Below are positions 1-64,000 of a DNA stretch of 64,000 bases, piece by piece (within the stretch, counting starts at the first letter, position 1; each line of letters begins with the position of its first letter). The notes under the pieces were generated by a model. That model saw only the letters and a program-made list of their open reading frames with translations. It was not told where the DNA came from and made no database searches. The position numbers and the translations under genes are program-made. Source of the DNA: Moorella humiferrea (GTDB taxonomy: Bacteria; Bacillota; DSM-521; Neomoorellales; Neomoorellaceae); NCBI RefSeq assembly GCF_039233145.1, contig NZ_CP136419.1, positions 408,001-472,000 on the forward strand, read 5' to 3'.

Positions 1-1
1 C

Positions 2-67
2 CGGCGCAGGGTAAAGGAAGCTTATGTCTATTATCTTGATGGAGGTACGGGATTTAAAGTAATATAG
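2..67 (+). CDS. possible C-terminal end of a gene entering from the left edge
   Basis: Frame 2 is open from the window edge and ends at TAG (65-67). It encodes about 21 residues ending YYLDGGTGFKVI. The stop lies 25 bases before the next gene's start, which would suit an upstream gene in the same direction. The piece is too short to assign to a family, and it could be chance. Confidence 0.3.
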   Translation, partial: RRRVKEAYVYYLDGGTGFKVI

Positions 68-92
68 ATTTAAGTTATTAAAGGAGCGGTTA

Positions 93-1364
93 TTGTTGAA
101 GAAGCAAGGCCTCGTTACTTTGGACGCTCTCCAATGGATCGTTTATCACATCGGCGTCGTCATTTCGGCCCCGGTAGTTGTCGGGAACGCTCTGGGAATG
201 GATGCGGCGGAAATAGGCAAGCTCAGCCAGCTCACCTTTTTCCTGACCGGCGTTGCGAGCCTTTTGCAAATTTGGCTTGGCCACGGCGGGCTGCTTATCG
301 AAGGCCCGGCGGCTCCCTGGTGGGCAGCTATTGTAATTCTAGCAGGGATAGCCAGTGCTATGGGAAGACCTTTGACCTTAGTTCGTACCGACGTTGAAGG
401 AGCTTTGATCATTGCCGGCCTGGCCATGGCCGTACTGGGAAGTATTGGTTTTATCCGTTGGGCACGTGCCCTTTTTACCTGCCGCGTCACCGGAATCCTT
501 TTAATGCTTCTGGGTTTGCAGATAGGCGGGGTGGGGATTAAAGGCCTGGCAGCAGGAGGAGTGAAGCTTTTCATAATCGGCCTCCTGGTACTTATGATGG
601 TGATTTATCTTAACTTAAACGGCAGGGGACTGTTAAAGAGCAGCGCCTTTATTTTAAGCGTCGTATGCGGCTGGCTATTGGCTTTCCTGGCAGGGGAGGT
701 AAAATGGCCGGGAATCAGCCGATGGTTTTCCCTACCCACATTGCTGCCTTGGGGTCCGCCCACGCTGGAGACGGGAAGCGTCGCTTCTTTTACCCTACTT
801 GGCCTGCTTCTGGTTCCCAACGTCGTGGGCAGCATCGCCGCCCTGGAAGCGGCCATCAATGAACGCCTGCCCATAAAAAAATACGACCGCGGCCTGGCGG
901 CGAGCGGTGCCGCCAACTTCCTGGCCGGCATCTTCGGCGGTATAGGAACTATTCCCTTCGCCATCTCGGCCGGCCTGATTTCCTTAACCGGCAATAAATC
1001 TCGCCAACCTTTTATCCTGGCCTGTGTAATTTTTATAGCCATGGGGCTGTTCCCGCCCCTGGGAGCCCTGGCGGGCAGCGTCCCCCAGCCGGTGGCGGCC
1101 GCCGTGCTCCTGGTTTCCGGTTGTTCCCTGGCGATGATAGGCCTGCGGGATGTAATGCGGGAAGAAATTGCTTTACGGGAAAATTTTATTGTCGGCCTGG
1201 GCCTCCTTTCCGGCATCGGCGTCATGCTCCTACCCCACTCCCAGTGGGAGCAGGTGCCGGGTTGGCTGGCTGCCATATTGAGCAACGGAGTTATCGTAGG
1301 CACCCTGGCAAGTATCTTGCTTGAACATGTAATATTAAGGAAATCCCGGCCGGGGATTTCGTAA
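93..1364 (+). CDS. NCS2-family nucleobase (xanthine/uracil type) permease
   Basis: Inner-membrane carrier of 423 residues, close to the usual length of nucleobase:cation symporter-2 proteins, with about 12-14 hydrophobic segments. Family features include the N-terminal stretch with a conserved VYHIGVV-like helix, the acidic LEAAINERLP segment around residues 250-260, and the glycine-rich NFLAGIFGGIGTIPFA segment around 275-290. The family imports purines or pyrimidines with protons. The start is TTG at 93, chosen because AAGGAG (81-86) lies 6 bases upstream. No purine riboswitch can be recognised in the short upstream region available. The exact substrate cannot be told from sequence; the assignment to the family is firm. 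Confidence 0.85.
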   Translation: MLKKQGLVTLDALQWIVYHIGVVISAPVVVGNALGMDAAEIGKLSQLTFFLTGVASLLQIWLGHGGLLIEGPAAPWWAAIVILAGIASAMGRPLTLVRTDVEGALIIAGLAMAVLGSIGFIRWARALFTCRVTGILLMLLGLQIGGVGIKGLAAGGVKLFIIGLLVLMMVIYLNLNGRGLLKSSAFILSVVCGWLLAFLAGEVKWPGISRWFSLPTLLPWGPPTLETGSVASFTLLGLLLVPNVVGSIAALEAAINERLPIKKYDRGLAASGAANFLAGIFGGIGTIPFAISAGLISLTGNKSRQPFILACVIFIAMGLFPPLGALAGSVPQPVAAAVLLVSGCSLAMIGLRDVMREEIALRENFIVGLGLLSGIGVMLLPHSQWEQVPGWLAAILSNGVIVGTLASILLEHVILRKSRPGIS

Positions 1365-1420
1365 TTGAACGGCCTGCAGGATTTTTTGGGTGAAATATGG
1401 TAGGACGTGGCGAATAAATA

Positions 1421-1810
1421 ATGAGAGCACGCGAATTTTGGGTAACTTGGAAAGAGAAGGCGCGAAAGTTAAAGGGAGATATATACGCCTTGTATCTAGC
1501 TTATCGGGATCCCCGTGTACCGTGGTATGCCAAGATTTTTACCGCCTGTCTTGTAGCATATGCTTTTAGCCCGGTGGATCTTGTACCTGATTTTATTCCA
1601 ATTTTGGGCTATTTAGATGATCTGATTATCCTTCCTTTAGGTGTAACCCTTGCTTTAAAAATGATTCCCCGGGCAGTCATGCTTGAGTGCCGCGAGAAAG
1701 CCCAGCTGGCCTTGAAAAATAAACCTGTAAATTGGTGGGCCGGGGGAGTTATTGTGGTGTTTTGGTTGCTGATAGCAGCTATAACTGTAATATTGATTAA
1801 GAACAAATAG
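1421..1810 (+). CDS. YkvA-like DUF1232 membrane protein
   Basis: A 129-residue protein with the DUF1232 core at about residues 36-75: PWYAKIF, then AYAFSPVDLVPDFIPILGY, then LDDLIILPLG. This core is typical of YkvA-family proteins of unknown function. A second hydrophobic segment near residues 108-125 (GGVIVVFWLLIAAITVILI) ends three residues before the C-terminus and is probably a membrane anchor. The gene sits 56 bases after the permease and 48 bases before the HAD gene, all in the same direction. The cellular role of the family is not established. Confidence 0.75.
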   Translation: MRAREFWVTWKEKARKLKGDIYALYLAYRDPRVPWYAKIFTACLVAYAFSPVDLVPDFIPILGYLDDLIILPLGVTLALKMIPRAVMLECREKAQLALKNKPVNWWAGGVIVVFWLLIAAITVILIKNK

Positions 1811-1858
1811 CAATGCCCCGGCAACGCAGTGAAAACAATATTTTTGGAGGCTATTCGG

Positions 1859-2614
1859 GTGAACACGGAACTTTCTATTAAATGTAAACGTAAAATACGT
1901 GCCGTAACCTTTGATGCCTACGGGACACTTTTTAATATAGAGGGTCTCCATTCCAGGGCCACGGAACTCATACTGCAGCATAACTCCTTTGCCGCCGACG
2001 CCGCTTCTTTCCACCGCTTGTGGGATGAACATACCGATGAATTGATTAAAACAGATAAATTTGATAAATTGTGGAACGTCTTTGATCGGGCCTTAGATAT
2101 GACTTTCAGGGACTTTGGTTTCCAGGGAAAAAGGAAACCGGGCGATTTAGAAATCTGGCTGCGGTTAATCGAAAACTGCTCCATATATCCCGATGCGCCC
2201 CTTGTGGTCGAAGCTGCGGCCCGGCATTTCAAGACCGCACTGATTTCCAACACAGACAACCATGAGTTATCCATCGCTCTGGCTAGATATAATTTAAATT
2301 TCAATGCCGTCGTTACCTCTGAAAATGCCCGTGCGTATAAACCTTCGCCGGAGATTTTTCAGCAGGCGGCCGATATTTTAGAATGCAGGCCGGAAGAAAT
2401 TTTGCACGTAGGGGATTCGTACAATGCCGACGTGGTAGGGGCAAAGAATTTTGGTGCGGCGGCAGTATGGTTGAATCGTAAAAAAGCCCGTGTTCCAAAC
2501 CAGGCGGTGCAACCCGATCATCAGATTGAACGCCTGGGGGAAGTTTTAGATATTATAAAAACTTATCTGCCGGCAGAAATAGCTCCCCGTTCGTTTGGTA
2601 AACTAAAAAATTGA
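1859..2614 (+). CDS. HAD-superfamily hydrolase (haloacid dehalogenase type)
   Basis: All four HAD motifs are present. Motif I is VTFDAYGTLFN near the N-terminus, with the first Asp as nucleophile. Motif II is the Ser/Asn of ALISNTDN, motif III the Lys of YKPSPEIF, and motif IV is HVGDSYNADVVGA. The helical cap between motifs I and II is of the size seen in 2-haloacid dehalogenases and small phosphatases. I chose GTG at 1859 because TGGAGG (1845-1850) lies 8 bases upstream; an in-frame GTG at 1829 has no such site. The substrate is unknown: phosphatase activity is more likely than dehalogenase activity in most members, but sequence alone does not decide. Confidence 0.8.
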   Translation: MNTELSIKCKRKIRAVTFDAYGTLFNIEGLHSRATELILQHNSFAADAASFHRLWDEHTDELIKTDKFDKLWNVFDRALDMTFRDFGFQGKRKPGDLEIWLRLIENCSIYPDAPLVVEAAARHFKTALISNTDNHELSIALARYNLNFNAVVTSENARAYKPSPEIFQQAADILECRPEEILHVGDSYNADVVGAKNFGAAAVWLNRKKARVPNQAVQPDHQIERLGEVLDIIKTYLPAEIAPRSFGKLKN

Positions 2615-2863
2615 AAGATAAGTTGGGAAACATAACTGCTGTAGATGAGTTTGCTTCCCGCTGGCAGAACTAGCAGTAGTGGCAAAATGCACGCCTGGTT
2701 TTCGATTTGTCTAGGTTTCATGCGGGTTCCAGGGTTTTAACTGATAAAGTCAGGGGTTTGTATGCCATTTGAGAAGGCTACCGGCTTCGCATACTTGACC
2801 ATATTAAAAATATATACTAAGATTAAAGAAAATGTTAATGTAACCATTAATGGGGGTGTTAAA
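2615..2863. other. intergenic stretch, possible decayed coding piece
   Basis: No intact gene. One frame near 2695-2762 reads FDLSRFHAGSRVLTDKVRGLYAI before a stop and is preceded by in-frame stops, so it could be a worn gene remnant. I cannot name it. The stretch from 2780 to 2863 is A/T-rich and probably carries the promoter of the toxin-antitoxin pair. Confidence 0.3.
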
Positions 2864-3142
2864 ATGGAACGCATTGCCGGCATAAATGAAGTCCGCCCGA
2901 AATTAACTTCCTTCATCGAATCTCTAAAAAATGATTCGCCGGTAGTTATTACAATCAACAGTGAACCTAAAGCTGTACTCCTGGATTACGAGAAATACCG
3001 GCTCTTGCAAAAAACCGCCGAAGAAAACAAAAGGTTGGCCCTAAAAACAGCCCTGGCTAAGATTAGATCCAGAGCAGCTACAAACGGTCTTACCCAGGCG
3101 GATATAGAAAAAGAAATTAAGGAGTACAGAGAGGGTAAATGA
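2864..3142 (+). CDS. Phd/YefM-family antitoxin
   Basis: A 92-residue protein with the N-terminal DNA-binding fold of the Phd/YefM family: EVRPKLTSFIESL, then PVVITINSEPKAVLLDYEKYRLL. The charged C-terminal tail (about residues 48-92) would bind and neutralise the toxin. ATG at 2864 was chosen over the in-frame ATG at 2762 because GGGGGTG lies just upstream (2852-2858) and the family signature begins immediately after it. The stop codon overlaps the start of the PIN-domain gene in ATGA, so the two are translationally coupled. Antitoxins of this family usually repress their own promoter. Confidence 0.8.
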   Translation: MERIAGINEVRPKLTSFIESLKNDSPVVITINSEPKAVLLDYEKYRLLQKTAEENKRLALKTALAKIRSRAATNGLTQADIEKEIKEYREGK

Positions 3143-3579
3143 AAGTAGTTTTAGATACGAATGTAGTTATATCCGGCCTGTTGGCACCGGTAGGGCCGGC
3201 TGGCAAAATAGTAGACCTTTGGGCAGACGGGAAAATCGAAGTTGTAGTTAGCCCAGCGGTTGTAACAGAGTATATGGGGGTTTTTCTCAGACCAAAGTTT
3301 GCTAAAGTCGGCACCGTGGAAGAAAGGCAGCAATTATTAGAAGGTTTTATTAACCTTGAAAACACAATTTTGGTATTGCCTGATGTAGAAGTTAACGCTA
3401 TTAACGCAGATCCAAGTGATAACCGCTTTTTAGAGTGCGCCAAGACAGGAGAAACTAACTGCCTCATCTCTGGTGACAGCCATTTGCTGGCCCTGGAGGA
3501 ATATGAAGGGATTCCCATAATCACACCGGGACAGTTTATAGAAACATTTTCTCTTGGAACACGTACCGTTCGACCATAG
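3139..3579 (+). CDS. PIN-domain toxin (VapC-like ribonuclease)
   Basis: A 146-residue PIN-domain protein of the kind annotated as putative toxin of a toxin-antitoxin system. The first acidic residue is in KVVLDTNVVISGLL at the N-terminus; the later ones are in INADPSDNRFLECA and the LISGDSHLL block near residues 113-121. These Asp residues would coordinate Mg2+ for RNA cleavage. The gene starts inside the antitoxin stop codon (4-base overlap). A Phd-type antitoxin with a PIN toxin is a common pairing. The RNA target is unknown. Confidence 0.82.
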   Translation: MKVVLDTNVVISGLLAPVGPAGKIVDLWADGKIEVVVSPAVVTEYMGVFLRPKFAKVGTVEERQQLLEGFINLENTILVLPDVEVNAINADPSDNRFLECAKTGETNCLISGDSHLLALEEYEGIPIITPGQFIETFSLGTRTVRP

Positions 3580-3637
3580 AGGAATCTAAACTGTCACACC
3601 GCTTTTCTTTCTAACACCTTTACCTCGGGCTTGTTGA

Positions 3638-3768
3638 AAACCCCCAGATTGGTGCTGGCGGCCGGGCCGTAAACTTTCCGTGTGGGAAGAACTGTTTTTG
3701 ATATGGGAGTGCTACCGGGTGGCCTGGGCCTGGCCGCCCATACGGTGCGGGTCATGGAGATAACGGTA
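3638..3768 (+). pseudogene. fragment of a second jetD-like gene (Wadjet nuclease)
   Basis: The DNA from about 3638 to 3768 matches an internal part of the intact jetD at 17518-17650 with many substitutions. Shared blocks include GTGCTGGCGGCCGG and GGCCTGGGCCTGGCCG. In translation, VFDMGVLPGGLGLAAHTVRV can be compared with VFDAGGLPGGLGLAVQTVRA in jetD. The fragment has in-frame stops and a frame break upstream, and no recognisable jetD sequence continues on either side. It is therefore a relic of a paralogue or of a partial duplication, not an expressed gene. The rest of 3580-3940 shows nothing I can identify. Confidence 0.7.
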
Positions 3769-3940
3769 ATCTGGCTATCCCAGCAGTTGTTGGCCGCCAA
3801 AACGCAGCATTTCTCCCCCATACAGAGGATGCTGGCCAGTATGCATTGGGGGCGGTCCTTCGTTAGCTGGCGCACATGCATGTCCAAGGCGGAAAAATGA
3901 ACGGGGAAACGGGGACGGGTATGATAACCACGGCTTGCCC

Positions 3941-4374
3941 CTAAATATGGTCGTAAAGTGCGGCCAGTTCTTTTGCTTCCCGGGCTACTTCCCGGCGTAG
4001 CTCCGGGGGAGCCAGGACTTCCGCCCTGCTACCAAAGCTCAGCACCCAGCGTTTCACTTCCTGCAGGCCGCTGAGGTGCATTTTTAACACCAGGCCCCCA
4101 TCGGGTAGTTCTTCCATTACCTGGCCGGGGTGCCACTGGCGCTCCTTGATCCAGCGCGCCTGGTCGCGGTGGAAGCGAATGATGACCTCGTATACCTGCG
4201 GCCCCCGCTCTATGCCCAGGGAATTTTGCAGGTAGTCTTCCAGGGAAAAATCAGCCGCTACTTCGAATTTGCGCCCTGTCACCTGCCATTGCCGGATGCG
4301 GTCCAGGGCAAAGAGACGTACTTCCCGAAAAAATCCCTGAGTAAAGACTTTTTGACGACGAAGATGGGTCTAGT
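3941..4374 (-). pseudogene. C-terminal remnant of a WYL-domain transcription regulator
   Basis: The frame is open on the minus strand from an in-frame TAG near 4374 to the stop at 3941. The conserved WYL-family sequence REVRLFALDRI appears near 4300-4335, followed by the WCX-type C-terminal domain (FEVAADFSLEDYLQNSLGI ... VIIRFHRDQARWIKERQWH ... EVKRWVLSFGSRAEVL). The N-terminal helix-turn-helix and most of the WYL fold are missing. The 113-residue ORF from GTG at 4282 could be translated but would lack the DNA-binding part. WYL regulators often control defence genes; with the neighbouring jetD scrap this suggests the debris of a lost defence locus (inference). Confidence 0.7.
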
Positions 4375-4391
4375 TTTTTAGTTGAAGCCAA

Positions 4392-6902
4392 TCAATTCGC
4401 CACCTTTTGTCTTTCAGAAAACTCCTCTAAAGTAAGGATCACCTGTAAAAATATCTCCACAAGCTTCGGGTCAAATTGCGTACCTGCACACCGACGTATT
4501 TCTTCCAATGCTTCTTCGACCCTTTTAGCCCTTCTATACGGCCTATCGGAGATCATGGCGTCAAAAGCATCGGCTATGGCTAAAATACGACACTCTATGG
4601 GTATTTCATCCCCTTTGAGGCCCAAAGGATACCCAGTGCCGTCCCATTTTTCGTGGTGTTTTAAGATTAAGTCGGCGATCCCCGCTAAATCCGGTGAGGC
4701 CAAAGCGATCCGGTAGCCTTTTTCCGGATGCTGGCGCATAATCTCCCATTCTTCATCTGTGAGGGGGCCTTTTTTGAAGAGTATTCTGTCAGGTATACCG
4801 ACCTTACCTATGTCGTGGACCTGAGCCAGAAGAGAAAGGTTGGCCAGCTGTTGCGGCGAAAGCCCCATCTTTTCTCCCAGGATCCGGCATAACTGCTGCA
4901 GGCGCCGGCCGTGCCCTTCAGTCAAATGGTCGCGCTCCGACAGTGCGGCAAGCAAGGCATTGACGATCTTGCTCCGAGCGCTGGTGCCGAGGTATAGTTT
5001 TTCCCGATACATAAGATCGTCTGCCCTTTTATAGGTCTGCTTTAAAAGCTCCTCAGAATTGTACGCTGTAGCTATGCCGAAGGAGACGCTCAAAGGAAGC
5101 CGGGGATGTTTTCGATTGTATTGCTCAATGGATAAACGCAGGTGGTGCAGTATATTCGAGCCCGTAGCCTCATCGGTGCGGGGCAGAAGGGCCACAAATT
5201 CATCTCCTCCCACTCGTGCTACAATATCCGAAGGGCGCAGGGCCTTCTTAAGGATCTGAGCGCAAGCAATCAACAGCTTATCGCCCTTATGGTGGCCCAT
5301 GGTATCGTTCACCAGCTTGAGGCCGTTCACATCGGCAACTATTATGCTGATGGGATATTTGTTGCTCTTACCCAAGCGCTTGAGCTGTTCTTCAAAAAAT
5401 GTGCGGTTGTAAAGACCTGTCAGCTGGTCATGGAGGCTAACATATTCCAGCTTCTGGGCAACCCTCTTTTTCTCAGTGATATCCATTATGTTTCCTAGTG
5501 TCACCCTCTTGCCCTCGTGCTGCAGGGAAGCCACCGTCTCCTCGACCCACTTAATTTCACCACATTTGGTAATAATCCTGAACTCGTAGGGCTGGGCAAC
5601 CATGCCTTTTAACATCTTTACGGCGTTGCGTCGCACGGCCTCCCTGTCTTCCGGGTGTACGAGGCTCAAGGCTTCTCTGCCGATTAGTTCTTCCTGAGAG
5701 TAACCCGAGAGCTTTTCAAACCGGGCGTTTACCAGCCGAAACCTTCCTCCGTTGACTATGTACATCCCTATAGGGGAAAGACTAAAAATACTTCTTAATA
5801 GCTCCTCTTCGCGTTTGCGTTCGGTGATGTCCCTCACGGTGGCCAGTATCGCGTCTTTGCCCGCAAAAGTAATTTTCTTCAAACATACCTCCGCATCAAA
5901 GACTGTGCCGTCCACCGGCCGCCTGGCTTTCCATTCAAACCGCGGACTTTCTCCTTCTACCGCTTTTTGCCACCATTCGCGGAGCTGTTCCAGGGGATTG
6001 CCCGGGCTGGAGTAATCTTGGGCGATGGACAGCTTTACGGCCTCTCCTTTAGAAGTTATACCGTACATGCGCAACATGGTTTCGTTAACATCCAGTATTT
6101 CCCCTTCAGGTTCATGTATAAAAATAGCATCGTGGACGCTGTTGAAAATCGTCCGAAACGCTTCCTCCGCCTGCATCCGTTCGGTGACCTCGAAACATAC
6201 TTCTACTATACCTTCAATTATTCCCTTCTGGCTTTTTACAGGGTAACCCCTTACAAAAAATTGCTTGCCCTCGTGGGGCGTCACTATGCCCTCCTGTGGC
6301 ACGCCGGTCTTAAAAGCGCTGACAACGGGACAGCCGGCGCACGGTTCCTTCCTGCAGTGTAATATCTCATAGCAAAGACCGCCTGTCAGCTCCTCACCCC
6401 TTTTTCCCGCGTACTTCGCTGCTGAGGTGTTGGTCCACAAAATGCGGTGCTCTGCATCCTGGTAGATCAACAGCTCAACTATACTGTCCAAAATGGTCTT
6501 CTTTTCCCAGTCTGATTCTTTTATTTTATTTTCCATTTGTTTGAGCGCAACCATATCTTCGATGCGGCGGGCAAAAATGTTGAATAGCCTTTTTCCCCGA
6601 CCGGAAATCCGTGCTGAAGCTTCCAGAAATATTAACCCCTGCACACCATGGGACATCAAATAGACAAACCCGCTCTCGCCGGGGTTCTTGATCCTCTCCG
6701 TAAATTCCTCGCCTTTTCTAAAACCCCATTTCCCCAGACATATAAGCCTGCCGCCTTCATCAAGCATTATGGCCAGGCGGCGTATTCCGAGAAGCCGGCT
6801 TCCTTTCTCTACAATTTCTTGTATCAGATCTTCGTATCGCTCTGGGAAGGAAAAATTTACTATCTCGTATAAGGTCAAAAGCTCAGATACATCAAAGGAC
6901 AC
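4392..6902 (-). CDS. GAF/PAS-GGDEF-HD-GYP cyclic-di-GMP signalling protein
   Basis: An 836-residue soluble sensor with no membrane segment. The order is a GAF-like N-terminus (about 1-120), PAS at 135-240 with the cysteine cluster CRKEPCAGCP, a second PAS at 250-365, a third PAS/PAC at 370-490, GGDEF at about 495-655 and HD-GYP at about 665-820. The diguanylate cyclase motif is VGGDEF with an intact RxxD inhibitory site (RPSD) five residues before it. The phosphodiesterase motifs HDIGK and the GYP segment (HHEKWDGTGYP) are both present. It may thus make and degrade c-di-GMP according to a bound signal. GTG start at 6902, 3 bases after the FIST gene, so the two form an operon. Confidence 0.9.
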   Translation of the reverse strand: MSFDVSELLTLYEIVNFSFPERYEDLIQEIVEKGSRLLGIRRLAIMLDEGGRLICLGKWGFRKGEEFTERIKNPGESGFVYLMSHGVQGLIFLEASARISGRGKRLFNIFARRIEDMVALKQMENKIKESDWEKKTILDSIVELLIYQDAEHRILWTNTSAAKYAGKRGEELTGGLCYEILHCRKEPCAGCPVVSAFKTGVPQEGIVTPHEGKQFFVRGYPVKSQKGIIEGIVEVCFEVTERMQAEEAFRTIFNSVHDAIFIHEPEGEILDVNETMLRMYGITSKGEAVKLSIAQDYSSPGNPLEQLREWWQKAVEGESPRFEWKARRPVDGTVFDAEVCLKKITFAGKDAILATVRDITERKREEELLRSIFSLSPIGMYIVNGGRFRLVNARFEKLSGYSQEELIGREALSLVHPEDREAVRRNAVKMLKGMVAQPYEFRIITKCGEIKWVEETVASLQHEGKRVTLGNIMDITEKKRVAQKLEYVSLHDQLTGLYNRTFFEEQLKRLGKSNKYPISIIVADVNGLKLVNDTMGHHKGDKLLIACAQILKKALRPSDIVARVGGDEFVALLPRTDEATGSNILHHLRLSIEQYNRKHPRLPLSVSFGIATAYNSEELLKQTYKRADDLMYREKLYLGTSARSKIVNALLAALSERDHLTEGHGRRLQQLCRILGEKMGLSPQQLANLSLLAQVHDIGKVGIPDRILFKKGPLTDEEWEIMRQHPEKGYRIALASPDLAGIADLILKHHEKWDGTGYPLGLKGDEIPIECRILAIADAFDAMISDRPYRRAKRVEEALEEIRRCAGTQFDPKLVEIFLQVILTLEEFSERQKVAN

Positions 6903-6905
6903 TAT

Positions 6906-8054
6906 CTACCACCCCGCGGCCGCAACGATAGTCTTGTTATAAAACAGCGGAGTCCCTGAGACACTGCTTATTTCTCCGAAAGAAAGCATCCCTAAAACCG
7001 GGATCTCGGGTTTAAGCCTCCGGGATATTACCTCCATTTCCCTGGAAAAATCTTTACCCAGCAATAAATAGCGGGATACACAATCAAACAAGATAAGAAC
7101 TTTGGGAGTGACCGGGGTATTTAAGGCACCTTCCGCTACCCTCCCGGCGGCAGCAATTAGACTTTCAGCATCACCTTCCATGATAGTAGCAATGGTGTTT
7201 TCGGGAATTTCTGTAACAAATAAGATGCTTCCGTCTTCCTCTGCTTTCAGCGGATCCCGAATGATAAATTTTCCCCCGGCAGCGGGCAAGCCCAGGGGGT
7301 ATTGCATTCCGTAGTAAGGAAATCCGTTTCTGGTACAGCTGCGGACCAGAGCCGTATACCTCTCAAATGCCGGAATTCCATCAATTTCATAAACTCGCCT
7401 GCCCTCCGCCCTGGTTATAGTAAAAGGCTCGCCTGCGGGGATCCACCCATGGTCCAGATCCACTTTAAAGTTTATCCCCCTCAACACTGCCGCGGCTACA
7501 GCATCACTGCCCACCCCTTCTTCGGTAAATTGGTAGGTGCTGTTGAACCGCAAATTGTCCCCGCTGCCTCCCCCTATATACTGGAAGTCCGGTCCCATGG
7601 CGTTATATAGTCCCCTTAATAGTTCAGAAATGTTGGCGTTAGATCCGTCCGGAAAAAGCAAAACAGTTCCGGGGCTGTCTCCGCCTTTTTTTAATAAAGC
7701 CTCGCCCGCTTTTTCACCTTTGACAAAGGGACTTGCCGATATAATTCTTTCCAGGTGAGTTGCCGCCTCTATTCCTTCTCCGCCGATAGCGCAGACACTT
7801 ACGCCTCTGGCGTATACTTCAAAGCCAAAGATAATACCCGGTACCCAAGCGCCTATCAGGGGGGAATTACCTACCACCCTTACGGCGCCTACAATCACTT
7901 CTTCGGGGTCGTAGCCCTCAGTGGTCAAAACCAGCGTCAGGGCTGGTCGTCCGGTCCGGCCTAAAGCCTGCTCCAGAGCGCATTGTACGGCGGCCTTGGC
8001 ATCGTATTCGTTGCTGAAGCCTAACCCCACACGCAAATCAGGTATTCGGGTCAC
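6906..8054 (-). CDS. FIST-domain sensory protein
   Basis: FIST N- and C-terminal domains, a small-ligand sensory module. The N-terminal mark is LRVGLGFSNEYDAKAAV; the C-terminal domain includes VYEIDGIPAFERY and LILFDCVSRYLLLG, where the DC-R pattern is the family hallmark. I chose GTG at 8054 because the typical family start follows it at once and GGAGGGG lies about 11 bases upstream. A longer frame to 8204 runs into unrelated DNA belonging to the cut-off transporter. It is co-transcribed with the downstream PAS-GGDEF-HD-GYP gene, to which it may pass a signal. The ligand is unknown; amino acids have been proposed for the family. Confidence 0.85.
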   Translation of the reverse strand: MTRIPDLRVGLGFSNEYDAKAAVQCALEQALGRTGRPALTLVLTTEGYDPEEVIVGAVRVVGNSPLIGAWVPGIIFGFEVYARGVSVCAIGGEGIEAATHLERIISASPFVKGEKAGEALLKKGGDSPGTVLLFPDGSNANISELLRGLYNAMGPDFQYIGGGSGDNLRFNSTYQFTEEGVGSDAVAAAVLRGINFKVDLDHGWIPAGEPFTITRAEGRRVYEIDGIPAFERYTALVRSCTRNGFPYYGMQYPLGLPAAGGKFIIRDPLKAEEDGSILFVTEIPENTIATIMEGDAESLIAAAGRVAEGALNTPVTPKVLILFDCVSRYLLLGKDFSREMEVISRRLKPEIPVLGMLSFGEISSVSGTPLFYNKTIVAAAGW

Positions 8055-8122
8055 CGGCCAATATGCCCCTCCTATCTTCTCCCTATAACTTGCGGAGCCA
8101 TTTCCGGTCGGCGTCAACTCAA

Positions 8123-8380
8123 CTATAAAGTCTTTAATTCCAATATGAACGGCGTTACGGGCTGGGCGAGCGGGGGCACGATGCCCCGCATGAGGGCGAT
8201 CCACGGCGTCAGGGCGCCTATGACGACACCGCCCCCCATGCCTACGGTTAAAGTCGCGAGGAACAGCATCGCGTTTACCAGCGGGCCTGTCACCGGCTGT
8301 GGGAGCCCGACCATCTGAACTGCGACCGTTAGGGCCAGCAGCAGGGCGGTCGTAGTCAGAAACCTAGTATTTCGCCACAT
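8123..8380 (-). pseudogene. 5' part of an ECF-transporter S-component gene, cut off at about 8150
   Basis: ATG at 8380 follows GGAGG on the minus strand and starts a typical S-component N-terminus: FLTTTALLLALTVAVQM, then GPLVNAMLFLATLTVG and GALTPWIALMRGIVPP. After about 77 residues the family sequence ends abruptly (PFILELKTL, stop), where normal S-components run to about 170-200 residues. The junction near 8150 abuts the leader of the FIST gene. A deletion has most likely joined the two. Without the remaining membrane helices the protein would not work in vitamin or cofactor uptake. Confidence 0.65.
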
Positions 8381-8410
8381 GACTTACCTCGCCTCCTCAG
8401 TTTTTTCAGG

Positions 8411-8603
8411 CTGCGTTCCCTTTTCCGCCAAACGCCTGCAGCAGCGTTTACACTTCACCCCTCATGTACCGCTTCTGCCCCGTGGGCAGGCGGACAGGGA
8501 TCAGGATACCCTTGTGCTCCCAGTTCCATAAGGTGCGCTAGGCAATACGGAAGAAGCCGGACACCGCGCGGGGCAGCAGGAGTTCGTCATAACCTGCGGC
8601 CAC
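8411..8603 (-). pseudogene. MerR-type DNA-binding gene with two in-frame stops
   Basis: From GTG at 8603, preceded by AGGAGG, the frame reads LLLPRAVSGFFRIA, then TAG, then RTLWNWEHKGILIPVRLPTG and QKRYMRGEV, then TAA, and then TLLQAFGGKGNAA to a final TGA. Ignoring the two stops, this is a complete small MerR/excisionase-like helix-turn-helix protein of about 60 residues. The pattern resembles the N-terminus of IS607-type resolvases and stand-alone MerR-like regulators. It lies just upstream of, and in the same direction as, the truncated ECF gene, so it may once have shared a unit with it. Two nonsense codons make it non-functional. Confidence 0.6.
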
Positions 8604-8814
8604 GGCGCATCCCTCCTGAAACTACGTTTATTCTACAAGTTTCTGCCATCTTCCTGCCTTTGGGAGTAGATTTTGAACACCGCGGCGGTGGCCGTGCGGG
8701 AGGGCCTGCTTAAGGGCGACCTGGCGGACGGGAAGACCGTCTTTGCGGCGGACCGGCAGGGTCGGTGAAGGAAGCGGGTAGTGCCGGTTTTCAGAAAAGT
8801 ATCCCCATGTTCCA
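8604..8814. other. intergenic stretch with a 31-codon fragment
   Basis: Only one scrap stands out: an open frame at 8673-8768 (+) starting with TTG and reading AVREGLLKGDLADGKTVFAADR before TGA. It looks like real protein sequence but has no ribosome-binding site and I cannot name its family. It may be another gene remnant in this debris zone. Confidence 0.3.
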
Positions 8815-8833
8815 GAAATATGCTATAATAAAA
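8815..8833 (+). promoter_or_regulatory. extended -10 promoter of the Rpn gene
   Basis: GAAATATGCTATAATAAAA contains an extended -10 element (TATGC followed by TATAAT at 8824-8829) about 24 bases before the TTG start. No good -35 hexamer stands at 17-18 bases. The identical 19-mer occurs in the CRISPR leader at 46742-46760. Confidence 0.6.
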
Positions 8834-8852
8834 TCCAGAAGAAGGTGATCCC

Positions 8853-9851
8853 TTGCCGGAAAACGAAGGGCAACCCCAGTTTCCCCACCACCCCCACGAC
8901 AAAGGTTACCGGCAGCTCCTTTCCGACAAGAGAGTTTTCCTGGAACTGCTGAAAACCTTCGTCCGGGAAAAATGGGTGGAGGCCATTGACGCCAACGACC
9001 TCATCCTGGTGAATAAGTCCTACGTCCTCCAGGATTTCAGCGAGAAAGAAGCCGATATCGTCTACAGGCTTAAGACCAGGGATAAAAACGTCATCTTTTA
9101 CGTCCTGCTGGAGCTGCAGTCAACGGTAGACTACCTTATACCTTTCCGCCTTTTGCTCTATATGGTTGAGATCTGGCGGGAAGTCTACAACAACACCCCG
9201 CAGCACGAGCGGGAGAGCAAGCATTTCCGCCTACCGCCCATCATTCCGGCGGTGCTCTACAACGGGGTCGGCTCCTGGACGGCGGCGCTCTCCTTCAAAG
9301 AAATGCTAGACGGTTACCAGGACTTCAGCGGGCATCTTCTGGACTACCGCTACCTGCTATTTGACGTCAATCGTTACAACGAAGAAGAGCTTATCAGGGC
9401 GGCTAATTTAATCGCCAGCGTCTTTCTTTTGGACCAGAAGATGCGCCCGGAAGAGCTGGCAGGACGGTTGCAGAAATTGTCAGGTATTTTAAGGCGACTC
9501 ACGCCTGATGAGTTCCGCCATATCACTAGCTGGCTGAAGAACGTTGTCAAACCCAGAATACCTGAAGATTTTAGGGAAAAGGTTGACCGCATCCTGGACG
9601 CAAGCAATCCCTGGGAGGTGGAACGGATGATTTACAACCTGGAAATAACCCTGGAAGAGATGCAACAGCAGGCTTTGTTAAAAGGCTTAAAAGAAGGCGA
9701 ACAGAAGGGGAAATTGGAAGGGAAATTGGAGGGCAAACGAGAAGTAGCCCGGAACCTGCTACTGTTCAACGTCGATATAGAGACCATTGTTAAAGCTACG
9801 GGGCTTACTCCGGACGAGATCGCCGTGTTGAAGAAACAGCTGGAACAGTGA
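8853..9851 (+). CDS. Rpn-family recombination-promoting nuclease / putative transposase
   Basis: A 332-residue protein of the Rpn/YhgA-like family, a PD-(D/E)XK nuclease group. The N-terminal domain carries HDKGYRQLLSDKRVFLELL, the acidic KEADIVYRL, then VIFYVLLELQSTVDYLIPFRLL, which together supply the nuclease core (D...ExQ). The C-terminal part (about 270-300) is a charged repeat (EGEQKGKLEGKLEGKRE) usual in this family, followed by a short helical end. TTG start at 8853 with AAGGTG upstream. RpnA proteins cleave DNA and promote RecA-independent recombination. In Firmicutes they are often multi-copy. Nothing links it functionally to its neighbours. Confidence 0.8.
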   Translation: MPENEGQPQFPHHPHDKGYRQLLSDKRVFLELLKTFVREKWVEAIDANDLILVNKSYVLQDFSEKEADIVYRLKTRDKNVIFYVLLELQSTVDYLIPFRLLLYMVEIWREVYNNTPQHERESKHFRLPPIIPAVLYNGVGSWTAALSFKEMLDGYQDFSGHLLDYRYLLFDVNRYNEEELIRAANLIASVFLLDQKMRPEELAGRLQKLSGILRRLTPDEFRHITSWLKNVVKPRIPEDFREKVDRILDASNPWEVERMIYNLEITLEEMQQQALLKGLKEGEQKGKLEGKLEGKREVARNLLLFNVDIETIVKATGLTPDEIAVLKKQLEQ

Positions 9852-10272
9852 TTTTTTGCTGGCCGTAAATTCAGGAAAAGTCCCGCCTTATCCACCGGGG
9901 TGGGCCTTGTTATTATAACTTGCCGGTGCCACGCGGCCCTTTGCCGGCGATTTTGCCCTCGTCTTCCCAGGAGTTTTCCAGGAAATATCAATACTGTATA
10001 ACCCTTTTTAAAGCCGCTTGCTGGCTTTTTGAAGGGTCATCTATGGCCGGGAGACGATGGTTAAAAAGGGAAAAAACCTGTGCGTGCTATTTATTAGAGA
10101 CTGCCTCAGAAGGTAATAGGTTTAGTGCGCGACAGTCCAGTTATACAGAAGAGGTAAGGTGGACCCCTTTGTCCCCAGACCTGGTTGGGATAAGTAATGG
10201 GAAGGCCTCGCAGCAAGTAGGGATATACTATAGGGGGGCATTTGCCCCCCCTCCTACTCGATTACCCCAGTG
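9852..10272. other. gene-free region between Rpn and the reductase gene
   Basis: About 420 bases without a supportable gene. The only long open frame crossing it runs through the reductase gene on the other strand and has no family features. The only structure I see is the G/C hairpin at 10232-10252, listed separately. Confidence 0.5.
10232..10252 (-). terminator. possible terminator hairpin after the reductase gene
   Basis: AGGGGGGC and GCCCCCCCT pair around a 4-base loop, 21 bases beyond the minus-strand stop. There is no clear T-run, so the terminator role is uncertain. Confidence 0.4.
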
Positions 10273-11241
10273 TCATGCGCCGGTCTTCTGCCGCAGCCCG
10301 GCGGTAATGGCCTCCGAACCGGTTCGTTCTAGCAGCTGGCCGAAACGTTCGCCTTTACGCCCCTGGGCCATGAAAAAATCGACAGATGCTTTCAGAGCTG
10401 CCATTACCTGCGTTTCATCAGCTTCGGTAAGGATGGTTTCAGCAAGACGGGGATGCCGGCCCAGCTTGCCGCCGATCATTACCTGGAAGCACCTGGTTTC
10501 TGCTTTAATGGCGCCTTCAGGACATACCCGCAGGCAGTCGCCGCAACCTATACAACGTGTATAATCAAAGACCGGGCCTTCCGGTTCCAGCCGGACGGCA
10601 TCTTCCTGGCACTTGGCGACACACAGGTTGCAACTGCGACAGTGGCCTTCTCCACGGCCGGGGAGGACGCGGCCGGTAACCCCGAAGTCGACGATCTGCG
10701 GTTGGGAGCAAGAGTTTGGGCAGCCGGCCACGGCTACCCTGAACTTGTGGTGAAACAGCAACGGTCCTTCGGTCTGTGTTGCCAAGTGGCGGTCTAGGCC
10801 GGAATCCTCGAGAATACGTGCCAGGTTGCGGGCAAGACCTGTGACGTCTACTAAAGACCGCGGGCAGCCGGCAGCACCGCCGCACACCTTAACCTCGTGA
10901 TAACGGCTTTTTAAACCTTCCACTACCGGACCCTTTTCCAGCAACTCCTCAATGCGGGCTAGGTCCTGGGCGGTCAGGTTGCCGGAAGCTGGTGAAGCAT
11001 CGCCTGCCGCCCCCGGAGGTTCACCTTCCTGCCCCGGAGCTGTTTTTATTCCCGGGATGCCATCCCCTGCCAGGGCCCGGCGGGCTGCCGTTACGTCGGC
11101 ATCGGTCACTATCCGGCCGCCTTTTTCCCGCACGTAATCTTCAATCTGTTTTTTAACCCTAGCCCGTATAAAAAATGGTACTTTTTCCAGCCGGGCCAGG
11201 GCATCCGCTTCCCATTCCATTGGCCATTCCTCCCGCTTCAT
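10273..11241 (-). CDS. sulfite/nitrite-reductase-like protein with two 4Fe-4S ferredoxin clusters
   Basis: A 322-residue redox protein. Residues 1-50 match the small PCP_red domain found at protochlorophyllide-reductase C-termini (ALARLEKVPFFIRARVKKQIE). The middle (about 95-185) is a siroheme/4Fe-4S half of the nitrite/sulfite reductase fold with the cysteine sets CGGAAGCPRS and VAGCPNSC. Then come two ferredoxin motifs, CRSCNLCVAKCQ and CIGCGDCLRVCPEGAI. Such short relatives are smaller than true DsrA/DsrB and their substrate is not certain; sulfite, nitrite or another siroheme-linked reaction are possible. It is monocistronic and divergent from the Wadjet operon. A linker rich in Pro, Gly and Glu joins the first two domains. 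Confidence 0.8.
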   Translation of the reverse strand: MKREEWPMEWEADALARLEKVPFFIRARVKKQIEDYVREKGGRIVTDADVTAARRALAGDGIPGIKTAPGQEGEPPGAAGDASPASGNLTAQDLARIEELLEKGPVVEGLKSRYHEVKVCGGAAGCPRSLVDVTGLARNLARILEDSGLDRHLATQTEGPLLFHHKFRVAVAGCPNSCSQPQIVDFGVTGRVLPGRGEGHCRSCNLCVAKCQEDAVRLEPEGPVFDYTRCIGCGDCLRVCPEGAIKAETRCFQVMIGGKLGRHPRLAETILTEADETQVMAALKASVDFFMAQGRKGERFGQLLERTGSEAITAGLRQKTGA

Positions 11242-11351
11242 TTTATTTTATTCTACGTGGTTTCAACAAGGTAATCAGTTAAATATATCACATTTAGCCG
11301 GTAAAAGCTGCCCTGTACTGTCGTCTGCGCCCAGGTTAAGCCGCATCAACA

Positions 11352-11377
11352 AGGATTTTCCTGAAACGATGTCGAAT
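11352..11377 (+). promoter_or_regulatory. sigma-H-like promoter of the Wadjet operon
   Basis: AGGATTT (11352-11358), 12 bases, GTCGAAT (11371-11377) matches the Bacillus sigma-H consensus (RNAGGAWWW, 11-12 nt, RNNGAAT). It lies 66 bases before the jetA start. The same element precedes the CRISPR operon and the agr locus. Confidence 0.6.
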
Positions 11378-11442
11378 AGCATACTCTAGTAGGGAATAGT
11401 GGAGAACCGGCGCCGGTTGCCGGGAAATTATCGGGGGTCTGC

Positions 11443-12900
11443 TTGTTGAAGCTTTTCGAGGTGTTGCCGGAGCGCCTGTTCCAGGTTTTCAGCGGCCGGA
11501 ACCGGCAGATTTACGCCGAGGCCCTCCTTCTTCTTTATGAGCAGTACCGGATCAACCGCTTTGGCATCCAGTATGAGGTCATGCGGGATTTGATGCAGGA
11601 GCTGATCGAGAGCCAGGAAGAAGAGGGCGTCATCTACGAGGTGGAGGAAGATGAGGAGCGGGTGCCGGCCGGAACGCTTCTAGAAGCAGGCGGTGAAGAT
11701 CTGGCAAGGCTCAAGGCCGGCGCCCTTTTGCGCCGCCTGGACAGGCTGCAATGGATCCAGGTGGAAGTACGGGATAATTTCCGCCGCTATATTGTCCTGC
11801 CCCGCTATGCCAGTAGGCTGCTGGCAGTCTTTCAGGAGTTGTGCGAGAACAGGGCCGTCGAGTACCAGCGCTTTGCCTTTGTTACCTACCAGCTCCTTTC
11901 CGGCGAGGAAGCACGACTGCGGCCCGGCTTTGCCATCCTGGAGGCCCACAGGATGACCCAGGAATTTTTGGAAGAACTGCGGGCGCTGGTCAACAATATG
12001 AAGTACCATATGGAGCAGGTGGTGGCCAAAACCTCCATTCAAGAAGTGCTGGACCACCATTTTGAAGAATACAAGGCCCAAATCATCGACCGCAGCTACC
12101 ACCGCCTCAAGACTTCAGACCACGTTTCCCGTTACCGGCAGCGGATTCTGACCACGGTCCAGGAGTGGCTCCTGGACCCGGAATGGATGGCCCGGGCTGT
12201 GGAAGACGCCCTGCGCAGCGAGTTTTTTAACGACAGGGAAGAAGCTGCCGGTGAGTTGCGGCGCGCTTTGATGGATATCGAAGAGATTTACCGCGGCCTG
12301 GACGAGATGTTTTACCAGATCGATTTGCGCCACAACCAGTATTTGCGCGCCTCTTATGAACGGGCCCGGTATTTAAGCCAGCACAGCTCCAGCATCGACC
12401 GCTACCTGGCGCATATCCTGGAGTGGACGGCGGCAGGCATCAGGGAGGGGAACCTCGAGGTGGATTCCTGCCTGACCGGCCTTTTCACTTTAATGCGCTT
12501 AAACCTTATAAACGAGCAATCCCTTTACACGCCGCGGCGGCGCCGGACGCCCCACCGGCCTGAGCCCGTGGTGGTGGTGGCCGTTCCGGAGGAATTAAAA
12601 AGGCAGCTGCGGGAACAGAGCTTGGAGCGGGTGCGGCAGGCTATAACCCGGGAAAAGGTAGGCGCCTATGTCCTGGGCCGGATGGGGACGCGCCGGGAAA
12701 TGGGCATCGCCGAGCTGGCGCCCCAAAACATGGAAGAATTCCTGTACCTTCTCTATGTTTACCTTTACGGCTACGACGGCCTGGCGGGCTACCGCCTGGT
12801 GGCGGATGGCGAAAACCGCGTCCTCGATATCGGTGGCTACCGTTTTTATGACCGGCGGGTAATCAGGGTGGATAAGGCCGGGAAGCGGCGGGGCGTTTGA
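11443..12900 (+). CDS. jetA: Wadjet protein JetA (kleisin-like subunit)
   Basis: A 485-residue protein starting LKLFEVLPERLFQVFSGRNR, typical of the JetA family formerly called DUF5716. It is mainly helical, with long charged helices, and is the kleisin-type subunit that bridges the SMC heads of JetC in the Wadjet complex. TTG start at 11443 with GGGGGT upstream. It is followed 13 bases later by jetB, and the four genes jetA-jetB-jetC-jetD form an unbroken operon. Wadjet complexes extrude and cleave small circular DNA and so block plasmid establishment. The DUF5716-like JetA points to the subtype often called type III, though I cannot run a classifier. Confidence 0.85.
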   Translation: MLKLFEVLPERLFQVFSGRNRQIYAEALLLLYEQYRINRFGIQYEVMRDLMQELIESQEEEGVIYEVEEDEERVPAGTLLEAGGEDLARLKAGALLRRLDRLQWIQVEVRDNFRRYIVLPRYASRLLAVFQELCENRAVEYQRFAFVTYQLLSGEEARLRPGFAILEAHRMTQEFLEELRALVNNMKYHMEQVVAKTSIQEVLDHHFEEYKAQIIDRSYHRLKTSDHVSRYRQRILTTVQEWLLDPEWMARAVEDALRSEFFNDREEAAGELRRALMDIEEIYRGLDEMFYQIDLRHNQYLRASYERARYLSQHSSSIDRYLAHILEWTAAGIREGNLEVDSCLTGLFTLMRLNLINEQSLYTPRRRRTPHRPEPVVVVAVPEELKRQLREQSLERVRQAITREKVGAYVLGRMGTRREMGIAELAPQNMEEFLYLLYVYLYGYDGLAGYRLVADGENRVLDIGGYRFYDRRVIRVDKAGKRRGV

Positions 12901-12913
12901 CGGTAGACAGGTC

Positions 12914-13543
12914 ATGACGGGAGGAAAACTGGTGCTTCACCTGGGTGAAAATTTAAGCGAGCAGGATAGGGAGCGGCTGCGGGACGTCATTAACCGCCTG
13001 CTGGCCGTAAACTTCTTAAACAAAGAGCAGGAAAGGGAACCCTACCTGACGGCGCGGCGTCACCGCCAGGCACTGGAGGATTTTTTCCGTTTCCTGGGCT
13101 GGGAGATCGTTTTTGACGACCGCCATGAGTGTATTTTCGTTATGGCTCCGGAGGCGGGATGCCGGCGCAACCTCACCCGGGAGGAGAGCATCTGGCTCCT
13201 GGTCCTCCGGCTTATCTACCAGGAAAAGCGCCAGGGCCTTTCTTTAAGCGAATTCCCGGTGACCACCCTCCATGAAATACGGGCCAAGTACGAAGCCTTC
13301 CGCCTGCCCCTTTTTAATAAAACTAGGCTGCAGGAACTGGTGCGCCTGGGTACCCAGTATAAGCTCCTGGAACCCCTGGATGATGACTTGAGCTCCGACG
13401 ACTGCGCCTTCCGCCTGTTCCATACCCTTCTTTACGCCGTCCGGGCGGATACGGTGGAGAAACTGCATCAAAAGATAGCCAGCTACGAGCAGGGAAGGGA
13501 GGTTAGGCCGGATGAAATGGCTGCGCCGCCTGCGGCTGATTAA
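12914..13543 (+). CDS. jetB: Wadjet protein JetB (DUF4194, MukE-like)
   Basis: A 209-residue DUF4194 protein, the KITE/MukE-like subunit of Wadjet. Recognisable stretches are VNFLNKEQEREPYLTARRH, LEDFFRFLGWEIVFDD and RNLTREESIWLLVLRLIYQE, a winged-helix arrangement. Its C-terminus overlaps the start of jetC by 32 bases, suggesting coupled translation and stoichiometric assembly. In the complex it binds JetA near the SMC heads. Confidence 0.85.
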   Translation: MTGGKLVLHLGENLSEQDRERLRDVINRLLAVNFLNKEQEREPYLTARRHRQALEDFFRFLGWEIVFDDRHECIFVMAPEAGCRRNLTREESIWLLVLRLIYQEKRQGLSLSEFPVTTLHEIRAKYEAFRLPLFNKTRLQELVRLGTQYKLLEPLDDDLSSDDCAFRLFHTLLYAVRADTVEKLHQKIASYEQGREVRPDEMAAPPAAD

Positions 13544-16500
13544 CTGGCACTACTTTCACGACGAAACCCTGGAGTTCGGCCGCCAGACCCTCATCGCCGG
13601 CCGTAACAGCGCCGGTAAGTCGACCATCATCGATGCCCTGCAGGTCCTGCTGGTGGCCAACCAGCGCCAGATCCGCTTCAATTCGGCGGCCCATGACGAG
13701 GCGCGGCGTTCCCTCATCAGCTACCTGCGGGGCAAAACCGGGGGCGAGGACCGCAAGTACCTGCGGGAAGGGGATTTCACCAGCTATATTGTGGCCGAAT
13801 TTTATGATGAAGAAAAAAAAGAACCCTTTATTGTCGGCGTGGTGCTGGACGTCTACGGAGACGATGCCATCGACGATGAATACTTCATCCTGGCGGGTGT
13901 GCGCCTTTCCGATCTCGACTTTTGGAGCCCGGCGGAGCGCTGGAAAAATCGGGAGGAGTTTCATCGCTACTGCCAGAAACTGCCCGTTCGCCATGTTTTT
14001 GAGCGCAGCAAGGCGGGTTACCAGAAAGCCCTTTTAACCCGCCTGGGTCAACTGGGCGACCGCTTTTTCCCTGTCTTCGTTAAGGCCCTCTCCTTTAAAC
14101 CCATCCAGAACGTGCGCGATTTCGTCTACCAGTATATCCTGGACGAGAAGGAACTGCAGCTAGACCTCCTGCGGCAGAATTTTGAGATTCACGAACGCTA
14201 TCGGGCCGAGCTGGAAGCCCTGGAAGAAAGGCGGCAGAAGCTGGAAGAAATCTGTCGCCAGTATGAAACCTTTGCCCGCCTGCGGGATACCGTTGCCGTT
14301 CAGGAGTATGTCATCCGCGGCTTAAGACACGCCCGGGAGGCGGAGATTAAGGAGCAGTTGGAAGACGGCATCCGTTTTCTGGCGAGTGAGGTGGAGCGCC
14401 TGGGCCGCGAGCTGGAACTGGCCCGGGCCGGGCAACAGGAAGCAAGGGAGAAGGCGCAGATAGCCTATCAAAAATGGCAGGGGCACGAGTTAAAGCGGCG
14501 GGAGCAGGAGCTGCAGGAAGGCCTGGCCCGCCTGGATAAGGAACTGAAAGAGCAGCAGGAGATGCTGGCGGTTTTGCGCCAGACCGTTGAAAGGGAAAAG
14601 GCCCTGCTGGCCGCCCTTGAGGAGATGGAAGAAGACGAATACTGGCAGTGGCAGCCGGGAGAGCGGGAATACCTGGCACGGGCCCGGGAGCTTTTCGCCG
14701 GGTTGCTCCCTGCCGGTGATCCCGGTTGGATCCCTGGGGAAGATACCATAGCAGCGGTGCGCGATGCGGGCCTTTTCCTGGCCGGGGTATACAGCCGCTT
14801 CGCCCTGGCGGCCGGCCGCCTGGAAGACCGCCTGACCCTGCTGGAGCGGCAAAGGATGGAACTGGAGGGCCAGATCCGCGACCTGGAAAATAAAAAGCGG
14901 CCCTACCCCCAGAGCGTCGTTAACCTTAAAAGGCTGTTGGAGGAGCGCCTCAAAGGGCGTTCGCCGGTGTGGATTTTCTGCGAAGAAATGGATATTAAAG
15001 ATGAAAGCTGGAGGGACGCCATCGAGGGCTACCTGCACACCCAGCGTTTTGACCTGTTGGTAGAGCCGGCCTTTTTTGCCGAGGCCCTGGCCCTTTATGA
15101 GCGGGAAAAGAAAAACCATCAGGTTGAAGGCGCCGGCCTGGTGGATACGGAGAAAGAACAGAGGTACCTGGGCACCGCCCGGGAGGGGTCGCTTGCGGAG
15201 GAAATCGTGACGGCAAACCCAATTATCCAGGCCCACATCGACCACCTCCTGGGCCGGGTGATGAAGGCCAGGGACGAGCAGGACCTGCGCCGCTTTTCCA
15301 CGGCCATCACCAGAACCTGCATGTCCTATCACAACCTGGTGGCCAGGCAGCTGGAGAAACACCGTTACGCCGTGCCCTACATCGGCGCCCGGGCCATCGC
15401 TCGCCAGCTGGAGATCAAGCGGCAGGAGCTGGCGGAAACAAAGGAGCAAATCGCAAAGCTATTGCACCGCAAGGAAGGAATGGCTGAATGGCTGGAACGC
15501 TTGGCCGATAAAAAATCCCTCTACGCCGGCATGGCCGAAAAGCTGGACCTCCCGGCCCGCATCCGCCGTTTGGAAGAGGAGCGGGCTTACCTTGTCGCCG
15601 AGCTGGAGCGGCTGGACCTGGGGGAGGTGGAGCGGTTAAAGGAAGAGTATTTCTACTGGGACCGCCGCGAAAAAGAGCTGTTGAACAAGATTACCGAAAT
15701 CAGCGGCCTTAAAAAAAGCCGCGAGAACGAATTGGACCAGAAGCAGACGGAGCTCTACCTGCAGGAGGGAAAGGTGCAGGAGGCCCTGGCTTTCTGGCAG
15801 GCCTGGCGGGAACAGTATCCCGCAGAGCTCCTGCCCCGGGCCGAGGAACGGTGGCGGGAAGTAGAGGGGCAGGATTTACCTACGGCCAACAAGCTGGTCA
15901 ACTGGGAGAACAGCCAGAAGGGCAACATCACCAGGCGCGAGCAGGAATACCAGCGTCTGCGCGACCTGCGCCATGAATACAACCTGCGCTACACCTACAG
16001 CGCCGATCCCGGCGCCGCCGACAATGAAGCCTATCAGTCCCTGCTGGCGGGAATCGCCACGGTAGATATCCCCCGCTATCGGGAAAAACTGGCCGAGGCC
16101 CTGCGGCAGTCGGAGGAGGAATTTAAATCCCACTTTATCTATAAGCTTCGCGAGGCCATCGAAGCGGCAAAAAGGGACTTCAACGAGCTCAACTTCGCCC
16201 TGAAAAACTTCCCCTTCCACGAGGACCGCTACCACTTTGAGATTAAGCCCAGCGAGAGGTACCGGCGTTTTTATGACGTGATCATGGACCCGGGGATTAT
16301 GGAGCAGGGCTCCCTCTTTGAGCTGCCCGATGACGACCGGGCGGCCGTCCTTCACGAGCTTTTTGAGAAGCTCATTCGCGGCGAGGCCGGCGATCTGGAA
16401 GAATTCACCGATTACCGCAACTACCTGGACTTCGACATAGTGGTCACCAGCGGCGACCACCGCTATTCCTTTTCCCAGGTGCTGCGGGAAAAATCGGGCG

Positions 16501-16898
16501 GCGAAACCCAGACGCCCTTTTATGTGGCCATCCTGGCCTCCTTCAATCACCTTTACAACACGGGCAAGACCATTCGCCTGGTGGTGTTTGACGAGGCTTT
16601 CAACAAAATGGACGAAGAGCGCATCCAGACCAGCCTCCGCCTTATCAAGCGGATGAATTTGCAGCTCATTGCCGCCGTGCCCGACGAGAAGATGCAGCAC
16701 ATGGCGCCGGAGGTGGATACCACCCTGCTGGTCCACCGCAGCGGTTTCCGCTGTTTTGTAGACATGGTCAGCCGCCAGGAAATCCAGGCCATGGAGGAAG
16801 TGGCAGCAGGGAGTGAAGGGGGTGTAAACGTTGAGCGTGAAGGGCGCGAATCTGAAGGAATATTACCGGTACAAGATTCTCTCTTTGCTGCTCGGTAA
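13512..16898 (+). CDS. jetC: Wadjet protein JetC (SMC/MukB-like ATPase)
   Basis: A 1128-residue SMC-like motor. Walker A is AGRNSAGKST at about residues 29-38. The ABC signature is in LREKSGGETQ and Walker B in LVVFDEAFNKMDEERI, both near the C-terminus. Two long coiled-coil arms (about 230-440 and 620-900) flank a hinge region near residues 490-590. This is the standard build for the ATPase that extrudes DNA loops in Wadjet. It overlaps jetB at its 5' end and jetD at its 3' end (68 bases). All ATPase motifs appear intact, so the complex should be active. Confidence 0.9.
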   Translation: MKWLRRLRLINWHYFHDETLEFGRQTLIAGRNSAGKSTIIDALQVLLVANQRQIRFNSAAHDEARRSLISYLRGKTGGEDRKYLREGDFTSYIVAEFYDEEKKEPFIVGVVLDVYGDDAIDDEYFILAGVRLSDLDFWSPAERWKNREEFHRYCQKLPVRHVFERSKAGYQKALLTRLGQLGDRFFPVFVKALSFKPIQNVRDFVYQYILDEKELQLDLLRQNFEIHERYRAELEALEERRQKLEEICRQYETFARLRDTVAVQEYVIRGLRHAREAEIKEQLEDGIRFLASEVERLGRELELARAGQQEAREKAQIAYQKWQGHELKRREQELQEGLARLDKELKEQQEMLAVLRQTVEREKALLAALEEMEEDEYWQWQPGEREYLARARELFAGLLPAGDPGWIPGEDTIAAVRDAGLFLAGVYSRFALAAGRLEDRLTLLERQRMELEGQIRDLENKKRPYPQSVVNLKRLLEERLKGRSPVWIFCEEMDIKDESWRDAIEGYLHTQRFDLLVEPAFFAEALALYEREKKNHQVEGAGLVDTEKEQRYLGTAREGSLAEEIVTANPIIQAHIDHLLGRVMKARDEQDLRRFSTAITRTCMSYHNLVARQLEKHRYAVPYIGARAIARQLEIKRQELAETKEQIAKLLHRKEGMAEWLERLADKKSLYAGMAEKLDLPARIRRLEEERAYLVAELERLDLGEVERLKEEYFYWDRREKELLNKITEISGLKKSRENELDQKQTELYLQEGKVQEALAFWQAWREQYPAELLPRAEERWREVEGQDLPTANKLVNWENSQKGNITRREQEYQRLRDLRHEYNLRYTYSADPGAADNEAYQSLLAGIATVDIPRYREKLAEALRQSEEEFKSHFIYKLREAIEAAKRDFNELNFALKNFPFHEDRYHFEIKPSERYRRFYDVIMDPGIMEQGSLFELPDDDRAAVLHELFEKLIRGEAGDLEEFTDYRNYLDFDIVVTSGDHRYSFSQVLREKSGGETQTPFYVAILASFNHLYNTGKTIRLVVFDEAFNKMDEERIQTSLRLIKRMNLQLIAAVPDEKMQHMAPEVDTTLLVHRSGFRCFVDMVSRQEIQAMEEVAAGSEGGVNVEREGRESEGILPVQDSLFAAR

Positions 16899-18162
16899 AT
16901 ATGAAGCTAGCCGCTCCTTTCAAACGGGAACGCCGGGCAAGCAGCGGCCCCAGTTTGCCATGGCGAGAAGCCCCTTGGCCGAAGATTATTTTGACGAGAT
17001 GGACCACCGCAAAAGGGAGGCCATCCACGCCGCCTTGGATGAGCTGGCATCTGCCGGCGTGGTAGAAGTCACCTGGCCCCGCTTCCAGGAAGGCCGCCGG
17101 GTGGAAAAGGTGTATTTGAACTTCGCGGCCATTCCCCGGGCCTACGAGCTGGCAGGGATGGAGCCCCTGGAGCAACGGATGGAAAGGATGCGCCATATGC
17201 TGGCGCCCTTGAGCAATCACCCCTGGGAGTGGGTACGGCGGTGGTGGGTGGAAGTGGACGGCGCCCTGGCGGCCCGGCGGACGGCGGGCCTTGATTTGGA
17301 CGATGGGGAAGGGTATGAAAACCTCGTGCGGGTACTCCTGGCACTGCCGGGATTGGAGGACAGCGTGCCGGAGCGCATCTTCAGCCAGCGGGTACTGGGG
17401 GATTCCAAGGCCTTCGAGCAGGGGGTGAAAAAGCGGCTGCTGTCCCTGCTTAAAAGTCATGGTCCGGAGGAATATGAAACCGACGCCGAGTACCTGGACA
17501 GCGTCGGCCTGACGGACAATCCCAAGATGGTGCTGGCGGCCGGCCCTTTTATTTTTAGGGCGGGAAGTGCGGTTTTCGACGCTGGGGGCTTACCGGGCGG
17601 CCTGGGCCTGGCCGTCCAAACGGTGCGGGCCATGGAGATAACGGCCGTTAGCGCTCCTTGGGTTCTCCTGGTGGAGAATTTGACCAGCTACCACCAGGTT
17701 GTCCAGAGGTTTTCCCTGCCGGGCGATGAAGAAGGAGAAGGGGGAGGGGTGCAGGCGGCAGGGCTCCCTGCCGTCATGGCGGTATATACCGGTGGCTTTC
17801 CCCACCGTGGCGTACAGCTTTTTTTACGCCGCCTCCAGGAATACCGGGAAAACCTTGCGGCCACCGCCAGGCCCCCGGTTTATCACTGGGGCGACATGGA
17901 CTACGGCGGCATCCGCATTTACGAATACATCCGCCGCAATTTTATTCCGGACTTGCAGCCCTACCTCATGGACGTCGACACTTATAGCAGGTATCTACAT
18001 GCCGGCATACCCTTCGGCGACGAATATGCCGCCAGGCTCCGGCGCCTTCTTGATGACGACGTTTATTGTACCTGGCGTCCTTTAATCCAGGAAATGCTCA
18101 AGCACCGCCGGTGGGTCGAACAGGAGGGTATTACTGATTTTGAAAATCCCCCGGCGTTTTAA
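16831..18162 (+). CDS. jetD: Wadjet protein JetD (Toprim-type DNA nuclease)
   Basis: A 443-residue protein with a winged-helix N-terminal half (DUF3322-like) and a C-terminal Toprim domain (DUF2220-like) related to topoisomerase VI subunit A. The catalytic Glu is in VLLVENLTSY and the paired Asp residues in HWGDMDYGGIRIYEYI. JetD is the nuclease that cuts the circular DNA gripped by JetABC. The TTG start at 16831 follows AAGGGGGTG, inside the end of jetC. The last 32 bases overlap the end of the convergent methyltransferase gene. A fragment of a related gene lies at 3638-3768. Confidence 0.9.
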   Translation: MSVKGANLKEYYRYKILSLLLGKYEASRSFQTGTPGKQRPQFAMARSPLAEDYFDEMDHRKREAIHAALDELASAGVVEVTWPRFQEGRRVEKVYLNFAAIPRAYELAGMEPLEQRMERMRHMLAPLSNHPWEWVRRWWVEVDGALAARRTAGLDLDDGEGYENLVRVLLALPGLEDSVPERIFSQRVLGDSKAFEQGVKKRLLSLLKSHGPEEYETDAEYLDSVGLTDNPKMVLAAGPFIFRAGSAVFDAGGLPGGLGLAVQTVRAMEITAVSAPWVLLVENLTSYHQVVQRFSLPGDEEGEGGGVQAAGLPAVMAVYTGGFPHRGVQLFLRRLQEYRENLAATARPPVYHWGDMDYGGIRIYEYIRRNFIPDLQPYLMDVDTYSRYLHAGIPFGDEYAARLRRLLDDDVYCTWRPLIQEMLKHRRWVEQEGITDFENPPAF

Positions 18163-19900
18163 CCTCCCGGTATTCGTTGCCGTAAATGTCCAGGAAGATA
18201 ATCATAACGTGTTTTCCCAGGGCGGACAGGGGGAGAAGCACCTCCCAGCCGGCCTTTTTTATTTCTTCGGCAATAAAGTAAGCGTCGAGGGTGAAGGTTT
18301 GGCCATTGTAGTTATAATCGACCATTACCATCGACAGCGTTTCCCGGTTTTCTTTTTGCTTCGCGCCTTTGGCCGTGGCTTTGCTTTTAAATTGGAGAAT
18401 GCGGATGACCGCTTTATCCTCCCGGCGTATATATTCGCATTCCAAATCGGGTAAATAGACTAGGTCAGAACCTACGGTTTTAACAATTGCATGGAGCAGT
18501 TTTTCATCCAGGGGGCGGTTAGTATCATGGGAACGGCGTAATAGTTCGTTGATTATGGAATTAGGGATACGTAAAATGCAGTAGCGTGTCATATCTTTGG
18601 TGATACAGTCTTCGATAAAGGTCACGCATGGCGCCGGGGCGATGATGTAATAGCGGGCCGCCTTGCTGGTAAGACGTTTATGCAGTTCGTTAATAAAGCT
18701 ATGGTTTAGGGTCATACCGCCATTCTGAAGGTGATCGAAGACCATAACGTCGCTGGCCTCAATGTAACCGTCCCATTGTATGCCGCCTACCATGTGGGGT
18801 TCATCCCGGCACTGAAAAAGATGGAGGGCAATAAAACGCCATTCCTGCCAGGAAAAGCCCTGGAGCTGGGAGTAATCATACACGCCGGTGTTATAAAGAA
18901 TGAAGGGTTTGGGTATAAGGGGTTCACCCCGGTTGCCAATTTCTTTTTTGAGGCTTAGCAGGCGTTTTTGCATGGTGTACACGGCCAGCTTGCCGTTGTC
19001 GATACCTATCCAGCGCCGCCCCAGTTTTTCCGCCACCGCCAGGGTGGTGCCGGAACCGGCGAAGGCATCCAACACAATATCGCCCGGGTTGGAAGAGGCG
19101 CGAATAATACGCTCAAGGAGGTTTTCGTTTTTTTGGGTGGGGAAACCCGTCTTTTCGCCGGAAAAGCTCATAATCTGTATGGAGTCGAGGCGGTCGAGTT
19201 CATAGCAGTTCCACGTATCTTCAATGGGATAACCAGGTCCTCTGGGCGGGGAGCCGTCGCGTCTGGTGTAACCCTCGGGGTAGGGAAGGTAAATTTTATT
19301 AAAGATGAAGTCATCGCTTTTGGTGTAAAAAAGTATAACGTCGTGATTCCTTATCCAATTTTTTGCCTGCGTCTTAAAGCCAGAAAGCCAGCCGATCCGC
19401 CAGATGATTTCCCGTTGGAAATGATTTTCTCCGAAGATTTCATCCATAATTACTTTAATATAGTGGCTTTTTTTCTCATCCAGGTGGATGTAAATGCTGC
19501 CGTTATCGGCCAACAGGTGCTTCATTAAAATTAACCTTTGGCGCAGGAACTCGATAAACCCGGCCCCACTCAATCTATCCTGATAGGCCCTTTCCTCCTG
19601 GGTGCTTATATATTCCTGCTTTGAGGCAAAGGGCGGGTCGATGTAAATCAACCTTACCCCCGGGGAATTGTCGGCATTTATAAGCTTACCTTGTTCTTTC
19701 CACTGCAGAAGGGTTTTTAAAGCAGTTAGGTTGTCTCCCCAGATGATCATGTTGTGCCATTCGTTGTTGCTGCCGATAAAGAAAGCCTTTACAGATTTTA
19801 AGTGGGCAGCCGGGGTTTCGGCGAGAAGGTCATCTTCTCGTTTTTTACCGGGGTAAACGAGTTTTATGATATGGCGCTGTTGTTTATTTAGAGATGGCAT
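18131..19900 (-). CDS. beta-class N6-adenine DNA methyltransferase
   Basis: A 589-residue DNA methyltransferase of the site-specific, type III Mod-like group. Catalytic motif IV YIDPPF is at residues 86-91, and the AdoMet-binding motif I DAFAGSGTT follows at 278-286. Motif IV before motif I is the beta-class order. The C-terminal 250 residues hold a separate domain, possibly for target recognition or a helper role. No type III restriction (Res) gene lies beside it, so it appears to be an orphan methylase or one paired with the defence genes. It converges on jetD with a 32-base overlap of coding ends. Its recognition site cannot be predicted here. Confidence 0.85.
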   Translation of the reverse strand: MPSLNKQQRHIIKLVYPGKKREDDLLAETPAAHLKSVKAFFIGSNNEWHNMIIWGDNLTALKTLLQWKEQGKLINADNSPGVRLIYIDPPFASKQEYISTQEERAYQDRLSGAGFIEFLRQRLILMKHLLADNGSIYIHLDEKKSHYIKVIMDEIFGENHFQREIIWRIGWLSGFKTQAKNWIRNHDVILFYTKSDDFIFNKIYLPYPEGYTRRDGSPPRGPGYPIEDTWNCYELDRLDSIQIMSFSGEKTGFPTQKNENLLERIIRASSNPGDIVLDAFAGSGTTLAVAEKLGRRWIGIDNGKLAVYTMQKRLLSLKKEIGNRGEPLIPKPFILYNTGVYDYSQLQGFSWQEWRFIALHLFQCRDEPHMVGGIQWDGYIEASDVMVFDHLQNGGMTLNHSFINELHKRLTSKAARYYIIAPAPCVTFIEDCITKDMTRYCILRIPNSIINELLRRSHDTNRPLDEKLLHAIVKTVGSDLVYLPDLECEYIRREDKAVIRILQFKSKATAKGAKQKENRETLSMVMVDYNYNGQTFTLDAYFIAEEIKKAGWEVLLPLSALGKHVMIIFLDIYGNEYREVKTPGDFQNQ

Positions 19901-20068
19901 TTAAAATGTGCCCCTAAATTTCCTTATTATTTTATTTATTATTCGCCATATGGCGGTATGATCCTTCACCCTAGGTGGATATGCCGCCATCCTTCATGAT
20001 TGAACCACCGGCATCCTGATTAATAGAATATTGCGCGAAACTTTTTTGCGAAGACGGGATAATCTTGG
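19901..20068. repeat. upstream region with an imperfect inverted repeat
   Basis: No gene in 19901-20287. ATGGCGGTAT (19950-19959) and ATGCCGCCAT (19981-19990) form an inverted repeat with one mismatch around a 21-base spacer. It could be an operator for the divergent methyltransferase and REC genes. Further along, GGCTTAA and TTAAGCC pair across five bases near 20147-20165. Functions unproven. Confidence 0.35.
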
Positions 20069-20093
20069 AGGAAAATGGTAGTTTGTGTCGAAG
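20069..20093 (+). promoter_or_regulatory. sigma-H-like promoter upstream of the REC gene
   Basis: AGGAAAA (20069-20075), 11 bases, GTCGAAG (20087-20093). The last base differs from the GTCGAAT seen at the other three sites. It lies about 195 bases before the REC gene start, leaving a long untranslated leader. Confidence 0.4.
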
Positions 20094-20287
20094 TTATAAC
20101 TCGAAGTTTCTAACTTGCTTAGGGAACGGAAACATAGCAAAATGAAGGCTTAAGACGCTTAAGCCGGGGCAAATATATTCGGTCCGCTCTTTATTACTAG
20201 TGAAACAGAGTACGAAAACCCCTTTATAAATTCGGAATAGATACCGGAAGCGGACCGGAAACTGTCTTGAAGGGAGAGCTGAAAACT

Positions 20288-21100
20288 TTGCTTGCCATGC
20301 CGGAAAAAAGCGTCCTGCTGGTGGAAGACTCGACACTCACCAGGTTTTCCTCAAGGAGAACACTGGAGGAGAAGGGCTACCTGGTGGACGAAGCCGCCAG
20401 CGGCCAGGAAGCGCTGGTTAAAGCCCGAGGGAAAGGAGAACCGTACGACCTGGTGATCCTCGACATCCACCTCCCGGGAATGGACGGCCTGGCTGTGCTG
20501 GAGAACCTCAAGCGCCTGCCGGAGTACCGTTACGTCCCGGTCATGGTGGTAACGGTCGAGAGCAACGCCGCCGTTGTCAAGAAGGCGATAGATCTGGGGG
20601 CGGTGGAGTACCTTTGCAAGCCCTACTCGGTCGAGGAGCTGGTGCGCCGCGTAGAGAAACTGATAGGACCGGGTGTCAGGGGAGAAGAATCCCCTGCGGA
20701 GATGCTCCATAAAGTACTCAGGAATGAGCTCAACCGGGCGAGTAGGGGCGGCTTAAAGGTAGCCCTGGTCCTGGCCAGGTCGGAAAAGTTGGGCAAGGGA
20801 AAGATTGGAGAATGCGCCAGGCAGGCGCGACGACGCCTGCGCGAGATAGACACCGTCATAGAGCTCAGCAAGAGCACGCTGGCGTTGATTCTCCCCCATA
20901 CGGGAAAAGAAGGCGCGCAGGTGGTAACGACGAAACTAGAGAGTTTCCTCCAAGGGACGTGGAGCTACGGGATTGCGGTATATCCCGACAACGGAAAGGA
21001 CGGGGAGGAGCTTTTCGCCTACGCCGAAGCTGCCCTTAAAGAGAGCTGGGAGAAAAAAGAGCCGGGTGCACCAGCCCAGCAGCAGGCGTCTGATACGTAG
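20288..21100 (+). CDS. response regulator with degenerate GGDEF-like output domain
   Basis: The N-terminal receiver domain has the acidic pair in VLLVEDS, the phospho-accepting Asp in LVILDIHLPGMDG, and the conserved Lys in YLCKPYS. The C-terminal half (about 140-255) retains the outline of a diguanylate cyclase fold (EIDTVIELSKSTLALILPHT, SYGIAVYPDNGKDGEELFAYA). The GGDEF signature is replaced by a sequence without the Gly-Gly-Asp core, so no cyclase activity is expected; it may bind a ligand or partner. I chose TTG 20288, with AGGGAG about 11 bases upstream; ATG 20297 and TTG 20267 are alternatives. No cognate kinase is adjacent. Confidence 0.75.
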   Translation: MLAMPEKSVLLVEDSTLTRFSSRRTLEEKGYLVDEAASGQEALVKARGKGEPYDLVILDIHLPGMDGLAVLENLKRLPEYRYVPVMVVTVESNAAVVKKAIDLGAVEYLCKPYSVEELVRRVEKLIGPGVRGEESPAEMLHKVLRNELNRASRGGLKVALVLARSEKLGKGKIGECARQARRRLREIDTVIELSKSTLALILPHTGKEGAQVVTTKLESFLQGTWSYGIAVYPDNGKDGEELFAYAEAALKESWEKKEPGAPAQQQASDT

Positions 21101-21248
21101 CATTCCAGGAAAACTTTACTTTTGGCCTGGAAGGAAGGATGCATAAAGTTGGCTCAAGAGGGGAGTGGGTGTCTGTACGGTCAGCAGCGAAATCTCCAAG
21201 TCGTGCGTTTTATGTTATGAATATCTAGCGGGAAGGAGAGGACATGCT

Positions 21249-22460
21249 TTGCGAAAGTTGTTGAGGAGTTTGCTTTTATCTTTAGCGGGGATAATTTTAG
21301 TTTTGCTATTTGCTTTTACTAGTAGTTTCGCGGCTATCAACCCCTTTTTAACTGCCGGCCAGGATGACACGCCCGCTTCGGAGCAAATTCTCGTTAAATT
21401 TAAACCCGGCATCCCTCAAGCCGTTAAGGAGAGGGTACATGTTCAAAATGATGCCCAGGTAATTGACGCTATCCCTGAGATAGGAATAGAAGTAGTTAAA
21501 GTAGCAAAGGAAAAAGCCCGGGAGAAGGTAGCCAATTACAGCCGCAATCCCCATGTGGAATTTGCCGAGCCAGACTACATAGCCCGCGCCGTTTTCATTC
21601 CTGATGATCCCTATTTTGAGAAACAGTGGGGAATGGCCAAGATTCAGGCACCAGATGCTTGGAAGGTGACCAAGGGGAGCCGGGAAGTAAAAATCGCCAT
21701 TCTAGATTCCGGGATTGACCAGGATCACGAAGACCTGAGAACCCAAATTGTGGCCAACGTTGATTTTACCCCTAGCAAGACGGTAGATGATAAATTTGGT
21801 CATGGTACTCACGTGGCGGGAATTGCTGCAGCGGCCACCAACAACGGCAAAGGGGTGGCAGGTGTCGGCTTTAAGTGCAGCCTCATGAACGTTAAAGTAT
21901 TGGGCGATGACGGGAGCGGTTACTATAGCTGGTTGGCCAAGGGTATAATATGGGCCACAAAAAATGGGGCCAAGGTCATCAATATTAGCGCCGGTAGCAA
22001 CAGGCCTTCTAAGGTATTAGAAAAAGCTATCAATTATGCCTGGAGCCGGGGAGTGGTCCTGGTAGCCGCGGCCGGTAATGACAATTCCTCAGCTCCCTTT
22101 TATCCCGCTTTTTATACCAATTGCCTCGCAGTAGGAGCTACAGACGAAAACGACAGCCGCGCGTTCTTTTCTAATTATGGGCCATGGGTGGACATTGCCG
22201 CCCCGGGTTTAAACATCTTTTCTACCACCCCCAACCACGACAACTATATTCACAATTATGGCATAGCCCTGGGCTACGACTACCTGTCAGGGACCTCTAT
22301 GGCCAGCCCGCACGTAGCCGGAATAGCAGCTTTAGTCTGGGCCAAGTATCCTGGCTTGAGCAATGCAGAGGTAAGGAAGAGGATCGAAGAAGGGGTGGAT
22401 CCTGCAGGGGGCTTTGATCCGCCTATAGGACGGGTTAACGCCTATAAGGCTTTACGCTGA
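21249..22460 (+). CDS. secreted subtilisin-like serine protease (S8, thermitase type)
   Basis: The catalytic triad is complete: Asp in IAILDSGID, His in GHGTHVAG, Ser in SGTSMASPH, with the oxyanion Asn in VAAAGNDN. An N-terminal signal peptide (LRKLLRSLLLSLAG then a hydrophobic run ending SSFAA) and an inhibitor-type propeptide (EQILVKFKPGIPQAV ... VEFAEPDY) precede the domain. TTG at 21249 follows AAGGAG by about 10 bases and puts the signal peptide at the very start; a longer frame to 21165 adds an implausible N-terminus. The enzyme is exported and self-processed. Its coding end overlaps the convergent PrcB-like gene by 9 bases. Confidence 0.88.
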   Translation: MRKLLRSLLLSLAGIILVLLFAFTSSFAAINPFLTAGQDDTPASEQILVKFKPGIPQAVKERVHVQNDAQVIDAIPEIGIEVVKVAKEKAREKVANYSRNPHVEFAEPDYIARAVFIPDDPYFEKQWGMAKIQAPDAWKVTKGSREVKIAILDSGIDQDHEDLRTQIVANVDFTPSKTVDDKFGHGTHVAGIAAAATNNGKGVAGVGFKCSLMNVKVLGDDGSGYYSWLAKGIIWATKNGAKVINISAGSNRPSKVLEKAINYAWSRGVVLVAAAGNDNSSAPFYPAFYTNCLAVGATDENDSRAFFSNYGPWVDIAAPGLNIFSTTPNHDNYIHNYGIALGYDYLSGTSMASPHVAGIAALVWAKYPGLSNAEVRKRIEEGVDPAGGFDPPIGRVNAYKALR

Positions 22461-22895
22461 AACATTAGTTTCGAGGCGGGCTAGTTCCAACCCCTTTTCT
22501 GCCACAAAGATAAACGTTAGCAGCCCGCGGGGAGATAAAGCAGCTTTAGCTACCTCAGCGACCATTAGGGGGCGAGTGATAACCTGGGGATAAAATTTTA
22601 GGGGTTCCGGCTCGATTAACTTTATTCTTATAATAACTTCCCGATCATGTTGGGCTATCTGCGAAATTGAGATCTTATAACCGGGATTGGGTTTTATCCC
22701 CCAGCAGGCGAGGAGATAAATATTTTGGATAAAGTCTGCTCCCTCGGGGGTTACATGGTAATACTTTTGGTAGTTTTCTTCAGTAAGCACTAAAAAAAGC
22801 GCTTCCGGGGAAGGTATGGCCCAGGACCCAGGATTGGGCAGGAGGCGGAAAGGTATAGAAGCATCCCTTCTACAGATAGGTGTACCGCTTTTCAT
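22452..22895 (-). CDS. PrcB-like protein (protease-complex family C-terminal domain)
   Basis: A 147-residue protein whose second half resembles the PrcB C-terminal domain: GYKISISQIAQHDREVIIRIKL, then a Pro-containing turn, then a beta strand ending in the C-terminal third. PrcB-type domains were named from a protease-stabilising partner, and it is notable that a secreted protease is encoded convergently. No signal peptide is seen with this start, and the true start is uncertain since the first 26 bases overlap the upstream GGDEF/HD-GYP gene. The N-terminal 45 residues match nothing I know. Confidence 0.5.
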   Translation of the reverse strand: MKSGTPICRRDASIPFRLLPNPGSWAIPSPEALFLVLTEENYQKYYHVTPEGADFIQNIYLLACWGIKPNPGYKISISQIAQHDREVIIRIKLIEPEPLKFYPQVITRPLMVAEVAKAALSPRGLLTFIFVAEKGLELARLETNVSA

Positions 22896-24543
22896 ATGCT
22901 TCTTTCACCGCTTCCAGAAAGAGGTCTACGAGCAACGGGTCATAGTGCTTACCAGCATATTTCTGCAATTCTTGGCTAGCTTGCAAAAAGGTCAGTGCCT
23001 TCTTGTAGGGGCGGTCGGTAGTCATGGCATCGAAGCTGTCGGCCAGGCGCACGATGCGCGCCGGGAGCGGGATTTCCTCTCCTTTTAAACCATCTGGATA
23101 ACCAGAGCCATCGTAGTTTTCATGATGGGAGCGAATAATTGGTGATATATCTTGGAAAAATAGTAAAGGTTTGACTATTTCGCTTCCTAATATTGTATGC
23201 ATCTTCATGATCTCCCATTCTCTTTCGGTTAAAGAACCTGTTTTATTGAGGATAGCGCTCTCAACTTCGATCTTACCCAGGTCGTGTAAATAGGCACCGT
23301 AGCGCAAGGTATCTTTTTCTTCCTCAGAGAGGGATAATTTTTTCGCTAGGGCCAAAGAATAAGACATAACCCTCTCCGAATGGCCGAAGGTGTAGCGGTC
23401 TTTGATATTTATCAGCGCCACCAGGGTCTGGAGGGTGGGGAAGGCTTCCTTGACTTTTAAGTGGGTTATCTCGCTTATTATAGAATAATAAAGGTAAGCG
23501 TCACCTCGTGAGTACTTGGTTCTGTATAGGTCATTTTCTGCCGCCCTCACCAGGGACGAAACCCCGTCAGCATCAGCCGGGTAGCTCGCTAATCCTGTAA
23601 CAATGGTAAAGGGCTTAAAAGGCGGCGTCCTTTCACTCTCCAGCAAGGAAACGGTGGCCCGGCTCACTATTTTTTCTTTTATAAGTGAAGTCACCCTGGC
23701 AGTCTCACTTTTTTCTTTCCCGGGAAAAACCAGGGCGAATTCATCGCTGCCGTAGCGGGCTGCATAACACGGCTCTTTGATTTCCTCCCCCAATAGTTGC
23801 CCGATGTTGGCTAAAATTTCATCCCCCTTCTGGTAACCGTATACCGTGTTAAAGTACTTAAATTGATCGATGTCTAATAAGGCAAAGGATACAGGAAGAT
23901 TTGCCGCTGCCGCTTTTTGCAAGGTTAGGGCCAGCTTTTCCTGCAGGTAGCGGTGGTTGTACAGTCCGGTTAATTGATCGTAATCGGCCAGCTGGAGCAA
24001 CTCCTGCCGGGTTTTCCTTTCTACTTCCATCAGCCCGCCCACCAGCCAGGTGAGCAGGAGATTAACGCCGGTGATGATGGAGTTTGTTTGGAAGATTTCG
24101 GGAGGCAAATAATTATGCAGCCGGTAATCCAGGAAAAAAAGGAGGGCGCTGGCCAGAACAGCGGCTGTTGTCCCCCCCAGCTTGCCCAAGCTGGTGGAGG
24201 CGATTATGGAGGGGACCAAAATCAAAACCTTGGCCCCGAAAAAATTATGGCTGTACCAGAGAAAGATAAAGGCCAAAGGGAAGATGACGGCCAGGAGTAA
24301 AATCTCATCTATCTGCGGCTGTTCCAGAGTAGTTATCCTGGGGAGGAGCTTGCCGGCAGTATACGCTATAATTGTTGCAGCGAATATAATAAACATAAAT
24401 AGCAAATACAAACGCAGATGTAAGCCTAACGGTAGATTATAAAAGCTGAAAACGATCATTAAAAAAATTAAAAGGCTGACGATATGGGTAACTAAAATAT
24501 ACTCGGATATCTCCTGCGCCCTCTTTTGCTCCCACTTGCGCAT
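22870..24543 (-). CDS. membrane GGDEF-HD-GYP protein
   Basis: A 557-residue protein. Five or six membrane helices occupy about residues 15-180 and form a likely sensor domain. A GGDEF domain follows at about 185-345 with the variant signature YGSDEF and no RxxD inhibitory site (KEPC occupies that place), so cyclase activity is doubtful. The HD-GYP domain (about 370-540) is complete, with HDLGK and HHENYDGSGYP. The likely net role is c-di-GMP breakdown. It lies 128 bases downstream of agrD, beyond a terminator, and overlaps the PrcB-like gene. Confidence 0.85.
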   Translation of the reverse strand: MRKWEQKRAQEISEYILVTHIVSLLIFLMIVFSFYNLPLGLHLRLYLLFMFIIFAATIIAYTAGKLLPRITTLEQPQIDEILLLAVIFPLAFIFLWYSHNFFGAKVLILVPSIIASTSLGKLGGTTAAVLASALLFFLDYRLHNYLPPEIFQTNSIITGVNLLLTWLVGGLMEVERKTRQELLQLADYDQLTGLYNHRYLQEKLALTLQKAAAANLPVSFALLDIDQFKYFNTVYGYQKGDEILANIGQLLGEEIKEPCYAARYGSDEFALVFPGKEKSETARVTSLIKEKIVSRATVSLLESERTPPFKPFTIVTGLASYPADADGVSSLVRAAENDLYRTKYSRGDAYLYYSIISEITHLKVKEAFPTLQTLVALINIKDRYTFGHSERVMSYSLALAKKLSLSEEEKDTLRYGAYLHDLGKIEVESAILNKTGSLTEREWEIMKMHTILGSEIVKPLLFFQDISPIIRSHHENYDGSGYPDGLKGEEIPLPARIVRLADSFDAMTTDRPYKKALTFLQASQELQKYAGKHYDPLLVDLFLEAVKEAYEKRYTYL

Positions 24544-24624
24544 CGACGCTTCTCCCTTGTCAAATTAAAGCTGAGCCGTGTTCTCCCCTTCACTTGCTTG
24601 GACCCGAGAGCCTCCATTATTCCC

Positions 24625-24662
24625 AAAAAATTGGTACCGGGAAGGGCGGGGCTTCCCGGTAC
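24625..24662 (-). terminator. Rho-independent terminator after agrD
   Basis: On the minus strand GTACCGGGAAG and CTTCCCGGTAC form an 11-bp perfect stem with a 7-base loop (24634-24662). After two bases and an A comes TTTTTT (24630-24625). It starts 10 bases after the agrD stop codon and would end the agr transcript. Confidence 0.8.
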
Positions 24663-24671
24663 GAAAGTGCT

Positions 24672-24803
24672 TTACTTGCGGAGGGACCTGGGCACCTCGG
24701 GCTGATAGAAAAAGAAATTACAAGTCGGTTTGACCCCAATAGCAGCGGCGAAGGCCAAGACGCTGAATGCAAAAGGCAAAAGGCGGTAAAGTAAACGCTT
24801 CAT
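24672..24803 (-). CDS. agrD: AgrD-like cyclic-lactone autoinducer propeptide
   Basis: A 43-codon gene. ATG at 24803 lies 6 bases after the agrB stop, with AGGTGAGAGGGG as ribosome-binding site. The product has an amphipathic, basic N-terminus (MKRLLYRLLPFAF), a hydrophobic stretch, then PTCNFFFYQPEVP and a short charged tail SLRK. The Cys four to five residues before the YQPEVP motif is the hallmark of AgrD propeptides: Cys would form the thiolactone ring of the secreted peptide, predicted around CNFFF. The immediate agrB neighbour, which processes such peptides, supports this strongly. Confidence 0.85.
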   Translation of the reverse strand: MKRLLYRLLPFAFSVLAFAAAIGVKPTCNFFFYQPEVPRSLRK

Positions 24804-24809
24804 CCCCTC

Positions 24810-25442
24810 TCACCTCCCTACTCCCGGTGAGATTATTTCGTCTATGAGAGTGGCAAACCGGTGTCCCGCCCTGGTCAAAGTAAAGGTCTGCCACCATAGA
24901 CCCAGGCTCAGGGCCAGGACTACGGCCGGGGCCCCGGCCGTAGCCAGCAGGGCAATTTGTACGGCGGCGATAAAAAATACGCTGGTAATGGATAAACGCC
25001 GCATTCTCTGGCGGTATTCCGGGGAAAGAAGGGGTTTGGCCGGAGAATCTACCGGGGCCAGGCGCCAGACGAAGGTTAAAGATAAGAGCGACCCCAGGAT
25101 AACTATTATGAAAAGGTTAAAGGGGCTTAAATGAGGTGTCAATATTAGAGACGTTTTCCCCAGGGCTGGGGAAACAACTGCCCCCAGCAGGGTGCAGGTT
25201 AGGGGCGACCGGCTGTGGGCCCCGCCGGACCAAAGGCGCAGGAAAGCTGCCGTTAAGGTAGCGGCCAGGGTGGTATACAGGCAGCCTAAAAGCCAGCCTA
25301 CCAGGCTGATGGACAGCAAGCTTATAAGGGGATAGATAATAACTTGCAGCCCATATAGGGCGATCTCTTCCTCATCCGGGGTCAAATTGAGCTTCTCCTT
25401 CAAGTAGGCGGCAGCCGGCCGGGTCAGGTTAAACCTTAACAA
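24810..25442 (-). CDS. agrB: AgrB-like peptide-processing membrane protease
   Basis: A 210-residue AgrB family protein with five to six membrane helices. The catalytic His and Cys are both present in GGAHSRSPLTC (His76 and Cys83, matching the positions known in staphylococcal AgrB). The enzyme cleaves the AgrD C-terminal tail and forms the thiolactone. TTG start at 25442 overlaps the end of the upstream membrane-protein gene, and agrD follows at once. No AgrC kinase or AgrA regulator is encoded in this window. Confidence 0.88.
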   Translation of the reverse strand: MLRFNLTRPAAAYLKEKLNLTPDEEEIALYGLQVIIYPLISLLSISLVGWLLGCLYTTLAATLTAAFLRLWSGGAHSRSPLTCTLLGAVVSPALGKTSLILTPHLSPFNLFIIVILGSLLSLTFVWRLAPVDSPAKPLLSPEYRQRMRRLSITSVFFIAAVQIALLATAGAPAVVLALSLGLWWQTFTLTRAGHRFATLIDEIISPGVGR

Positions 25443-25906
25443 ACCAATCCCCTCTTCTGGTTATAATAATTCTTGACTAAAGCCAGGACCAACAATAGTA
25501 CTGTGTAGGGAAGGGCAAAGGCTGCTCTCAAAAAAGGATTGGCGAAGACTTCTTCATATTCCAACCCGGTAAGGTTTAAAAGGGGTTGTGCGTAAAGTAG
25601 CTCGGCTGTGGCTATGAGAGCAAAGCATAGCAGGACGGCCAAAAATATTTTGGACAGTTGAGCGCGGGTGAAAAGGCGGGTATAGGCAGCTAAGGATAAG
25701 ATCAAAATTACCGAATGCACGCCAAAGGCGATGGGCAGTAGGCGCACCAGGTTGGTGAAGGTCTGCAACAGGGCAATGGCAAGAATCTTTCTATCTTTTA
25801 TCCGCAGGTTTAAAAGGCTAAAGACCGCCATCGTTTCAACCAGGCTTTCGGGAAAATCCTGGAGAAGCAAAGCATATATTATGCCTGGAAAAGTTTCTTT
25901 AAACAT
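25436..25906 (-). CDS. membrane protein of an agr-type locus
   Basis: About 156 residues with five hydrophobic segments and few charged residues. It starts MFKETFPGIIYALLLQDF and ends in a basic tail (KNYYNQKRGLVC). ATG at 25906 was chosen because AGGTGT lies 7 bases upstream; the in-frame ATG at 25930 has no such site. The sequence resembles the membrane-input part of Firmicute sensor kinases but has no kinase domain. First gene of the agr operon, overlapping agrB by 7 bases. It could be a peptide receptor fragment or an export aid; neither is shown. Confidence 0.6.
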   Translation of the reverse strand: MFKETFPGIIYALLLQDFPESLVETMAVFSLLNLRIKDRKILAIALLQTFTNLVRLLPIAFGVHSVILILSLAAYTRLFTRAQLSKIFLAVLLCFALIATAELLYAQPLLNLTGLEYEEVFANPFLRAAFALPYTVLLLVLALVKNYYNQKRGLVC

Positions 25907-25949
25907 CTTAGGACACCTCGGCTGCCGCATCTTTTTTCTTCGAAAGTTT

Positions 25950-25974
25950 ATTCGACAGAAAAGCTTTTTCTCCT
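25950..25974 (-). promoter_or_regulatory. sigma-H-like promoter of the agr operon
   Basis: On the minus strand AGGAGAA (25974-25968), 11 bases, GTCGAAT (25956-25950), 44 bases before the ATG at 25906. The first W of the -35 consensus is G here; the -10 element is identical to those of jetA and the CRISPR operon. Confidence 0.55.
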
Positions 25975-25991
25975 GCCAAAAAAAAGCAAAG

Positions 25992-28343
25992 TTACCCTCC
26001 CAACTCGATATTCAGGCACATTTCCTGCAGCCTTGCAGCGTGCCCTGCAGTAATGTAATCCTTTTCCTTCAGGGCTGCCAGCAGGGCGCCAACAATCTGG
26101 TTTCGCGCGCTGGCCCGATTTTGGAGCTTGTTGCGGTACATGAGGTCGTCGGCCTTCTTGAAGGTTTCTTCCAGGGATTCCGCTGCGTTCTGGCAGGTGG
26201 CCACCCCTAGGGAGAAGTGCAGGGGCAGCTCGGGATGTTCTTTATTGGAGGCCTCGATGGCCGAGCGGATCCGCTGGGCAAGGTCCTCTCCAGTTTTTTC
26301 GCCTGTTTTGGGCAGGATGGCGGCAAATTCATCCCCCCCAATGCGAGCCACAATATCTGAGCGGCGCAGGGAGGTTTTTAGAACACCAGCGCAGGCCTGT
26401 AACAGTTCATCGCCTTTAGCGTGGCCCAGGGTATCGTTGACCAGTTTTAGGCCGTCCAGATCCGCCACCAGGATGGTTATGGGATATTCCCGGCTGCCAG
26501 ACAAGCGCTTGAGCTCTTCCTGAAAGAAAGCCCGGTTATAGAGGCCCGTTAAAGAATCGTGCAGGCTTAAGAACCTTAACTGTTCCTCGTAGCGCTTGCG
26601 CTCGGTGATATCCAGGGTTGCCTCCACCGCCCCTATGACTTTTCCATCTTTATCCTTCACCGGCGTGGCGGTAATGCTCCAGAAGCGACCGTCCTGGGAG
26701 GCTACCTCACCTGTGCATACCTGGCCGGTTTCCATAGCCTGGACCACCGGGCAGCGAGGGCAGGGAGCGCTCTTCCCTTGCCATATTTCGTGGCATTTGG
26801 CTCCGAATAGCTCCTCGGGGTTCTTGCCCACGGATTGGCCCGCAGTCCGGTTGGCCCAAATGACGTGCATGTCCCGGTCCAAAAACGCGACCATCTCGGT
26901 AAGGCTGTCAAGAATCAGAGATTTTTCGGCCATTAACCTCTGCAGCTCTTCTTCCAGGATTTTACGCGGGGTGATATCGGTCAAAAAATGCAGGGTAGCG
27001 GGCTGCCCTTCCCATTCGATTACCACAGAGTTGGCCTCCATCCATTTGACGCTCCCGTCCTTGGCAAATATTCTGAAAGAGCAGGCATACAGAGGGCTTT
27101 TTTTCTCCAGCAATTCCCGGTAGTGCTGTACGGCACTTTCCCTGTCTTCGGGATGAATGAAGTCCAGGAAAGGTCTGGATAGAAGCTCTCCTGCCGTGTA
27201 GCCCGTGTGGGCCAGTGTTGCCCGGTTGACAAAGGTCACCACGCCGTCCTGGACAACGATGATGGTTTCAGTGGCGTTATCTACCAGAGAAGAGCATTTC
27301 TTTTCCTTCTCGCCTAGTTCCCGTTGGTACTCCTCAAGCCTTTCCAGCATTTTGCTGATTTCAGAGGAAAGAAGGGCAAGCTCATCCTTTCCCTCCAGAG
27401 GGGGTATTCCGGGGGCAGGGGAGGGAGAGCGGCCGATGCCAGTAACTACGGCGGTAAGCCGGGCCAGGCGGGAGAGAACTGCCCGGTCCACCCAGAACAA
27501 GGCAAGAAGGCAGCATAAAGCTGCCGCCAGCGCAAGAAAGAGGCTGAAGGCTTGTCTTGCGGACAGGAACGCCTGAGCGGCGCGCCGGTAGGAGTTCGCC
27601 TGGAGGATTAAGGCGCTTTCACCTTGCAAATCCTTAATGACGGCAAAGCCGGCGCTCTCCTCCGGGGAAACAATTTTTACGTAAAAGGGTTCTCCGTTTT
27701 TAAGGGTTCCCGCTGGCTTGAGCTCGCGGAAGTCTATGGCCTCCGGCGGGTGAAGGGAGAGGGGGAGACGGGTGATTTCCGAGAGCTCTTTCACATCTTT
27801 ATCCTTGAAGGTGCGGGCGAAGATAAGGGTCCCCCGGGCGGGGCCGCTACCATCACTTTTTAAAACGGGCCTGGCGGCCACCAGCACCGGCCCTTGTGGC
27901 GTTACCACCACCCCTTTAAGGCCGCCGGTTTGGTTATGGGCTGTAAAAACAATGCCGGGAGGTAAGGGTATTTCTTCGCCCGCTTCAGGGTCGTATCCTC
28001 TGGCGTATACTATTTCTCCCCTGGTATTTAGGAAAACTGCATAATTAAGCCTCAAAATTTGAAATACGTTATCGACCAGGTTTTTTTCTATATATTCCCG
28101 GTTCCTGTCCTCCACGAAGCTATACGTGTCGTCCCAGGTAGCCCAGTCTGCGGCAGATTTATCTAGCGCCGCTATTTCCCTTTCCAGGGCTTGCAGGGCC
28201 CGCTCCACATTCTCTCGGATACTTTCGTTTTCCAGCTTACCTGCAATATTCCCTGCTATAACATGGGAAACAGCAAAAAAAATAAGGGCAAGAAGGGCAA
28301 AGACGGCGCAGAAAACAAGGAGTACTTTGGTTTTTAAGGACAT
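25992..28343 (-). CDS. CHASE4-HAMP-PAS-PAS-GGDEF protein with a truncated HD-GYP domain
   Basis: A signal peptide/membrane helix (about 5-30) and a CHASE4 extracellular sensor domain (WATWDDTYSFVEDRNREYI) come first. Then a second membrane helix and HAMP region (about 265-335), two PAS domains (about 355-590, the second with the Cys cluster APCPRCPV), and a GGDEF domain with GGDEF and the RxxD site (RRSD). It should be an active diguanylate cyclase. The C-terminus begins like the HD-GYP domain of the 836-residue paralogue (IVGALLAALKEKDYITAGHAARLQEMC) but stops after NIELGG. The HD-GYP is lost. ATG 28343 with GAGGAG upstream was preferred to 28394. Confidence 0.85.
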   Translation of the reverse strand: MSLKTKVLLVFCAVFALLALIFFAVSHVIAGNIAGKLENESIRENVERALQALEREIAALDKSAADWATWDDTYSFVEDRNREYIEKNLVDNVFQILRLNYAVFLNTRGEIVYARGYDPEAGEEIPLPPGIVFTAHNQTGGLKGVVVTPQGPVLVAARPVLKSDGSGPARGTLIFARTFKDKDVKELSEITRLPLSLHPPEAIDFRELKPAGTLKNGEPFYVKIVSPEESAGFAVIKDLQGESALILQANSYRRAAQAFLSARQAFSLFLALAAALCCLLALFWVDRAVLSRLARLTAVVTGIGRSPSPAPGIPPLEGKDELALLSSEISKMLERLEEYQRELGEKEKKCSSLVDNATETIIVVQDGVVTFVNRATLAHTGYTAGELLSRPFLDFIHPEDRESAVQHYRELLEKKSPLYACSFRIFAKDGSVKWMEANSVVIEWEGQPATLHFLTDITPRKILEEELQRLMAEKSLILDSLTEMVAFLDRDMHVIWANRTAGQSVGKNPEELFGAKCHEIWQGKSAPCPRCPVVQAMETGQVCTGEVASQDGRFWSITATPVKDKDGKVIGAVEATLDITERKRYEEQLRFLSLHDSLTGLYNRAFFQEELKRLSGSREYPITILVADLDGLKLVNDTLGHAKGDELLQACAGVLKTSLRRSDIVARIGGDEFAAILPKTGEKTGEDLAQRIRSAIEASNKEHPELPLHFSLGVATCQNAAESLEETFKKADDLMYRNKLQNRASARNQIVGALLAALKEKDYITAGHAARLQEMCLNIELGG

Positions 28344-28527
28344 CCCCATATCTCTCCTCAAAGTCGACCATGGACGGGGAAGAGTATATATCAACGGTGT
28401 ATGTGTCGGCCATTACCCGGCAACCCTGGCGCACCCTGTCTTTGCCTATACGGGACGGCAGCGGCAGGATCGTTGGCGTGCTGGCAGCCGAGCAACGAAG
28501 CAAGCCAGCCACTTTGGAGCAAATGGG

Positions 28528-29106
28528 TTACTGAAGTGGAGCGAAAATTTCTTTTACTTCTACTGCAAATCCTTTCAATAAGATGGATTTAGCCTGGCCC
28601 GTTTCTTCGACATGATGGACAAGGACGAAATTTCCCTCCTTTTGCTGAAAAACCTCAATGCTTTTATCTTCGGGATCTACAATCCAGTATTCTTTTACAC
28701 CGCACCGCGCGTAAACACGGGCTTTTTTCTTTAAGTCATAATAGCCGGTAGAGGGAGAAAGAATCTCCATTACCAGGTCGGGAGCCCCTTTTATTTTTGT
28801 TGTTTCGATTATATGCAATCTATCCTTCGCGATAAAGATAATATCCGGCTGGTAGGTTTCTTTTTCCTCTAAAAATACATCTACAGGTGCGGTAAAAAGT
28901 ATCCCCAAATCCTTTCCCGCAAGGAAAAACAACAGCTTTTCAATCAGACGCATTAGTATGATCTGGTGATAGATACCGGGTGCGGGCGTCATAATGAGTT
29001 TACCTCCGATTAGTTGAAAGGGAGTTCCTTCCGGCAGCCTGGCGTAGTCCTCGTAAGTATAGCTGTTCTTAACGGGGATTATCATTTTTTCCTGGTAAAT
29101 ACCCAT
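28528..29106 (-). CDS. Uma2-family endonuclease
   Basis: A 192-residue Uma2 (formerly DUF820) protein with a PD-(D/E)XK fold. The conserved parts are YEDYARLPEGTPFQLIGGKLIM near the N-terminus and PDLVMEILSPST with KKARVYARCGVKEYWIVDP in the core, supplying the acidic and Lys residues. Such genes are numerous in thermophilic and cyanobacterial genomes, and their role is unknown; many are thought to derive from mobile DNA. It is divergent from the CRISPR operon and has its own sigma-A promoter. Confidence 0.85.
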   Translation of the reverse strand: MGIYQEKMIIPVKNSYTYEDYARLPEGTPFQLIGGKLIMTPAPGIYHQIILMRLIEKLLFFLAGKDLGILFTAPVDVFLEEKETYQPDIIFIAKDRLHIIETTKIKGAPDLVMEILSPSTGYYDLKKKARVYARCGVKEYWIVDPEDKSIEVFQQKEGNFVLVHHVEETGQAKSILLKGFAVEVKEIFAPLQ

Positions 29107-29170
29107 TGCAGTGCCCTCCTCTCATTATGACTTTCCAGCAGGCCTTTTCGGTAGTCACCAATCTAACTTT

Positions 29171-29200
29171 AGTATAGCCATTGCTGACCAGGTTTTTCAA
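29171..29200 (-). promoter_or_regulatory. sigma-A-type promoter of the Uma2 gene
   Basis: On the minus strand TTGAAA (29200-29195), 18 bases, TATACT (29176-29171), 65 bases before the coding start. Confidence 0.6.
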
Positions 29201-29259
29201 TCCTGGCGTATGGATGAATTTAGGTGAACAACCAACTTTAATTCTGTTGGCGCTGGAGC

Positions 29260-29285
29260 AGGAATTTTTTCCCTTGGTGTCGAAT
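29260..29285 (+). promoter_or_regulatory. sigma-H-like promoter of the CRISPR-Cas operon
   Basis: AGGAATT (29260-29266), 12 bases, GTCGAAT (29279-29285), 95 bases before the first gene. This fits the sigma-H consensus exactly. A small dyad AGTAG/CTACT further downstream (about 29309-29325) could serve the operon's own HTH protein as an operator. Confidence 0.6.
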
Positions 29286-29379
29286 TACTGCCTTACCACT
29301 GTTATACAGTAGTAATTTTCTACTAAAAAAATTGGTACTCAATCGTCTTGGCCATCCTGGAGCTTAAAGGCATGATGAA

Positions 29380-30270
29380 ATGGAACACACCAAGAAAAAC
29401 CGGCAGCATCCCGAAATTTTGATTGCCACCCTGGGTGTGGAGCCTCAGGTAGTGACTATTACCCTTGACCGCTTGCTAGCCGACGGTCGGTCTATCAGCG
29501 AGGTCGCCGTAATCTATACAGAGAACCCGGCGGTACGCCAGGCCCTGGAGATAGTTGCCGGCGAGTTTGCGGGTCCCTGCTACCAAGGTATCAGTTTTCG
29601 CCCGGTTCCAGTAGCCTTAGGGCGAGGGAAAATACAAGATTTTTGCAACGATGCCGACCTGCGCGCCCTGCTGCGCACCCTGTATGGTGAGGTGCGCCGC
29701 GCCAGGCAACAGGATTTTATTGTCCACCTGTGCGTTTCCGGCGGGCGCAAGGTCATGGCTATTATGGCCATGGTCGTGGCCCAGCTCCTGTTTGGGCCTG
29801 AGGACTGTGTCTGGCACCTGGTTACCGAGGGGTGGCAGCCCGGCGACCGGCGCCGCTTGCACCTACCTGCGGAGGAAAAAGTCTGGCTGGTACCGGTGCC
29901 GGTTTTGCGCTGGCGAGAAGCAGGTACGCTGATGCGCATGGTGGCCAGGCTGGATGACCCTGCGGAAGTAGTAGCCTGGTACGAAAAGTTAAGCCGTGAT
30001 GACCAGGAAAGGCGCAAGAGCGAGTTCATCCGGCACTGGTTGACGCCGGCCGAACGGGAAGTAGTTAAACTCGCCTGTTATGGTCTGGACAATAAGGCTA
30101 TAGCAGCCAGGCTTTATAAAAAAGAACAAACCGTAGCCAACCAGCTGCGCGGAGTTTATGAAAAGTTACGGGAATGGCTGGGCTACCCGCCTGGTATCGT
30201 CGATCGCAGCGTGCTAATCGCTGAATTTGCTTCCTATTTTCACCATCCAGGAAGGGATGACTCAACGTGA
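29380..30270 (+). CDS. CARF-domain (NE0113/Csm6-like ring-nuclease family) protein with LuxR-type HTH
   Basis: A 296-residue fusion. Residues 10-190 form a CARF-like domain of the NE0113 (Csx14-type) family: EILIATLGVEPQVVTITLDRL, then HLCVSGGRKVMAIMAMVVAQL and the VWHLVTEGW block. These domains bind cyclic oligoadenylate and some cleave it. Residues 220-275 are a LuxR-type helix-turn-helix (LTPAEREVVKLACYGLDNKAIAARL, then TVANQL). So it may be a transcription factor tuned by the second messenger made by Cas10. It is the first gene of the CRISPR operon and its stop overlaps csx15. The domain pair differs from the winged-helix Csa3 type. The HTH assignment is by motif only. Confidence 0.75.
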   Translation: MEHTKKNRQHPEILIATLGVEPQVVTITLDRLLADGRSISEVAVIYTENPAVRQALEIVAGEFAGPCYQGISFRPVPVALGRGKIQDFCNDADLRALLRTLYGEVRRARQQDFIVHLCVSGGRKVMAIMAMVVAQLLFGPEDCVWHLVTEGWQPGDRRRLHLPAEEKVWLVPVPVLRWREAGTLMRMVARLDDPAEVVAWYEKLSRDDQERRKSEFIRHWLTPAEREVVKLACYGLDNKAIAARLYKKEQTVANQLRGVYEKLREWLGYPPGIVDRSVLIAEFASYFHHPGRDDST

Positions 30271-30647
30271 AGATTATCAATTTTGCTCACCCCTTGACCC
30301 CGGCCAACCTGGGGGAAATAGCCAGGCTCAGCGGTGGTGGAGTGGAGGAAGTAATCGAGGTAACCTGTCATATCGATCCCCGTTGCACCCTAGAGCCCCA
30401 GATTGAGGCCCTGGTTGATAGCCTCGGGTTTAGCTCCTGGGAGTGGCAAACTGGCTCTTTCCTGTTCAATCTCCCTTCCCTTAATTACTGCGCTGCGGTA
30501 CTGGTGGCCCATCTGCACGGGCGTATAGGGTATTTCCCGGCTATGTTGCGCCTGCGGCCGGTAGATGAAAGCTTTCGTTGGCGCTTTGAAGTGGCGGAGA
30601 TTATCAACCTGCAGGCCGTTCGCGAGCGAGCGCGCAGGCGGCGATAA
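30267..30647 (+). CDS. csx15: CRISPR-associated protein Csx15
   Basis: A 126-residue protein matching the Csx15 pattern: MKIINFAHPLTPANLGEIARL, a Cys-containing middle, then SLNYCAAVLVAHLHGRIGYFP with MLRLRPV and the end VAEIINLQAVRERARRR. Csx15 is one of the small families proposed to be ring nucleases that destroy cyclic oligoadenylate and switch off the type III response. It overlaps the CARF-HTH gene by 4 bases, so sensor and proposed off-switch are made together. Enzyme activity is not proven for this family to my knowledge. Confidence 0.75.
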   Translation: MKIINFAHPLTPANLGEIARLSGGGVEEVIEVTCHIDPRCTLEPQIEALVDSLGFSSWEWQTGSFLFNLPSLNYCAAVLVAHLHGRIGYFPAMLRLRPVDESFRWRFEVAEIINLQAVRERARRRR

Positions 30648-30655
30648 GGAGGGAG

Positions 30656-31684
30656 ATGATGCAAGACATAATTCTTACTTGCGAGGTTTTAACGCCAATG
30701 TTTCTGGGTGGGGCGGATGCCAGGGAGCCAGAGTTAAGGGCGCCATCAATTAAAGGAGTCCTGCGCTTCTGGTGGCGGGCCCTCCACGGCTTTGACCCCC
30801 TGTTAAAAACAAAAGAAGGCAGTATATTTGGTTCGGCAGGTGAACATGCACAGAAAAGCAGAATCACCCTTAGAATTGAGGGAGAGGATTTAACTCCTTA
30901 CATTACAAAAGAACCCCTTCCCCGCCATACATATCAGGTAAAAGGACATGAATTGAATATCCTGGAGTACCTGGCCTACGGAACCTATATTTATAACCGG
31001 ATGCAGAGAAGGAATGAATTCTACCGCGCCTATATTAAACCTGGTTACAGTTTCAATCTAATCGTAAAGACAGATAATGAAGTTGATCTCCTGGAATTCT
31101 TCCTGGCTTTGCAGTATTTTTGCTGGTTCGGATCACTGGGAGCAAAAGCGCGCAATGGTTTTGGCAGCTTTAAAGTTAAAAATGTTAAAGGGCACCTTCC
31201 GGCCGGAGAGAAGATTGACTTAACCTCTCTTCCCGGGGCAAGTAGCCTGGCAAGTTTCAAGCAGTATACAGGGATTCCTAAATTCAGCGCCTTCTCTCAT
31301 GGAGCCAGGCTTTTTAGAACACGGCAGGATCACAGTACCTGGGATACCTGCCTGGCAGAACTGGGCCATGCCTATCGCCATGCCCGTCTCTCCCTGGAGC
31401 CCCCTCATTCTTATAAACGGCGCCAGTATATCGGTGCCCCGCTGATTGTTAACCAGAAGCAGCAATCCAGGCTGGCCAGGCACGCCAAACCTTATTTTCT
31501 GCGCGTCCATGAGTGGCAGGGAAGATATACAGGTTATATTCTTTACCTACCGTCGCGGTATTGTACAGGCCTGGCAGGAGAAATACCAGGGAACCTTAAT
31601 CTGGAAAAAGAGGATGCGGTCTTTTCCACTGCGTGCCAGGAAATGAATAAGGCATTAGGACGGTACCTGGAGGTGATAGATTGA
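30656..31684 (+). CDS. cmr1: type III-B effector subunit Cmr1
   Basis: A 342-residue RAMP protein beginning MQDIILTCEVLTPMFLGGAD, followed by the family signature APSIKGVLRFWWRALHG. It ends with a second RAMP fold. Cmr1 caps the 3' end of the crRNA-bearing backbone in the Cmr complex. The neighbours cmr2 to cmr6 follow in standard order, interrupted only by the CARF gene after cmr3. GGAGGG lies just upstream of ATG 30656. The last 4 bases overlap cas10. Confidence 0.9.
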   Translation: MMQDIILTCEVLTPMFLGGADAREPELRAPSIKGVLRFWWRALHGFDPLLKTKEGSIFGSAGEHAQKSRITLRIEGEDLTPYITKEPLPRHTYQVKGHELNILEYLAYGTYIYNRMQRRNEFYRAYIKPGYSFNLIVKTDNEVDLLEFFLALQYFCWFGSLGAKARNGFGSFKVKNVKGHLPAGEKIDLTSLPGASSLASFKQYTGIPKFSAFSHGARLFRTRQDHSTWDTCLAELGHAYRHARLSLEPPHSYKRRQYIGAPLIVNQKQQSRLARHAKPYFLRVHEWQGRYTGYILYLPSRYCTGLAGEIPGNLNLEKEDAVFSTACQEMNKALGRYLEVID

Positions 31685-33456
31685 ATTCCTTACTTATTTT
31701 TACTATCGGACCTGTTCAATCTTTTATCGCCCAGGCGCGTAAGACCCAGGACCTGTACGCCGGCAGTTATATCCTGTCCCATCTCTGTGGTACAGCCGCT
31801 CGGACGGCGCAGGATAATTATGAGGCGGAGATAATCTATCCAGATTTACATAATGGATCTTTACCGAACCGTCTTGTGGCTCTTCTTCCCGTAGGAGAAA
31901 AGGAAGAGCTGCAAGAAATAGGTCGTCAGTTAGAGAGTAAGGTAAGGGATGAGTTTGTCCAGATCGGGCGGCAAGTGGTCCGGTCTTTCGGTTTACCGGT
32001 AACTCCTGCCCTGGAAGCACAGCTACAGGATTTCTTGGAAATCTACTGGGTAGGAGGGAATTGCGAACCCTCCCGTTATGCTGAGCGTTACCGGCAAATG
32101 GAAGCTGTCTTAGGAGCGATAAAAAATACCCGCATCTTTTCCTCCGGGGGGGAACGGGGCCGGAAGTGCAGCATTACCGGCGAGCATAACGCCCTTTTCT
32201 ACCGGGGCGGGAAAAAGGCCTACCTGGAGCAGGCGTTCAGGGTGCCTGAAAGCGTGCCCAAGAAATACCTGGCCCCTGGAGAAGCTTTAAGCGGGATCGG
32301 CTTTATGAAACGGGCAGCCGCCAGGTATTTTTGCCATTGTTTGGGTGGAAATTTTGATTCTGACTTTCCTTCGACGGCCAGTATAGCACTAGCGGCAAGT
32401 CTCCACTTATTGCCAGCGGATATAGTTGAAAGCTATAAAAAAATTTTTGCAGGCGAATTTGACGATCAGTTCTTTTACCAGGAGAATTTAACCCCAAGAC
32501 GTTTTGCACTAGAAGGCTTGTCCCTAGAAAAATTACAACAGGCAGATGCGCTTCTCAAGGAACTGTATAGCGAAGCCAAAAAGCGAGGAATAAAGTTTAC
32601 GAAATACTATGCTCTCCTGGTGATGGATGGCGATAATATGGGCGAATGGGTAGCCGGTAAAAATCTGGCTGACCAGGGGCAACTGCCAGACTTCCAGCGC
32701 AACCTTACCCGGTACCTGGGTGCCTATGCCAGGGAGGCCAAAGCAATTTTGCAACTACCTCGAGGTAAGCTCGTTTATTGCGGCGGCGATGATGTCCTGG
32801 GTTTAATTAACTTGAACCATCTTCTGTCGGTCTTAAAAGATTTGCGGGATAAATTCCCGCCTTTGGAGAAAATCGCTAATATGTCTCAGCAGAAAACCTC
32901 CTCGACTTCAGGAGGAGTCTGTATTGCTCACTATAAAGCACCTCTGGCAGAAGTAATAAAATTTGCACGTAAAATGGAAGAAGTGGCCAAGGGGGTTGAC
33001 GGGAAGGACGCCCTCGCTATAGGTGTATTAAAACATTCAGGAGAAATCTGCCAGACTGTTTTCAGGTGGAAGTATGATAATTTGGAACCACTTTCTTTGC
33101 TGCACAGCCTGGTTGTTCTCTTGAGTACCGGCAAGTTTTCCGATACTTTTATCAGGAATCTATCCCGGGAATTCCGCTCCTTAATCCCACCTGCTGATGA
33201 GAGCCTGGCGAAGAAGAGCGGGAATATAGCATTAAAAGCGGCAGAAGAAGAGATGGTGGCAGCCGAAATCAAGCGCCTCTTGCAGCGCTCCTGCCAGCTG
33301 CAAGACCCTACGGAGGCAGATAAAATTGTGAGTGAGCTTCGGGAGAAGTTGTTTACCTTGTATTTAGAATGTGGCCTGGTTAATTTCCTTTCTTTTTTAG
33401 ATATAGCAGCTTTTCTATCCCGGGAGGTGCAGGTAATCAGTGAAGTTAAAGATTGA
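31681..33456 (+). CDS. cmr2: Cas10/Cmr2 without HD domain
   Basis: A 591-residue Cas10, short for the family. It starts directly with the ferredoxin-like Palm-type region (LLIFTIGPVQSFIAQARKTQDLYAGSYILSHL); the N-terminal HD nuclease is absent. The cyclase Palm is intact: MDGDNMGEW (315-322) and the signature YCGGDDVLG (366-374). It should therefore synthesise cyclic oligoadenylates on target-RNA binding but not cut DNA. The zinc-site region has a CSITG instead of the usual CxxC. TTG start at 31681 overlaps cmr1 by 4 bases. The cOA product would feed the CARF proteins of this operon. Confidence 0.9.
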   Translation: MNSLLIFTIGPVQSFIAQARKTQDLYAGSYILSHLCGTAARTAQDNYEAEIIYPDLHNGSLPNRLVALLPVGEKEELQEIGRQLESKVRDEFVQIGRQVVRSFGLPVTPALEAQLQDFLEIYWVGGNCEPSRYAERYRQMEAVLGAIKNTRIFSSGGERGRKCSITGEHNALFYRGGKKAYLEQAFRVPESVPKKYLAPGEALSGIGFMKRAAARYFCHCLGGNFDSDFPSTASIALAASLHLLPADIVESYKKIFAGEFDDQFFYQENLTPRRFALEGLSLEKLQQADALLKELYSEAKKRGIKFTKYYALLVMDGDNMGEWVAGKNLADQGQLPDFQRNLTRYLGAYAREAKAILQLPRGKLVYCGGDDVLGLINLNHLLSVLKDLRDKFPPLEKIANMSQQKTSSTSGGVCIAHYKAPLAEVIKFARKMEEVAKGVDGKDALAIGVLKHSGEICQTVFRWKYDNLEPLSLLHSLVVLLSTGKFSDTFIRNLSREFRSLIPPADESLAKKSGNIALKAAEEEMVAAEIKRLLQRSCQLQDPTEADKIVSELREKLFTLYLECGLVNFLSFLDIAAFLSREVQVISEVKD

Positions 33457-34537
33457 CCCCCTGGATACCCTTTTTTTCCGCGACGGTCGGCCCTTTACCA
33501 TGGGTGATGATAATTGGGCAGTAAGTATTTTTCCTCCTTCTCCCGGCGTGATTTATGGTGCTTTACGCAGTCTTTATTTCTCCTGGCATCCGAAAGAACT
33601 TGCTTTGGCCGAAACTGAGGCCGATCCTACGTCCGGTTTACAAATAACAGCTTTTTATTGGCTTATAGGTTCGGAAGGAGAAGGCAACCCTTATTATCCC
33701 ATGCCCCTGGATTGCGTCAGGCTGAAGCACAACCGGCGTGAACCCCAGCGTTTTTACCTGCTAACCATGAGCTCGCTGGGGAACCTGGTGACTAACTATC
33801 CTTTTACATGGTTGTTAACGAGCCAGGATGAGGAGGTAGAAGGTCCGGTAGGCTATCTCATAGATCACGAAAGCCTTAGGAATTACCTGGAAGGCAAAAG
33901 GGCAACATTTTTCGGCCTGGATATGAATTTCTATTTGAGCCGGGAGCTCAAAGTCGGGATTGGTCGGGATGCCGGCACCAGGGCGGCAGAAGAACACCGT
34001 CTGTACCGGGTAGAGATGTTACGGTTAAAAGATATGAGCCTGGCCGTTGATTATCAGGGTCTGAAATTGCCGGAGGAGGGCTTCCTGCGCCTGGGTGGGG
34101 AAGGCCGGGCAGCCGTTTACACCCATGTGGCAGGAGCAACAGAGGAACTGCCAGCTCCTGCAGGGGGCAGGTATTTCAAGCTTTACCTGGCTACTCCCGC
34201 CTTTTTTAAAGGAGGGTGGCGTCCCGGATGGATAAATCCAGAGGGCGTAGGTAATTATCAGGGTTTAAAACTAAAGCTACTTACGGCGGCTGTGGGCAAA
34301 CCACTTTCTATAGGCGGCTTTGATATAAAACGAAAGCAGCCCAAACCCATGCGCAAGGCCGTACCGGCGGGCAGTGTCTATTATTTTGAAATACTGCAAG
34401 GCACGATGGACGATGCTGTTAAGGTTTTCCACGGCCATTCAATAAGCGAGTATAGGGAAAAGGAGGGTTTTGGGCTCGCTTACATGGGCTATCTCGATCC
34501 CAAAAATCAAAGTATCTTAGAGAAAGGAGAAACCTGA
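33440..34537 (+). CDS. cmr3: type III-B effector subunit Cmr3
   Basis: A 365-residue RAMP protein. The N-terminus LKIDPLDTLFFRDGRPFTMGDDNWA followed by FPPSPGVIYGALRS is diagnostic for Cmr3. The C-terminal glycine-rich segment (KPLSIGGFDIKRKQPKPMRKAVPAG) is also typical. Cmr3 binds the 5' handle of crRNA next to Cas10. The gene overlaps cas10 by 17 bases and is followed one base later by the CARF gene. Confidence 0.9.
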   Translation: MKLKIDPLDTLFFRDGRPFTMGDDNWAVSIFPPSPGVIYGALRSLYFSWHPKELALAETEADPTSGLQITAFYWLIGSEGEGNPYYPMPLDCVRLKHNRREPQRFYLLTMSSLGNLVTNYPFTWLLTSQDEEVEGPVGYLIDHESLRNYLEGKRATFFGLDMNFYLSRELKVGIGRDAGTRAAEEHRLYRVEMLRLKDMSLAVDYQGLKLPEEGFLRLGGEGRAAVYTHVAGATEELPAPAGGRYFKLYLATPAFFKGGWRPGWINPEGVGNYQGLKLKLLTAAVGKPLSIGGFDIKRKQPKPMRKAVPAGSVYYFEILQGTMDDAVKVFHGHSISEYREKEGFGLAYMGYLDPKNQSILEKGET

Positions 34538-34538
34538 G

Positions 34539-35738
34539 ATGCTGGTTATTACCACTGTGGGCACCTCCTTGCTGGAAAATTACCGCGAGAATCACTCCGA
34601 TATCGATATGGATTATCTTTATTTAAAGGAAGAACCGGCGTCAAACTGGGATAACAACGAGCGGCGGATAAACAAAATTAAAAGAGCCCTGTTGAACTGG
34701 GCCCAGGCGAAGAAAGAGACCTGCGCTGAGATTAAAAGCCTCTTTAGCATTCGCCATCATAATACTAAAGAAATAGAGGTGCGGCTGCTGGCCACGGATA
34801 CCATCCTTTCCCGCTTGGTAGCCGAAGTCCTTGAACAGGTCCTCAAGGACGAAATGAAAATATTTTTTGAGCCGGAAAAAGATGTTATCAAAGGCCTGCA
34901 GGTATGGGATAGAAAACGTTTTGAAAAGGAAGGATTAATAAACCTTATCGCCAGGATCGAAGAACTAGCATTTACCTGCAAAGAGATAGCTATTAATTTT
35001 ACTGGTGGCTACAAGGCGATTATCCCCTATATTACCATTATGGGACAGCTTAACAATATTCCACTCTACTACATATTCGAAGATACCGATGAGCTTATCA
35101 GGTTGCCCCAGGCACCCCTGGACATCAATTGGGGTATTTTTGAGAAGTACAGCCATATCATTGAAGACCTGGCCGGGGGAATTTATGACTGGAGCCGATA
35201 TAAATTAGAACATCCAGTAGAGGAAGATTTCCAGGCCTGTATCTGGGAAGAAGGCGAATGCGCAGAATTAAATGCCATTGGCCGGATGTTTTGGAACAAG
35301 TATCACAACTATTTCGTGGTAGAAGTCTTGAAGGGGTTCAGCTATAGCAAAGATAGCAGCGGTAACAAGCGGGAAATCAACGAGGCCCTGCAGGAACTCT
35401 ACGGCCGGTTGGAGAGTTTAATCAAAGAGAATAAACTCCGGACCACAGAGGAACTCCAAATATACATAAACTCGCTGTCTGAAAAGAATGATCTCCGCCA
35501 TGGCGAGAACCCCGACAGGGACAAATACATTTTCAAGTCAACCAGAAAGAGCCAGATCAGGCTTGTCTATACCCCCATTATTAAACCTTACGGTCTGAGC
35601 CTGCGCCTTTTTGATTATGTCAGGGGCGATTTTGATCATGGCGAGTATATTAAAGAATTCAAGCAACGGATGAATATGCTCACAGAACCGGATTTTATTG
35701 TTATTACTTTGAGAAAGCCCTTAGGTAACAAATTTTAA
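34539..35738 (+). CDS. CARF protein of the APE2256 family with a possible RelE-like C-terminal effector
   Basis: A 399-residue protein. The N-terminal half is a CARF domain of the APE2256/TIGR02619 type: VITTVGTSLLENY, then AINFTGGYKAIIPYITIMG, then YYIFEDTDELIRLPQAPLD. The C-terminal part (about 330-390) reads KYIFKSTRKSQIRLVYTP and LRLFDYVRGDFDHGEYI, a strand pattern recalling RelE/HigB toxins. CARF-RelE proteins (Cami1) are known type III effectors that cut mRNA at the ribosome. No HEPN motif (R-x4-6-H) was found. Its place inside the cmr block supports an effector role. The CARF part is firm, the RelE part tentative. Confidence 0.7.
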   Translation: MLVITTVGTSLLENYRENHSDIDMDYLYLKEEPASNWDNNERRINKIKRALLNWAQAKKETCAEIKSLFSIRHHNTKEIEVRLLATDTILSRLVAEVLEQVLKDEMKIFFEPEKDVIKGLQVWDRKRFEKEGLINLIARIEELAFTCKEIAINFTGGYKAIIPYITIMGQLNNIPLYYIFEDTDELIRLPQAPLDINWGIFEKYSHIIEDLAGGIYDWSRYKLEHPVEEDFQACIWEEGECAELNAIGRMFWNKYHNYFVVEVLKGFSYSKDSSGNKREINEALQELYGRLESLIKENKLRTTEELQIYINSLSEKNDLRHGENPDRDKYIFKSTRKSQIRLVYTPIIKPYGLSLRLFDYVRGDFDHGEYIKEFKQRMNMLTEPDFIVITLRKPLGNKF

Positions 35739-35760
35739 AAAGCTAACAGGGGGTTGAAGA

Positions 35761-36714
35761 ATGTTTAAAGCTGCGCGTCCTTTTTTCCTCATTGTAGAAA
35801 CGCCTCTCCATGCCGGTTGCGGCAGTGACCTGGGAGTAGTCGACCTGCCCATCCAGCGGGAAAAACATACCGGCATACCTAAGGTAGAAGCTTCCGGCTT
35901 GAAAGGCTGCCTTAGGGAAGCTTTCGAGGGACTCAGCGAAACACCAAATGGTTCGCTGCCGGAACCCCTGGTGCAAGAATTTCCTGCCCTTAAAGAAAAG
36001 AGCAAGCTGAAGGAAGCTATCAACCTTGCCTTTGGACCCGAGGAAGGAGAACTCTATGCAGGCGCCCTGGGTTTTACCGATGCCAGGCTCCTGTTGTTTC
36101 CAGTGCGCTCAATGCGCGGGGTGTTCGGGTGGGTGAGCTGCCCGGCAGTCATTTCCAAGTTTCTTCATGAGTTAAGAATGGCTGGAATAAAAAATAGCTT
36201 ACAGGTACCGCCGGCGTATACGGTACCCCGGGGTTGCGGGCTGATGGTAAACAGTGAACACCTGATCCTGGAAGAATATACCCTGGCAGTAAAAGAAGAC
36301 ACTGCCTGTACCTGCCTGGCAGATTGGCTGGCCGGTAAACTATTTCCAGGATCGGGCTATGACTACTGGTTCGCGAAGATGAAGAAAGACTTGGTAATCC
36401 TGGCGGATGATGATTTCCGTGATTTTGTCAACCTGTCCACAGAGGTAATCACCAGGACAAAGATCGACCCCAAAACAGGTACGGTGCAGGAGGGGGCCTT
36501 ATTTACTGAAGAGTATTTACCCCAGGAAAGCGTCCTTTATTCCCTGGCGCTGGCCTCGCCGGTTTTTAACACCAATAAAGGCGTTTTTGCCAGGGATGAA
36601 GAGAGGGCCGTTCTCACTTTCTGGCAAAAAGGTCTGCCGGAATTCTTGCAACTGGGTGGCAATGCCACCATTGGTAAAGGGATAGTAAGGTTAAAGGTCC
36701 TGGAGGAGGATTAA
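35761..36714 (+). CDS. cmr4: type III-B backbone subunit Cmr4 (Cas7, target-RNA slicer)
   Basis: A 317-residue RAMP protein with the Cmr4 N-terminal pattern: FLIVETPLHAGCGSDLGVVD, then LPIQREKHTGIPKVEASGLKG. The Asp at about residue 28 (VVD) is at the position of the slicer Asp known from characterised Cmr4 proteins. Several copies form the filament that cuts target RNA at 6-nt steps. Its start follows GGGGGTTGAAG. It is 4 bases from cmr5. Confidence 0.88.
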   Translation: MFKAARPFFLIVETPLHAGCGSDLGVVDLPIQREKHTGIPKVEASGLKGCLREAFEGLSETPNGSLPEPLVQEFPALKEKSKLKEAINLAFGPEEGELYAGALGFTDARLLLFPVRSMRGVFGWVSCPAVISKFLHELRMAGIKNSLQVPPAYTVPRGCGLMVNSEHLILEEYTLAVKEDTACTCLADWLAGKLFPGSGYDYWFAKMKKDLVILADDDFRDFVNLSTEVITRTKIDPKTGTVQEGALFTEEYLPQESVLYSLALASPVFNTNKGVFARDEERAVLTFWQKGLPEFLQLGGNATIGKGIVRLKVLEED

Positions 36715-36718
36715 AAAG

Positions 36719-37111
36719 GTGATTGCAGGATTAGAGCAGGGCCGGGCACGTTATGCCTATGACTGCGCCAGGCAGGGGAAAGAACTGCAAGCCAGTAAAG
36801 AATATAAATCCTATGCCAAAAAAATACCTACTCTGATCAAAACTAATGGCCTGGGGGCAACCGTGGCATTTATTGCCGCCAAAAAGAAGGATGATCCCAA
36901 TAAGAAAGAATATGCCTATAAGCTTATTTATGACCAGTTGACCCAATGGCTGGTGGCAAGGGGCCTGGTGGCGCGAGGTAAAGAATTAGTTGATGCAATA
37001 ATTTCCCTTGATTCCTTTTCCTACCGCATGGTTACGGTAGAAGTTCTGGCACTTTTCAAATGGGTTAGCCGCTTTGCTGAAGGCTTGATTGAAGGTGTTG
37101 CCGATGATTGA
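36719..37111 (+). CDS. cmr5: type III-B small subunit Cmr5 (Cas11)
   Basis: A 130-residue helical protein beginning LEQGRARYAYDCARQG and containing YAKKIPTLIKTNGLGATVAFIAAK, both typical of Cmr5. It forms the minor filament opposite Cmr4. GTG start at 36719 with AAAAAGG upstream. The end overlaps the start of cmr6 by 8 bases, counted from ATG 37104. Confidence 0.88.
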   Translation: MIAGLEQGRARYAYDCARQGKELQASKEYKSYAKKIPTLIKTNGLGATVAFIAAKKKDDPNKKEYAYKLIYDQLTQWLVARGLVARGKELVDAIISLDSFSYRMVTVEVLALFKWVSRFAEGLIEGVADD

Positions 37112-38258
37112 AAAGGGCAAACTGGTGATCCAGAAAGCAAAAAGTGGCAGGTATACAGGTACAGTTTGGTTGGGCGCTAAAAAAATGCCCCTGCCGTCCT
37201 TCTATGAATTAACAGATGACAGCTACAATGGGGCTGATTGTGAGGTGGAAAGGGAAAAGGGGCAGATAATAAAGATCCTTGTGGACGGGCGGGAACTGCC
37301 GCGCCGTCCCGCTAAGCAGCAAAGGGATAATTCTACTTGGGGCAGGCCAGAGCAGGACCGGCACAAGCAATATTCTGACTTCCGCCGGCAGAAGGATACC
37401 GATACCAAGGGTAAATCATCAGAAGATAATTTGAGGTTGTTTTTACCAGAAGATACTCTAAAGTTTTTACCTGCCAGAATCGACAATTTTGGCCTTCTCC
37501 TCAATAAAGCAGCCAAATATGACATCGAAGATAAAAGTTTTAAGTTTTTTAAGGTAGATAAGAAGGAGAAGGCCGGCACTTTACTTATAAAAGCTGATTT
37601 TTCCTCAATAGATTTTCCGGCCCTAAATGCGAGGCGGGATAAAGCCCTCAATGGGCTGGGTCTGCTCCTGGAACGGCTTGAACTTACCCCTAAGTGGCGG
37701 TTTGTTGTAGGCCTGGGCCAGGAATCGGTTTATGAAACAGCCTTGACCCTTCATCCTGTCTACGGTTTTCCCTTTATCCCAGGCAGCGCTATAAAGGGCC
37801 TGGTGCGCAACACAATAATCAGCGAAGTTTTTGCGGGAGATGAAAAGGCGGCTGTCGCTGACGAGGGTTTTCGGGCTATTTTTGGGTGGACCAATTACGG
37901 TACGTCGAAAAGTCATAAAGGACTGGTACACTTCTTCGATGCCTACCCGGCTGCGGCACCCAAAATAGTGCCTGACATTATTAATTCCCATTATGCCAAG
38001 TACTACCAGGACACCAGCGGAAGGATTCCACCCGGCGATTATTATAATCCGGTACCGGTTTTTTTCCTGACGGTAGCAGGGACAGAGATGATCTTTTACT
38101 TAGGCATAAACCCGGCAGCCAACCGGGCCATCGCCGGGGGGCAGTTTGCCGGACATGATTTTTTAAGCACCGCTTCCAAATGGCTTCGCTATGCCCTTAG
38201 CGAATATGGTATTGGAGCCAAAACAGCGGTAGGTTATGGTTATTTCGCTTCTTTATAG
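37104..38258 (+). CDS. cmr6: type III-B effector subunit Cmr6 with an N-terminal extension
   Basis: The RAMP domain occupies the last 260 residues, with the family signature HPVYGFPFIPGSAIKGLVRN and a glycine-rich end (SEYGIGAKTAVGYGYF). In front is an extra 65-residue beta-rich module (LVIQKAKSGRYTGTVWLG ... VEREKGQIIKILVDG) that looks like a small OB or cold-shock-like fold, followed by a charged linker. ATG 37104 overlaps the cmr5 stop (ATGATTGA) and has GAAGGTG upstream; the in-frame TTG at 37089 is less likely. Cmr6 sits at the crRNA 3' side of the complex. The extension might bind RNA (inference). Confidence 0.85.
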   Translation: MIEKGKLVIQKAKSGRYTGTVWLGAKKMPLPSFYELTDDSYNGADCEVEREKGQIIKILVDGRELPRRPAKQQRDNSTWGRPEQDRHKQYSDFRRQKDTDTKGKSSEDNLRLFLPEDTLKFLPARIDNFGLLLNKAAKYDIEDKSFKFFKVDKKEKAGTLLIKADFSSIDFPALNARRDKALNGLGLLLERLELTPKWRFVVGLGQESVYETALTLHPVYGFPFIPGSAIKGLVRNTIISEVFAGDEKAAVADEGFRAIFGWTNYGTSKSHKGLVHFFDAYPAAAPKIVPDIINSHYAKYYQDTSGRIPPGDYYNPVPVFFLTVAGTEMIFYLGINPAANRAIAGGQFAGHDFLSTASKWLRYALSEYGIGAKTAVGYGYFASL

Positions 38259-38283
38259 AATCAAATATGGAGGTGATAAGACT

Positions 38284-39738
38284 TTGGGATTTCTCCAAGC
38301 AATATGGGCCCTGGGGGACCTGGGGGGAGGGGAAGGCCTGGAGCCCTACCTAAAATTTCCCCTTGAGAAAGAGGGCCGGGTGATCAGGGTTTACCTGGAC
38401 GTGCCCGACCCGGAAGCTGAGGTCCTGGATGTGCGGGGGGTGGCCCGGATTGACGTGGCCCACTTCCAGCCCGAGCCGGAAATGAAGCTGAAGTATTTGT
38501 ACCGCGACCGGGTGGGGTCGGCTTCCACCTGGGGCTTTACGCCTATCCATAAGCTGGGCAAACCCAAAGCAGGCAGAGATAAAAACCGGGAATATTTACT
38601 GGGCAAGAAGGGCGACTGGCGCCGGGATAAGGACAGCCACTTTTTCAAGATCCGGAACAAGCTGCTCCTGGAATACGAGGCCACGGGTACTCTAACTTCC
38701 GGGTCGGCAGACAGGATCATGGCCGGCCTGGAGCAAAAAATCGAAGCGGTGCTGGATGACCTGGATCCCAAACAGTCCCATATTGTAATCTTTGGCGCGG
38801 CGAAAGGCGGAAATTTTCTCTACCCGGGGGAGATACCGGCCTTTGTGGCCTATTTCCGCCGCAAGCTGGCCGAAGCCCTGCAGGGCAGGGGGTGTAATAA
38901 AGGAGAAAGGTTAGTATGCGCCATTTGCGGGAAAGCGAGCGGCGACTTAACCGGGTTAAAAAAAGTCTTCAAGTTTTCTACCGATGATAAGGTTAACTTC
39001 GCGCCCGGCCTGGAAAAAGAACGAGCGGAGGCTTCTTTTCCTATTTGTCAATCCTGCCTGGAAAAAATGTCAGGCGGCAGGGAACATACGGAAAGGAAGC
39101 TGGCCAACGCCTCTATCCTGCCGGGAATGCGGCTGTGGGCTATACCTGAGGCGGTGGGCGAAGCCAGGACCCCTATTTTTACTGCCCTCCTCAAAAACAT
39201 TGAGGCAAATCTGGAAGACGAACACCTGCAAAGCCCGGGGGAAAAGAGGGAGGAGAGGTTTTTTACCCAACTGGCCCGCCAGGGCGATACCGGCCTGGCC
39301 TTTCATTTCGTCTGCTGGGAACGCAATAACGCCCAGGAACTGGTGCATTTAATGGTGGAAGACGTGCCGCCGGAGCGCCTGGCCTTCCTGGAAGCACGGT
39401 GGAGCGAAACCGTCCGGTGCCTCTTCGGCTGGGATAACGACCTTCGTTCTCTGGATTCAGCCATCAGGTCCCTTTATGTAACCTTGAGCCGCTTTGCTGG
39501 CAAAAGCGAGGCCGACCGGCAGGTCTTCCGCGATTTCGCCCTCAAGGTCATCAGCAGAATGCTGCAGGGCGAGAAGCTGCCTGTGGCCGCATACAAAAAG
39601 ATAATCAACGCCAGGACGGGCAAGCTGATTTTCGAAAGCGATAGCTGGTCCAGCGTGAAAGAGAGTATCCTTTTTGCCCATGCCTGGGCGGAATTCATGA
39701 TCAGGGTAAACGACAGGGGGGAAGATAATGAAGCTTGA
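38284..39738 (+). CDS. cas8b: type I-B large subunit Cas8 (TM1802/Csh1 family)
   Basis: A 484-residue protein of the TM1802 group of Cas8b. It contains a zinc-ribbon with CAICGKAS near residue 210 and CQSCLEKM about 40 residues later. TTG at 38284 follows GGAGGTG by 7 bases; an upstream in-frame ATG at 38236 would lie inside cmr6. Cas8 is the Cascade subunit that recognises the PAM and recruits Cas3. It is shorter than single-chain members because its C-terminal small-subunit-like part is encoded by the next gene. The gap to cmr6 is only 25 bases. Confidence 0.85.
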   Translation: MGFLQAIWALGDLGGGEGLEPYLKFPLEKEGRVIRVYLDVPDPEAEVLDVRGVARIDVAHFQPEPEMKLKYLYRDRVGSASTWGFTPIHKLGKPKAGRDKNREYLLGKKGDWRRDKDSHFFKIRNKLLLEYEATGTLTSGSADRIMAGLEQKIEAVLDDLDPKQSHIVIFGAAKGGNFLYPGEIPAFVAYFRRKLAEALQGRGCNKGERLVCAICGKASGDLTGLKKVFKFSTDDKVNFAPGLEKERAEASFPICQSCLEKMSGGREHTERKLANASILPGMRLWAIPEAVGEARTPIFTALLKNIEANLEDEHLQSPGEKREERFFTQLARQGDTGLAFHFVCWERNNAQELVHLMVEDVPPERLAFLEARWSETVRCLFGWDNDLRSLDSAIRSLYVTLSRFAGKSEADRQVFRDFALKVISRMLQGEKLPVAAYKKIINARTGKLIFESDSWSSVKESILFAHAWAEFMIRVNDRGEDNEA

Positions 39739-40141
39739 CTTTCTGGATGAGTTTAAGGATCCCTACATGCAGACACCCGTGGGTAGGGGTGTTTTCTTGG
39801 CCGGGGTGGTGCTGGGCTATATGGCCCGCTGTCAGGTGGAAGGAGAAAAGGATATCGCCAGTGCTCCCCTTTTCAAGCAGCTGGAGTTTGGCCGCCTGAA
39901 CATGAAGGCGTTGAAAAAACTCCTGGCGCGGGTGCCCCAGCTTTTAGCCGCCTACAGGGAGACTATGAAATACAGCGGCCTGATAGCGGCCCTGGCAGCC
40001 GAAGCTAACGGGCTAATCCTCAAAGGGGAGAACCAGGAACTGGGCGTGGACGGCAATTTCGCCTTCACCACCGGATTTGCCAATGCTTCCAGCTATTTCT
40101 GGAAGATTTTTGGCAAAAAAGACGGGGAAACAACGGAATAA
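39728..40141 (+). CDS. stand-alone type I-B small subunit (Cas11b-like, equals Cas8 C-terminal domain)
   Basis: A 137-residue helical protein: GRGVFLAGVVLGYMARCQVEG, then LFKQLEFGRLNMKALKKLLARV, ending in FAFTTGFANASSYFWKIFG. It resembles the C-terminal helical domain of TM1802-type Cas8b. In many I-B systems this domain is translated separately from an internal start in cas8b. Here it has its own gene, overlapping cas8 by 11 bases. Two or more copies would line the Cascade belly. The family match is by pattern, not search. Confidence 0.6.
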   Translation: MKLDFLDEFKDPYMQTPVGRGVFLAGVVLGYMARCQVEGEKDIASAPLFKQLEFGRLNMKALKKLLARVPQLLAAYRETMKYSGLIAALAAEANGLILKGENQELGVDGNFAFTTGFANASSYFWKIFGKKDGETTE

Positions 40142-40171
40142 AATAAATTTCTCACAGGAGGTAAATGAGTT

Positions 40172-41086
40172 ATGTCTTTTACCAACCGGCGCGAGATACT
40201 TTTCCTCTACACGGTTAAGGACGCCAATCCCAACGGTGATCCCTTGAATGAAAACCACCCCCGCTATGATGAGGATACGGAGCAGGTGCTGGTTTCCGAC
40301 GTGCGCATTAAGCGCACGGTGCGGGATGAGTGGGTCCGGCAAGGCAAAAGGGTTTTTGTAGACGGCGAACCCAAGACTTTGAAGGCCAGGTTCGAGGAGT
40401 TAAAGGGCGAGACGGGCAAAGGAAGCGGGGGAGAAGTCATGCGGGAGTGCCTGGATACCAGGTTGTTCGGCGTGACCTTTGCCCTGGGCAACGAATCCTT
40501 CTCCTGGACCGGCCCGGTGCAGTTTAAATGGGGCCGTTCCCTCCATGCCGCTACCTTTGAGTTCATCCAGGGCACCTCTGCCTTTGCCACCGAGGGCCGG
40601 GGCGGCCGGGAGAAGGAGCAGCGCTCTTTCCGCAATGAGTATAAAGTACCTTTTGCCCTAATCGCCGTTTATGGTATAGCCAACCAGTACGCTGCGCGCA
40701 TTACAGGCGCAGATGATGCCGACTTAGAGGCTCTTGCCGAAGCATTGTGGCAGGGCACTGACAACCTTATCACCAGGAGCAAAAATGAGCATAAAGCGCG
40801 CTTCTACCTGGAGATAAAATACCGCACCGGCTTTGACGGCAAAATAGGCGCCCTGGATGAAAAGCTGCTTCTCTGCCCGGCGGACGGGCAGGAGCTCACC
40901 CGCGACCGGCAAAAGGCCCTGCGGCGCTTGGATGAAGTCCTGGTTGACGTCACACCACTGGTAAATGCCATGGTTGGGAAAAAGGATGATATTGAAACCG
41001 TCCGGATTATTAAAGACCGCGAGCTGAGGCTGAAAGGGGAGGATGGTCTCAAGGCTTTAGGTTTTAGTAACATCGAGCTGAGGTGA
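40172..41086 (+). CDS. cas7: type I-B backbone subunit Cas7 (Csh2)
   Basis: A 304-residue Cas7/Csh2 protein starting with NRREILFLYTVKDANPNGDP and NENHPRYDEDTEQVLVSDVR, the diagnostic N-terminus of the family. It forms the crRNA-binding filament of Cascade. AGGAGG is 9 bases before ATG 40172. It overlaps cas5 by 4 bases. Confidence 0.92.
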   Translation: MSFTNRREILFLYTVKDANPNGDPLNENHPRYDEDTEQVLVSDVRIKRTVRDEWVRQGKRVFVDGEPKTLKARFEELKGETGKGSGGEVMRECLDTRLFGVTFALGNESFSWTGPVQFKWGRSLHAATFEFIQGTSAFATEGRGGREKEQRSFRNEYKVPFALIAVYGIANQYAARITGADDADLEALAEALWQGTDNLITRSKNEHKARFYLEIKYRTGFDGKIGALDEKLLLCPADGQELTRDRQKALRRLDEVLVDVTPLVNAMVGKKDDIETVRIIKDRELRLKGEDGLKALGFSNIELR

Positions 41087-41814
41087 TCGGGGTGGTCCTG
41101 GTATTCGACGTTTCTGCCGATATGGCCATGTTCAGGAAGCCGTACACTACCACTTCGCTTGTTTCCTTCCCTTTTCCACCCCCGACGGCAGTCGCCGGAC
41201 TCATCGGAGCCATTGCCGGCTTTGACCATGGTGCTGCCCGGGGTTCCTGGCGGGCGGATTTTTGGCGTCACCTGTCCGGAACGCAGGTAGCCCTGAGCTT
41301 TAAAAAAGCGCCTTCCTGGATGATGACGGCTGTTAATATGATTAAATTTAAATCGCCCAGCGGCGATATGGGCGAGCACATCCAGGCCAAGCACCAGCTC
41401 TTGAAGAAGCCGTCCTATCGCATTTACCTGCGGGGCGGCGCCGTCTACCCTGAGTTGAAAAGACGCCTGGCAAGTGGAGAGTTTGTTTACACTCCCTACC
41501 TGGGTGTGGCCTGGGCCCTGGCAGATGTCGTTTATGGCGGCGAGTTTGCCGAGACAGAAGTTATCGCTGAAAATACCTGGGTGAATACAGTCGTACCTCT
41601 CTATGAAGGGGTACAGGTGGATGTCCTGCGCAGCGGGGCTGTCCACCGCGAGCTGGTGCCCTATCGCCTGGATGAGGAACGCCGACTGCAGGAGACTGTA
41701 AATGTGGTCTACCTGGATTTTAAAAACAAAGGGCGATTGTGGTTAAAAGAAAAAGGAAAATTGACGGTTTCCCAGGTAGGGGAGGAGAGGGTGGCCTGGT
41801 TTGGAACCTGGTGA
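41083..41814 (+). CDS. cas5: type I-B subunit Cas5 (Cas5h)
   Basis: A 243-residue protein with the Cas5 N-terminus (VLVFDVSADMAMFRKPYTT, then SFPFPPPTAVAGLIGAIAG). It caps the 5' handle of the crRNA in Cascade. GTG start inside the cas7 stop (GTGATGG region). It overlaps the helicase gene by 14 bases. Confidence 0.9.
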   Translation: MIGVVLVFDVSADMAMFRKPYTTTSLVSFPFPPPTAVAGLIGAIAGFDHGAARGSWRADFWRHLSGTQVALSFKKAPSWMMTAVNMIKFKSPSGDMGEHIQAKHQLLKKPSYRIYLRGGAVYPELKRRLASGEFVYTPYLGVAWALADVVYGGEFAETEVIAENTWVNTVVPLYEGVQVDVLRSGAVHRELVPYRLDEERRLQETVNVVYLDFKNKGRLWLKEKGKLTVSQVGEERVAWFGTW

Positions 41815-44077
41815 AATCTACAGCCACGAAGGTAAGAAACTGGAGGATCACCTTTTGCGCACAGCCGCCATTGCGTATAAAATGGCGGAACATGCCGGTA
41901 TTAGCCTTGGCCAGGAAGAAAAGGAGGCTATTCTCCTGCATGACCTGGCCAAGGCCCACCCCCTCTTTCAGCGGCGCCTGGCCGGGGAACACATTAAATT
42001 CGGCCATGCCGAACCCTCGGCCGCACTTGTGTTTGCCAGGACCGGGAGTCTTATTTGTGCCGAAGCCGTGCGGCGGCACCATACAGCCCTGGAAAATTTG
42101 GCTGATATAAAGCGGCTCTGGGGCAACTATAATTACAGCAAATGGAAAGATACGGTTAGAAGGCTGCCCTGGTGGCCGGGAGCTGCCCGGATAGCTGAGG
42201 AACTTGGGGGTGGAATTTCCAGGTGGCTTAACCTGCTGCCAGAAGAAGAGCAGTGGGAGGACCTGATCTTTAGCGGGGTGGAACTTTATCACCCTGACGG
42301 CATAAAGGAGGAAATGGCAGCGGACTGGCTCAAGCTGAGGCTGCTTTACTCCCTGCTGGTGGCAGCCGACCGCCTGGAGGCGGTGGGTGGTGATTTGGCG
42401 AATGTGGCGCTGGCAATAGACAAAGCAAAGTTAGACAAATATATATCCTCCCTGGGAGGCAGGAAGCTGGCCCAGTGGCGCAGCCGGGTGAGGGAGGAAG
42501 TAGTGGCCAACTCCTTAAATATAATTAAAGAGCCGGGGATATATACCCTCACCCTGCCCACCGGAGCCGGCAAAACCCTTACCGGCCTCCAGGCAGCCAT
42601 GGAAGTTGCCGGGAACCTGAAGGCAGCAAGCATTATTTATGTGCTGCCTTTTGTAAGCCTGGTGGAACAGAACGCCGCCGTGGCGCGGGAACTCTTCGCC
42701 GTCGTCATGGAGGACCACCATCTAAGTTATACCAACGAAATGGCCGATGAAGGGGCGGAGGACCAGGACCCTAACAGGCGGTTTCTGGCTTTTTACCGTT
42801 ACTGGCAAGAGCCGGTGATAGTGACCACCCTGGCCAAGCTATGGGAAGTCCTTTTTTCGCCGCGGGCCAACGACACCATGTCCTTTCACCGCCTGAGCCG
42901 GGCCATTGTCATCCTGGATGAACCCCAGTCTATTCCGGCCACCTGCTGGCAGGGTTTTGGTAAGATGTTGACCCTGTTATCAGAGCGGTTGGGGACCACC
43001 TTTATTCTCATGACCGCCACCCAGCCCGGGTTGACAGCGGGACAAGAGCTCGTCCCCAGGCCGGTGGTCTTTCCCACTGTGAGGCACGAATTTCACTGGC
43101 AGAAAAGCCGGATGTCCCTCGAAGAAGCGGCAGATTTTCTGGTAGCCAGGGGGGCCTTGACCAGCGATTGTCTTATCGTATTAAATACCCGCGAAGCCGC
43201 CCTGCGTATGTACTTGGCAATGAAAAACAGGGGGGCGGATCCCTTCTTCCTTTCGGCCTGGTTGACCCCTGTTCACCGGGAGGAAATATTCCGGGTTTTA
43301 AAAGAGAAAGAGGAAAAGGGGGAGCCGCGCTGCCTGATCGCCACACAGGTGATAGAGGCGGGTATTGACCTGGATTTTGCCATGGTCTTCCGGGACCTGG
43401 GACCTATGGACAGCATCGTCCAGGTAGCCGGTCGCTGCAACCGCAATGCCGGGCGGCAACGGGGGCAGGTTTATATTGCGGAACTGGTAGATGAAAACGG
43501 CAGGAGCTATGCTTCTTATATTTACGACTCGACCCTCATAAACCAAACGCGCAATGTTCTAAGGGAACATTTTGATGAAAGGGACTGCGGGGAGATAATC
43601 AAAGATTATTTTAGCGCCGTACAAGCGGCCGTGAAAGAATCAGACCTCTGGCGCAACATCCGTGAGGGTAGATGGGGTGAGTATATCGACCTGTATGCCG
43701 AAAAGCGGCCTGATGAAATAATGCTGGTGGTTGATGGTGCGGCAGAGGGGGAAGGCGCAAGGCTGCAGGATTTATTGACCGGCATTTGCAGCCCGCCCGG
43801 GTCGGAAGATAAAAATAACCTGGAGGCAGTCGAAAAAAGAAGAAGGGCCTTTAGAGAAATTACAAGGCACGCAATATCTGTTCCCCAAAAGTACCTTGAG
43901 GAATGGTACCAGCGGGAAGGGGGCATGATTTACGGCGGGGAGGAACCGTGTATCAGGGAGCTTTTCCCCTACCTGTGGCTGGTGCAGGGGGAAGGAATAG
44001 GACGTATTTACCGGCGGGAAACAGGGTTTGTCCCGGTAAAGATTGCCGCGCTGATAGAGGAGAATGATCATGATTGA
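41801..44077 (+). CDS. cas3: Cas3 HD nuclease-helicase
   Basis: A 758-residue single-chain Cas3. The HD nuclease comes first: His in IYSHEGKKLEDHLLRT, HD in ILLHDLAKAHP (47-48), then RRHHT. The SF2 helicase follows with Walker A LPTGAGKT near residue 250, the DExx box as VILDEPQSIP, motif III TATQP, and motif VI VAGRCNRNAGR. It is recruited by Cascade to degrade target DNA. All metal and ATP-binding residues look intact. TTG start at 41801. Confidence 0.93.
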   Translation: MEPGEIYSHEGKKLEDHLLRTAAIAYKMAEHAGISLGQEEKEAILLHDLAKAHPLFQRRLAGEHIKFGHAEPSAALVFARTGSLICAEAVRRHHTALENLADIKRLWGNYNYSKWKDTVRRLPWWPGAARIAEELGGGISRWLNLLPEEEQWEDLIFSGVELYHPDGIKEEMAADWLKLRLLYSLLVAADRLEAVGGDLANVALAIDKAKLDKYISSLGGRKLAQWRSRVREEVVANSLNIIKEPGIYTLTLPTGAGKTLTGLQAAMEVAGNLKAASIIYVLPFVSLVEQNAAVARELFAVVMEDHHLSYTNEMADEGAEDQDPNRRFLAFYRYWQEPVIVTTLAKLWEVLFSPRANDTMSFHRLSRAIVILDEPQSIPATCWQGFGKMLTLLSERLGTTFILMTATQPGLTAGQELVPRPVVFPTVRHEFHWQKSRMSLEEAADFLVARGALTSDCLIVLNTREAALRMYLAMKNRGADPFFLSAWLTPVHREEIFRVLKEKEEKGEPRCLIATQVIEAGIDLDFAMVFRDLGPMDSIVQVAGRCNRNAGRQRGQVYIAELVDENGRSYASYIYDSTLINQTRNVLREHFDERDCGEIIKDYFSAVQAAVKESDLWRNIREGRWGEYIDLYAEKRPDEIMLVVDGAAEGEGARLQDLLTGICSPPGSEDKNNLEAVEKRRRAFREITRHAISVPQKYLEEWYQREGGMIYGGEEPCIRELFPYLWLVQGEGIGRIYRRETGFVPVKIAALIEENDHD

Positions 44078-44582
44078 GGAAAGTCTCCCGCCGGTGAACG
44101 GTACCCTCATATGGTATTACACCATTTGCCCCCGCCAGGCCTGGTTGATGGCCCGCCAGATGACACCGGATGAAAATGACGATAATGTTGTCCTGGGCCG
44201 TTTCCTGCATGAAAAAGCCTATAGCCGTGACCGGCACGAAGTCCAGGTCGGCCATATCAAGATTGACCTGGTACGAGGCCCGCGGGGAGAAGTGGTAATC
44301 GGCGAAATTAAAAAATCTAGCCATGCTAGGGAAAGCGCCCGCCTGCAGCTGAAATATTATCTCTATATCCTTAAAAAGAACTATGGCCTTGATTTAAACG
44401 GTGTTTTACTATTTCCCCTGGAAAAGGAAAAAGAAGAAGTAACCCTTGATGCTACGGGGATAGAAGAAGTAGAAAGGGCTATAGAAGGCGTGCGCGCGGT
44501 AGTAGGCTTATCCCTACCACCGCCCCCGGTAAAGACAAAGTGGTGCCGGCCCTGCGCCTACGCCGAATACTGCTGGGCTTAA
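44064..44582 (+). CDS. cas4: Cas4 exonuclease of the adaptation module
   Basis: A 172-residue RecB-type nuclease. Catalytic residues lie in HIKIDLVRG and VVIGEIKKSSHARESARLQLKYYLY. The Fe-S cluster cysteines are in YTICPRQAW near the N-terminus and CRPCAYAEYC at the C-terminus. Cas4 trims pre-spacers at the PAM side and orients them with Cas1-Cas2. It overlaps cas3 by 14 bases. Confidence 0.92.
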   Translation: MIMIEESLPPVNGTLIWYYTICPRQAWLMARQMTPDENDDNVVLGRFLHEKAYSRDRHEVQVGHIKIDLVRGPRGEVVIGEIKKSSHARESARLQLKYYLYILKKNYGLDLNGVLLFPLEKEKEEVTLDATGIEEVERAIEGVRAVVGLSLPPPPVKTKWCRPCAYAEYCWA

Positions 44583-44595
44583 TAAGGGTGAAAGC

Positions 44596-45588
44596 ATGAA
44601 GAAATCTATTTATATTCTCAATGACGGCGAGCTTAAAAGAGAAAGCAACACCCTCTGTTTAATTATGGAGGACGGGAAAAAATTCATCCCCGTCGAGGAT
44701 GTAAGCGAGCTGCATATCTTTGGTGAGTTAAACATTAATAAACGCCTGCTGGAATTCCTGACCGAGAAAGAAATAATTCTCCATTTTTACAATCACTATA
44801 ACTATTATGTTGGCAGTTATTACCCGCGGGAGCACTATAATTCTGGTTATATGATTGTCAAGCAGGCCGAGCATTACCTGGCCCCTGAACTGCGAATCAA
44901 AATCGCCCGGGCATTTGTTACCGGCGCTGTAAAGAATATCAGGCAAGTACTCGTATATTACAAGAACCGTGGCAAAAACTTAAGTGAGACTTTAGAATAT
45001 ATCGACCAGCTCGCTCCTGCCGTTGATAAGGTGAATAGCATTGAGGAGCTGATGGCCATTGAGGGGAATATCCGGGAAAGGTACTACGGCGCCTTCGATG
45101 TTATCATCGGTGATCCCGATTTCGTTTTTAATGAAAGGAGCAGGAGGCCGCCCCAGAACCAATTAAACGCCCTCATCAGTTTTGGCAACACATTGCTTTA
45201 TACTACTACTTTGAGCGAAATTTACCGCACCCACCTGGATCCCAGGATAGGGTTCCTGCACACGTCCAATTTTCGACGGTTTTCCTTAAACCTGGATGTT
45301 GCCGAAATATTTAAACCCATCATCGTTGACCGTTTGATATTCAACCTGACAGGGAAACGCATGATCAAAAAGAATCATTTTCAAAAAAAGCTGGGGGGCA
45401 TAATCCTGAACGAAAGCGGGCGGGCGCTTTTTATTAAAGAATATGAAGATAAGATTGCCACCACTATCCAGCACCGGGAACTGGGACGCCATGTTTCTTA
45501 CCGGCGCCTGATCAGAATGGAACTCTACAAGCTGGAAAAGCACCTGATAGGTGAAAAAGAATATGAACCTTTCCTGGCCAGGTGGTAA
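44596..45588 (+). CDS. cas1: Cas1 integrase (type I-B)
   Basis: A 330-residue Cas1b. The N-terminal beta domain begins KKSIYILNDGELKRESNTL. Catalytic residues are in ELMAIEGNIRERYY (Glu), HLDPRIGFLH (His) and FSLNLDVAEIFKPIIVDR (Asp/Glu). It integrates new spacers at the leader end of the array. It overlaps the first in-frame GTG of cas2; ATG 45591 lies 2 bases after its stop. Confidence 0.95.
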   Translation: MKKSIYILNDGELKRESNTLCLIMEDGKKFIPVEDVSELHIFGELNINKRLLEFLTEKEIILHFYNHYNYYVGSYYPREHYNSGYMIVKQAEHYLAPELRIKIARAFVTGAVKNIRQVLVYYKNRGKNLSETLEYIDQLAPAVDKVNSIEELMAIEGNIRERYYGAFDVIIGDPDFVFNERSRRPPQNQLNALISFGNTLLYTTTLSEIYRTHLDPRIGFLHTSNFRRFSLNLDVAEIFKPIIVDRLIFNLTGKRMIKKNHFQKKLGGIILNESGRALFIKEYEDKIATTIQHRELGRHVSYRRLIRMELYKLEKHLIGEKEYEPFLARW

Positions 45589-45590
45589 AG

Positions 45591-45854
45591 ATGTTTGTGA
45601 TTGAAGTTTATGACGTTAACGAGAAAAGAGTTGCCAAAGTTTTAAAGATAAGCAGGAAATACCTTTATTGGGTACAGAACTCCGTCCTGGAGGGTGAGAT
45701 TTCCGAAGCCAATTATAAAAAATTGAAGATGGAATTGAAGCGTATTATTAATACCAGCGAGGACTCGGTCATATTTTATACCTTTCGGACTACAAGGTAC
45801 TCCCAGAGGGAATCCATAGGCATTGTTAAAGGCGGCGAGAGCAATATTTATTAA
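45591..45854 (+). CDS. cas2: Cas2 adaptation protein
   Basis: An 87-residue ferredoxin-fold protein starting MFVIEVYDVNEKRVAKVLK with the conserved Asp in YDV. ATG 45591 was preferred to GTG 45582 since AGGTGG (45580-45585) is well spaced and the family normally starts here. It dimerises and bridges two Cas1 dimers. Confidence 0.92.
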   Translation: MFVIEVYDVNEKRVAKVLKISRKYLYWVQNSVLEGEISEANYKKLKMELKRIINTSEDSVIFYTFRTTRYSQRESIGIVKGGESNIY

Positions 45855-45879
45855 CGTCAGGTGGAAAGGAAGAATTTAA

Positions 45880-46623
45880 ATGCAGTTGCAGATCGAACTG
45901 GTCGCGTCTAATGGCGATTATGCAGTTTTACCCATTCATTATAACTATTTGCTGCAGGGACTTATTTACAGTATGGTCAAGGATAAAATGCCTGAGATAC
46001 ATGCTAAAGGATATGCGGCCGGGGAAAGGATATTGCGTCTTTTTGTCTTTTCCCGTCTTTTGGGCAGGGTTAAAGCCATAAAAGATGGCAAAATAGTATT
46101 TGCTTCCCCCCTAAAATTTAAAGTTGGCAGCCCCCTGGAGCAGTTCATAGAAGTTTTTGCCGAAACAATGCTCGCTGCAGAAGAAATAAGGCTGGGGGAT
46201 ACCATATTCTTGCCTGGGACAATCGCCGTTATACCTGTGCCGGATTTCAGTACGGGCAAAGCAATAGGCAGAGCCATTTCCCCTGTAACCGTCTATTCCA
46301 CCCTGCAAGCACCTGATGGAAAAAAGAAGACATATTACTATCATCCTGTAGAAAAAGAATTCGGGCAGCAGGTAAGAAATAATCTTCTCAAGAAGGCTGC
46401 CGTCCTGGGAATAAACCTGCCGCCAGATGTACCACTGGAATTACATCCAGTTAACGTAAAGGGTAGCGACATGAAAGTAGTTTATTATAAAGATACAGTA
46501 ATTAAAGGCTGGTTGGGTAAATATATGCTAACAGGTGATCCGCAGTTAATTCGCCTGGCCTTTAGCGCGGGCATCGGGGCCAAAAATTCCCAGGGCTTTG
46601 GTATGCTGGAACCTGTAGTATAA
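45880..46623 (+). CDS. cas6: Cas6 pre-crRNA endoribonuclease
   Basis: A 247-residue Cas6 with two ferredoxin-like folds. The C-terminal glycine-rich loop SAGIGAKNSQGFGMLEP is the family signature. His at residue 20 (PIHYNYLLQ) is a candidate catalytic His. It would cut the repeat transcripts to leave the 8-nt 5' tag AUUGAAAC. It is the only Cas6 in the window, so it should serve both the I-B and III-B complexes. Last gene of the operon, directly before the leader. Confidence 0.92.
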   Translation: MQLQIELVASNGDYAVLPIHYNYLLQGLIYSMVKDKMPEIHAKGYAAGERILRLFVFSRLLGRVKAIKDGKIVFASPLKFKVGSPLEQFIEVFAETMLAAEEIRLGDTIFLPGTIAVIPVPDFSTGKAIGRAISPVTVYSTLQAPDGKKKTYYYHPVEKEFGQQVRNNLLKKAAVLGINLPPDVPLELHPVNVKGSDMKVVYYKDTVIKGWLGKYMLTGDPQLIRLAFSAGIGAKNSQGFGMLEPVV

Positions 46624-46786
46624 GCAGGAAAAATGTCGTCGACCTTGAATAATGTAAAAACCCCCGGGGATCGACGACAGTGAAGATATCAAAAAATCCT
46701 TGATTTTACTGTATCCTTTACTTTAGATTAAGTTTTTGCTGGAAATATGCTATAATAAAAAAGCAGCCAAACTAGTATATAAATGG
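46624..46786 (+). promoter_or_regulatory. CRISPR leader with inverted repeat and promoter
   Basis: The 163-base leader sits between cas6 and the first repeat. TGTCGTCGA (46634-46642) and TCGACGACA (46671-46679) form a perfect 9-bp inverted repeat around 28 bases that include CCCCCGGGG. The array promoter appears to be TTAAGT (46728-46733), 17 bases, TATAAT (46751-46756), placing transcription start about 25 bases before the first repeat. The inverted repeat may be a cas6/operon terminator-like structure or a leader signal for integration. Confidence 0.7.
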
Positions 46787-49700
46787 GTTCGCAGCCTACC
46801 TATGAGGAATTGAAACTGGGAGTACCGGTATTGGAGGCGAAATGATGATATGGTTCGCAGCCTACCTATGAGGAATTGAAACAAGCTCCACTGGGACTGG
46901 CCGGCAATATGGAGCAAGTTCGCAGCCTACCTATGAGGAATTGAAACCACAAGGATTTAATGAGTGCATGAGAGTTCTTAAACGTTCGCAGCCTACCTAT
47001 GAGGAATTGAAACGTTCAATCTCATAACCATCAAGGGTAAGCTGACTTAAGTTCGCAGCCTACCTATGAGGAATTGAAACAGCCGGTGATGCGGATAAGG
47101 GATAAGCTCACGGCAGGCGTTCGCAGCCTACCTATGAGGAATTGAAACAGGTCCAAAACCAGCAGATGAGCGACGGCGGTCAAAGTTCGCAGCCTACCTA
47201 TGAGGAATTGAAACGGGATTTAGGAAGCAAATTAGGAGCGAGTCTTATAAGTTCGCAGCCTACCTATGAGGAATTGAAACGAGGTAGAGGACGTTGAATA
47301 GCGGTGCAAGCAAGCTGTTCGCAGCCTACCTATGAGGAATTGAAACCTACTTCAGCCAGACTCCAGCCGTCCGGGTCGTTCCAGTTCGCAGCCTACCTAT
47401 GAGGAATTGAAACACCGCCCCCGCAAAAACCTTATCTCAGCTTTGCCGAGTTCGCAGCCTACCTATGAGGAATTGAAACCCAGTTGCGGAGCAATTTATC
47501 AGTTACTACGGTATGGGTTCGCAGCCTACCTATGAGGAATTGAAACTCCCGCCGCCGCTGGGGATTTTTATACGCTCAAACCGTTCGCAGCCTACCTATG
47601 AGGAATTGAAACCCGTCAGGTGTTTTTGACCCCGGGTCTCGCTTTCCAGTTCGCAGCCTACCTATGAGGAATTGAAACCCTTGGTAAAACTGCAAAAGCA
47701 TATCCGCTGGGGCGTTCGCAGCCTACCTATGAGGAATTGAAACCGAAGGTGTCCGAGTACGCCAGAGAGCAACTGCGGCGTTCGCAGCCTACCTATGAGG
47801 AATTGAAACCCCGGTCCGCGGCGTGCCTGGTCATGCGGACTCGCCGGTTCGCAGCCTACCTATGAGGAATTGAAACGTATCGTTAACGTTACTATAGGAA
47901 TCAGTTCTGTTTTCGTTCGCAGCCTACCTATGAGGAATTGAAACAACATAAGCGGCAGGAGGCCAGGCGATACGACCAGGTTCGCAGCCTACCTATGAGG
48001 AATTGAAACGTCGCCAGTATCATCGGTCTGGGTGGTATCTATGCTGGGTTCGCAGCCTACCTATGAGGAATTGAAACTATAGATCATCACCCACAATTAA
48101 AGCCCCGTCTGCACGTTCGCAGCCTACCTATGAGGAATTGAAACCATTCCCGTTTGGCGTTCCGGAATGGTGGATAACAATGTTCGCAGCCTACCTATGA
48201 GGAATTGAAACTGGTTAACAACGGGACGGCGAACGTGGCGATTAACTCGTTCGCAGCCTACCTATGAGGAATTGAAACTCGTTCCGGGTGACGTATTCGA
48301 CAGCCCGGGGACGGCGTTCGCAGCCTACCTATGAGGAATTGAAACCTGGACATTGCTGGAACGCTTGACTTTACTTCGCCTGTTCGCAGCCTACCTATGA
48401 GGAATTGAAACCTTCAGCCCCAGGTGGCGGAAACAGATGCTGTGTAGTTCGCAGCCTACCTATGAGGAATTGAAACCTTGGTTCCCAATCAGTGTCTTCG
48501 GGGCCTATTAGTGTTCGCAGCCTACCTATGAGGAATTGAAACTCGTCAGCCATCATCCCTCACCTCACTGAATTATTCGTTCGCAGCCTACCTATGAGGA
48601 ATTGAAACTTCTCAGCAACCGAGCGTGTCATCTCGCCACGCCAGCGTTCGCAGCCTACCTATGAGGAATTGAAACCCGAGTACACCGGATACCAGGGGGA
48701 TAAGCTCGGTACGTTCGCAGCCTACCTATGAGGAATTGAAACACCTCCCGAAATAATAGTTACGGTTTGGGTGGTTCGTTCGCAGCCTACCTATGAGGAA
48801 TTGAAACCTCCGAGCGCCCATAAGAGCACCCATGCTTCAGGAGGTTCGCAGCCTACCTATGAGGAATTGAAACCCGTCCTTTCTTGAAGAACAGACTTTT
48901 GAAGCGATACGTTCGCAGCCTACCTATGAGGAATTGAAACCCGGCTGGGTAATAGCGGAATACCGGGAAGTTGGGGGTTCGCAGCCTACCTATGAGGAAT
49001 TGAAACTTTCACCGAGTTCAACAAATACCTCTTGGACTTTCTTTGTTCGCAGCCTACCTATGAGGAATTGAAACTAAAAACTGCGCGGGCCACTAGCATG
49101 ATAACCGCTACGTTCGCAGCCTACCTATGAGGAATTGAAACGCATATGCCAACATTTTACACCCTGCCCCGAATTCGGGTTCGCAGCCTACCTATGAGGA
49201 ATTGAAACTTTTCATCCTTCCCGCCTCCCCACCCAGGCGTTCAAGTTCGCAGCCTACCTATGAGGAATTGAAACCCGCTTCAGGAACGTTGGCAACGGTC
49301 ATGGTCGATCACGTTCGCAGCCTACCTATGAGGAATTGAAACAAATTCACCAGGCTCGGCGCTTTCAAAAGTAGTAGGTTCGCAGCCTACCTATGAGGAA
49401 TTGAAACTTTGGCCCGGGCGATCCTGCTGACGCCGGAGAGGCTAGTTCGCAGCCTACCTATGAGGAATTGAAACAATCACCTCCCAAGGCACATTGACAT
49501 TGGCAGCGTTAGTTCGCAGCCTACCTATGAGGAATTGAAACGCGACACAGATACCAGTGACCAGCTTCTCCAGGACGGTTCGCAGCCTACCTATGAGGAA
49601 TTGAAACTAGGCACCGATAAGGGCCAAACGGCCTTCCTCGGTGGTTCGCAGCCTACCTATGAGGAATTGAAACACGGCTTCCAGGGCTTTTTCTTTTACG

Positions 49701-52700
49701 AGGCCGGGTAGTTCGCAGCCTACCTATGAGGAATTGAAACCCGATAAGGGGCTGATAGACAGGGCCGCAATGGTAAGTTCGCAGCCTACCTATGAGGAAT
49801 TGAAACTGGAGTTGTCACAATTTCGGCCAAATGTGCAGCAAGTTCGCAGCCTACCTATGAGGAATTGAAACATATCTTTTTCCTTTAAACTTCCTGTCGG
49901 AAGGAGGCGTTCGCAGCCTACCTATGAGGAATTGAAACCCGTCAGGTGTTTTTGACCCCGGGTCTCGCTTTCCGTTCGCAGCCTACCTATGAGGAATTGA
50001 AACAGGTGAGGAAAAAGCTTATTGGCCATGTCCTGGGCAGTTCGCAGCCTACCTATGAGGAATTGAAACAAAAGGAGAGTGATCTAAGGTGGCGGGAGGA
50101 ACATGGTTCGCAGCCTACCTATGAGGAATTGAAACTCTGGGCACAGGAGGTCCTACGCCGCGGGTTCGCAAGTTCGCAGCCTACCTATGAGGAATTGAAA
50201 CAATCACCTCCCAAGGCACATTGACATTGGCAGCGTTAGTTCGCAGCCTACCTATGAGGAATTGAAACTCATGCTCTAAGAAGGGGAATAAGTAAAGTAA
50301 ACGCGTTCGCAGCCTACCTATGAGGAATTGAAACAACCCTCTTTCGATACTAAAATTAATCAGCCACTCGAGTTCGCAGCCTACCTATGAGGAATTGAAA
50401 CTGCATATACGGGTGCAGATGTATTGACTAATCCTGCGTTCGCAGCCTACCTATGAGGAATTGAAACTCAATTGGAAAAAGAATAAAAGGGTCTGTATTA
50501 AGAGTTCGCAGCCTACCTATGAGGAATTGAAACATCCAGGGCTGAACAAGTACGAGGTGGTGCTGGCTAAGTTCGCAGCCTACCTATGAGGAATTGAAAC
50601 CCGGGCTGTTTATGATGTTGACACCGCCATCAAGAGTTCGCAGCCTACCTATGAGGAATTGAAACCCTGACTGATCAGGATGAAAACACCATTCTCAAGC
50701 GTTCGCAGCCTACCTATGAGGAATTGAAACTTAGATATATAGGATAGGTGGTCATTGTGATTGAGCTGTTCGCAGCCTACCTATGAGGAATTGAAACTGC
50801 TATGAATTTTTTATTGCTCTTATCGCCCACCCAAGTTCGCAGCCTACCTATGAGGAATTGAAACTGTTTCGGCGGTGGGCGTATGGTATGGGGTGCGGTG
50901 GGTTCGCAGCCTACCTATGAGGAATTGAAACCCCGGAGAATGGAAGGAGGATGAGTGGAGGCAGATAGTTCGCAGCCTACCTATGAGGAATTGAAACTAA
51001 TCCCCCAGGGTTTGAGGTCATTCGACCATCCCAGTTCGCAGCCTACCTATGAGGAATTGAAACAAATAATTTCCCTTGTTCTACTTTAGGCACTAACCTG
51101 TTCGCAGCCTACCTATGAGGAATTGAAACCTTTTACGGTCACATTCCCAGCCGCCGCCGCAGTCACCGTTCGCAGCCTACCTATGAGGAATTGAAACTTG
51201 CTTCAGGGGCCGCCTCTTTTGTCTCAGCGACCCAGTTCGCAGCCTACCTATGAGGAATTGAAACCGGGCTATGGTGACGCAAATTTTTTGAAAAATTGAG
51301 TTCGCAGCCTACCTATGAGGAATTGAAACTCCAACCGGCGGCCCTTAAACTTGTTCCTGGTTCAGGTTCGCAGCCTACCTATGAGGAATTGAAACTAAAT
51401 GGAGTCATGAGGGTATCTGACACAGTTTGGGTTCGCAGCCTACCTATGAGGAATTGAAACTCAAAAGACAATATCCTTCTTTACCTTTGAACCCTCGTTC
51501 GCAGCCTACCTATGAGGAATTGAAACGCACATCTCCAAGAAAACACTTTTTACCCCTCCTTCAGTTCGCAGCCTACCTATGAGGAATTGAAACCGGGTCT
51601 ACCTACAGTAATAACACCTACTACCTTAGTTCGCAGCCTACCTATGAGGAATTGAAACTCGGCCAGACAGTATCATCAACGGAATCTATAAACGGTTCGC
51701 AGCCTACCTATGAGGAATTGAAACGTATATATTGAAGATTATACAGACGGTAATTGACGGTAGTTCGCAGCCTACCTATGAGGAATTGAAACCAATGTAT
51801 CGTAGTAAGCATATATTTCCGCTTCAAGTTCGCAGCCTACCTATGAGGAATTGAAACAAAATTGCCATCAAGAGCAGCCTGGGCCGCCTTTTTCGTTCGC
51901 AGCCTACCTATGAGGAATTGAAACCGGACGTAAGGGGTTCACGGACTTTAGGATCCCGCGTTCGCAGCCTACCTATGAGGAATTGAAACAGCATCCCGGC
52001 CAGCCGGCGCTCAATCAAGGGCCGCGTTCGCAGCCTACCTATGAGGAATTGAAACTAGTTTCATCCGTGAAACCGCGCTGGCTTTTTAGCTTGGTTCGCA
52101 GCCTACCTATGAGGAATTGAAACCGTCATGGAGTTTTATAAGCGCAACATCGAAACAATGGTTCGCAGCCTACCTATGAGGAATTGAAACGGTAATCTGG
52201 GTTAAGTACGGGCTGGCGATAGACTGGGTTCGCAGCCTACCTATGAGGAATTGAAACGCATAGTGCTCCCGGGGGAATTCCTGATTGTACTTTAGTTCGC
52301 AGCCTACCTATGAGGAATTGAAACTCCAACCTGGGAGATTACCCGGTGAATATTCACTTGTTCGCAGCCTACCTATGAGGAATTGAAACCCCACAGCCGC
52401 GCTTTCATGCGGCAGCCGGCAGCCCGTTCGCAGCCTACCTATGAGGAATTGAAACGCGTAGGCGAGAGTTAATTTATCAGCGCCTTCGTTGTTCGCAGCC
52501 TACCTATGAGGAATTGAAACCCCGCAATCTGTATTTACCGCATACCGGACATTCAGGTTCGCAGCCTACCTATGAGGAATTGAAACCGCCGTCATCACAA
52601 CGCCGCCCCTATTAATCATTTCAGTTCGCAGCCTACCTATGAGGAATTGAAACTTTCCGGCCACGTGGCAGCCAGGCGGTGAAATTCTTCGTTCGCAGCC

Positions 52701-55700
52701 TACCTATGAGGAATTGAAACGTCCAGAGTTCGGCCAACCCGGAGATTGTTATATTAGTTCGCAGCCTACCTATGAGGAATTGAAACGCCGACGAGAAGGA
52801 TGCACCGGGCGTTCACCGCCGAGTTCGCAGCCTACCTATGAGGAATTGAAACCGGTCAGTACCTTGATTACCGGGCGGCAGAACACGGGTTCGCAGCCTA
52901 CCTATGAGGAATTGAAACACCAACTACCACAACGATCGCAGTAATATCCATCTTCGGTTCGCAGCCTACCTATGAGGAATTGAAACTCACGTAATCGAGA
53001 CCGATGGAGGCCCGAGGGATTCGTTCGCAGCCTACCTATGAGGAATTGAAACAGGTAAAACGTATAATCCTTGATAATTAGTTCATCTTGTTCGCAGCCT
53101 ACCTATGAGGAATTGAAACCATCAAAAACCGTTTCCCATTCTTTTCCATGTTCTTCGTTCGCAGCCTACCTATGAGGAATTGAAACTGGCGAAAAAGATA
53201 GCCGGCGCCGCCTCGCTGCTGGGTTCGCAGCCTACCTATGAGGAATTGAAACTCTTAAGAATTGCAATTACTGCAAAATCGACGTCCAAGTTCGCAGCCT
53301 ACCTATGAGGAATTGAAACTAACTTCGTCAAATAAGCATTAATTTTACTTTGAAGTTCGCAGCCTACCTATGAGGAATTGAAACCCTCCCTGAAACATAA
53401 AACTGGCATTAGCACCAAGTGTTCGCAGCCTACCTATGAGGAATTGAAACGTTATGCTGGTTGATTAGCTCCGCCACATCGCACCAGGTTCGCAGCCTAC
53501 CTATGAGGAATTGAAACTAATATCCTTCATTCGTCTTAAATGCTATAGTTTTTGTTCGCAGCCTACCTATGAGGAATTGAAACATGTATATTTTGGTTAT
53601 ATTTGCCGTTTTATGCGTTGGGTTCGCAGCCTACCTATGAGGAATTGAAACTATAGACGTAGACTTCAGAAAAAAAAGACGGTATATGTTCGCAGCCTAC
53701 CTATGAGGAATTGAAACTTATTAAAGAAAGGTTTGCTCAATTGCTTAACATTGAGTTCGCAGCCTACCTATGAGGAATTGAAACCTTTAGCTTTTGCGTG
53801 ATCTTCTCCTGATTAATACCAGGTTCGCAGCCTACCTATGAGGAATTGAAACAAGAGTATTATATGCGAAAAATCAAATATAGTGCAAGTTCGCAGCCTA
53901 CCTATGAGGAATTGAAACCCAGTTTCATGATCAACAATCTGGAACATATTATATGTTCGCAGCCTACCTATGAGGAATTGAAACAAGGGAGGATTACAAT
54001 AATGGCCAACAAAAAAGCAGAGTTCGCAGCCTACCTATGAGGAATTGAAACACAGATTTTTTCAATCTGCTAGCGATTTCATACCGAGTTCGCAGCCTAC
54101 CTATGAGGAATTGAAACTAATTAATAGGGTTTAAGGTTTTAATGCTAATACAAGTTCGCAGCCTACCTATGAGGAATTGAAACAATATCGACTATATTTA
54201 TGGAGGATGATAATAATGGGTTCGCAGCCTACCTATGAGGAATTGAAACCGTTTCTGTTCATTATCAAACGAATAAAGACCATTCTGTTCGCAGCCTACC
54301 TATGAGGAATTGAAACAGTTTTTTGTTTTAATATCTTCAAGCAACCTGTAAGTTCGCAGCCTACCTATGAGGAATTGAAACAACGGATACAATGCCATCC
54401 AATCTTGGCTAGTTTCGTTCGCAGCCTACCTATGAGGAATTGAAACCAGGTGGATCCGCTGGTACATCACGGCGCCGGCGGCAGTTCGCAGCCTACCTAT
54501 GAGGAATTGAAACAAATGATTAAGCAAGCTAACAAAGAAAAACGACTTGGTTCGCAGCCTACCTATGAGGAATTGAAACCTTTTATAAGACCGCTACCAA
54601 TTTTTAGCCTGTCTGTTCGCAGCCTACCTATGAGGAATTGAAACACATCGACTTCAAACTCGCCGCCGCAGTGAGGGCATTGTTCGCAGCCTACCTATGA
54701 GGAATTGAAACTTCTTTCATCTAGACTACCAGTAACAGTTATTACTGGGTTCGCAGCCTACCTATGAGGAATTGAAACGCTGATTTAGTTGGTAGTATTA
54801 TAGTTGGTATTATGTTCGCAGCCTACCTATGAGGAATTGAAACGCATCCCGGTAATGACGTTATACGATTGGACGCGGAAGTTCGCAGCCTACCTATGAG
54901 GAATTGAAACAGCGGCTCCCCTTTCGGGGAGGTACGGGCTTGCACGTTCGCAGCCTACCTATGAGGAATTGAAACCGAAGTAGGCAGTGTTACGTCCAAC
55001 ACGTTTTGCCTTGTTCGCAGCCTACCTATGAGGAATTGAAACCGTTTCGGCGTAACTTCATCCAGCTGGACGGCCTTCGGTTCGCAGCCTACCTATGAGG
55101 AATTGAAACCCGGAAATTTTTTTAGGATTTTTTCGGGCGAGAGCAGTTCGCAGCCTACCTATGAGGAATTGAAACATTTAGCCCTTGAGCGGAAGCCGGT
55201 ATAAACCGGCTGGGTTCGCAGCCTACCTATGAGGAATTGAAACCCGTCCCTCACATAGATATAGCCTTCGGTGAGTGATACAGTTCGCAGCCTACCTATG
55301 AGGAATTGAAACATTGTTCTTCTGGCGAACTAACTTCTCCTCCACTCCCGTTCGCAGCCTACCTATGAGGAATTGAAACGAGTGATAAAAAATTCATAGT
55401 AAAAAAGGCGGGCGAGCGTTCGCAGCCTACCTATGAGGAATTGAAACATTTTCCACGGCCCAGGGGTGGCACGTTGGCATAGCTCGTTCGCAGCCTACCT
55501 ATGAGGAATTGAAACAACATCTCGGCATACTGATTAAATCTAATCACATCAGTTCGCAGCCTACCTATGAGGAATTGAAACTAGGTTCTGGATTATATAC
55601 CCAATTTTCCTTTTCCCGTTCGCAGCCTACCTATGAGGAATTGAAACAATTCCTCCTCCTAAAATTTTTATTCGGCCCAAACCGAGTTCGCAGCCTACCT

Positions 55701-58499
55701 ATGAGGAATTGAAACCTCACCCGGCCGGCAAAGCCGGCCGGCCGCCGCATGAGTTCGCAGCCTACCTATGAGGAATTGAAACTCACGGCACCACGGATGA
55801 TCGGGCGGACAGGTGGTAGTTCGCAGCCTACCTATGAGGAATTGAAACGTAGTTCCTGCGGCAACGATAATTGTTGCGGCGGGAGGTTCGCAGCCTACCT
55901 ATGAGGAATTGAAACAAAATTGCCTGTTAGGTTCAACAGGCAATTCTAGGGTTCGCAGCCTACCTATGAGGAATTGAAACCGGGATCATAATACCATTCT
56001 CCACAGCATGGAATAAGTTCGCAGCCTACCTATGAGGAATTGAAACCTCCTTCGCACTTTCTTTGGAATATGCAATTAATCTGTTCGCAGCCTACCTATG
56101 AGGAATTGAAACGCCGGCAATATGGAGCAAGCGCGGATCGGCTTTACGTTCGCAGCCTACCTATGAGGAATTGAAACACTGGCATTACCGGACAGACCCC
56201 CTGGGGCACCTCAGTTCGCAGCCTACCTATGAGGAATTGAAACCGCGTTTTCCGTTTCCGTTTTCGTTTCCGTTACCGCGTTCGCAGCCTACCTATGAGG
56301 AATTGAAACCCGGCAGTTCGGGCGTACCCCGCCCTGGGAAGAACAGGTTCGCAGCCTACCTATGAGGAATTGAAACTAGCCCTGGGGAAGAAGCCTGCCC
56401 AGGGGTTCGGCAGTTCGCAGCCTACCTATGAGGAATTGAAACCGGGAATCCCTCGAGGAACGCGGGGCCGGCCTTGCAGTTCGCAGCCTACCTATGAGGA
56501 ATTGAAACGAAAAGGCGGCGGGAACTATTGAGTGGGCAGATACAGTTCGCAGCCTACCTATGAGGAATTGAAACTCCAGGCAGTCTTACAGGACCCCGGC
56601 TTGCCAGTAGAGTTCGCAGCCTACCTATGAGGAATTGAAACCGAGGACCCGAACAACCCGCCTGCTGGCGATTCGGCCGTTCGCAGCCTACCTATGAGGA
56701 ATTGAAACCAACATACTCCTTACCTGCTTATCGGGTGTTTTTGCGTTCGCAGCCTACCTATGAGGAATTGAAACGCTGATTTAGTTGGTAGTATTATAGT
56801 TGGTATTATGTTCGCAGCCTACCTATGAGGAATTGAAACTGCCATAGATGTCAGGATATATGAAAGTCGTTGATGTCAGTTCGCAGCCTACCTATGAGGA
56901 ATTGAAACGCCTGCTTAAAAGCATCTTTCACATACCATTCAGGGTTCGCAGCCTACCTATGAGGAATTGAAACTGTTCAGCATCAGTCAAAACAAATCCA
57001 TGTACTATATGTTCGCAGCCTACCTATGAGGAATTGAAACTAGAGTGGGGATGGTGGGATCCCTTTGCTGAAGAATGTTCGCAGCCTACCTATGAGGAAT
57101 TGAAACAACGTTCTATAGTTTACCGTATTTAGTGTTTTAACACGTTCGCAGCCTACCTATGAGGAATTGAAACACACAAAAAATTTTCCCGGCATGTCGC
57201 CGGGAAAAAGTTCGCAGCCTACCTATGAGGAATTGAAACAAGCCCTCGTATGGGCAATAGAACATAATCGCCGCTGTTCGCAGCCTACCTATGAGGAATT
57301 GAAACTGTAAGGAGACGAGGGTATGAGTAAAGGCATCAGAAGTTCGCAGCCTACCTATGAGGAATTGAAACTAGTACATTACTTCAATCCTCTTTCGCTA
57401 CATTTCAGTTCGCAGCCTACCTATGAGGAATTGAAACCCTTACTAAATAACATTTCCATATCGGCGGCGTTTTTGTTCGCAGCCTACCTATGAGGAATTG
57501 AAACGCGGAAGCCGGTATAAACCGGCTGACCGGGATTCTGTTCGCAGCCTACCTATGAGGAATTGAAACCCCTCACAATCAGGACATTCCACAACCCCTT
57601 CCCCGTTCGCAGCCTACCTATGAGGAATTGAAACGTATTAACCTCCCAGCACGCAAGCTGGGCAGTTTTTGTTCGCAGCCTACCTATGAGGAATTGAAAC
57701 CGGATTAAAGCTGCGAGCTGTTTTTCGGATGTGCAGTTCGCAGCCTACCTATGAGGAATTGAAACTGCGATTAAGCTGGGGATTTAAACCGTCAAAAGGA
57801 TGTTCGCAGCCTACCTATGAGGAATTGAAACTTGCCGAGCAGTACAGGGGACTGCTTCCGCAATTGCAGGTTCGCAGCCTACCTATGAGGAATTGAAACT
57901 CTTTACACCTCAAAAATTTTTCTCACCAGCCAGGCGTTCGCAGCCTACCTATGAGGAATTGAAACTTCCATAGGTTTTCACGTTACAAACCTCCTTGGTT
58001 AGTTCGCAGCCTACCTATGAGGAATTGAAACCAAGCAACCGGGCAGTAAACATATTTGCCTGGTACTCAGTTCGCAGCCTACCTATGAGGAATTGAAACC
58101 CATATACTGACATCTAGGCATATAATGGCATATAAGCCAGTTCGCAGCCTACCTATGAGGAATTGAAACATTCCAGTAAAAAGAGTGCCCAAAATAGCGG
58201 TATAGTTCGCAGCCTACCTATGAGGAATTGAAACCGCATTACATACATAGAAAAATCGGCGAATAAACGGGTTCGCAGCCTACCTATGAGGAATTGAAAC
58301 ACCGGCTCCCTTACAGGCGGCTCCGCGTATTTTCCCAGTTCGCAGCCTACCTATGAGGAATTGAAACATAAGGCGATAATGGTATTTCGCATAAAGGATA
58401 TTATGTTCGCAGCCTACCTATGAGGAATTGAAACTTCTCTTTAATACGGGTACGGGGATTAATTCCCCAGTTCGCAGCCTACCTATGAGGAATTGAAAC
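46787..58499 (+). CRISPR. CRISPR array, 177 repeats and 176 spacers (type I-B repeat, shared with III-B)
   Basis: The repeat is 30 bases: GTTCGCAGCC, then TACCTATGAG, then GAATTGAAAC. I counted 177 copies by eye (allow an error of one or two); (58470-46787)/176 gives a mean unit of 66.4 bases and a mean spacer of 36.4, range about 34-38. Every copy I read looked identical, including the last one (58470-58499). The leader is at the low-coordinate end, so low-numbered spacers are the newest. The tag AUUGAAAC is the usual Cas6 5' handle. Three spacers occur twice and two further pairs overlap in sequence. Open frames inside the array are translations of repeats. Confidence 0.98.
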
Positions 58500-58630
58500 T
58501 AGCTTCGACAATAGCAGAGAGGATAAATTAGTTAGTTCCCCCTGAAAAAATCCACTTTTGCATCGCTTAAGGGGAAAAGTTATTACTGGACTGTAGTCCG
58601 GGTTAATCTCTAACTGCTTCACCCATCTTG
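58500..58630. other. junction between array end and insertion-sequence debris
   Basis: No gene. The last perfect repeat is followed by about 35 bases, then a C-rich/A-rich stretch (CCCCCTGAAAAAATCCAC near 58539-58556) that may be the end of the IS remnant next to it. No normal array trailer or degenerate repeat is seen. Confidence 0.4.
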
Positions 58631-58915
58631 TTAAACCATTGTTGCCACCCGGTTTAAATTATAGGCCAAAATTCCATAACCGACCCAGGTGATGGTACCC
58701 TCATATCCACGGGAAAGGCTGCGGCGTAATCCATATTTGCGCTTCAGAAGACTAATAGTAGCCTCCCCTCCAGCGCGCCAGCGTTGGAGGCGTTTGAACC
58801 AGCTCTGCGTTTGATATGCTTTACGAGCTTTACTGATTTTGCCTTTCCGGGGTAAGCTGACCTGCTTTACCCCCGCAGACTGGACATATGCACCCGACAT
58901 TAAGCTCTCTCGCAA
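58631..58915 (-). pseudogene. C-terminal fragment of a DDE (IS5/ISNCY-like) transposase
   Basis: The 94-residue frame contains WRAGGEATISLLKRKYGLRRSL followed by GYEGTITWVGYGILAYNLNRVA. This is the conserved C-terminal end of a DDE transposase family common in thermophilic clostridia; the Glu in GGEATISLLK is the third catalytic residue. The N-terminal two thirds with both catalytic Asp residues are missing. It is a dead remnant beside the distal end of the CRISPR array. Confidence 0.75.
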
Positions 58916-58968
58916 TTTTTCTTCAAGCTTTTAAAGGGCAAAGGCTTCCGGATACGCACCAATTTACG

Positions 58969-59825
58969 TCACACCCTCACGGGATGTCTGGGCTGCAATC
59001 CTGTCTCGATATGACGACAGTAAAACTTGGCCGGCGACAGGTAGTGTAAACTAGAGTGCAACCGGCGGTTGTTGTAACGGCTAACGAATTCCACGACCGC
59101 CTGATATCCTCCGCATAGGTCTGAAACTCGCCCATCGACAAGCATTCATCCTCAAGAAGCCGATGGTACGATTCGATATATGCGTTCATATTCGGTGTCT
59201 TGGGCGGTATTCTCTCGTGTAGGACATTCCATCGCTCACATTCCGATTCAAACAGATGGCTTACAAACTGGGGTCCATTATCCGAACGGATGATGGGTAA
59301 TGGTAAATTCCTTTGAAGAATCTGACGTTTCCACAATGCTGCTCGAAAAGTTTCAACGGCATGTCTGGCTTCACAGGTTAGACCAATATGATAGCCCACA
59401 ATCTGCCTGTCATAGACGTCAATGTACGACAGCACAAAGAAAAACCGGTCTTCTCCTGCAATGTATCGCTGGTTTGGCGCTGTGATAGTGCGGTTCTGGG
59501 CCAAATTCCGCGGGTGTTTCCGACGGAGGTTCCGTTGTGGCCGCAGAATATCCAGTTCCTTACACAGGCGGTATACCTTTTTCTCGTTCACCACCAGCTC
59601 ATGATCTTGTCGAAGCATATGAGTGAGCTTACGGTACCCGTAGGCGTAACCATCACCGGAAATAGACTCCATAATCCATTCCTTAATCTGTTCATCACTT
59701 ACCTTGCGGCCGCCCACAGTCAGTGAATGACCAGGAAACGGACGTCCACCCGAAGTGGCATGCGGCTTGGGTTCATGTGTACTATGCGCAGCATGATAGT
59801 AGCGTTGTACCCGGCTGTGATCCAC
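58969..59825 (-). pseudogene. IS3-family OrfB transposase, disrupted
   Basis: The retroviral-type integrase core is clear: DGYAYGYRKLTHMLRQ, then FFFVLSYIDVYDRQIVGYHIG, IIRSDNGPQFVS (second Asp) and MNAYIESYHRLLEDE (Glu). Two lesions are visible. Near 59467, APNQ runs straight into YIAGEDRFF: the family's intervening stretch, which contains the first catalytic Asp, is missing in frame. Near 59105-59115 one base is lost, so the true C-terminal part (VVEFVSRYNNRRLHSSLHYL) lies in another frame ending at 58969. Inactive IS150/IS3-like element. Confidence 0.85.
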
Positions 59826-59838
59826 TTGTGCGCAATGG

Positions 59839-60125
59839 CTACTTTATCTGCAAGTGAGGGTTGGCTTTTTTTAATAGGTCATGCAATATAGCAATTTCAA
59901 GGTCTTTTTCGCCCAGAAGTTATTTTAGATGGGTATTCTGTTTGTCTAACTCACGGTTCTCTGCAACGAGTCGGGCGTGTTCCTGCTGAGTAACGTGGGT
60001 GGCGTTTCCCTTTGGGCTACCGCCTTGCATGGGTTGGCCGGCTTTGTACTGACGAACCCACCGGCTGACAATATTCGGCCGGGATTGGCTGTGAAGAAGT
60101 TGCCGGTCGAGATAATATATTTACT
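59839..60125 (-). pseudogene. IS3-family OrfA, truncated and interrupted
   Basis: In one minus-strand frame the sequence reads NIVSRWVRQYKAGQPMQGG, then a leucine-zipper-like ARLVAENRELDKQNTHLK, then TAA (59920-59922), then LLGEKDLEIAILHDLLKKA to a stop at 59839. This is an OrfA with the helix-turn-helix start missing (joined to foreign DNA near 60100-60125) and one nonsense codon. It belongs to the OrfB remnant just downstream. Confidence 0.75.
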
Positions 60126-60137
60126 GATTAAAAGTGC

Positions 60138-60168
60138 TTGACTTGGAGTTAACTCCAAGCATTAAAAT
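60138..60168 (+). promoter_or_regulatory. MerR-type promoter with 18-bp palindrome
   Basis: TTGACT (60138-60143) and TAAAAT (60163-60168) are separated by 19 bases, the over-long spacing typical of MerR-controlled promoters. The perfect palindrome CTTGGAGTTAACTCCAAG (60142-60159) fills the spacer. The likely regulator is the MerR protein at the end of the same gene cluster (63018-63410). Confidence 0.8.
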
Positions 60169-60194
60169 AATTTCACAAAATATTAGGGAGGAAG

Positions 60195-61409
60195 ATGTTA
60201 CCTATGATGAAATTTGAATTTCATAACCCAACCCGGCTTATCTTTGGTGCGGGTTCGCTGGCGCAGTTAGGAAAAGCGGTAAGTCCGTATGGCAAAAAAG
60301 CACTGCTAATCACTGGTGGAGGAAGCGTCAAGAAAAGTGGAGCCTTAGAACGAGCAGTATCCAGTCTGAAGGCAGCAGGTGTTTCAGTGGTGGAATTCTC
60401 AGGTGTTGAGCCGAACCCCCGTCTGTCAACTGTGGTGCGCGCTGCAGAGCTGGCAAAAAAAGAAGCATGTGATGTGGTTATAGGTATGGGTGGCGGTAGC
60501 GTTATGGACGCCTCAAAAGTAATTGCAGCCTCAGTCCTTTATGAAGGACATCCCAGGGATATGCTTGTGCGGGCAGGGCAAGTGCCCAGACTTCCGGAGC
60601 GAGCTCTTCCCATTATCACTGTTCCTACCCTGGCGGCAACTGGCTCGGAAATGAACAACGGTGCGGTGATCACGATTGACGATGAAGGAGAAAAGCTAAA
60701 AACATTCGTTCAGGCCGAGGTTCTCTATCCTCGTGTGGCAGTGGTGGATCCTGAACTTACGGTGACAGTACCCAAAAATCACACAGCTTTTGGGGTGTGC
60801 GACATAATAACCCATGTGACCGAGGGTTATTTTAACGGTATAGACGGGACTCCTCTTCAGGACAGATTTGCCGAGGGAGTGATCCTTACTGTCTTGGAGT
60901 GGGGCCCAAAGGCGGTTAGCAATGGAAGTGACCTGGAAGCGCGTACTCAGGTGCAGTGGGCGTCGATAGTTGCTCTCAATGGCTGGGTACAAGTAGGAAC
61001 AAACGGAGCTTACCCTGTTCATATGATCGAGCACACACTTTCCGCACTCTACGATATCCCCCATGGAGCAGGGTTGGCAGTCGTGAACCCGGCTTGGATG
61101 CGCTTTGCTGCGAGGGTCCGTCCCGAACGTTTTGCCCAATTTGCTCAGCGTATCTTCGGTCTGTCGGCAATGGGCAAAGATGACTTGAGCCTGGCTATGG
61201 AGGGTATTAATAGGTTTGAAGAGTTTTTGCGTTCCATAGGTTGTCCCACGCGCCTGTCGGAATTGGGCATTGGAGAAATTACCGAGGAAATGCTTTTCCG
61301 TTATGCGGAAGAGACCCTGAAAGTGCTTCAGGATGAAGAAGGAAGGCTTCCAGGTCGTCCCCCTCTGCGAAAGGAAGATATTGTAGAAATACTACGCATG
61401 GCAATGTAA
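60195..61409 (+). CDS. iron-containing alcohol dehydrogenase (butanol-dehydrogenase-like)
   Basis: A 404-residue group III alcohol dehydrogenase. The NAD(P)-binding loop is IGMGGGSVMDASKVIA. Metal ligands are in CDIITHVTE (Asp, His) and in HMIEHTLSALYDIPHG (two His). Length and motifs fit the BdhA/YqhD-type enzymes that reduce aldehydes with NAD(P)H. GGGAGGAAG lies just before ATG 60195; ATG 60204 and 60207 are also possible starts. First gene of a MerR-controlled cluster with an aldo-keto reductase and a flavodoxin, which suggests aldehyde or electrophile detoxification. All key residues are intact. Confidence 0.9.
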   Translation: MLPMMKFEFHNPTRLIFGAGSLAQLGKAVSPYGKKALLITGGGSVKKSGALERAVSSLKAAGVSVVEFSGVEPNPRLSTVVRAAELAKKEACDVVIGMGGGSVMDASKVIAASVLYEGHPRDMLVRAGQVPRLPERALPIITVPTLAATGSEMNNGAVITIDDEGEKLKTFVQAEVLYPRVAVVDPELTVTVPKNHTAFGVCDIITHVTEGYFNGIDGTPLQDRFAEGVILTVLEWGPKAVSNGSDLEARTQVQWASIVALNGWVQVGTNGAYPVHMIEHTLSALYDIPHGAGLAVVNPAWMRFAARVRPERFAQFAQRIFGLSAMGKDDLSLAMEGINRFEEFLRSIGCPTRLSELGIGEITEEMLFRYAEETLKVLQDEEGRLPGRPPLRKEDIVEILRMAM

Positions 61410-62297
<888 letters not shown>

Positions 62298-62348
62298 TGG
62301 GCAAATAAAAACAGTGATTTTGAAAGGAGTATGAAAGGAGTATAGGAA

Positions 62349-62879
62349 TTGGCGTATTCAAAGATTCTTATCGCTTATTTTTCTCGTAGGGGAAATAATT
62401 ATGTCAATGGCAGGATTATGAATCTGCCGATTGGGAACACAGAGGTAATAGCAAAAAAAATACAGGAACTAACTGGTGGTGATATGTTCGAAATTAAAAC
62501 GGTAAAGACATATCCGGAAGATTATACAGAAACAACAGAGGTAGCAAAGGAAGAAAAATGGCAGAATGCCAGACCAGAGCTTGCAAATAAGCTAGACGAC
62601 ATAAGTTCTTATGATGTGATTTTCCTCGGCTACCCCAATTGGTGGGGAACGATGCCGATGGCTGTGTTTACATTTTTAGAGTCTTATGATTTCGCGGGAA
62701 AGACCATTGTTCCATTTTGCACACATGAAGGCAGTGGTATGGGAAGCAGTGAGCGCGACATCAAGAAACTTTGTCCGAATGCCAAGGTACTGCCCGGTTT
62801 AGCCATTCGAGGAAGCAATGTTAACAAAGCAGACAAAGATGTTGCAGACTGGCTTAAGAGACTTGGTTTGATATCATAA
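62349..62879 (+). CDS. flavodoxin-like protein
   Basis: A 176-residue flavodoxin-fold protein starting ILIAYFSRRGNN. A phosphate-loop contact (GNTEVIAKKI), a flavin-binding stretch (VIFLGYPNWWGTMPMAV) and the loop CTHEGSGMGSSERDI follow. It matches the flavodoxin family found beside aldo-keto reductases and MerR regulators in clostridia, and probably carries FMN in an electron-transfer or quinone/aldehyde-reduction step. TTG start with GAAAGGAG upstream. Confidence 0.85.
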   Translation: MAYSKILIAYFSRRGNNYVNGRIMNLPIGNTEVIAKKIQELTGGDMFEIKTVKTYPEDYTETTEVAKEEKWQNARPELANKLDDISSYDVIFLGYPNWWGTMPMAVFTFLESYDFAGKTIVPFCTHEGSGMGSSERDIKKLCPNAKVLPGLAIRGSNVNKADKDVADWLKRLGLIS

Positions 62880-62897
62880 GCGAAAGGGGAAATAAGA

Positions 62898-62990
62898 ATG
62901 GACAAAATCGAACAAAGAAACTCAGGCAACAGAATAATTTCCCCGAAAGGGAACAAAATTACAAATGACGGTTTTATAGGAACAACTTGA
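62898..62990 (+). pseudogene. N-terminal remnant of a cupin-type protein
   Basis: A 30-codon frame with GGGGAA upstream reads MDKIEQRNSGNRIISPKGNK and ITNDGFIGTT, then stops. The sequence resembles the start of small cupin proteins often found in such aldo-keto reductase/flavodoxin operons. The cupin barrel is missing and merR follows 27 bases later, so a deletion has probably removed the rest. Assignment is from memory of the family pattern. Confidence 0.45.
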
Positions 62991-63017
62991 GTTATTGAAC
63001 ATTGGAGGTGAAACTAC

Positions 63018-63410
63018 ATGACGATTGCGGAAGTAAGTAAAAAATTTGGCCTTTCACCGGATACACTTCGCTACTATGAGCGTATAGGACTGATCCCCAG
63101 GGTAAATCGCAACGAAAGCGGTATCCTTGATTATACGGAGGAAGACTGTAAGTGGATTGAATTCATCAAATGTATGCGCAGCGCAGGTGTTCAAGTTGAA
63201 ACGCTGATTGAGTATATTACGCTGCTCCAGCAAGGCGACGAAACTATAGAGGCCAGAAAACAAATCCTTATGGAGCAACGGGAGAAACTTCTTTCCCGCA
63301 TTGAAGAAATGAAGAGAGCGCTGGAAAGGTTAAATTTTAAAATTGAAGAATATGAAACTAAGCTTATTCCGGCAGAAAACAAGTTAAAAAGATTGGCGCA
63401 CAACATCTAG
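63018..63410 (+). CDS. MerR-family transcription regulator (AdhR-like)
   Basis: A 130-residue MerR protein. The winged helix-turn-helix is MTIAEVSKKFGLSPDTLRYY followed by ERIGLIPRV and a DYTEEDCKWIEFIKCMRSAG wing. A long dimerisation coiled coil (about 80-125) follows and there is no separate ligand domain. Cys residues at about 39 and 45 could sense electrophiles. It most likely acts at the palindromic promoter before the alcohol dehydrogenase gene, twisting the 19-bp spacer to activate. GGAGGTG is 9 bases before ATG. Confidence 0.88.
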   Translation: MTIAEVSKKFGLSPDTLRYYERIGLIPRVNRNESGILDYTEEDCKWIEFIKCMRSAGVQVETLIEYITLLQQGDETIEARKQILMEQREKLLSRIEEMKRALERLNFKIEEYETKLIPAENKLKRLAHNI

Positions 63411-63426
63411 TCTATGAAAAGACGAG

Positions 63427-63830
63427 CTAGTGTGTGATGAGTTCAAGCAGGCCCAAAGGTAGCGCTAAGGTTTGGGCCAACGGAGGCCGGCAAGTTTCAG
63501 CCGGCTCAAACAGTAATCCCGCGACGGTGGAGAGAGCAAAATAACAAGCTTTGTAGTGGGCCGGATTAAGTTCACTGACAAATTTCCTGCTCATCATAGA
63601 GCATGAGACCGTTAAGGCGGGGGGTTGCCGCCTTTTGGCCTCGATTTTTAGGGCCATCTCTTCCGTAATCCGCCGGCTTTTCCCCCGGTCGGAACGGTAA
63701 CCTGGTTTTAAACCCTCCAGGCCATGGCGGCGGTAGAGATACAACCACTTTCCACCTGGCCGTTAAGCACCGGCGCAATCAAAGAAAACTTTTTAAGGGC
63801 GATCTCTTCCCGGTCTTGAGAAGAAAGCAT
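63427..63830 (-). pseudogene. decayed Mu/IS481-type transposase
   Basis: From ATG 63830 the frame reads MLSSQDREEIALKKFSLIAP and VLNGQVE, then the sense continues in another frame as WLYLYRRHGLEGLKPGYRSD and RRITEEMALKIEAKRR. This is the N-terminal helix-turn-helix region of a Mu-type/IS481-like DDE transposase. An internal deletion and a frameshift near 63745-63765 break it, and the DDE catalytic core is not present downstream. The remaining 63427-63600 is worn sequence I cannot read as any one protein. Confidence 0.6.
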
Positions 63831-64000
63831 AAAGAACCCCAGCCTCCTTGAGTACTGCATGTAAAAATTTAGGAGGCCGTAAGCGCTTACAGCCTGAGGC
63901 GCCCTCAAAGTTCATGATAACATTGCCGCTAAGTAGTCCCCAGACAAAAGTTTTGTTGCCGCCATTTTTCACCTCCGGGGGTACCAGAAGGGCTCCGGTT
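63831..64000. other. right edge of window
   Basis: No supportable gene. A GGAGGTG-like site on the minus strand near 63967-63975 suggests that more transposase-type sequence once started here, but the frames are closed. Confidence 0.3.

Follow-up and report, generated by a model that had tools for sequence, protein, structure and literature searches.

A conserved agrBD unit with a kinase-less sensor protein and a putative c-di-GMP effector as candidate receiver

Introduction

An agrBD cassette with no kinase leaves open which protein hears its peptide. Such a cassette is found in the window analysed here, the whole stretch of 64,000 nucleotides from Moorella humiferrea (positions 408,001 to 472,000 of contig NZ_CP136419.1). 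What could its receiver be? Comparative genomics names a concrete candidate with a readable output, cyclic di-GMP (c-di-GMP). The cassette belongs to a four-gene unit, and we consider it rather probable that this unit is an agr-type quorum-sensing system. A CNFFF thiolactone would be read by a kinase-less membrane protein, here called SENS, together with the N-terminal membrane domain (NTD) of an NTD-GGDEF-HD-GYP effector, and would thereby change c-di-GMP breakdown.

Results

Table 1 Features of the agr unit and its upstream neighbour (positions in the window)
Feature	Position	Strand	Size	Description
CHASE4-PAS-PAS-GGDEF protein, upstream	25992..28394	-		Probably a diguanylate cyclase
SENS	25436..25906	-	156 aa	ATG start at 25906; five predicted helices, without kinase domain
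agrB	24810..25442	-	210 aa	TTG start; PF04647, E 1.9e-36
agrD	24672..24803	-	43 codons/aa	ATG start; TIGR04223, E 3.7e-10
Terminator-like hairpin between agrD and effector gene	24634..24662	-		11-pair stem, then T-rich tail
NTD-GGDEF-HD-GYP effector	22870..24543	-	557 aa	GGDEF, E 2.2e-30; HD_5, E 1.5e-40
NTD, effector's N-terminal membrane domain	23962..24543	-	194 aa	Alignments A1 and A4
GGDEF domain	23509..23988	-		Signature GSDEF; no RxxD site before it
HD-GYP domain	22936..23427	-		HDLGK and HHENYDGSGYP intact

The agrB and agrD genes

The agrB product matches PF04647 with 125.6 bits (cut-off 23). Its stretch GGAHSRSPLTC has His and Cys seven residues apart, the spacing of staphylococcal AgrB. 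The gene overlaps that of SENS by 7 nt. Its end at 24810 leaves a gap of 6 nt to agrD, as originally predicted. The AgrD product (...KPTCNFFFYQPEVPRSLRK) scores 39.7 bits against NCBIfam TIGR04223 (cut-off 19), and 18.5 bits against the staphylococcal family PF05931, under the Pfam cut-off of 22.7. It has a ring cysteine, Cys28, and the conserved (D/E/Q)P motif. Together with Cys28, the TIGR04223 score confirms the original assignment of the 43-codon gene, which adjoins agrB, as agrD. CNFFF is the predicted thiolactone ring and is followed by YQPEVP. In the four closest copies of the unit the AgrD leader is nearly constant and the rings read CNFFF, CSVCF, CVFFF and CVFFF.

The effector gene starts 128 nt downstream of agrD, beyond the hairpin. 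The original prediction had a strong terminator closing the locus at this place. The 11-pair hairpin with its T-run is there, but it does not close the system, since the effector gene stays 3' of agrD in relatives. An operon that ends at the terminator was therefore rejected. Terminator-like hairpins occur in 22 of 38 agrD-to-effector gaps, against 0.7 expected from shuffles, which for some gaps possibly used mononucleotide shuffling. This excess suggests that partial termination after agrD is part of the operon design. The hairpin could also separate the effector gene from the cassette, a point against the reading favoured below. A promoter scan gave hits no more frequent than in shuffles. 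An Rfam search of window positions 21000-29500 returned nothing at gathering scores, hence no known c-di-GMP riboswitch there.

A conserved four-gene unit

The order SENS, agrB, agrD, NTD-GGDEF-HD-GYP is repeated across the closest group of loci (L038-L048). Some units depart from it. L041 lacks agrB, and all that separates SENS from agrD there is an apparent 3' remnant of the gene (positions 10126-10238, on the same contig as L186); SENS, agrD and the effector are retained, and the genome has another agrB at a split-AgrC locus (L051). At L116, agrB is an 89-aa fragment and SENS is absent. The pattern scan gave no agrD at L042.

We searched SENS in 61 genomes, found a match in 30, retrieved the flanking DNA and mapped its genes; open frames came from a simple script and gene starts are approximate. 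Among 14 named SENS relatives in the genome_contigs collection, whose genomes are partly the same as in the larger sample described below, all have SENS, agrD and NTD-GGDEF-HD-GYP, and 13 also have agrB. They include Moorella mulderi, M. stamsii and Syntrophaceticus schinkii, as well as metagenome bins labelled Thermanaeromonas, Ammonifex and Thermacetogenium.

A profile of the NTD only (A1, 20 rows) was then run over 299 genomes of the phylum. It matched at E <=1e-5 in 53 of them and, within the class, in 16 of 22. The 54 strong NTD proteins comprise 39 with GGDEF-HD-GYP and 15 with a histidine kinase. Profiles for GGDEF, HD-GYP, GHKL and HK were built from the analysis's own matches, with a Pfam check on 15 proteins. 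We called the context of a gene visible when both genes, or 2 kb or more of upstream sequence, were seen, which biases the counts slightly toward positives. Eleven loci outside the 299-genome sample and three proteins at contig ends were left out of these counts, and 14 weak matches were kept apart. SENS and agrB both lie within 3 kb on the same strand for 34 of the 37 NTD-GGDEF-HD-GYP proteins with visible context (25 of 28 when alignment seeds are excluded). The other three contexts show SENS only, agrB only and neither. For the 14 NTD-kinase proteins with visible context, SENS and agrB are both present in seven, SENS only in three and neither in four; with seeds excluded, both are found in 6 of 12. 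The weaker NTD matches have SENS and agrB in just 2 of 14 cases.

Thus, agrBD forms the central part of a conserved unit of four genes, SENS, agrB, agrD and the NTD-GGDEF-HD-GYP effector. The recurrence of this unit does not bear out the idea of an orphan agr locus, which we reject. Among the four closest copies, dN/dS is 0.16-0.48 for SENS, 0.27-0.38 for agrB and 0.08-0.25 for the effector. These values indicate that all three genes are maintained, and a decayed AgrC was rejected on the same grounds.

A 27-kb record labelled as a Klebsiella plasmid (NZ_CP061968.1, L199) also matches the effector (42% over 99%) and carries broken pieces of SENS and agrB. It has the appearance of a misassigned Bacillota contig, contaminating that assembly, and was left out of the counts.

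The CHASE4-PAS-PAS-GGDEF gene is found upstream of SENS at L038 and L040 and is absent there at L039 and L041-L048. Because only these two mapped loci of the window's group have it, we regard it as accessory and rejected it as a core part. At 20267-21100, some 2 kb away from the effector gene, a receiver-GGDEF protein is encoded; its gene, the CHASE4-GGDEF gene and the effector gene form a small cluster related to c-di-GMP. At 29380-36714, divergent from the agr operon, lies a type III CRISPR-Cas-like cluster with a CARF-type regulator, named by eye.

SENS resembles the sensor part of AgrC-type kinases

The window SENS shares 97% identity with the Moorella mulderi protein and 90% with that of M. 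stamsii. Its AlphaFold2 model has five long helices and a mean pLDDT of 89.6. When 70 members of the SENS family were compared with Pfam, a single member matched a single family (E 0.0011), the others having no match at 0.01. Comparison with solved structures gave a best E of 0.23 by sequence, no Foldseek match with E <0.001 and a best VIA-align Z of 5.5. Profile comparison found SENS and the NTD unrelated.

A fused clostridial SPOB_a/GHKL kinase (L058) gave a clear match, with 148 columns of SENS aligned to its N-terminus at an hhalign probability of 99.6%. The fused kinases that match SENS consist of a SENS part, a further membrane part, SPOB_a and GHKL, which is the AgrC architecture. They are set beside agrB/agrD (L058, L072) or a response regulator (L067), and at least 26 SENS matches in the phylum fall within frames of 440-496 aa. 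At agr loci of another class, SENS comes directly before a separate SPOB_a/GHKL protein of about 285 aa, as an AgrC split in two. Because of the homology to the N-terminus of fused AgrC-type kinases, and because SENS precedes a separate SPOB_a/GHKL kinase elsewhere, it appears to be the sensor piece of AgrC-type kinases, with the NTD protein replacing the kinase in the present unit. The membrane region of Listeria AgrC gave an hhalign probability of 1.9% in a comparison of low power, the yardstick being a single sequence, and another kinase (L201) gave 0.8%. Since similarity to Listeria AgrC is undetectable, SENS may represent a sensor family of its own with the same role.

SENS was found in 109 of the 299 genomes. 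In 4 of 51 contexts it adjoins an NTD protein without agrB. This retention of SENS next to the NTD favours a role in reception over one in peptide maturation. At L135, L142, L071 and L126, SENS stands beside an NTD protein with no same-strand agrB; such loci may listen without producing a peptide themselves.

The effector carries an exchangeable output

The label HD-GYP or kinase changes seven times on the NTD tree, a quick tree made without bootstrap, and at least three of the changes are forced by well-supported branches. Outputs have thus been exchanged, and the NTD appears to be a swappable input domain for an HD-GYP or a histidine kinase output. Pfam assigns the window NTD to no family. 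Of 61 members, 16 match DUF4118, 10 PilS-like and 6 MASE1 families at E <=0.01, so the NTD appears loosely like these widespread membrane families. The NTD model has a pLDDT of 80.6. Its best Foldseek match is ImcA (PDB 8wcn), a membrane diguanylate cyclase of Pseudomonas, with E 0.068 and probability 0.99; VIA-align superimposes the two with Z 11.0, rmsd 5.2, 189 aligned residues and 11% identity. Across adenylyl cyclase and ImcA anchors, VIA-align Z ranges from 8.6 to 12.9, values that helical models can reach by chance. The modelled resemblance of the NTD to these membrane anchors is a lead only.

HDxGK is present in all 48 GGDEF-HD-GYP members, and HHExxDGxGYP in 47, the exception being a frameshifted copy. 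By contrast, GG(D/E)EF is kept in 30 of the 48. The window clade has mostly GSDEF, GNDEF or ANDEF, and the window copy, with GSDEF, departs from the signature of active diguanylate cyclases. The near-universal HD-GYP motifs point to a predicted phosphodiesterase for c-di-GMP or a related cyclic dinucleotide as the conserved output, with a probably regulatory GGDEF domain in the window clade. The nearest solved HD-GYP relatives are 5z7c, a 3'3'-cGAMP-specific phosphodiesterase, and 4mcw. HD_5 has ten matches in the genome, only one of which has an agrB neighbour.

Other agr loci of the genome

The original prediction had noted that agrC and agrA are missing nearby. Indeed, the operon has no AgrC-type kinase, and no LytTR regulator lies within 4 kb of it. 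It had also called for a genome search for agrC-like kinases. In the whole 2.67-Mb single-contig genome this search finds only two GHKL kinases, at about 669 kb and 915 kb. Each belongs to an agr locus other than the present one, which has an agrB and an agrD of its own, and we therefore rejected a stray AgrC of that family elsewhere in the genome.

At both loci SENS comes directly before a separate SPOB_a/GHKL kinase, and the 668-kb one also has a LytTR regulator. LytTR-type regulators with agrB are found at 669-681 kb. The first locus (667998-671000, L035) reads SENS-GHKL-LytTR-agrB-agrD. A second LytTR-agrB-agrD copy lies about 10 kb away (680133-680869, L036); the two agrB genes have similar beginnings, and each copy is followed by small putative secreted proteins. 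The split-AgrC locus at 914156-916405 (L037) holds SENS, a SPOB_a/GHKL kinase, agrB and an agrD with a Ser ring, a setting seen again in genomes of the group (L062, L066, L068, L070).

The ring sequences read at these other loci are SLLAW at 916 kb and SWLAW in the 680-kb copy, both with Ser in first place. In the mapped loci, 37 of 41 AgrDs at NTD loci have a Cys-first ring and 14 of 14 at GHKL-kinase loci a Ser-first ring; this is a raw count that ignores kinship, over AgrDs found by pattern, with 3 of 58 set aside for want of a typed partner. The count gives a hint that the chemistry of the ring and the type of receiver go together.

Discussion

A proposed two-part receiver for the agr peptide

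The homology of SENS, the exchange of outputs behind the NTD and the presence of SENS beside NTD proteins that have no agrB suggest that the receiver is SENS plus NTD, with an interchangeable output. The original prediction that a membrane signalling protein of the neighbourhood, perhaps the kinase-less one, senses the peptide keeps its place as the best-supported guess, with the amendment that the data favour SENS and NTD together. On a genomic basis that is firm, we infer the following mechanism. AgrB would cut AgrD and close Cys28 into the CNFFF thiolactone ring. The exported peptide would be sensed at the membrane by SENS and the effector NTD. Peptide binding would alter HD-GYP activity, with either sign, and thereby the level of c-di-GMP or of a related cyclic dinucleotide. 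Rather than a cyclase, the GSDEF domain would probably be a GTP-binding regulator, and the hairpin 3' of agrD probably allows more agrBD product than effector to be made. Several findings count against a SENS-NTD receiver: four of the 14 NTD-kinases lack both SENS and agrB, only 2 of the 14 weaker NTD matches have agr genes, no similarity of SENS to Listeria AgrC is detectable, the NTD is loosely like widespread families, and some units are without a part (L041, L116).

A single receptor would do without a complex. In that case the NTD alone would read the peptide and SENS would be a decoy or modulator, or the reverse. No SENS-NTD fusion is seen in the mapped loci, and a lone 6TM domain can be a quorum receptor, as reported for CqsS (PMC4821796). 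The SENS and NTD genes are nevertheless constantly near each other under both kinds of output, and we find this explanation unlikely.

Two further explanations appear improbable, both to the same degree. One is that the CNFFF peptide is sensed by one of the two split AgrC kinases of the 668-kb and 915-kb loci, and that the local SENS and effector answer something else. Those loci do offer SENS-GHKL pairs, one of them with a LytTR regulator; however, each makes its own AgrB and AgrD, the Ser-first rings are unlike CNFFF, and the four-gene unit persists in relatives. The other makes SENS an accessory of peptide maturation or export alongside AgrB and no receptor. Its gene overlap with agrB and the lack of a Pfam function would fit such a role, whereas the fusion of SENS to SPOB_a/GHKL kinases, or its position directly before them, and its place beside NTD proteins at loci that have no agrB speak for reception. 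Finally, a decaying agr remnant, suggested by the absent kinase and the degraded GSDEF signature, is hardly credible in view of the dN/dS values and the recurrence of the four genes across the phylum.

We thus favour reception by SENS and NTD together, and see in the locus a recurrent agr quorum-sensing variant with a putative split, kinase-less receiver and a c-di-GMP-type output, larger than originally stated. It is plausible, although on balance not quite probable, that it represents an undescribed and widespread agr branch. There, a thiolactone would be read by a two-protein membrane receptor, made of a kinase-less AgrC-type sensor and a 6TM-type domain, with an interchangeable output that is mostly a c-di-GMP phosphodiesterase and otherwise a histidine kinase. 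If true, a direct peptide-to-c-di-GMP route would be added to Gram-positive quorum sensing, in which a peptide signal acts on a second-messenger enzyme with no phosphorelay. A hitherto unnamed family of sensor proteins would be defined as well, and AgrC would prove to be divided in nature into a sensor subunit and effectors that can be swapped.

Comparison with known systems

In searches of an open-access library, we found no title or opening of an abstract that describes such an agr/c-di-GMP operon. We know of no agr link for ImcA, and its likeness to the NTD model may mean a mere common helical arrangement.

The canonical agrBDCA systems of staphylococci, Listeria and clostridia have in common with the window locus the AgrB and AgrD families, the Cys-based ring and the (D/E/Q)P motif. 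They have an AgrC kinase and AgrA; the window locus has instead a kinase-less sensor and a membrane GGDEF/HD-GYP protein.

Control of a c-di-GMP phosphodiesterase by a quorum signal is known from the DSF systems RpfC/RpfG and RpfR, and the enzyme of RpfG is of the HD-GYP kind. Unlike the window unit, DSF systems use a fatty-acid signal and soluble effectors, and occur in Gram-negative bacteria.

The 6TM quorum receptor CqsS and the 6TM anchors of class III adenylate cyclases offer the example of a membrane domain in front of a nucleotide-messenger enzyme, as in the window effector. Grafting CqsS onto a class III adenylate cyclase brought the enzyme under ligand control (PMC4821796), which means that a 6TM-type domain can be a receptor. 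The CqsS ligand is CAI-1, with no known SENS-like partner and no peptide signal, unlike in the window unit.

A parallel may be drawn with Clostridium difficile R20291, where transcript levels of three c-di-GMP phosphodiesterase genes are reduced in an agrA mutant (PMC3754575). The link between agr and c-di-GMP is shared; in that species it is indirect, whereas here the predicted enzyme is encoded within the agr operon.

Follow-up and report, generated by a model that had tools for sequence, protein, structure and literature searches.

A CARF sensor joined to a LuxR/NarL-type HTH at the head of a bacterial III-B/I-B cas operon, with a predicted operator and a proposed cross-type regulon

The first gene of the CRISPR operon in the window (the whole stretch of 64,000 nucleotides of Moorella humiferrea DNA that we analysed) encodes a CARF sensor joined to a LuxR/NarL-type HTH, an architecture confirmed by sequence profiles and by a structural model. 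We read this CARF-HTH protein as a cOA-responsive transcription regulator of cas operons, acting most likely by activation, and give this reading a probability of roughly 0.6. Its domains, its conserved ligand residues, the DNA site in front of its gene and the distribution of that site are evident at the level of sequence (Table 1). In the mechanism that we propose, Cas10 would make the messenger, most likely cA4, which a CARF dimer would bind without cutting. Ligand binding would cause a change that the helix at residues 194-220 relays to paired LuxR/NarL-type HTH domains, and the HTH pair would bind TRGTA-N6-TACYR-N8-RGTA beside the core promoter of its own cas operon. In relatives, the sites of separate cmr1-cas10, cas8b, csx15 and cas4-cas1-cas2 operons would also be bound, and detection of RNA by type III would raise the expression of type I-B immunity along with that of type III. 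Co-transcribed Csx15 would lower cA4 again.

Table 1. Features in and around the CRISPR operon (positions are those of the window)
Feature	Position	Strand	Remarks
Uma2 gene	28528-29106		divergent from the CARF-HTH gene
Predicted operator TAGTAATTTTCTACTAAAAAAATTGGTA	29310..29337	+	TRGTA-N6-TACYR-N8-RGTA; single match in window and genome
Conserved downstream box	29347..29376	+	CTTGGC 29347-29352 (-35-like), CATGAT 29371-29376 (degenerate -10-like)
CARF-LuxR-HTH regulator, 296 aa	29380..30270	+	CARF 11-181, helix 194-220, HTH 221-288
csx15, cA4 sponge / slow ring nuclease family	30267..30647	+	NF040560 E=4e-46; function from PMC13148439
cmr1	30656..31684	+	TIGR01894
cas10 (Cmr2)	31681..33456	+	TIGR02577; GGDD cyclase motif intact, residues 368-371
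cmr3	33440..34537	+	TIGR01888
CARF-RelE effector, Cami1-like	34539..35738	+	PADLOC CARF7 CARF_RelE E=2e-118
cmr4, cmr5, cmr6	35761..38258	+	TIGR02580, TIGR01881, TIGR01898
Type I-B: cas8b (two ORFs), cas7, cas5, cas3, cas4, cas1, cas2, cas6	38236..46623	+	
CRISPR array	46787..64000	+	repeat GTTCGCAGCCTACCTATGAGGAATTGAAAC, spacing 65-68 bp; end approximate

The original prediction of an ORF that combines an NE0113-type CARF with a LuxR-style HTH is borne out at exactly 29380-30270. Among Pfam profiles, PF09623 Cas_NE0113 matches residues 21-205 (E=5.1e-56; 190 bits against a cut-off of 23) and PF00196 GerE/LuxR matches residues 221-263 (E=4.5e-6; 26.6 bits, above the gathering score of 23.5), with LTPAEREVVKLACYGLDNKA at residues 221-240. 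Because a GerE match (E<=0.01) recurs in 32 of 33 homologues, the match in the window protein is not a product of chance; Sigma70_r4_2, a weaker alternative to GerE, matches 14 of the 33. The PADLOC profile CARF3--CARF, whose label names the CARF only, covers the full length of the protein (residues 11-289, E=3e-122). In sequence searches of the PDB, the N-terminus matched the Crn1/Sso2081 ring nuclease (7e-10) and the C-terminus matched NarL (7e-5; 1e-4 with the HTH alone).

An AlphaFold2 model of the full-length protein, built from the 33 homologues (mean pLDDT 85.9, block pLDDT 81-97), places the CARF at residues 11-181, followed by a long helix at 194-220 and by helices at 223-233, 238-244, 249-267 and 276-288. 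The HTH fold sought by structure prediction is modelled at 223-288 as four helices with no strands and no wing; the all-helical C-terminus and the GerE match uphold the contrast with the winged-helix Csa3 that the original prediction had drawn. The fold searches, like the modelling, used the full-length protein and mostly test its CARF part, which superposes on Sso2081 with a Z of 19.3 and an rmsd of 1.9 over 148 residues, whereas the Csa3 structures 6wxq_A and 2wte_A align over residues 11-293 with a Z of 14.1 and an rmsd of 6.7. By these Z values (19 vs 14), the CARF resembles Crn1 more closely than Csa3.

The gene stands at the head of the CRISPR operon, as had been proposed: 17 same-strand ORFs follow it with gaps of -23 to +30 bp, making an 18-ORF III-B + I-B operon, and the upstream Uma2 gene is divergent. 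A source of messenger is present in the genome, namely cas10 with an intact GGDD. Two further features of the locus deserve mention. A CHASE4-PAS-GGDEF protein (25992-28394, - strand) adjoins the CRISPR operon on the opposite strand, and cas8b consists of two overlapping ORFs, with the N and C parts, at 38236-40141; since cas8b is also in two pieces in a second genome (G010:C161:7944-9771), the two ORFs may reflect an ancient, functional division and not an error of sequencing. The CRISPR repeat has 177 copies in the repeat-search listing for the window.

The predicted operator ends 42 bp before the start codon of the CARF-HTH gene and consists of an inverted repeat, TAC-N11-GTA, with an upstream TAGTA half-site. 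The composite pattern TRGTA-N6-TACYR-N8-RGTA has one match in the 2.67-Mb genome, at 29310-29337; with two mismatches allowed, it has three matches in the window, no more than chance. Across 38 upstream regions, TAC-N11-GTA occurs in 22, against a mean of 2.65 and a maximum of 8 in shuffles, and other TAC/GTA spacings from N4 to N19 stay near background. A GTA stands six bases before the TAC in all 22 of these regions except L043. The arms of the NarL 7-2-7 site are spaced N10, compared with the N11 found here. Loci without the exact site include L024, L025, L035, L041, L044 and L045. A TAC-N12-GTA variant, with one extra spacer base, occurs in two lineages (L006:1400-1428, and L030 upstream of 1444).

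About 10 bp downstream of the predicted operator, the window and its relatives carry a conserved box, CYTGGY. Where a -10 comes after it, this box resembles a -35; in the window group it occupies the short leader ahead of the start codon, and the downstream box of Table 1 runs into that codon. In the coordinates of the aligned sites, CTTGGC and CATGAT stand at +37 and +61. Of the 21 sites with a distant start codon, 20 have a TAnnnT hexamer at precisely +61 or +62, though some of these sites come from close relatives, making the effective number smaller; six of the 20 have an extended -10 (TGnTAnnnT) and most have a TTG/TGG box at +38/+39. With this spacing, the site would span about -73 to -46, a region bound by activators, and we infer activation rather than repression. 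The window-type group has its start codon at +70 and a degenerate hexamer (CATGAT), and a transcription start set by that hexamer would clash with translation; judged from sequence, activation at a window-type promoter is ambiguous and repression there is possible. In the window, a scan for consensus sigma-70 promoters found none on the + strand close to the site. The CTTGG box was also considered as part of a sigma-54 promoter, a reading dropped after inspection by eye, as GG-N10-GC is present in only some loci.

These promoters also frame the alternative that the protein is a repressor, which at rest would occupy the site and keep the cas operon low until the messenger releases it (or the reverse). 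The 42 bp left between site and start codon in the window and its near relatives would suit such a role, as would the half-site TACTAA/TACTAT, which is itself -10-like, so that the site could overlap the promoter. In 20 of the 21 distant-start loci, however, a -10-like hexamer follows the site at a constant distance, which is the arrangement of an activator, and we consider repression unlikely, though far from negligible.

Whether the CARF would sense its ligand or destroy it can be judged from Sso2081, in which D75, R105 and K106 contact cA4, R105A abolishes binding and the GTS of motif I is tied to cutting (PMC10018336). By profile alignment, the three contact residues are D87, R123 and K124 of the CARF-HTH protein, invariant in the 33 homologues, and the GTS is replaced by GVE at 19-21, of which G19 and E21 are invariant in the same 33. 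Retained contacts with an altered motif I are the pattern expected of a non-cutting sensor, which the protein would be rather than a ring nuclease; Csa3a is without ring nuclease activity (PMC8699464). As Csx15 proteins bind cA4 specifically (PMC13148439) and Cami1 is activated by cA4 (PMC11229360), cA4 is likely the messenger sensed in this operon and, we infer, the ligand of the CARF-HTH protein. A Csx14/Crn1-type ring nuclease whose main job is the destruction of cA4, with the HTH serving only for dimerisation or location, would account for the Crn1 fold match and for the NCBIfam Csx14 match above its cut-off (99.4 vs 90.35 bits; the NCBIfam Crn1 match is weak), and Csx14 has been grouped with Crn1 among the predicted ring nucleases (PMC12409355). 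We regard it as improbable given the GVE motif across the family, the neighbouring csx15, already a cA4 sink, and the strong association of the gene with a palindromic DNA site.

That association was tallied in 398 genomes of the phylum: the composite site is found in 21 of the 24 with the gene and in 72 of the 374 without it (Fisher p=9e-12), an association that partly reflects the shared ancestry of the loci, which makes its p-values too optimistic. One of the three gene-bearing genomes that have no exact site carries the N12 variant. Within gene-bearing genomes, 23 of 27 matches lie at most about 20 kb from the gene where 0.09 would be expected, a count made by hand from coordinates and including one probable chance match within cas3. 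In G004, G007, G008, G009 and G019, the composite site is single per genome and stands in front of the CARF-HTH gene. No cas-linked site occurs in the class genomes with cas8b and without the CARF-HTH gene (G001, G003, G005, G016, G017). We set aside as chance the matches at L053, L055, L061, L079, L088, L101, L129 and L133, whose surroundings are unrelated or coding. Three genomes of another genus (G139, twice, at L129:968 and 2731; G278; G408) share an identical site-like sequence, TAGTACTTTCGTACTAAAAAAATTAGTA, with no recognised cas genes nearby and no CARF-HTH gene; it might serve an unrelated LuxR-type regulator as its operator.

In relatives whose genomes hold the CARF-HTH gene, further sites are found before several kinds of cas operon: before a separate cmr1-cas10-cmr3 operon (L134); before cas8b (L102, L091, L105, L095 and L132, with L036 assigned by similarity of the next genes); before csx15 (L031, L032, L097); and before cas4-cas1-cas2 (L033). 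At L135, the ORF next to the site is weakly TM1802-like, with cas7 and cas5 behind it. Just upstream of this site, which precedes an I-B-like operon, lies a Csm6 HEPN-domain ORF (L135:30-710) with no CARF match in the ORF. The original prediction had placed feedback on the protein's own cas operon; the conserved palindromic element directly before the gene is what autoregulation expects, but, with the same element preceding separate type III and type I-B operons in relatives, the loop is probably wider than that.

Genomes in which the gene has decayed bear on its role. It is cut after about 128 residues in G009 (L010) and only its first codons are left in G011 (L060); both genomes keep the predicted operator before an I-B operon beginning with cas6, and neither has a Cas10 match above cut-off. 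Decay of the gene where Cas10 is missing fits a messenger-dependent role, in two genomes only. At L042, a further decayed, frameshifted gene accompanies an intact predicted operator before type I-B genes. That the site serves another cas-operon regulator, with the CARF-HTH protein merely travelling with the same loci, could draw on an association known by co-occurrence only, on the retention of the site in G009 and G011 despite the truncated or remnant gene, and on G010 (58% complete), which has a cas8b-linked site and no CARF-HTH gene detected, but it is very improbable, as the composite site is at background in gene-less genomes, including those with cas1 and cas8b, profile searches recognised no other HTH gene in the window's operon, and the TAC...GTA arms resemble the site of NarL, the closest solved HTH.

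Makarova et al. 2014 (PMC4012209) predicted that NE0113 proteins regulate transcription. The likeness to NE0113 / CARF3 (PF09623; PADLOC CARF3--CARF) is the match over residues 11-289, to which we add the identification of the C-terminus as LuxR/NarL-type and a proposed DNA site and regulon. The 2025 classification (PMC12669027), in the parts considered here, places transcriptional regulators among cOA effectors and mentions no LuxR-type regulator. Transcription control by NE0113 proteins was thus a known prediction, whereas the LuxR-type HTH on a CARF, the predicted operator and the cross-type regulon are apparently new, as no description was found in the literature searched, whose scope lay outside the Makarova et al. 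2020 CARF classification.

The archaeal CARF-wHTH proteins Csa3a and Csa3b share with the CARF-HTH protein a CARF sensor, a C-terminal DNA-binding domain, an expected lack of ring nuclease activity, a palindrome at a CRISPR-associated promoter and a proposed type III to type I cross-talk (PMC8699464). Csa3 has a winged HTH and an archaeal I-A context, whereas the HTH here is LuxR-type, the context bacterial III-B/I-B and the palindrome different; by analogy, the protein would act as Csa3 does without being one itself. Crn1 (Sso2081, Sis0455) and Csx14 offer the closest CARF fold with the cA4-contact residues kept, from which the CARF-HTH protein differs by the loss of catalytic motif I and the gain of an HTH. 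With NarL/GerE/LuxR regulators it shares a GerE domain above cut-off, NarL being the closest solved relative, but its sensor is a CARF and not a receiver or autoinducer domain. CalpL/CalpT/CalpS also give a cA4-driven transcription response in bacteria (PMC11229360), through three proteins and the protease release of a sigma factor, in contrast to the single one-component regulator proposed here.

Control of cas transcription by type III messengers is little explored in bacteria: Csa3, the CARF regulator whose structure has been solved, comes from archaea, and among studied proteins the closest analogue is Csa3a, which showed only non-specific binding to its predicted palindrome, unaffected by cA4 (PMC8699464). 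We tentatively advance, as a proposition standing just short of even odds, a one-component bacterial cA4 receptor that activates type III and I-B cas operons, also in trans, via a dedicated three-half-site operator, such that DNA-targeting CRISPR is armed when Cas10 senses RNA, a bacterial counterpart, with a sharply defined operator, of the cross-talk proposed for Csa3. If true, this would link RNA sensing to raised DNA-targeting immunity and yield a compact promoter system that responds to cA4. The question lends itself to direct testing, since the element has 28 bp, the protein is compact and soluble, and there are clear promoter pairs, among them trans sites in front of I-B operons.

Homologues of the CARF-HTH protein occur in 9 of 22 class genomes and, in the contig collection, on 35 contigs from Moorella, Desulfofundulus, Desulfovirgula, Pelotomaculum, Caldanaerobacter, Pseudothermotoga, Acetothermia and others. 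The gene is mostly followed by csx15 and then by a III-B or I-B module. The Cas10 palm2 profile scores above cut-off in 28 of the 35 genomes with homologue contigs, many of which are incomplete, and one of the 28 (G024) scores only at the level of a GGDEF cross-match. At two loci (L031:5393-6940 and L032:4740-6287), a 7TM-PAS-GGDEF protein is encoded between csx15 and the CARF-HTH gene, behind the predicted operator; that of L031 is a predicted diguanylate cyclase and the L032 copy is assigned by similarity, a placement that raises a possible link of type III signalling to c-di-GMP.
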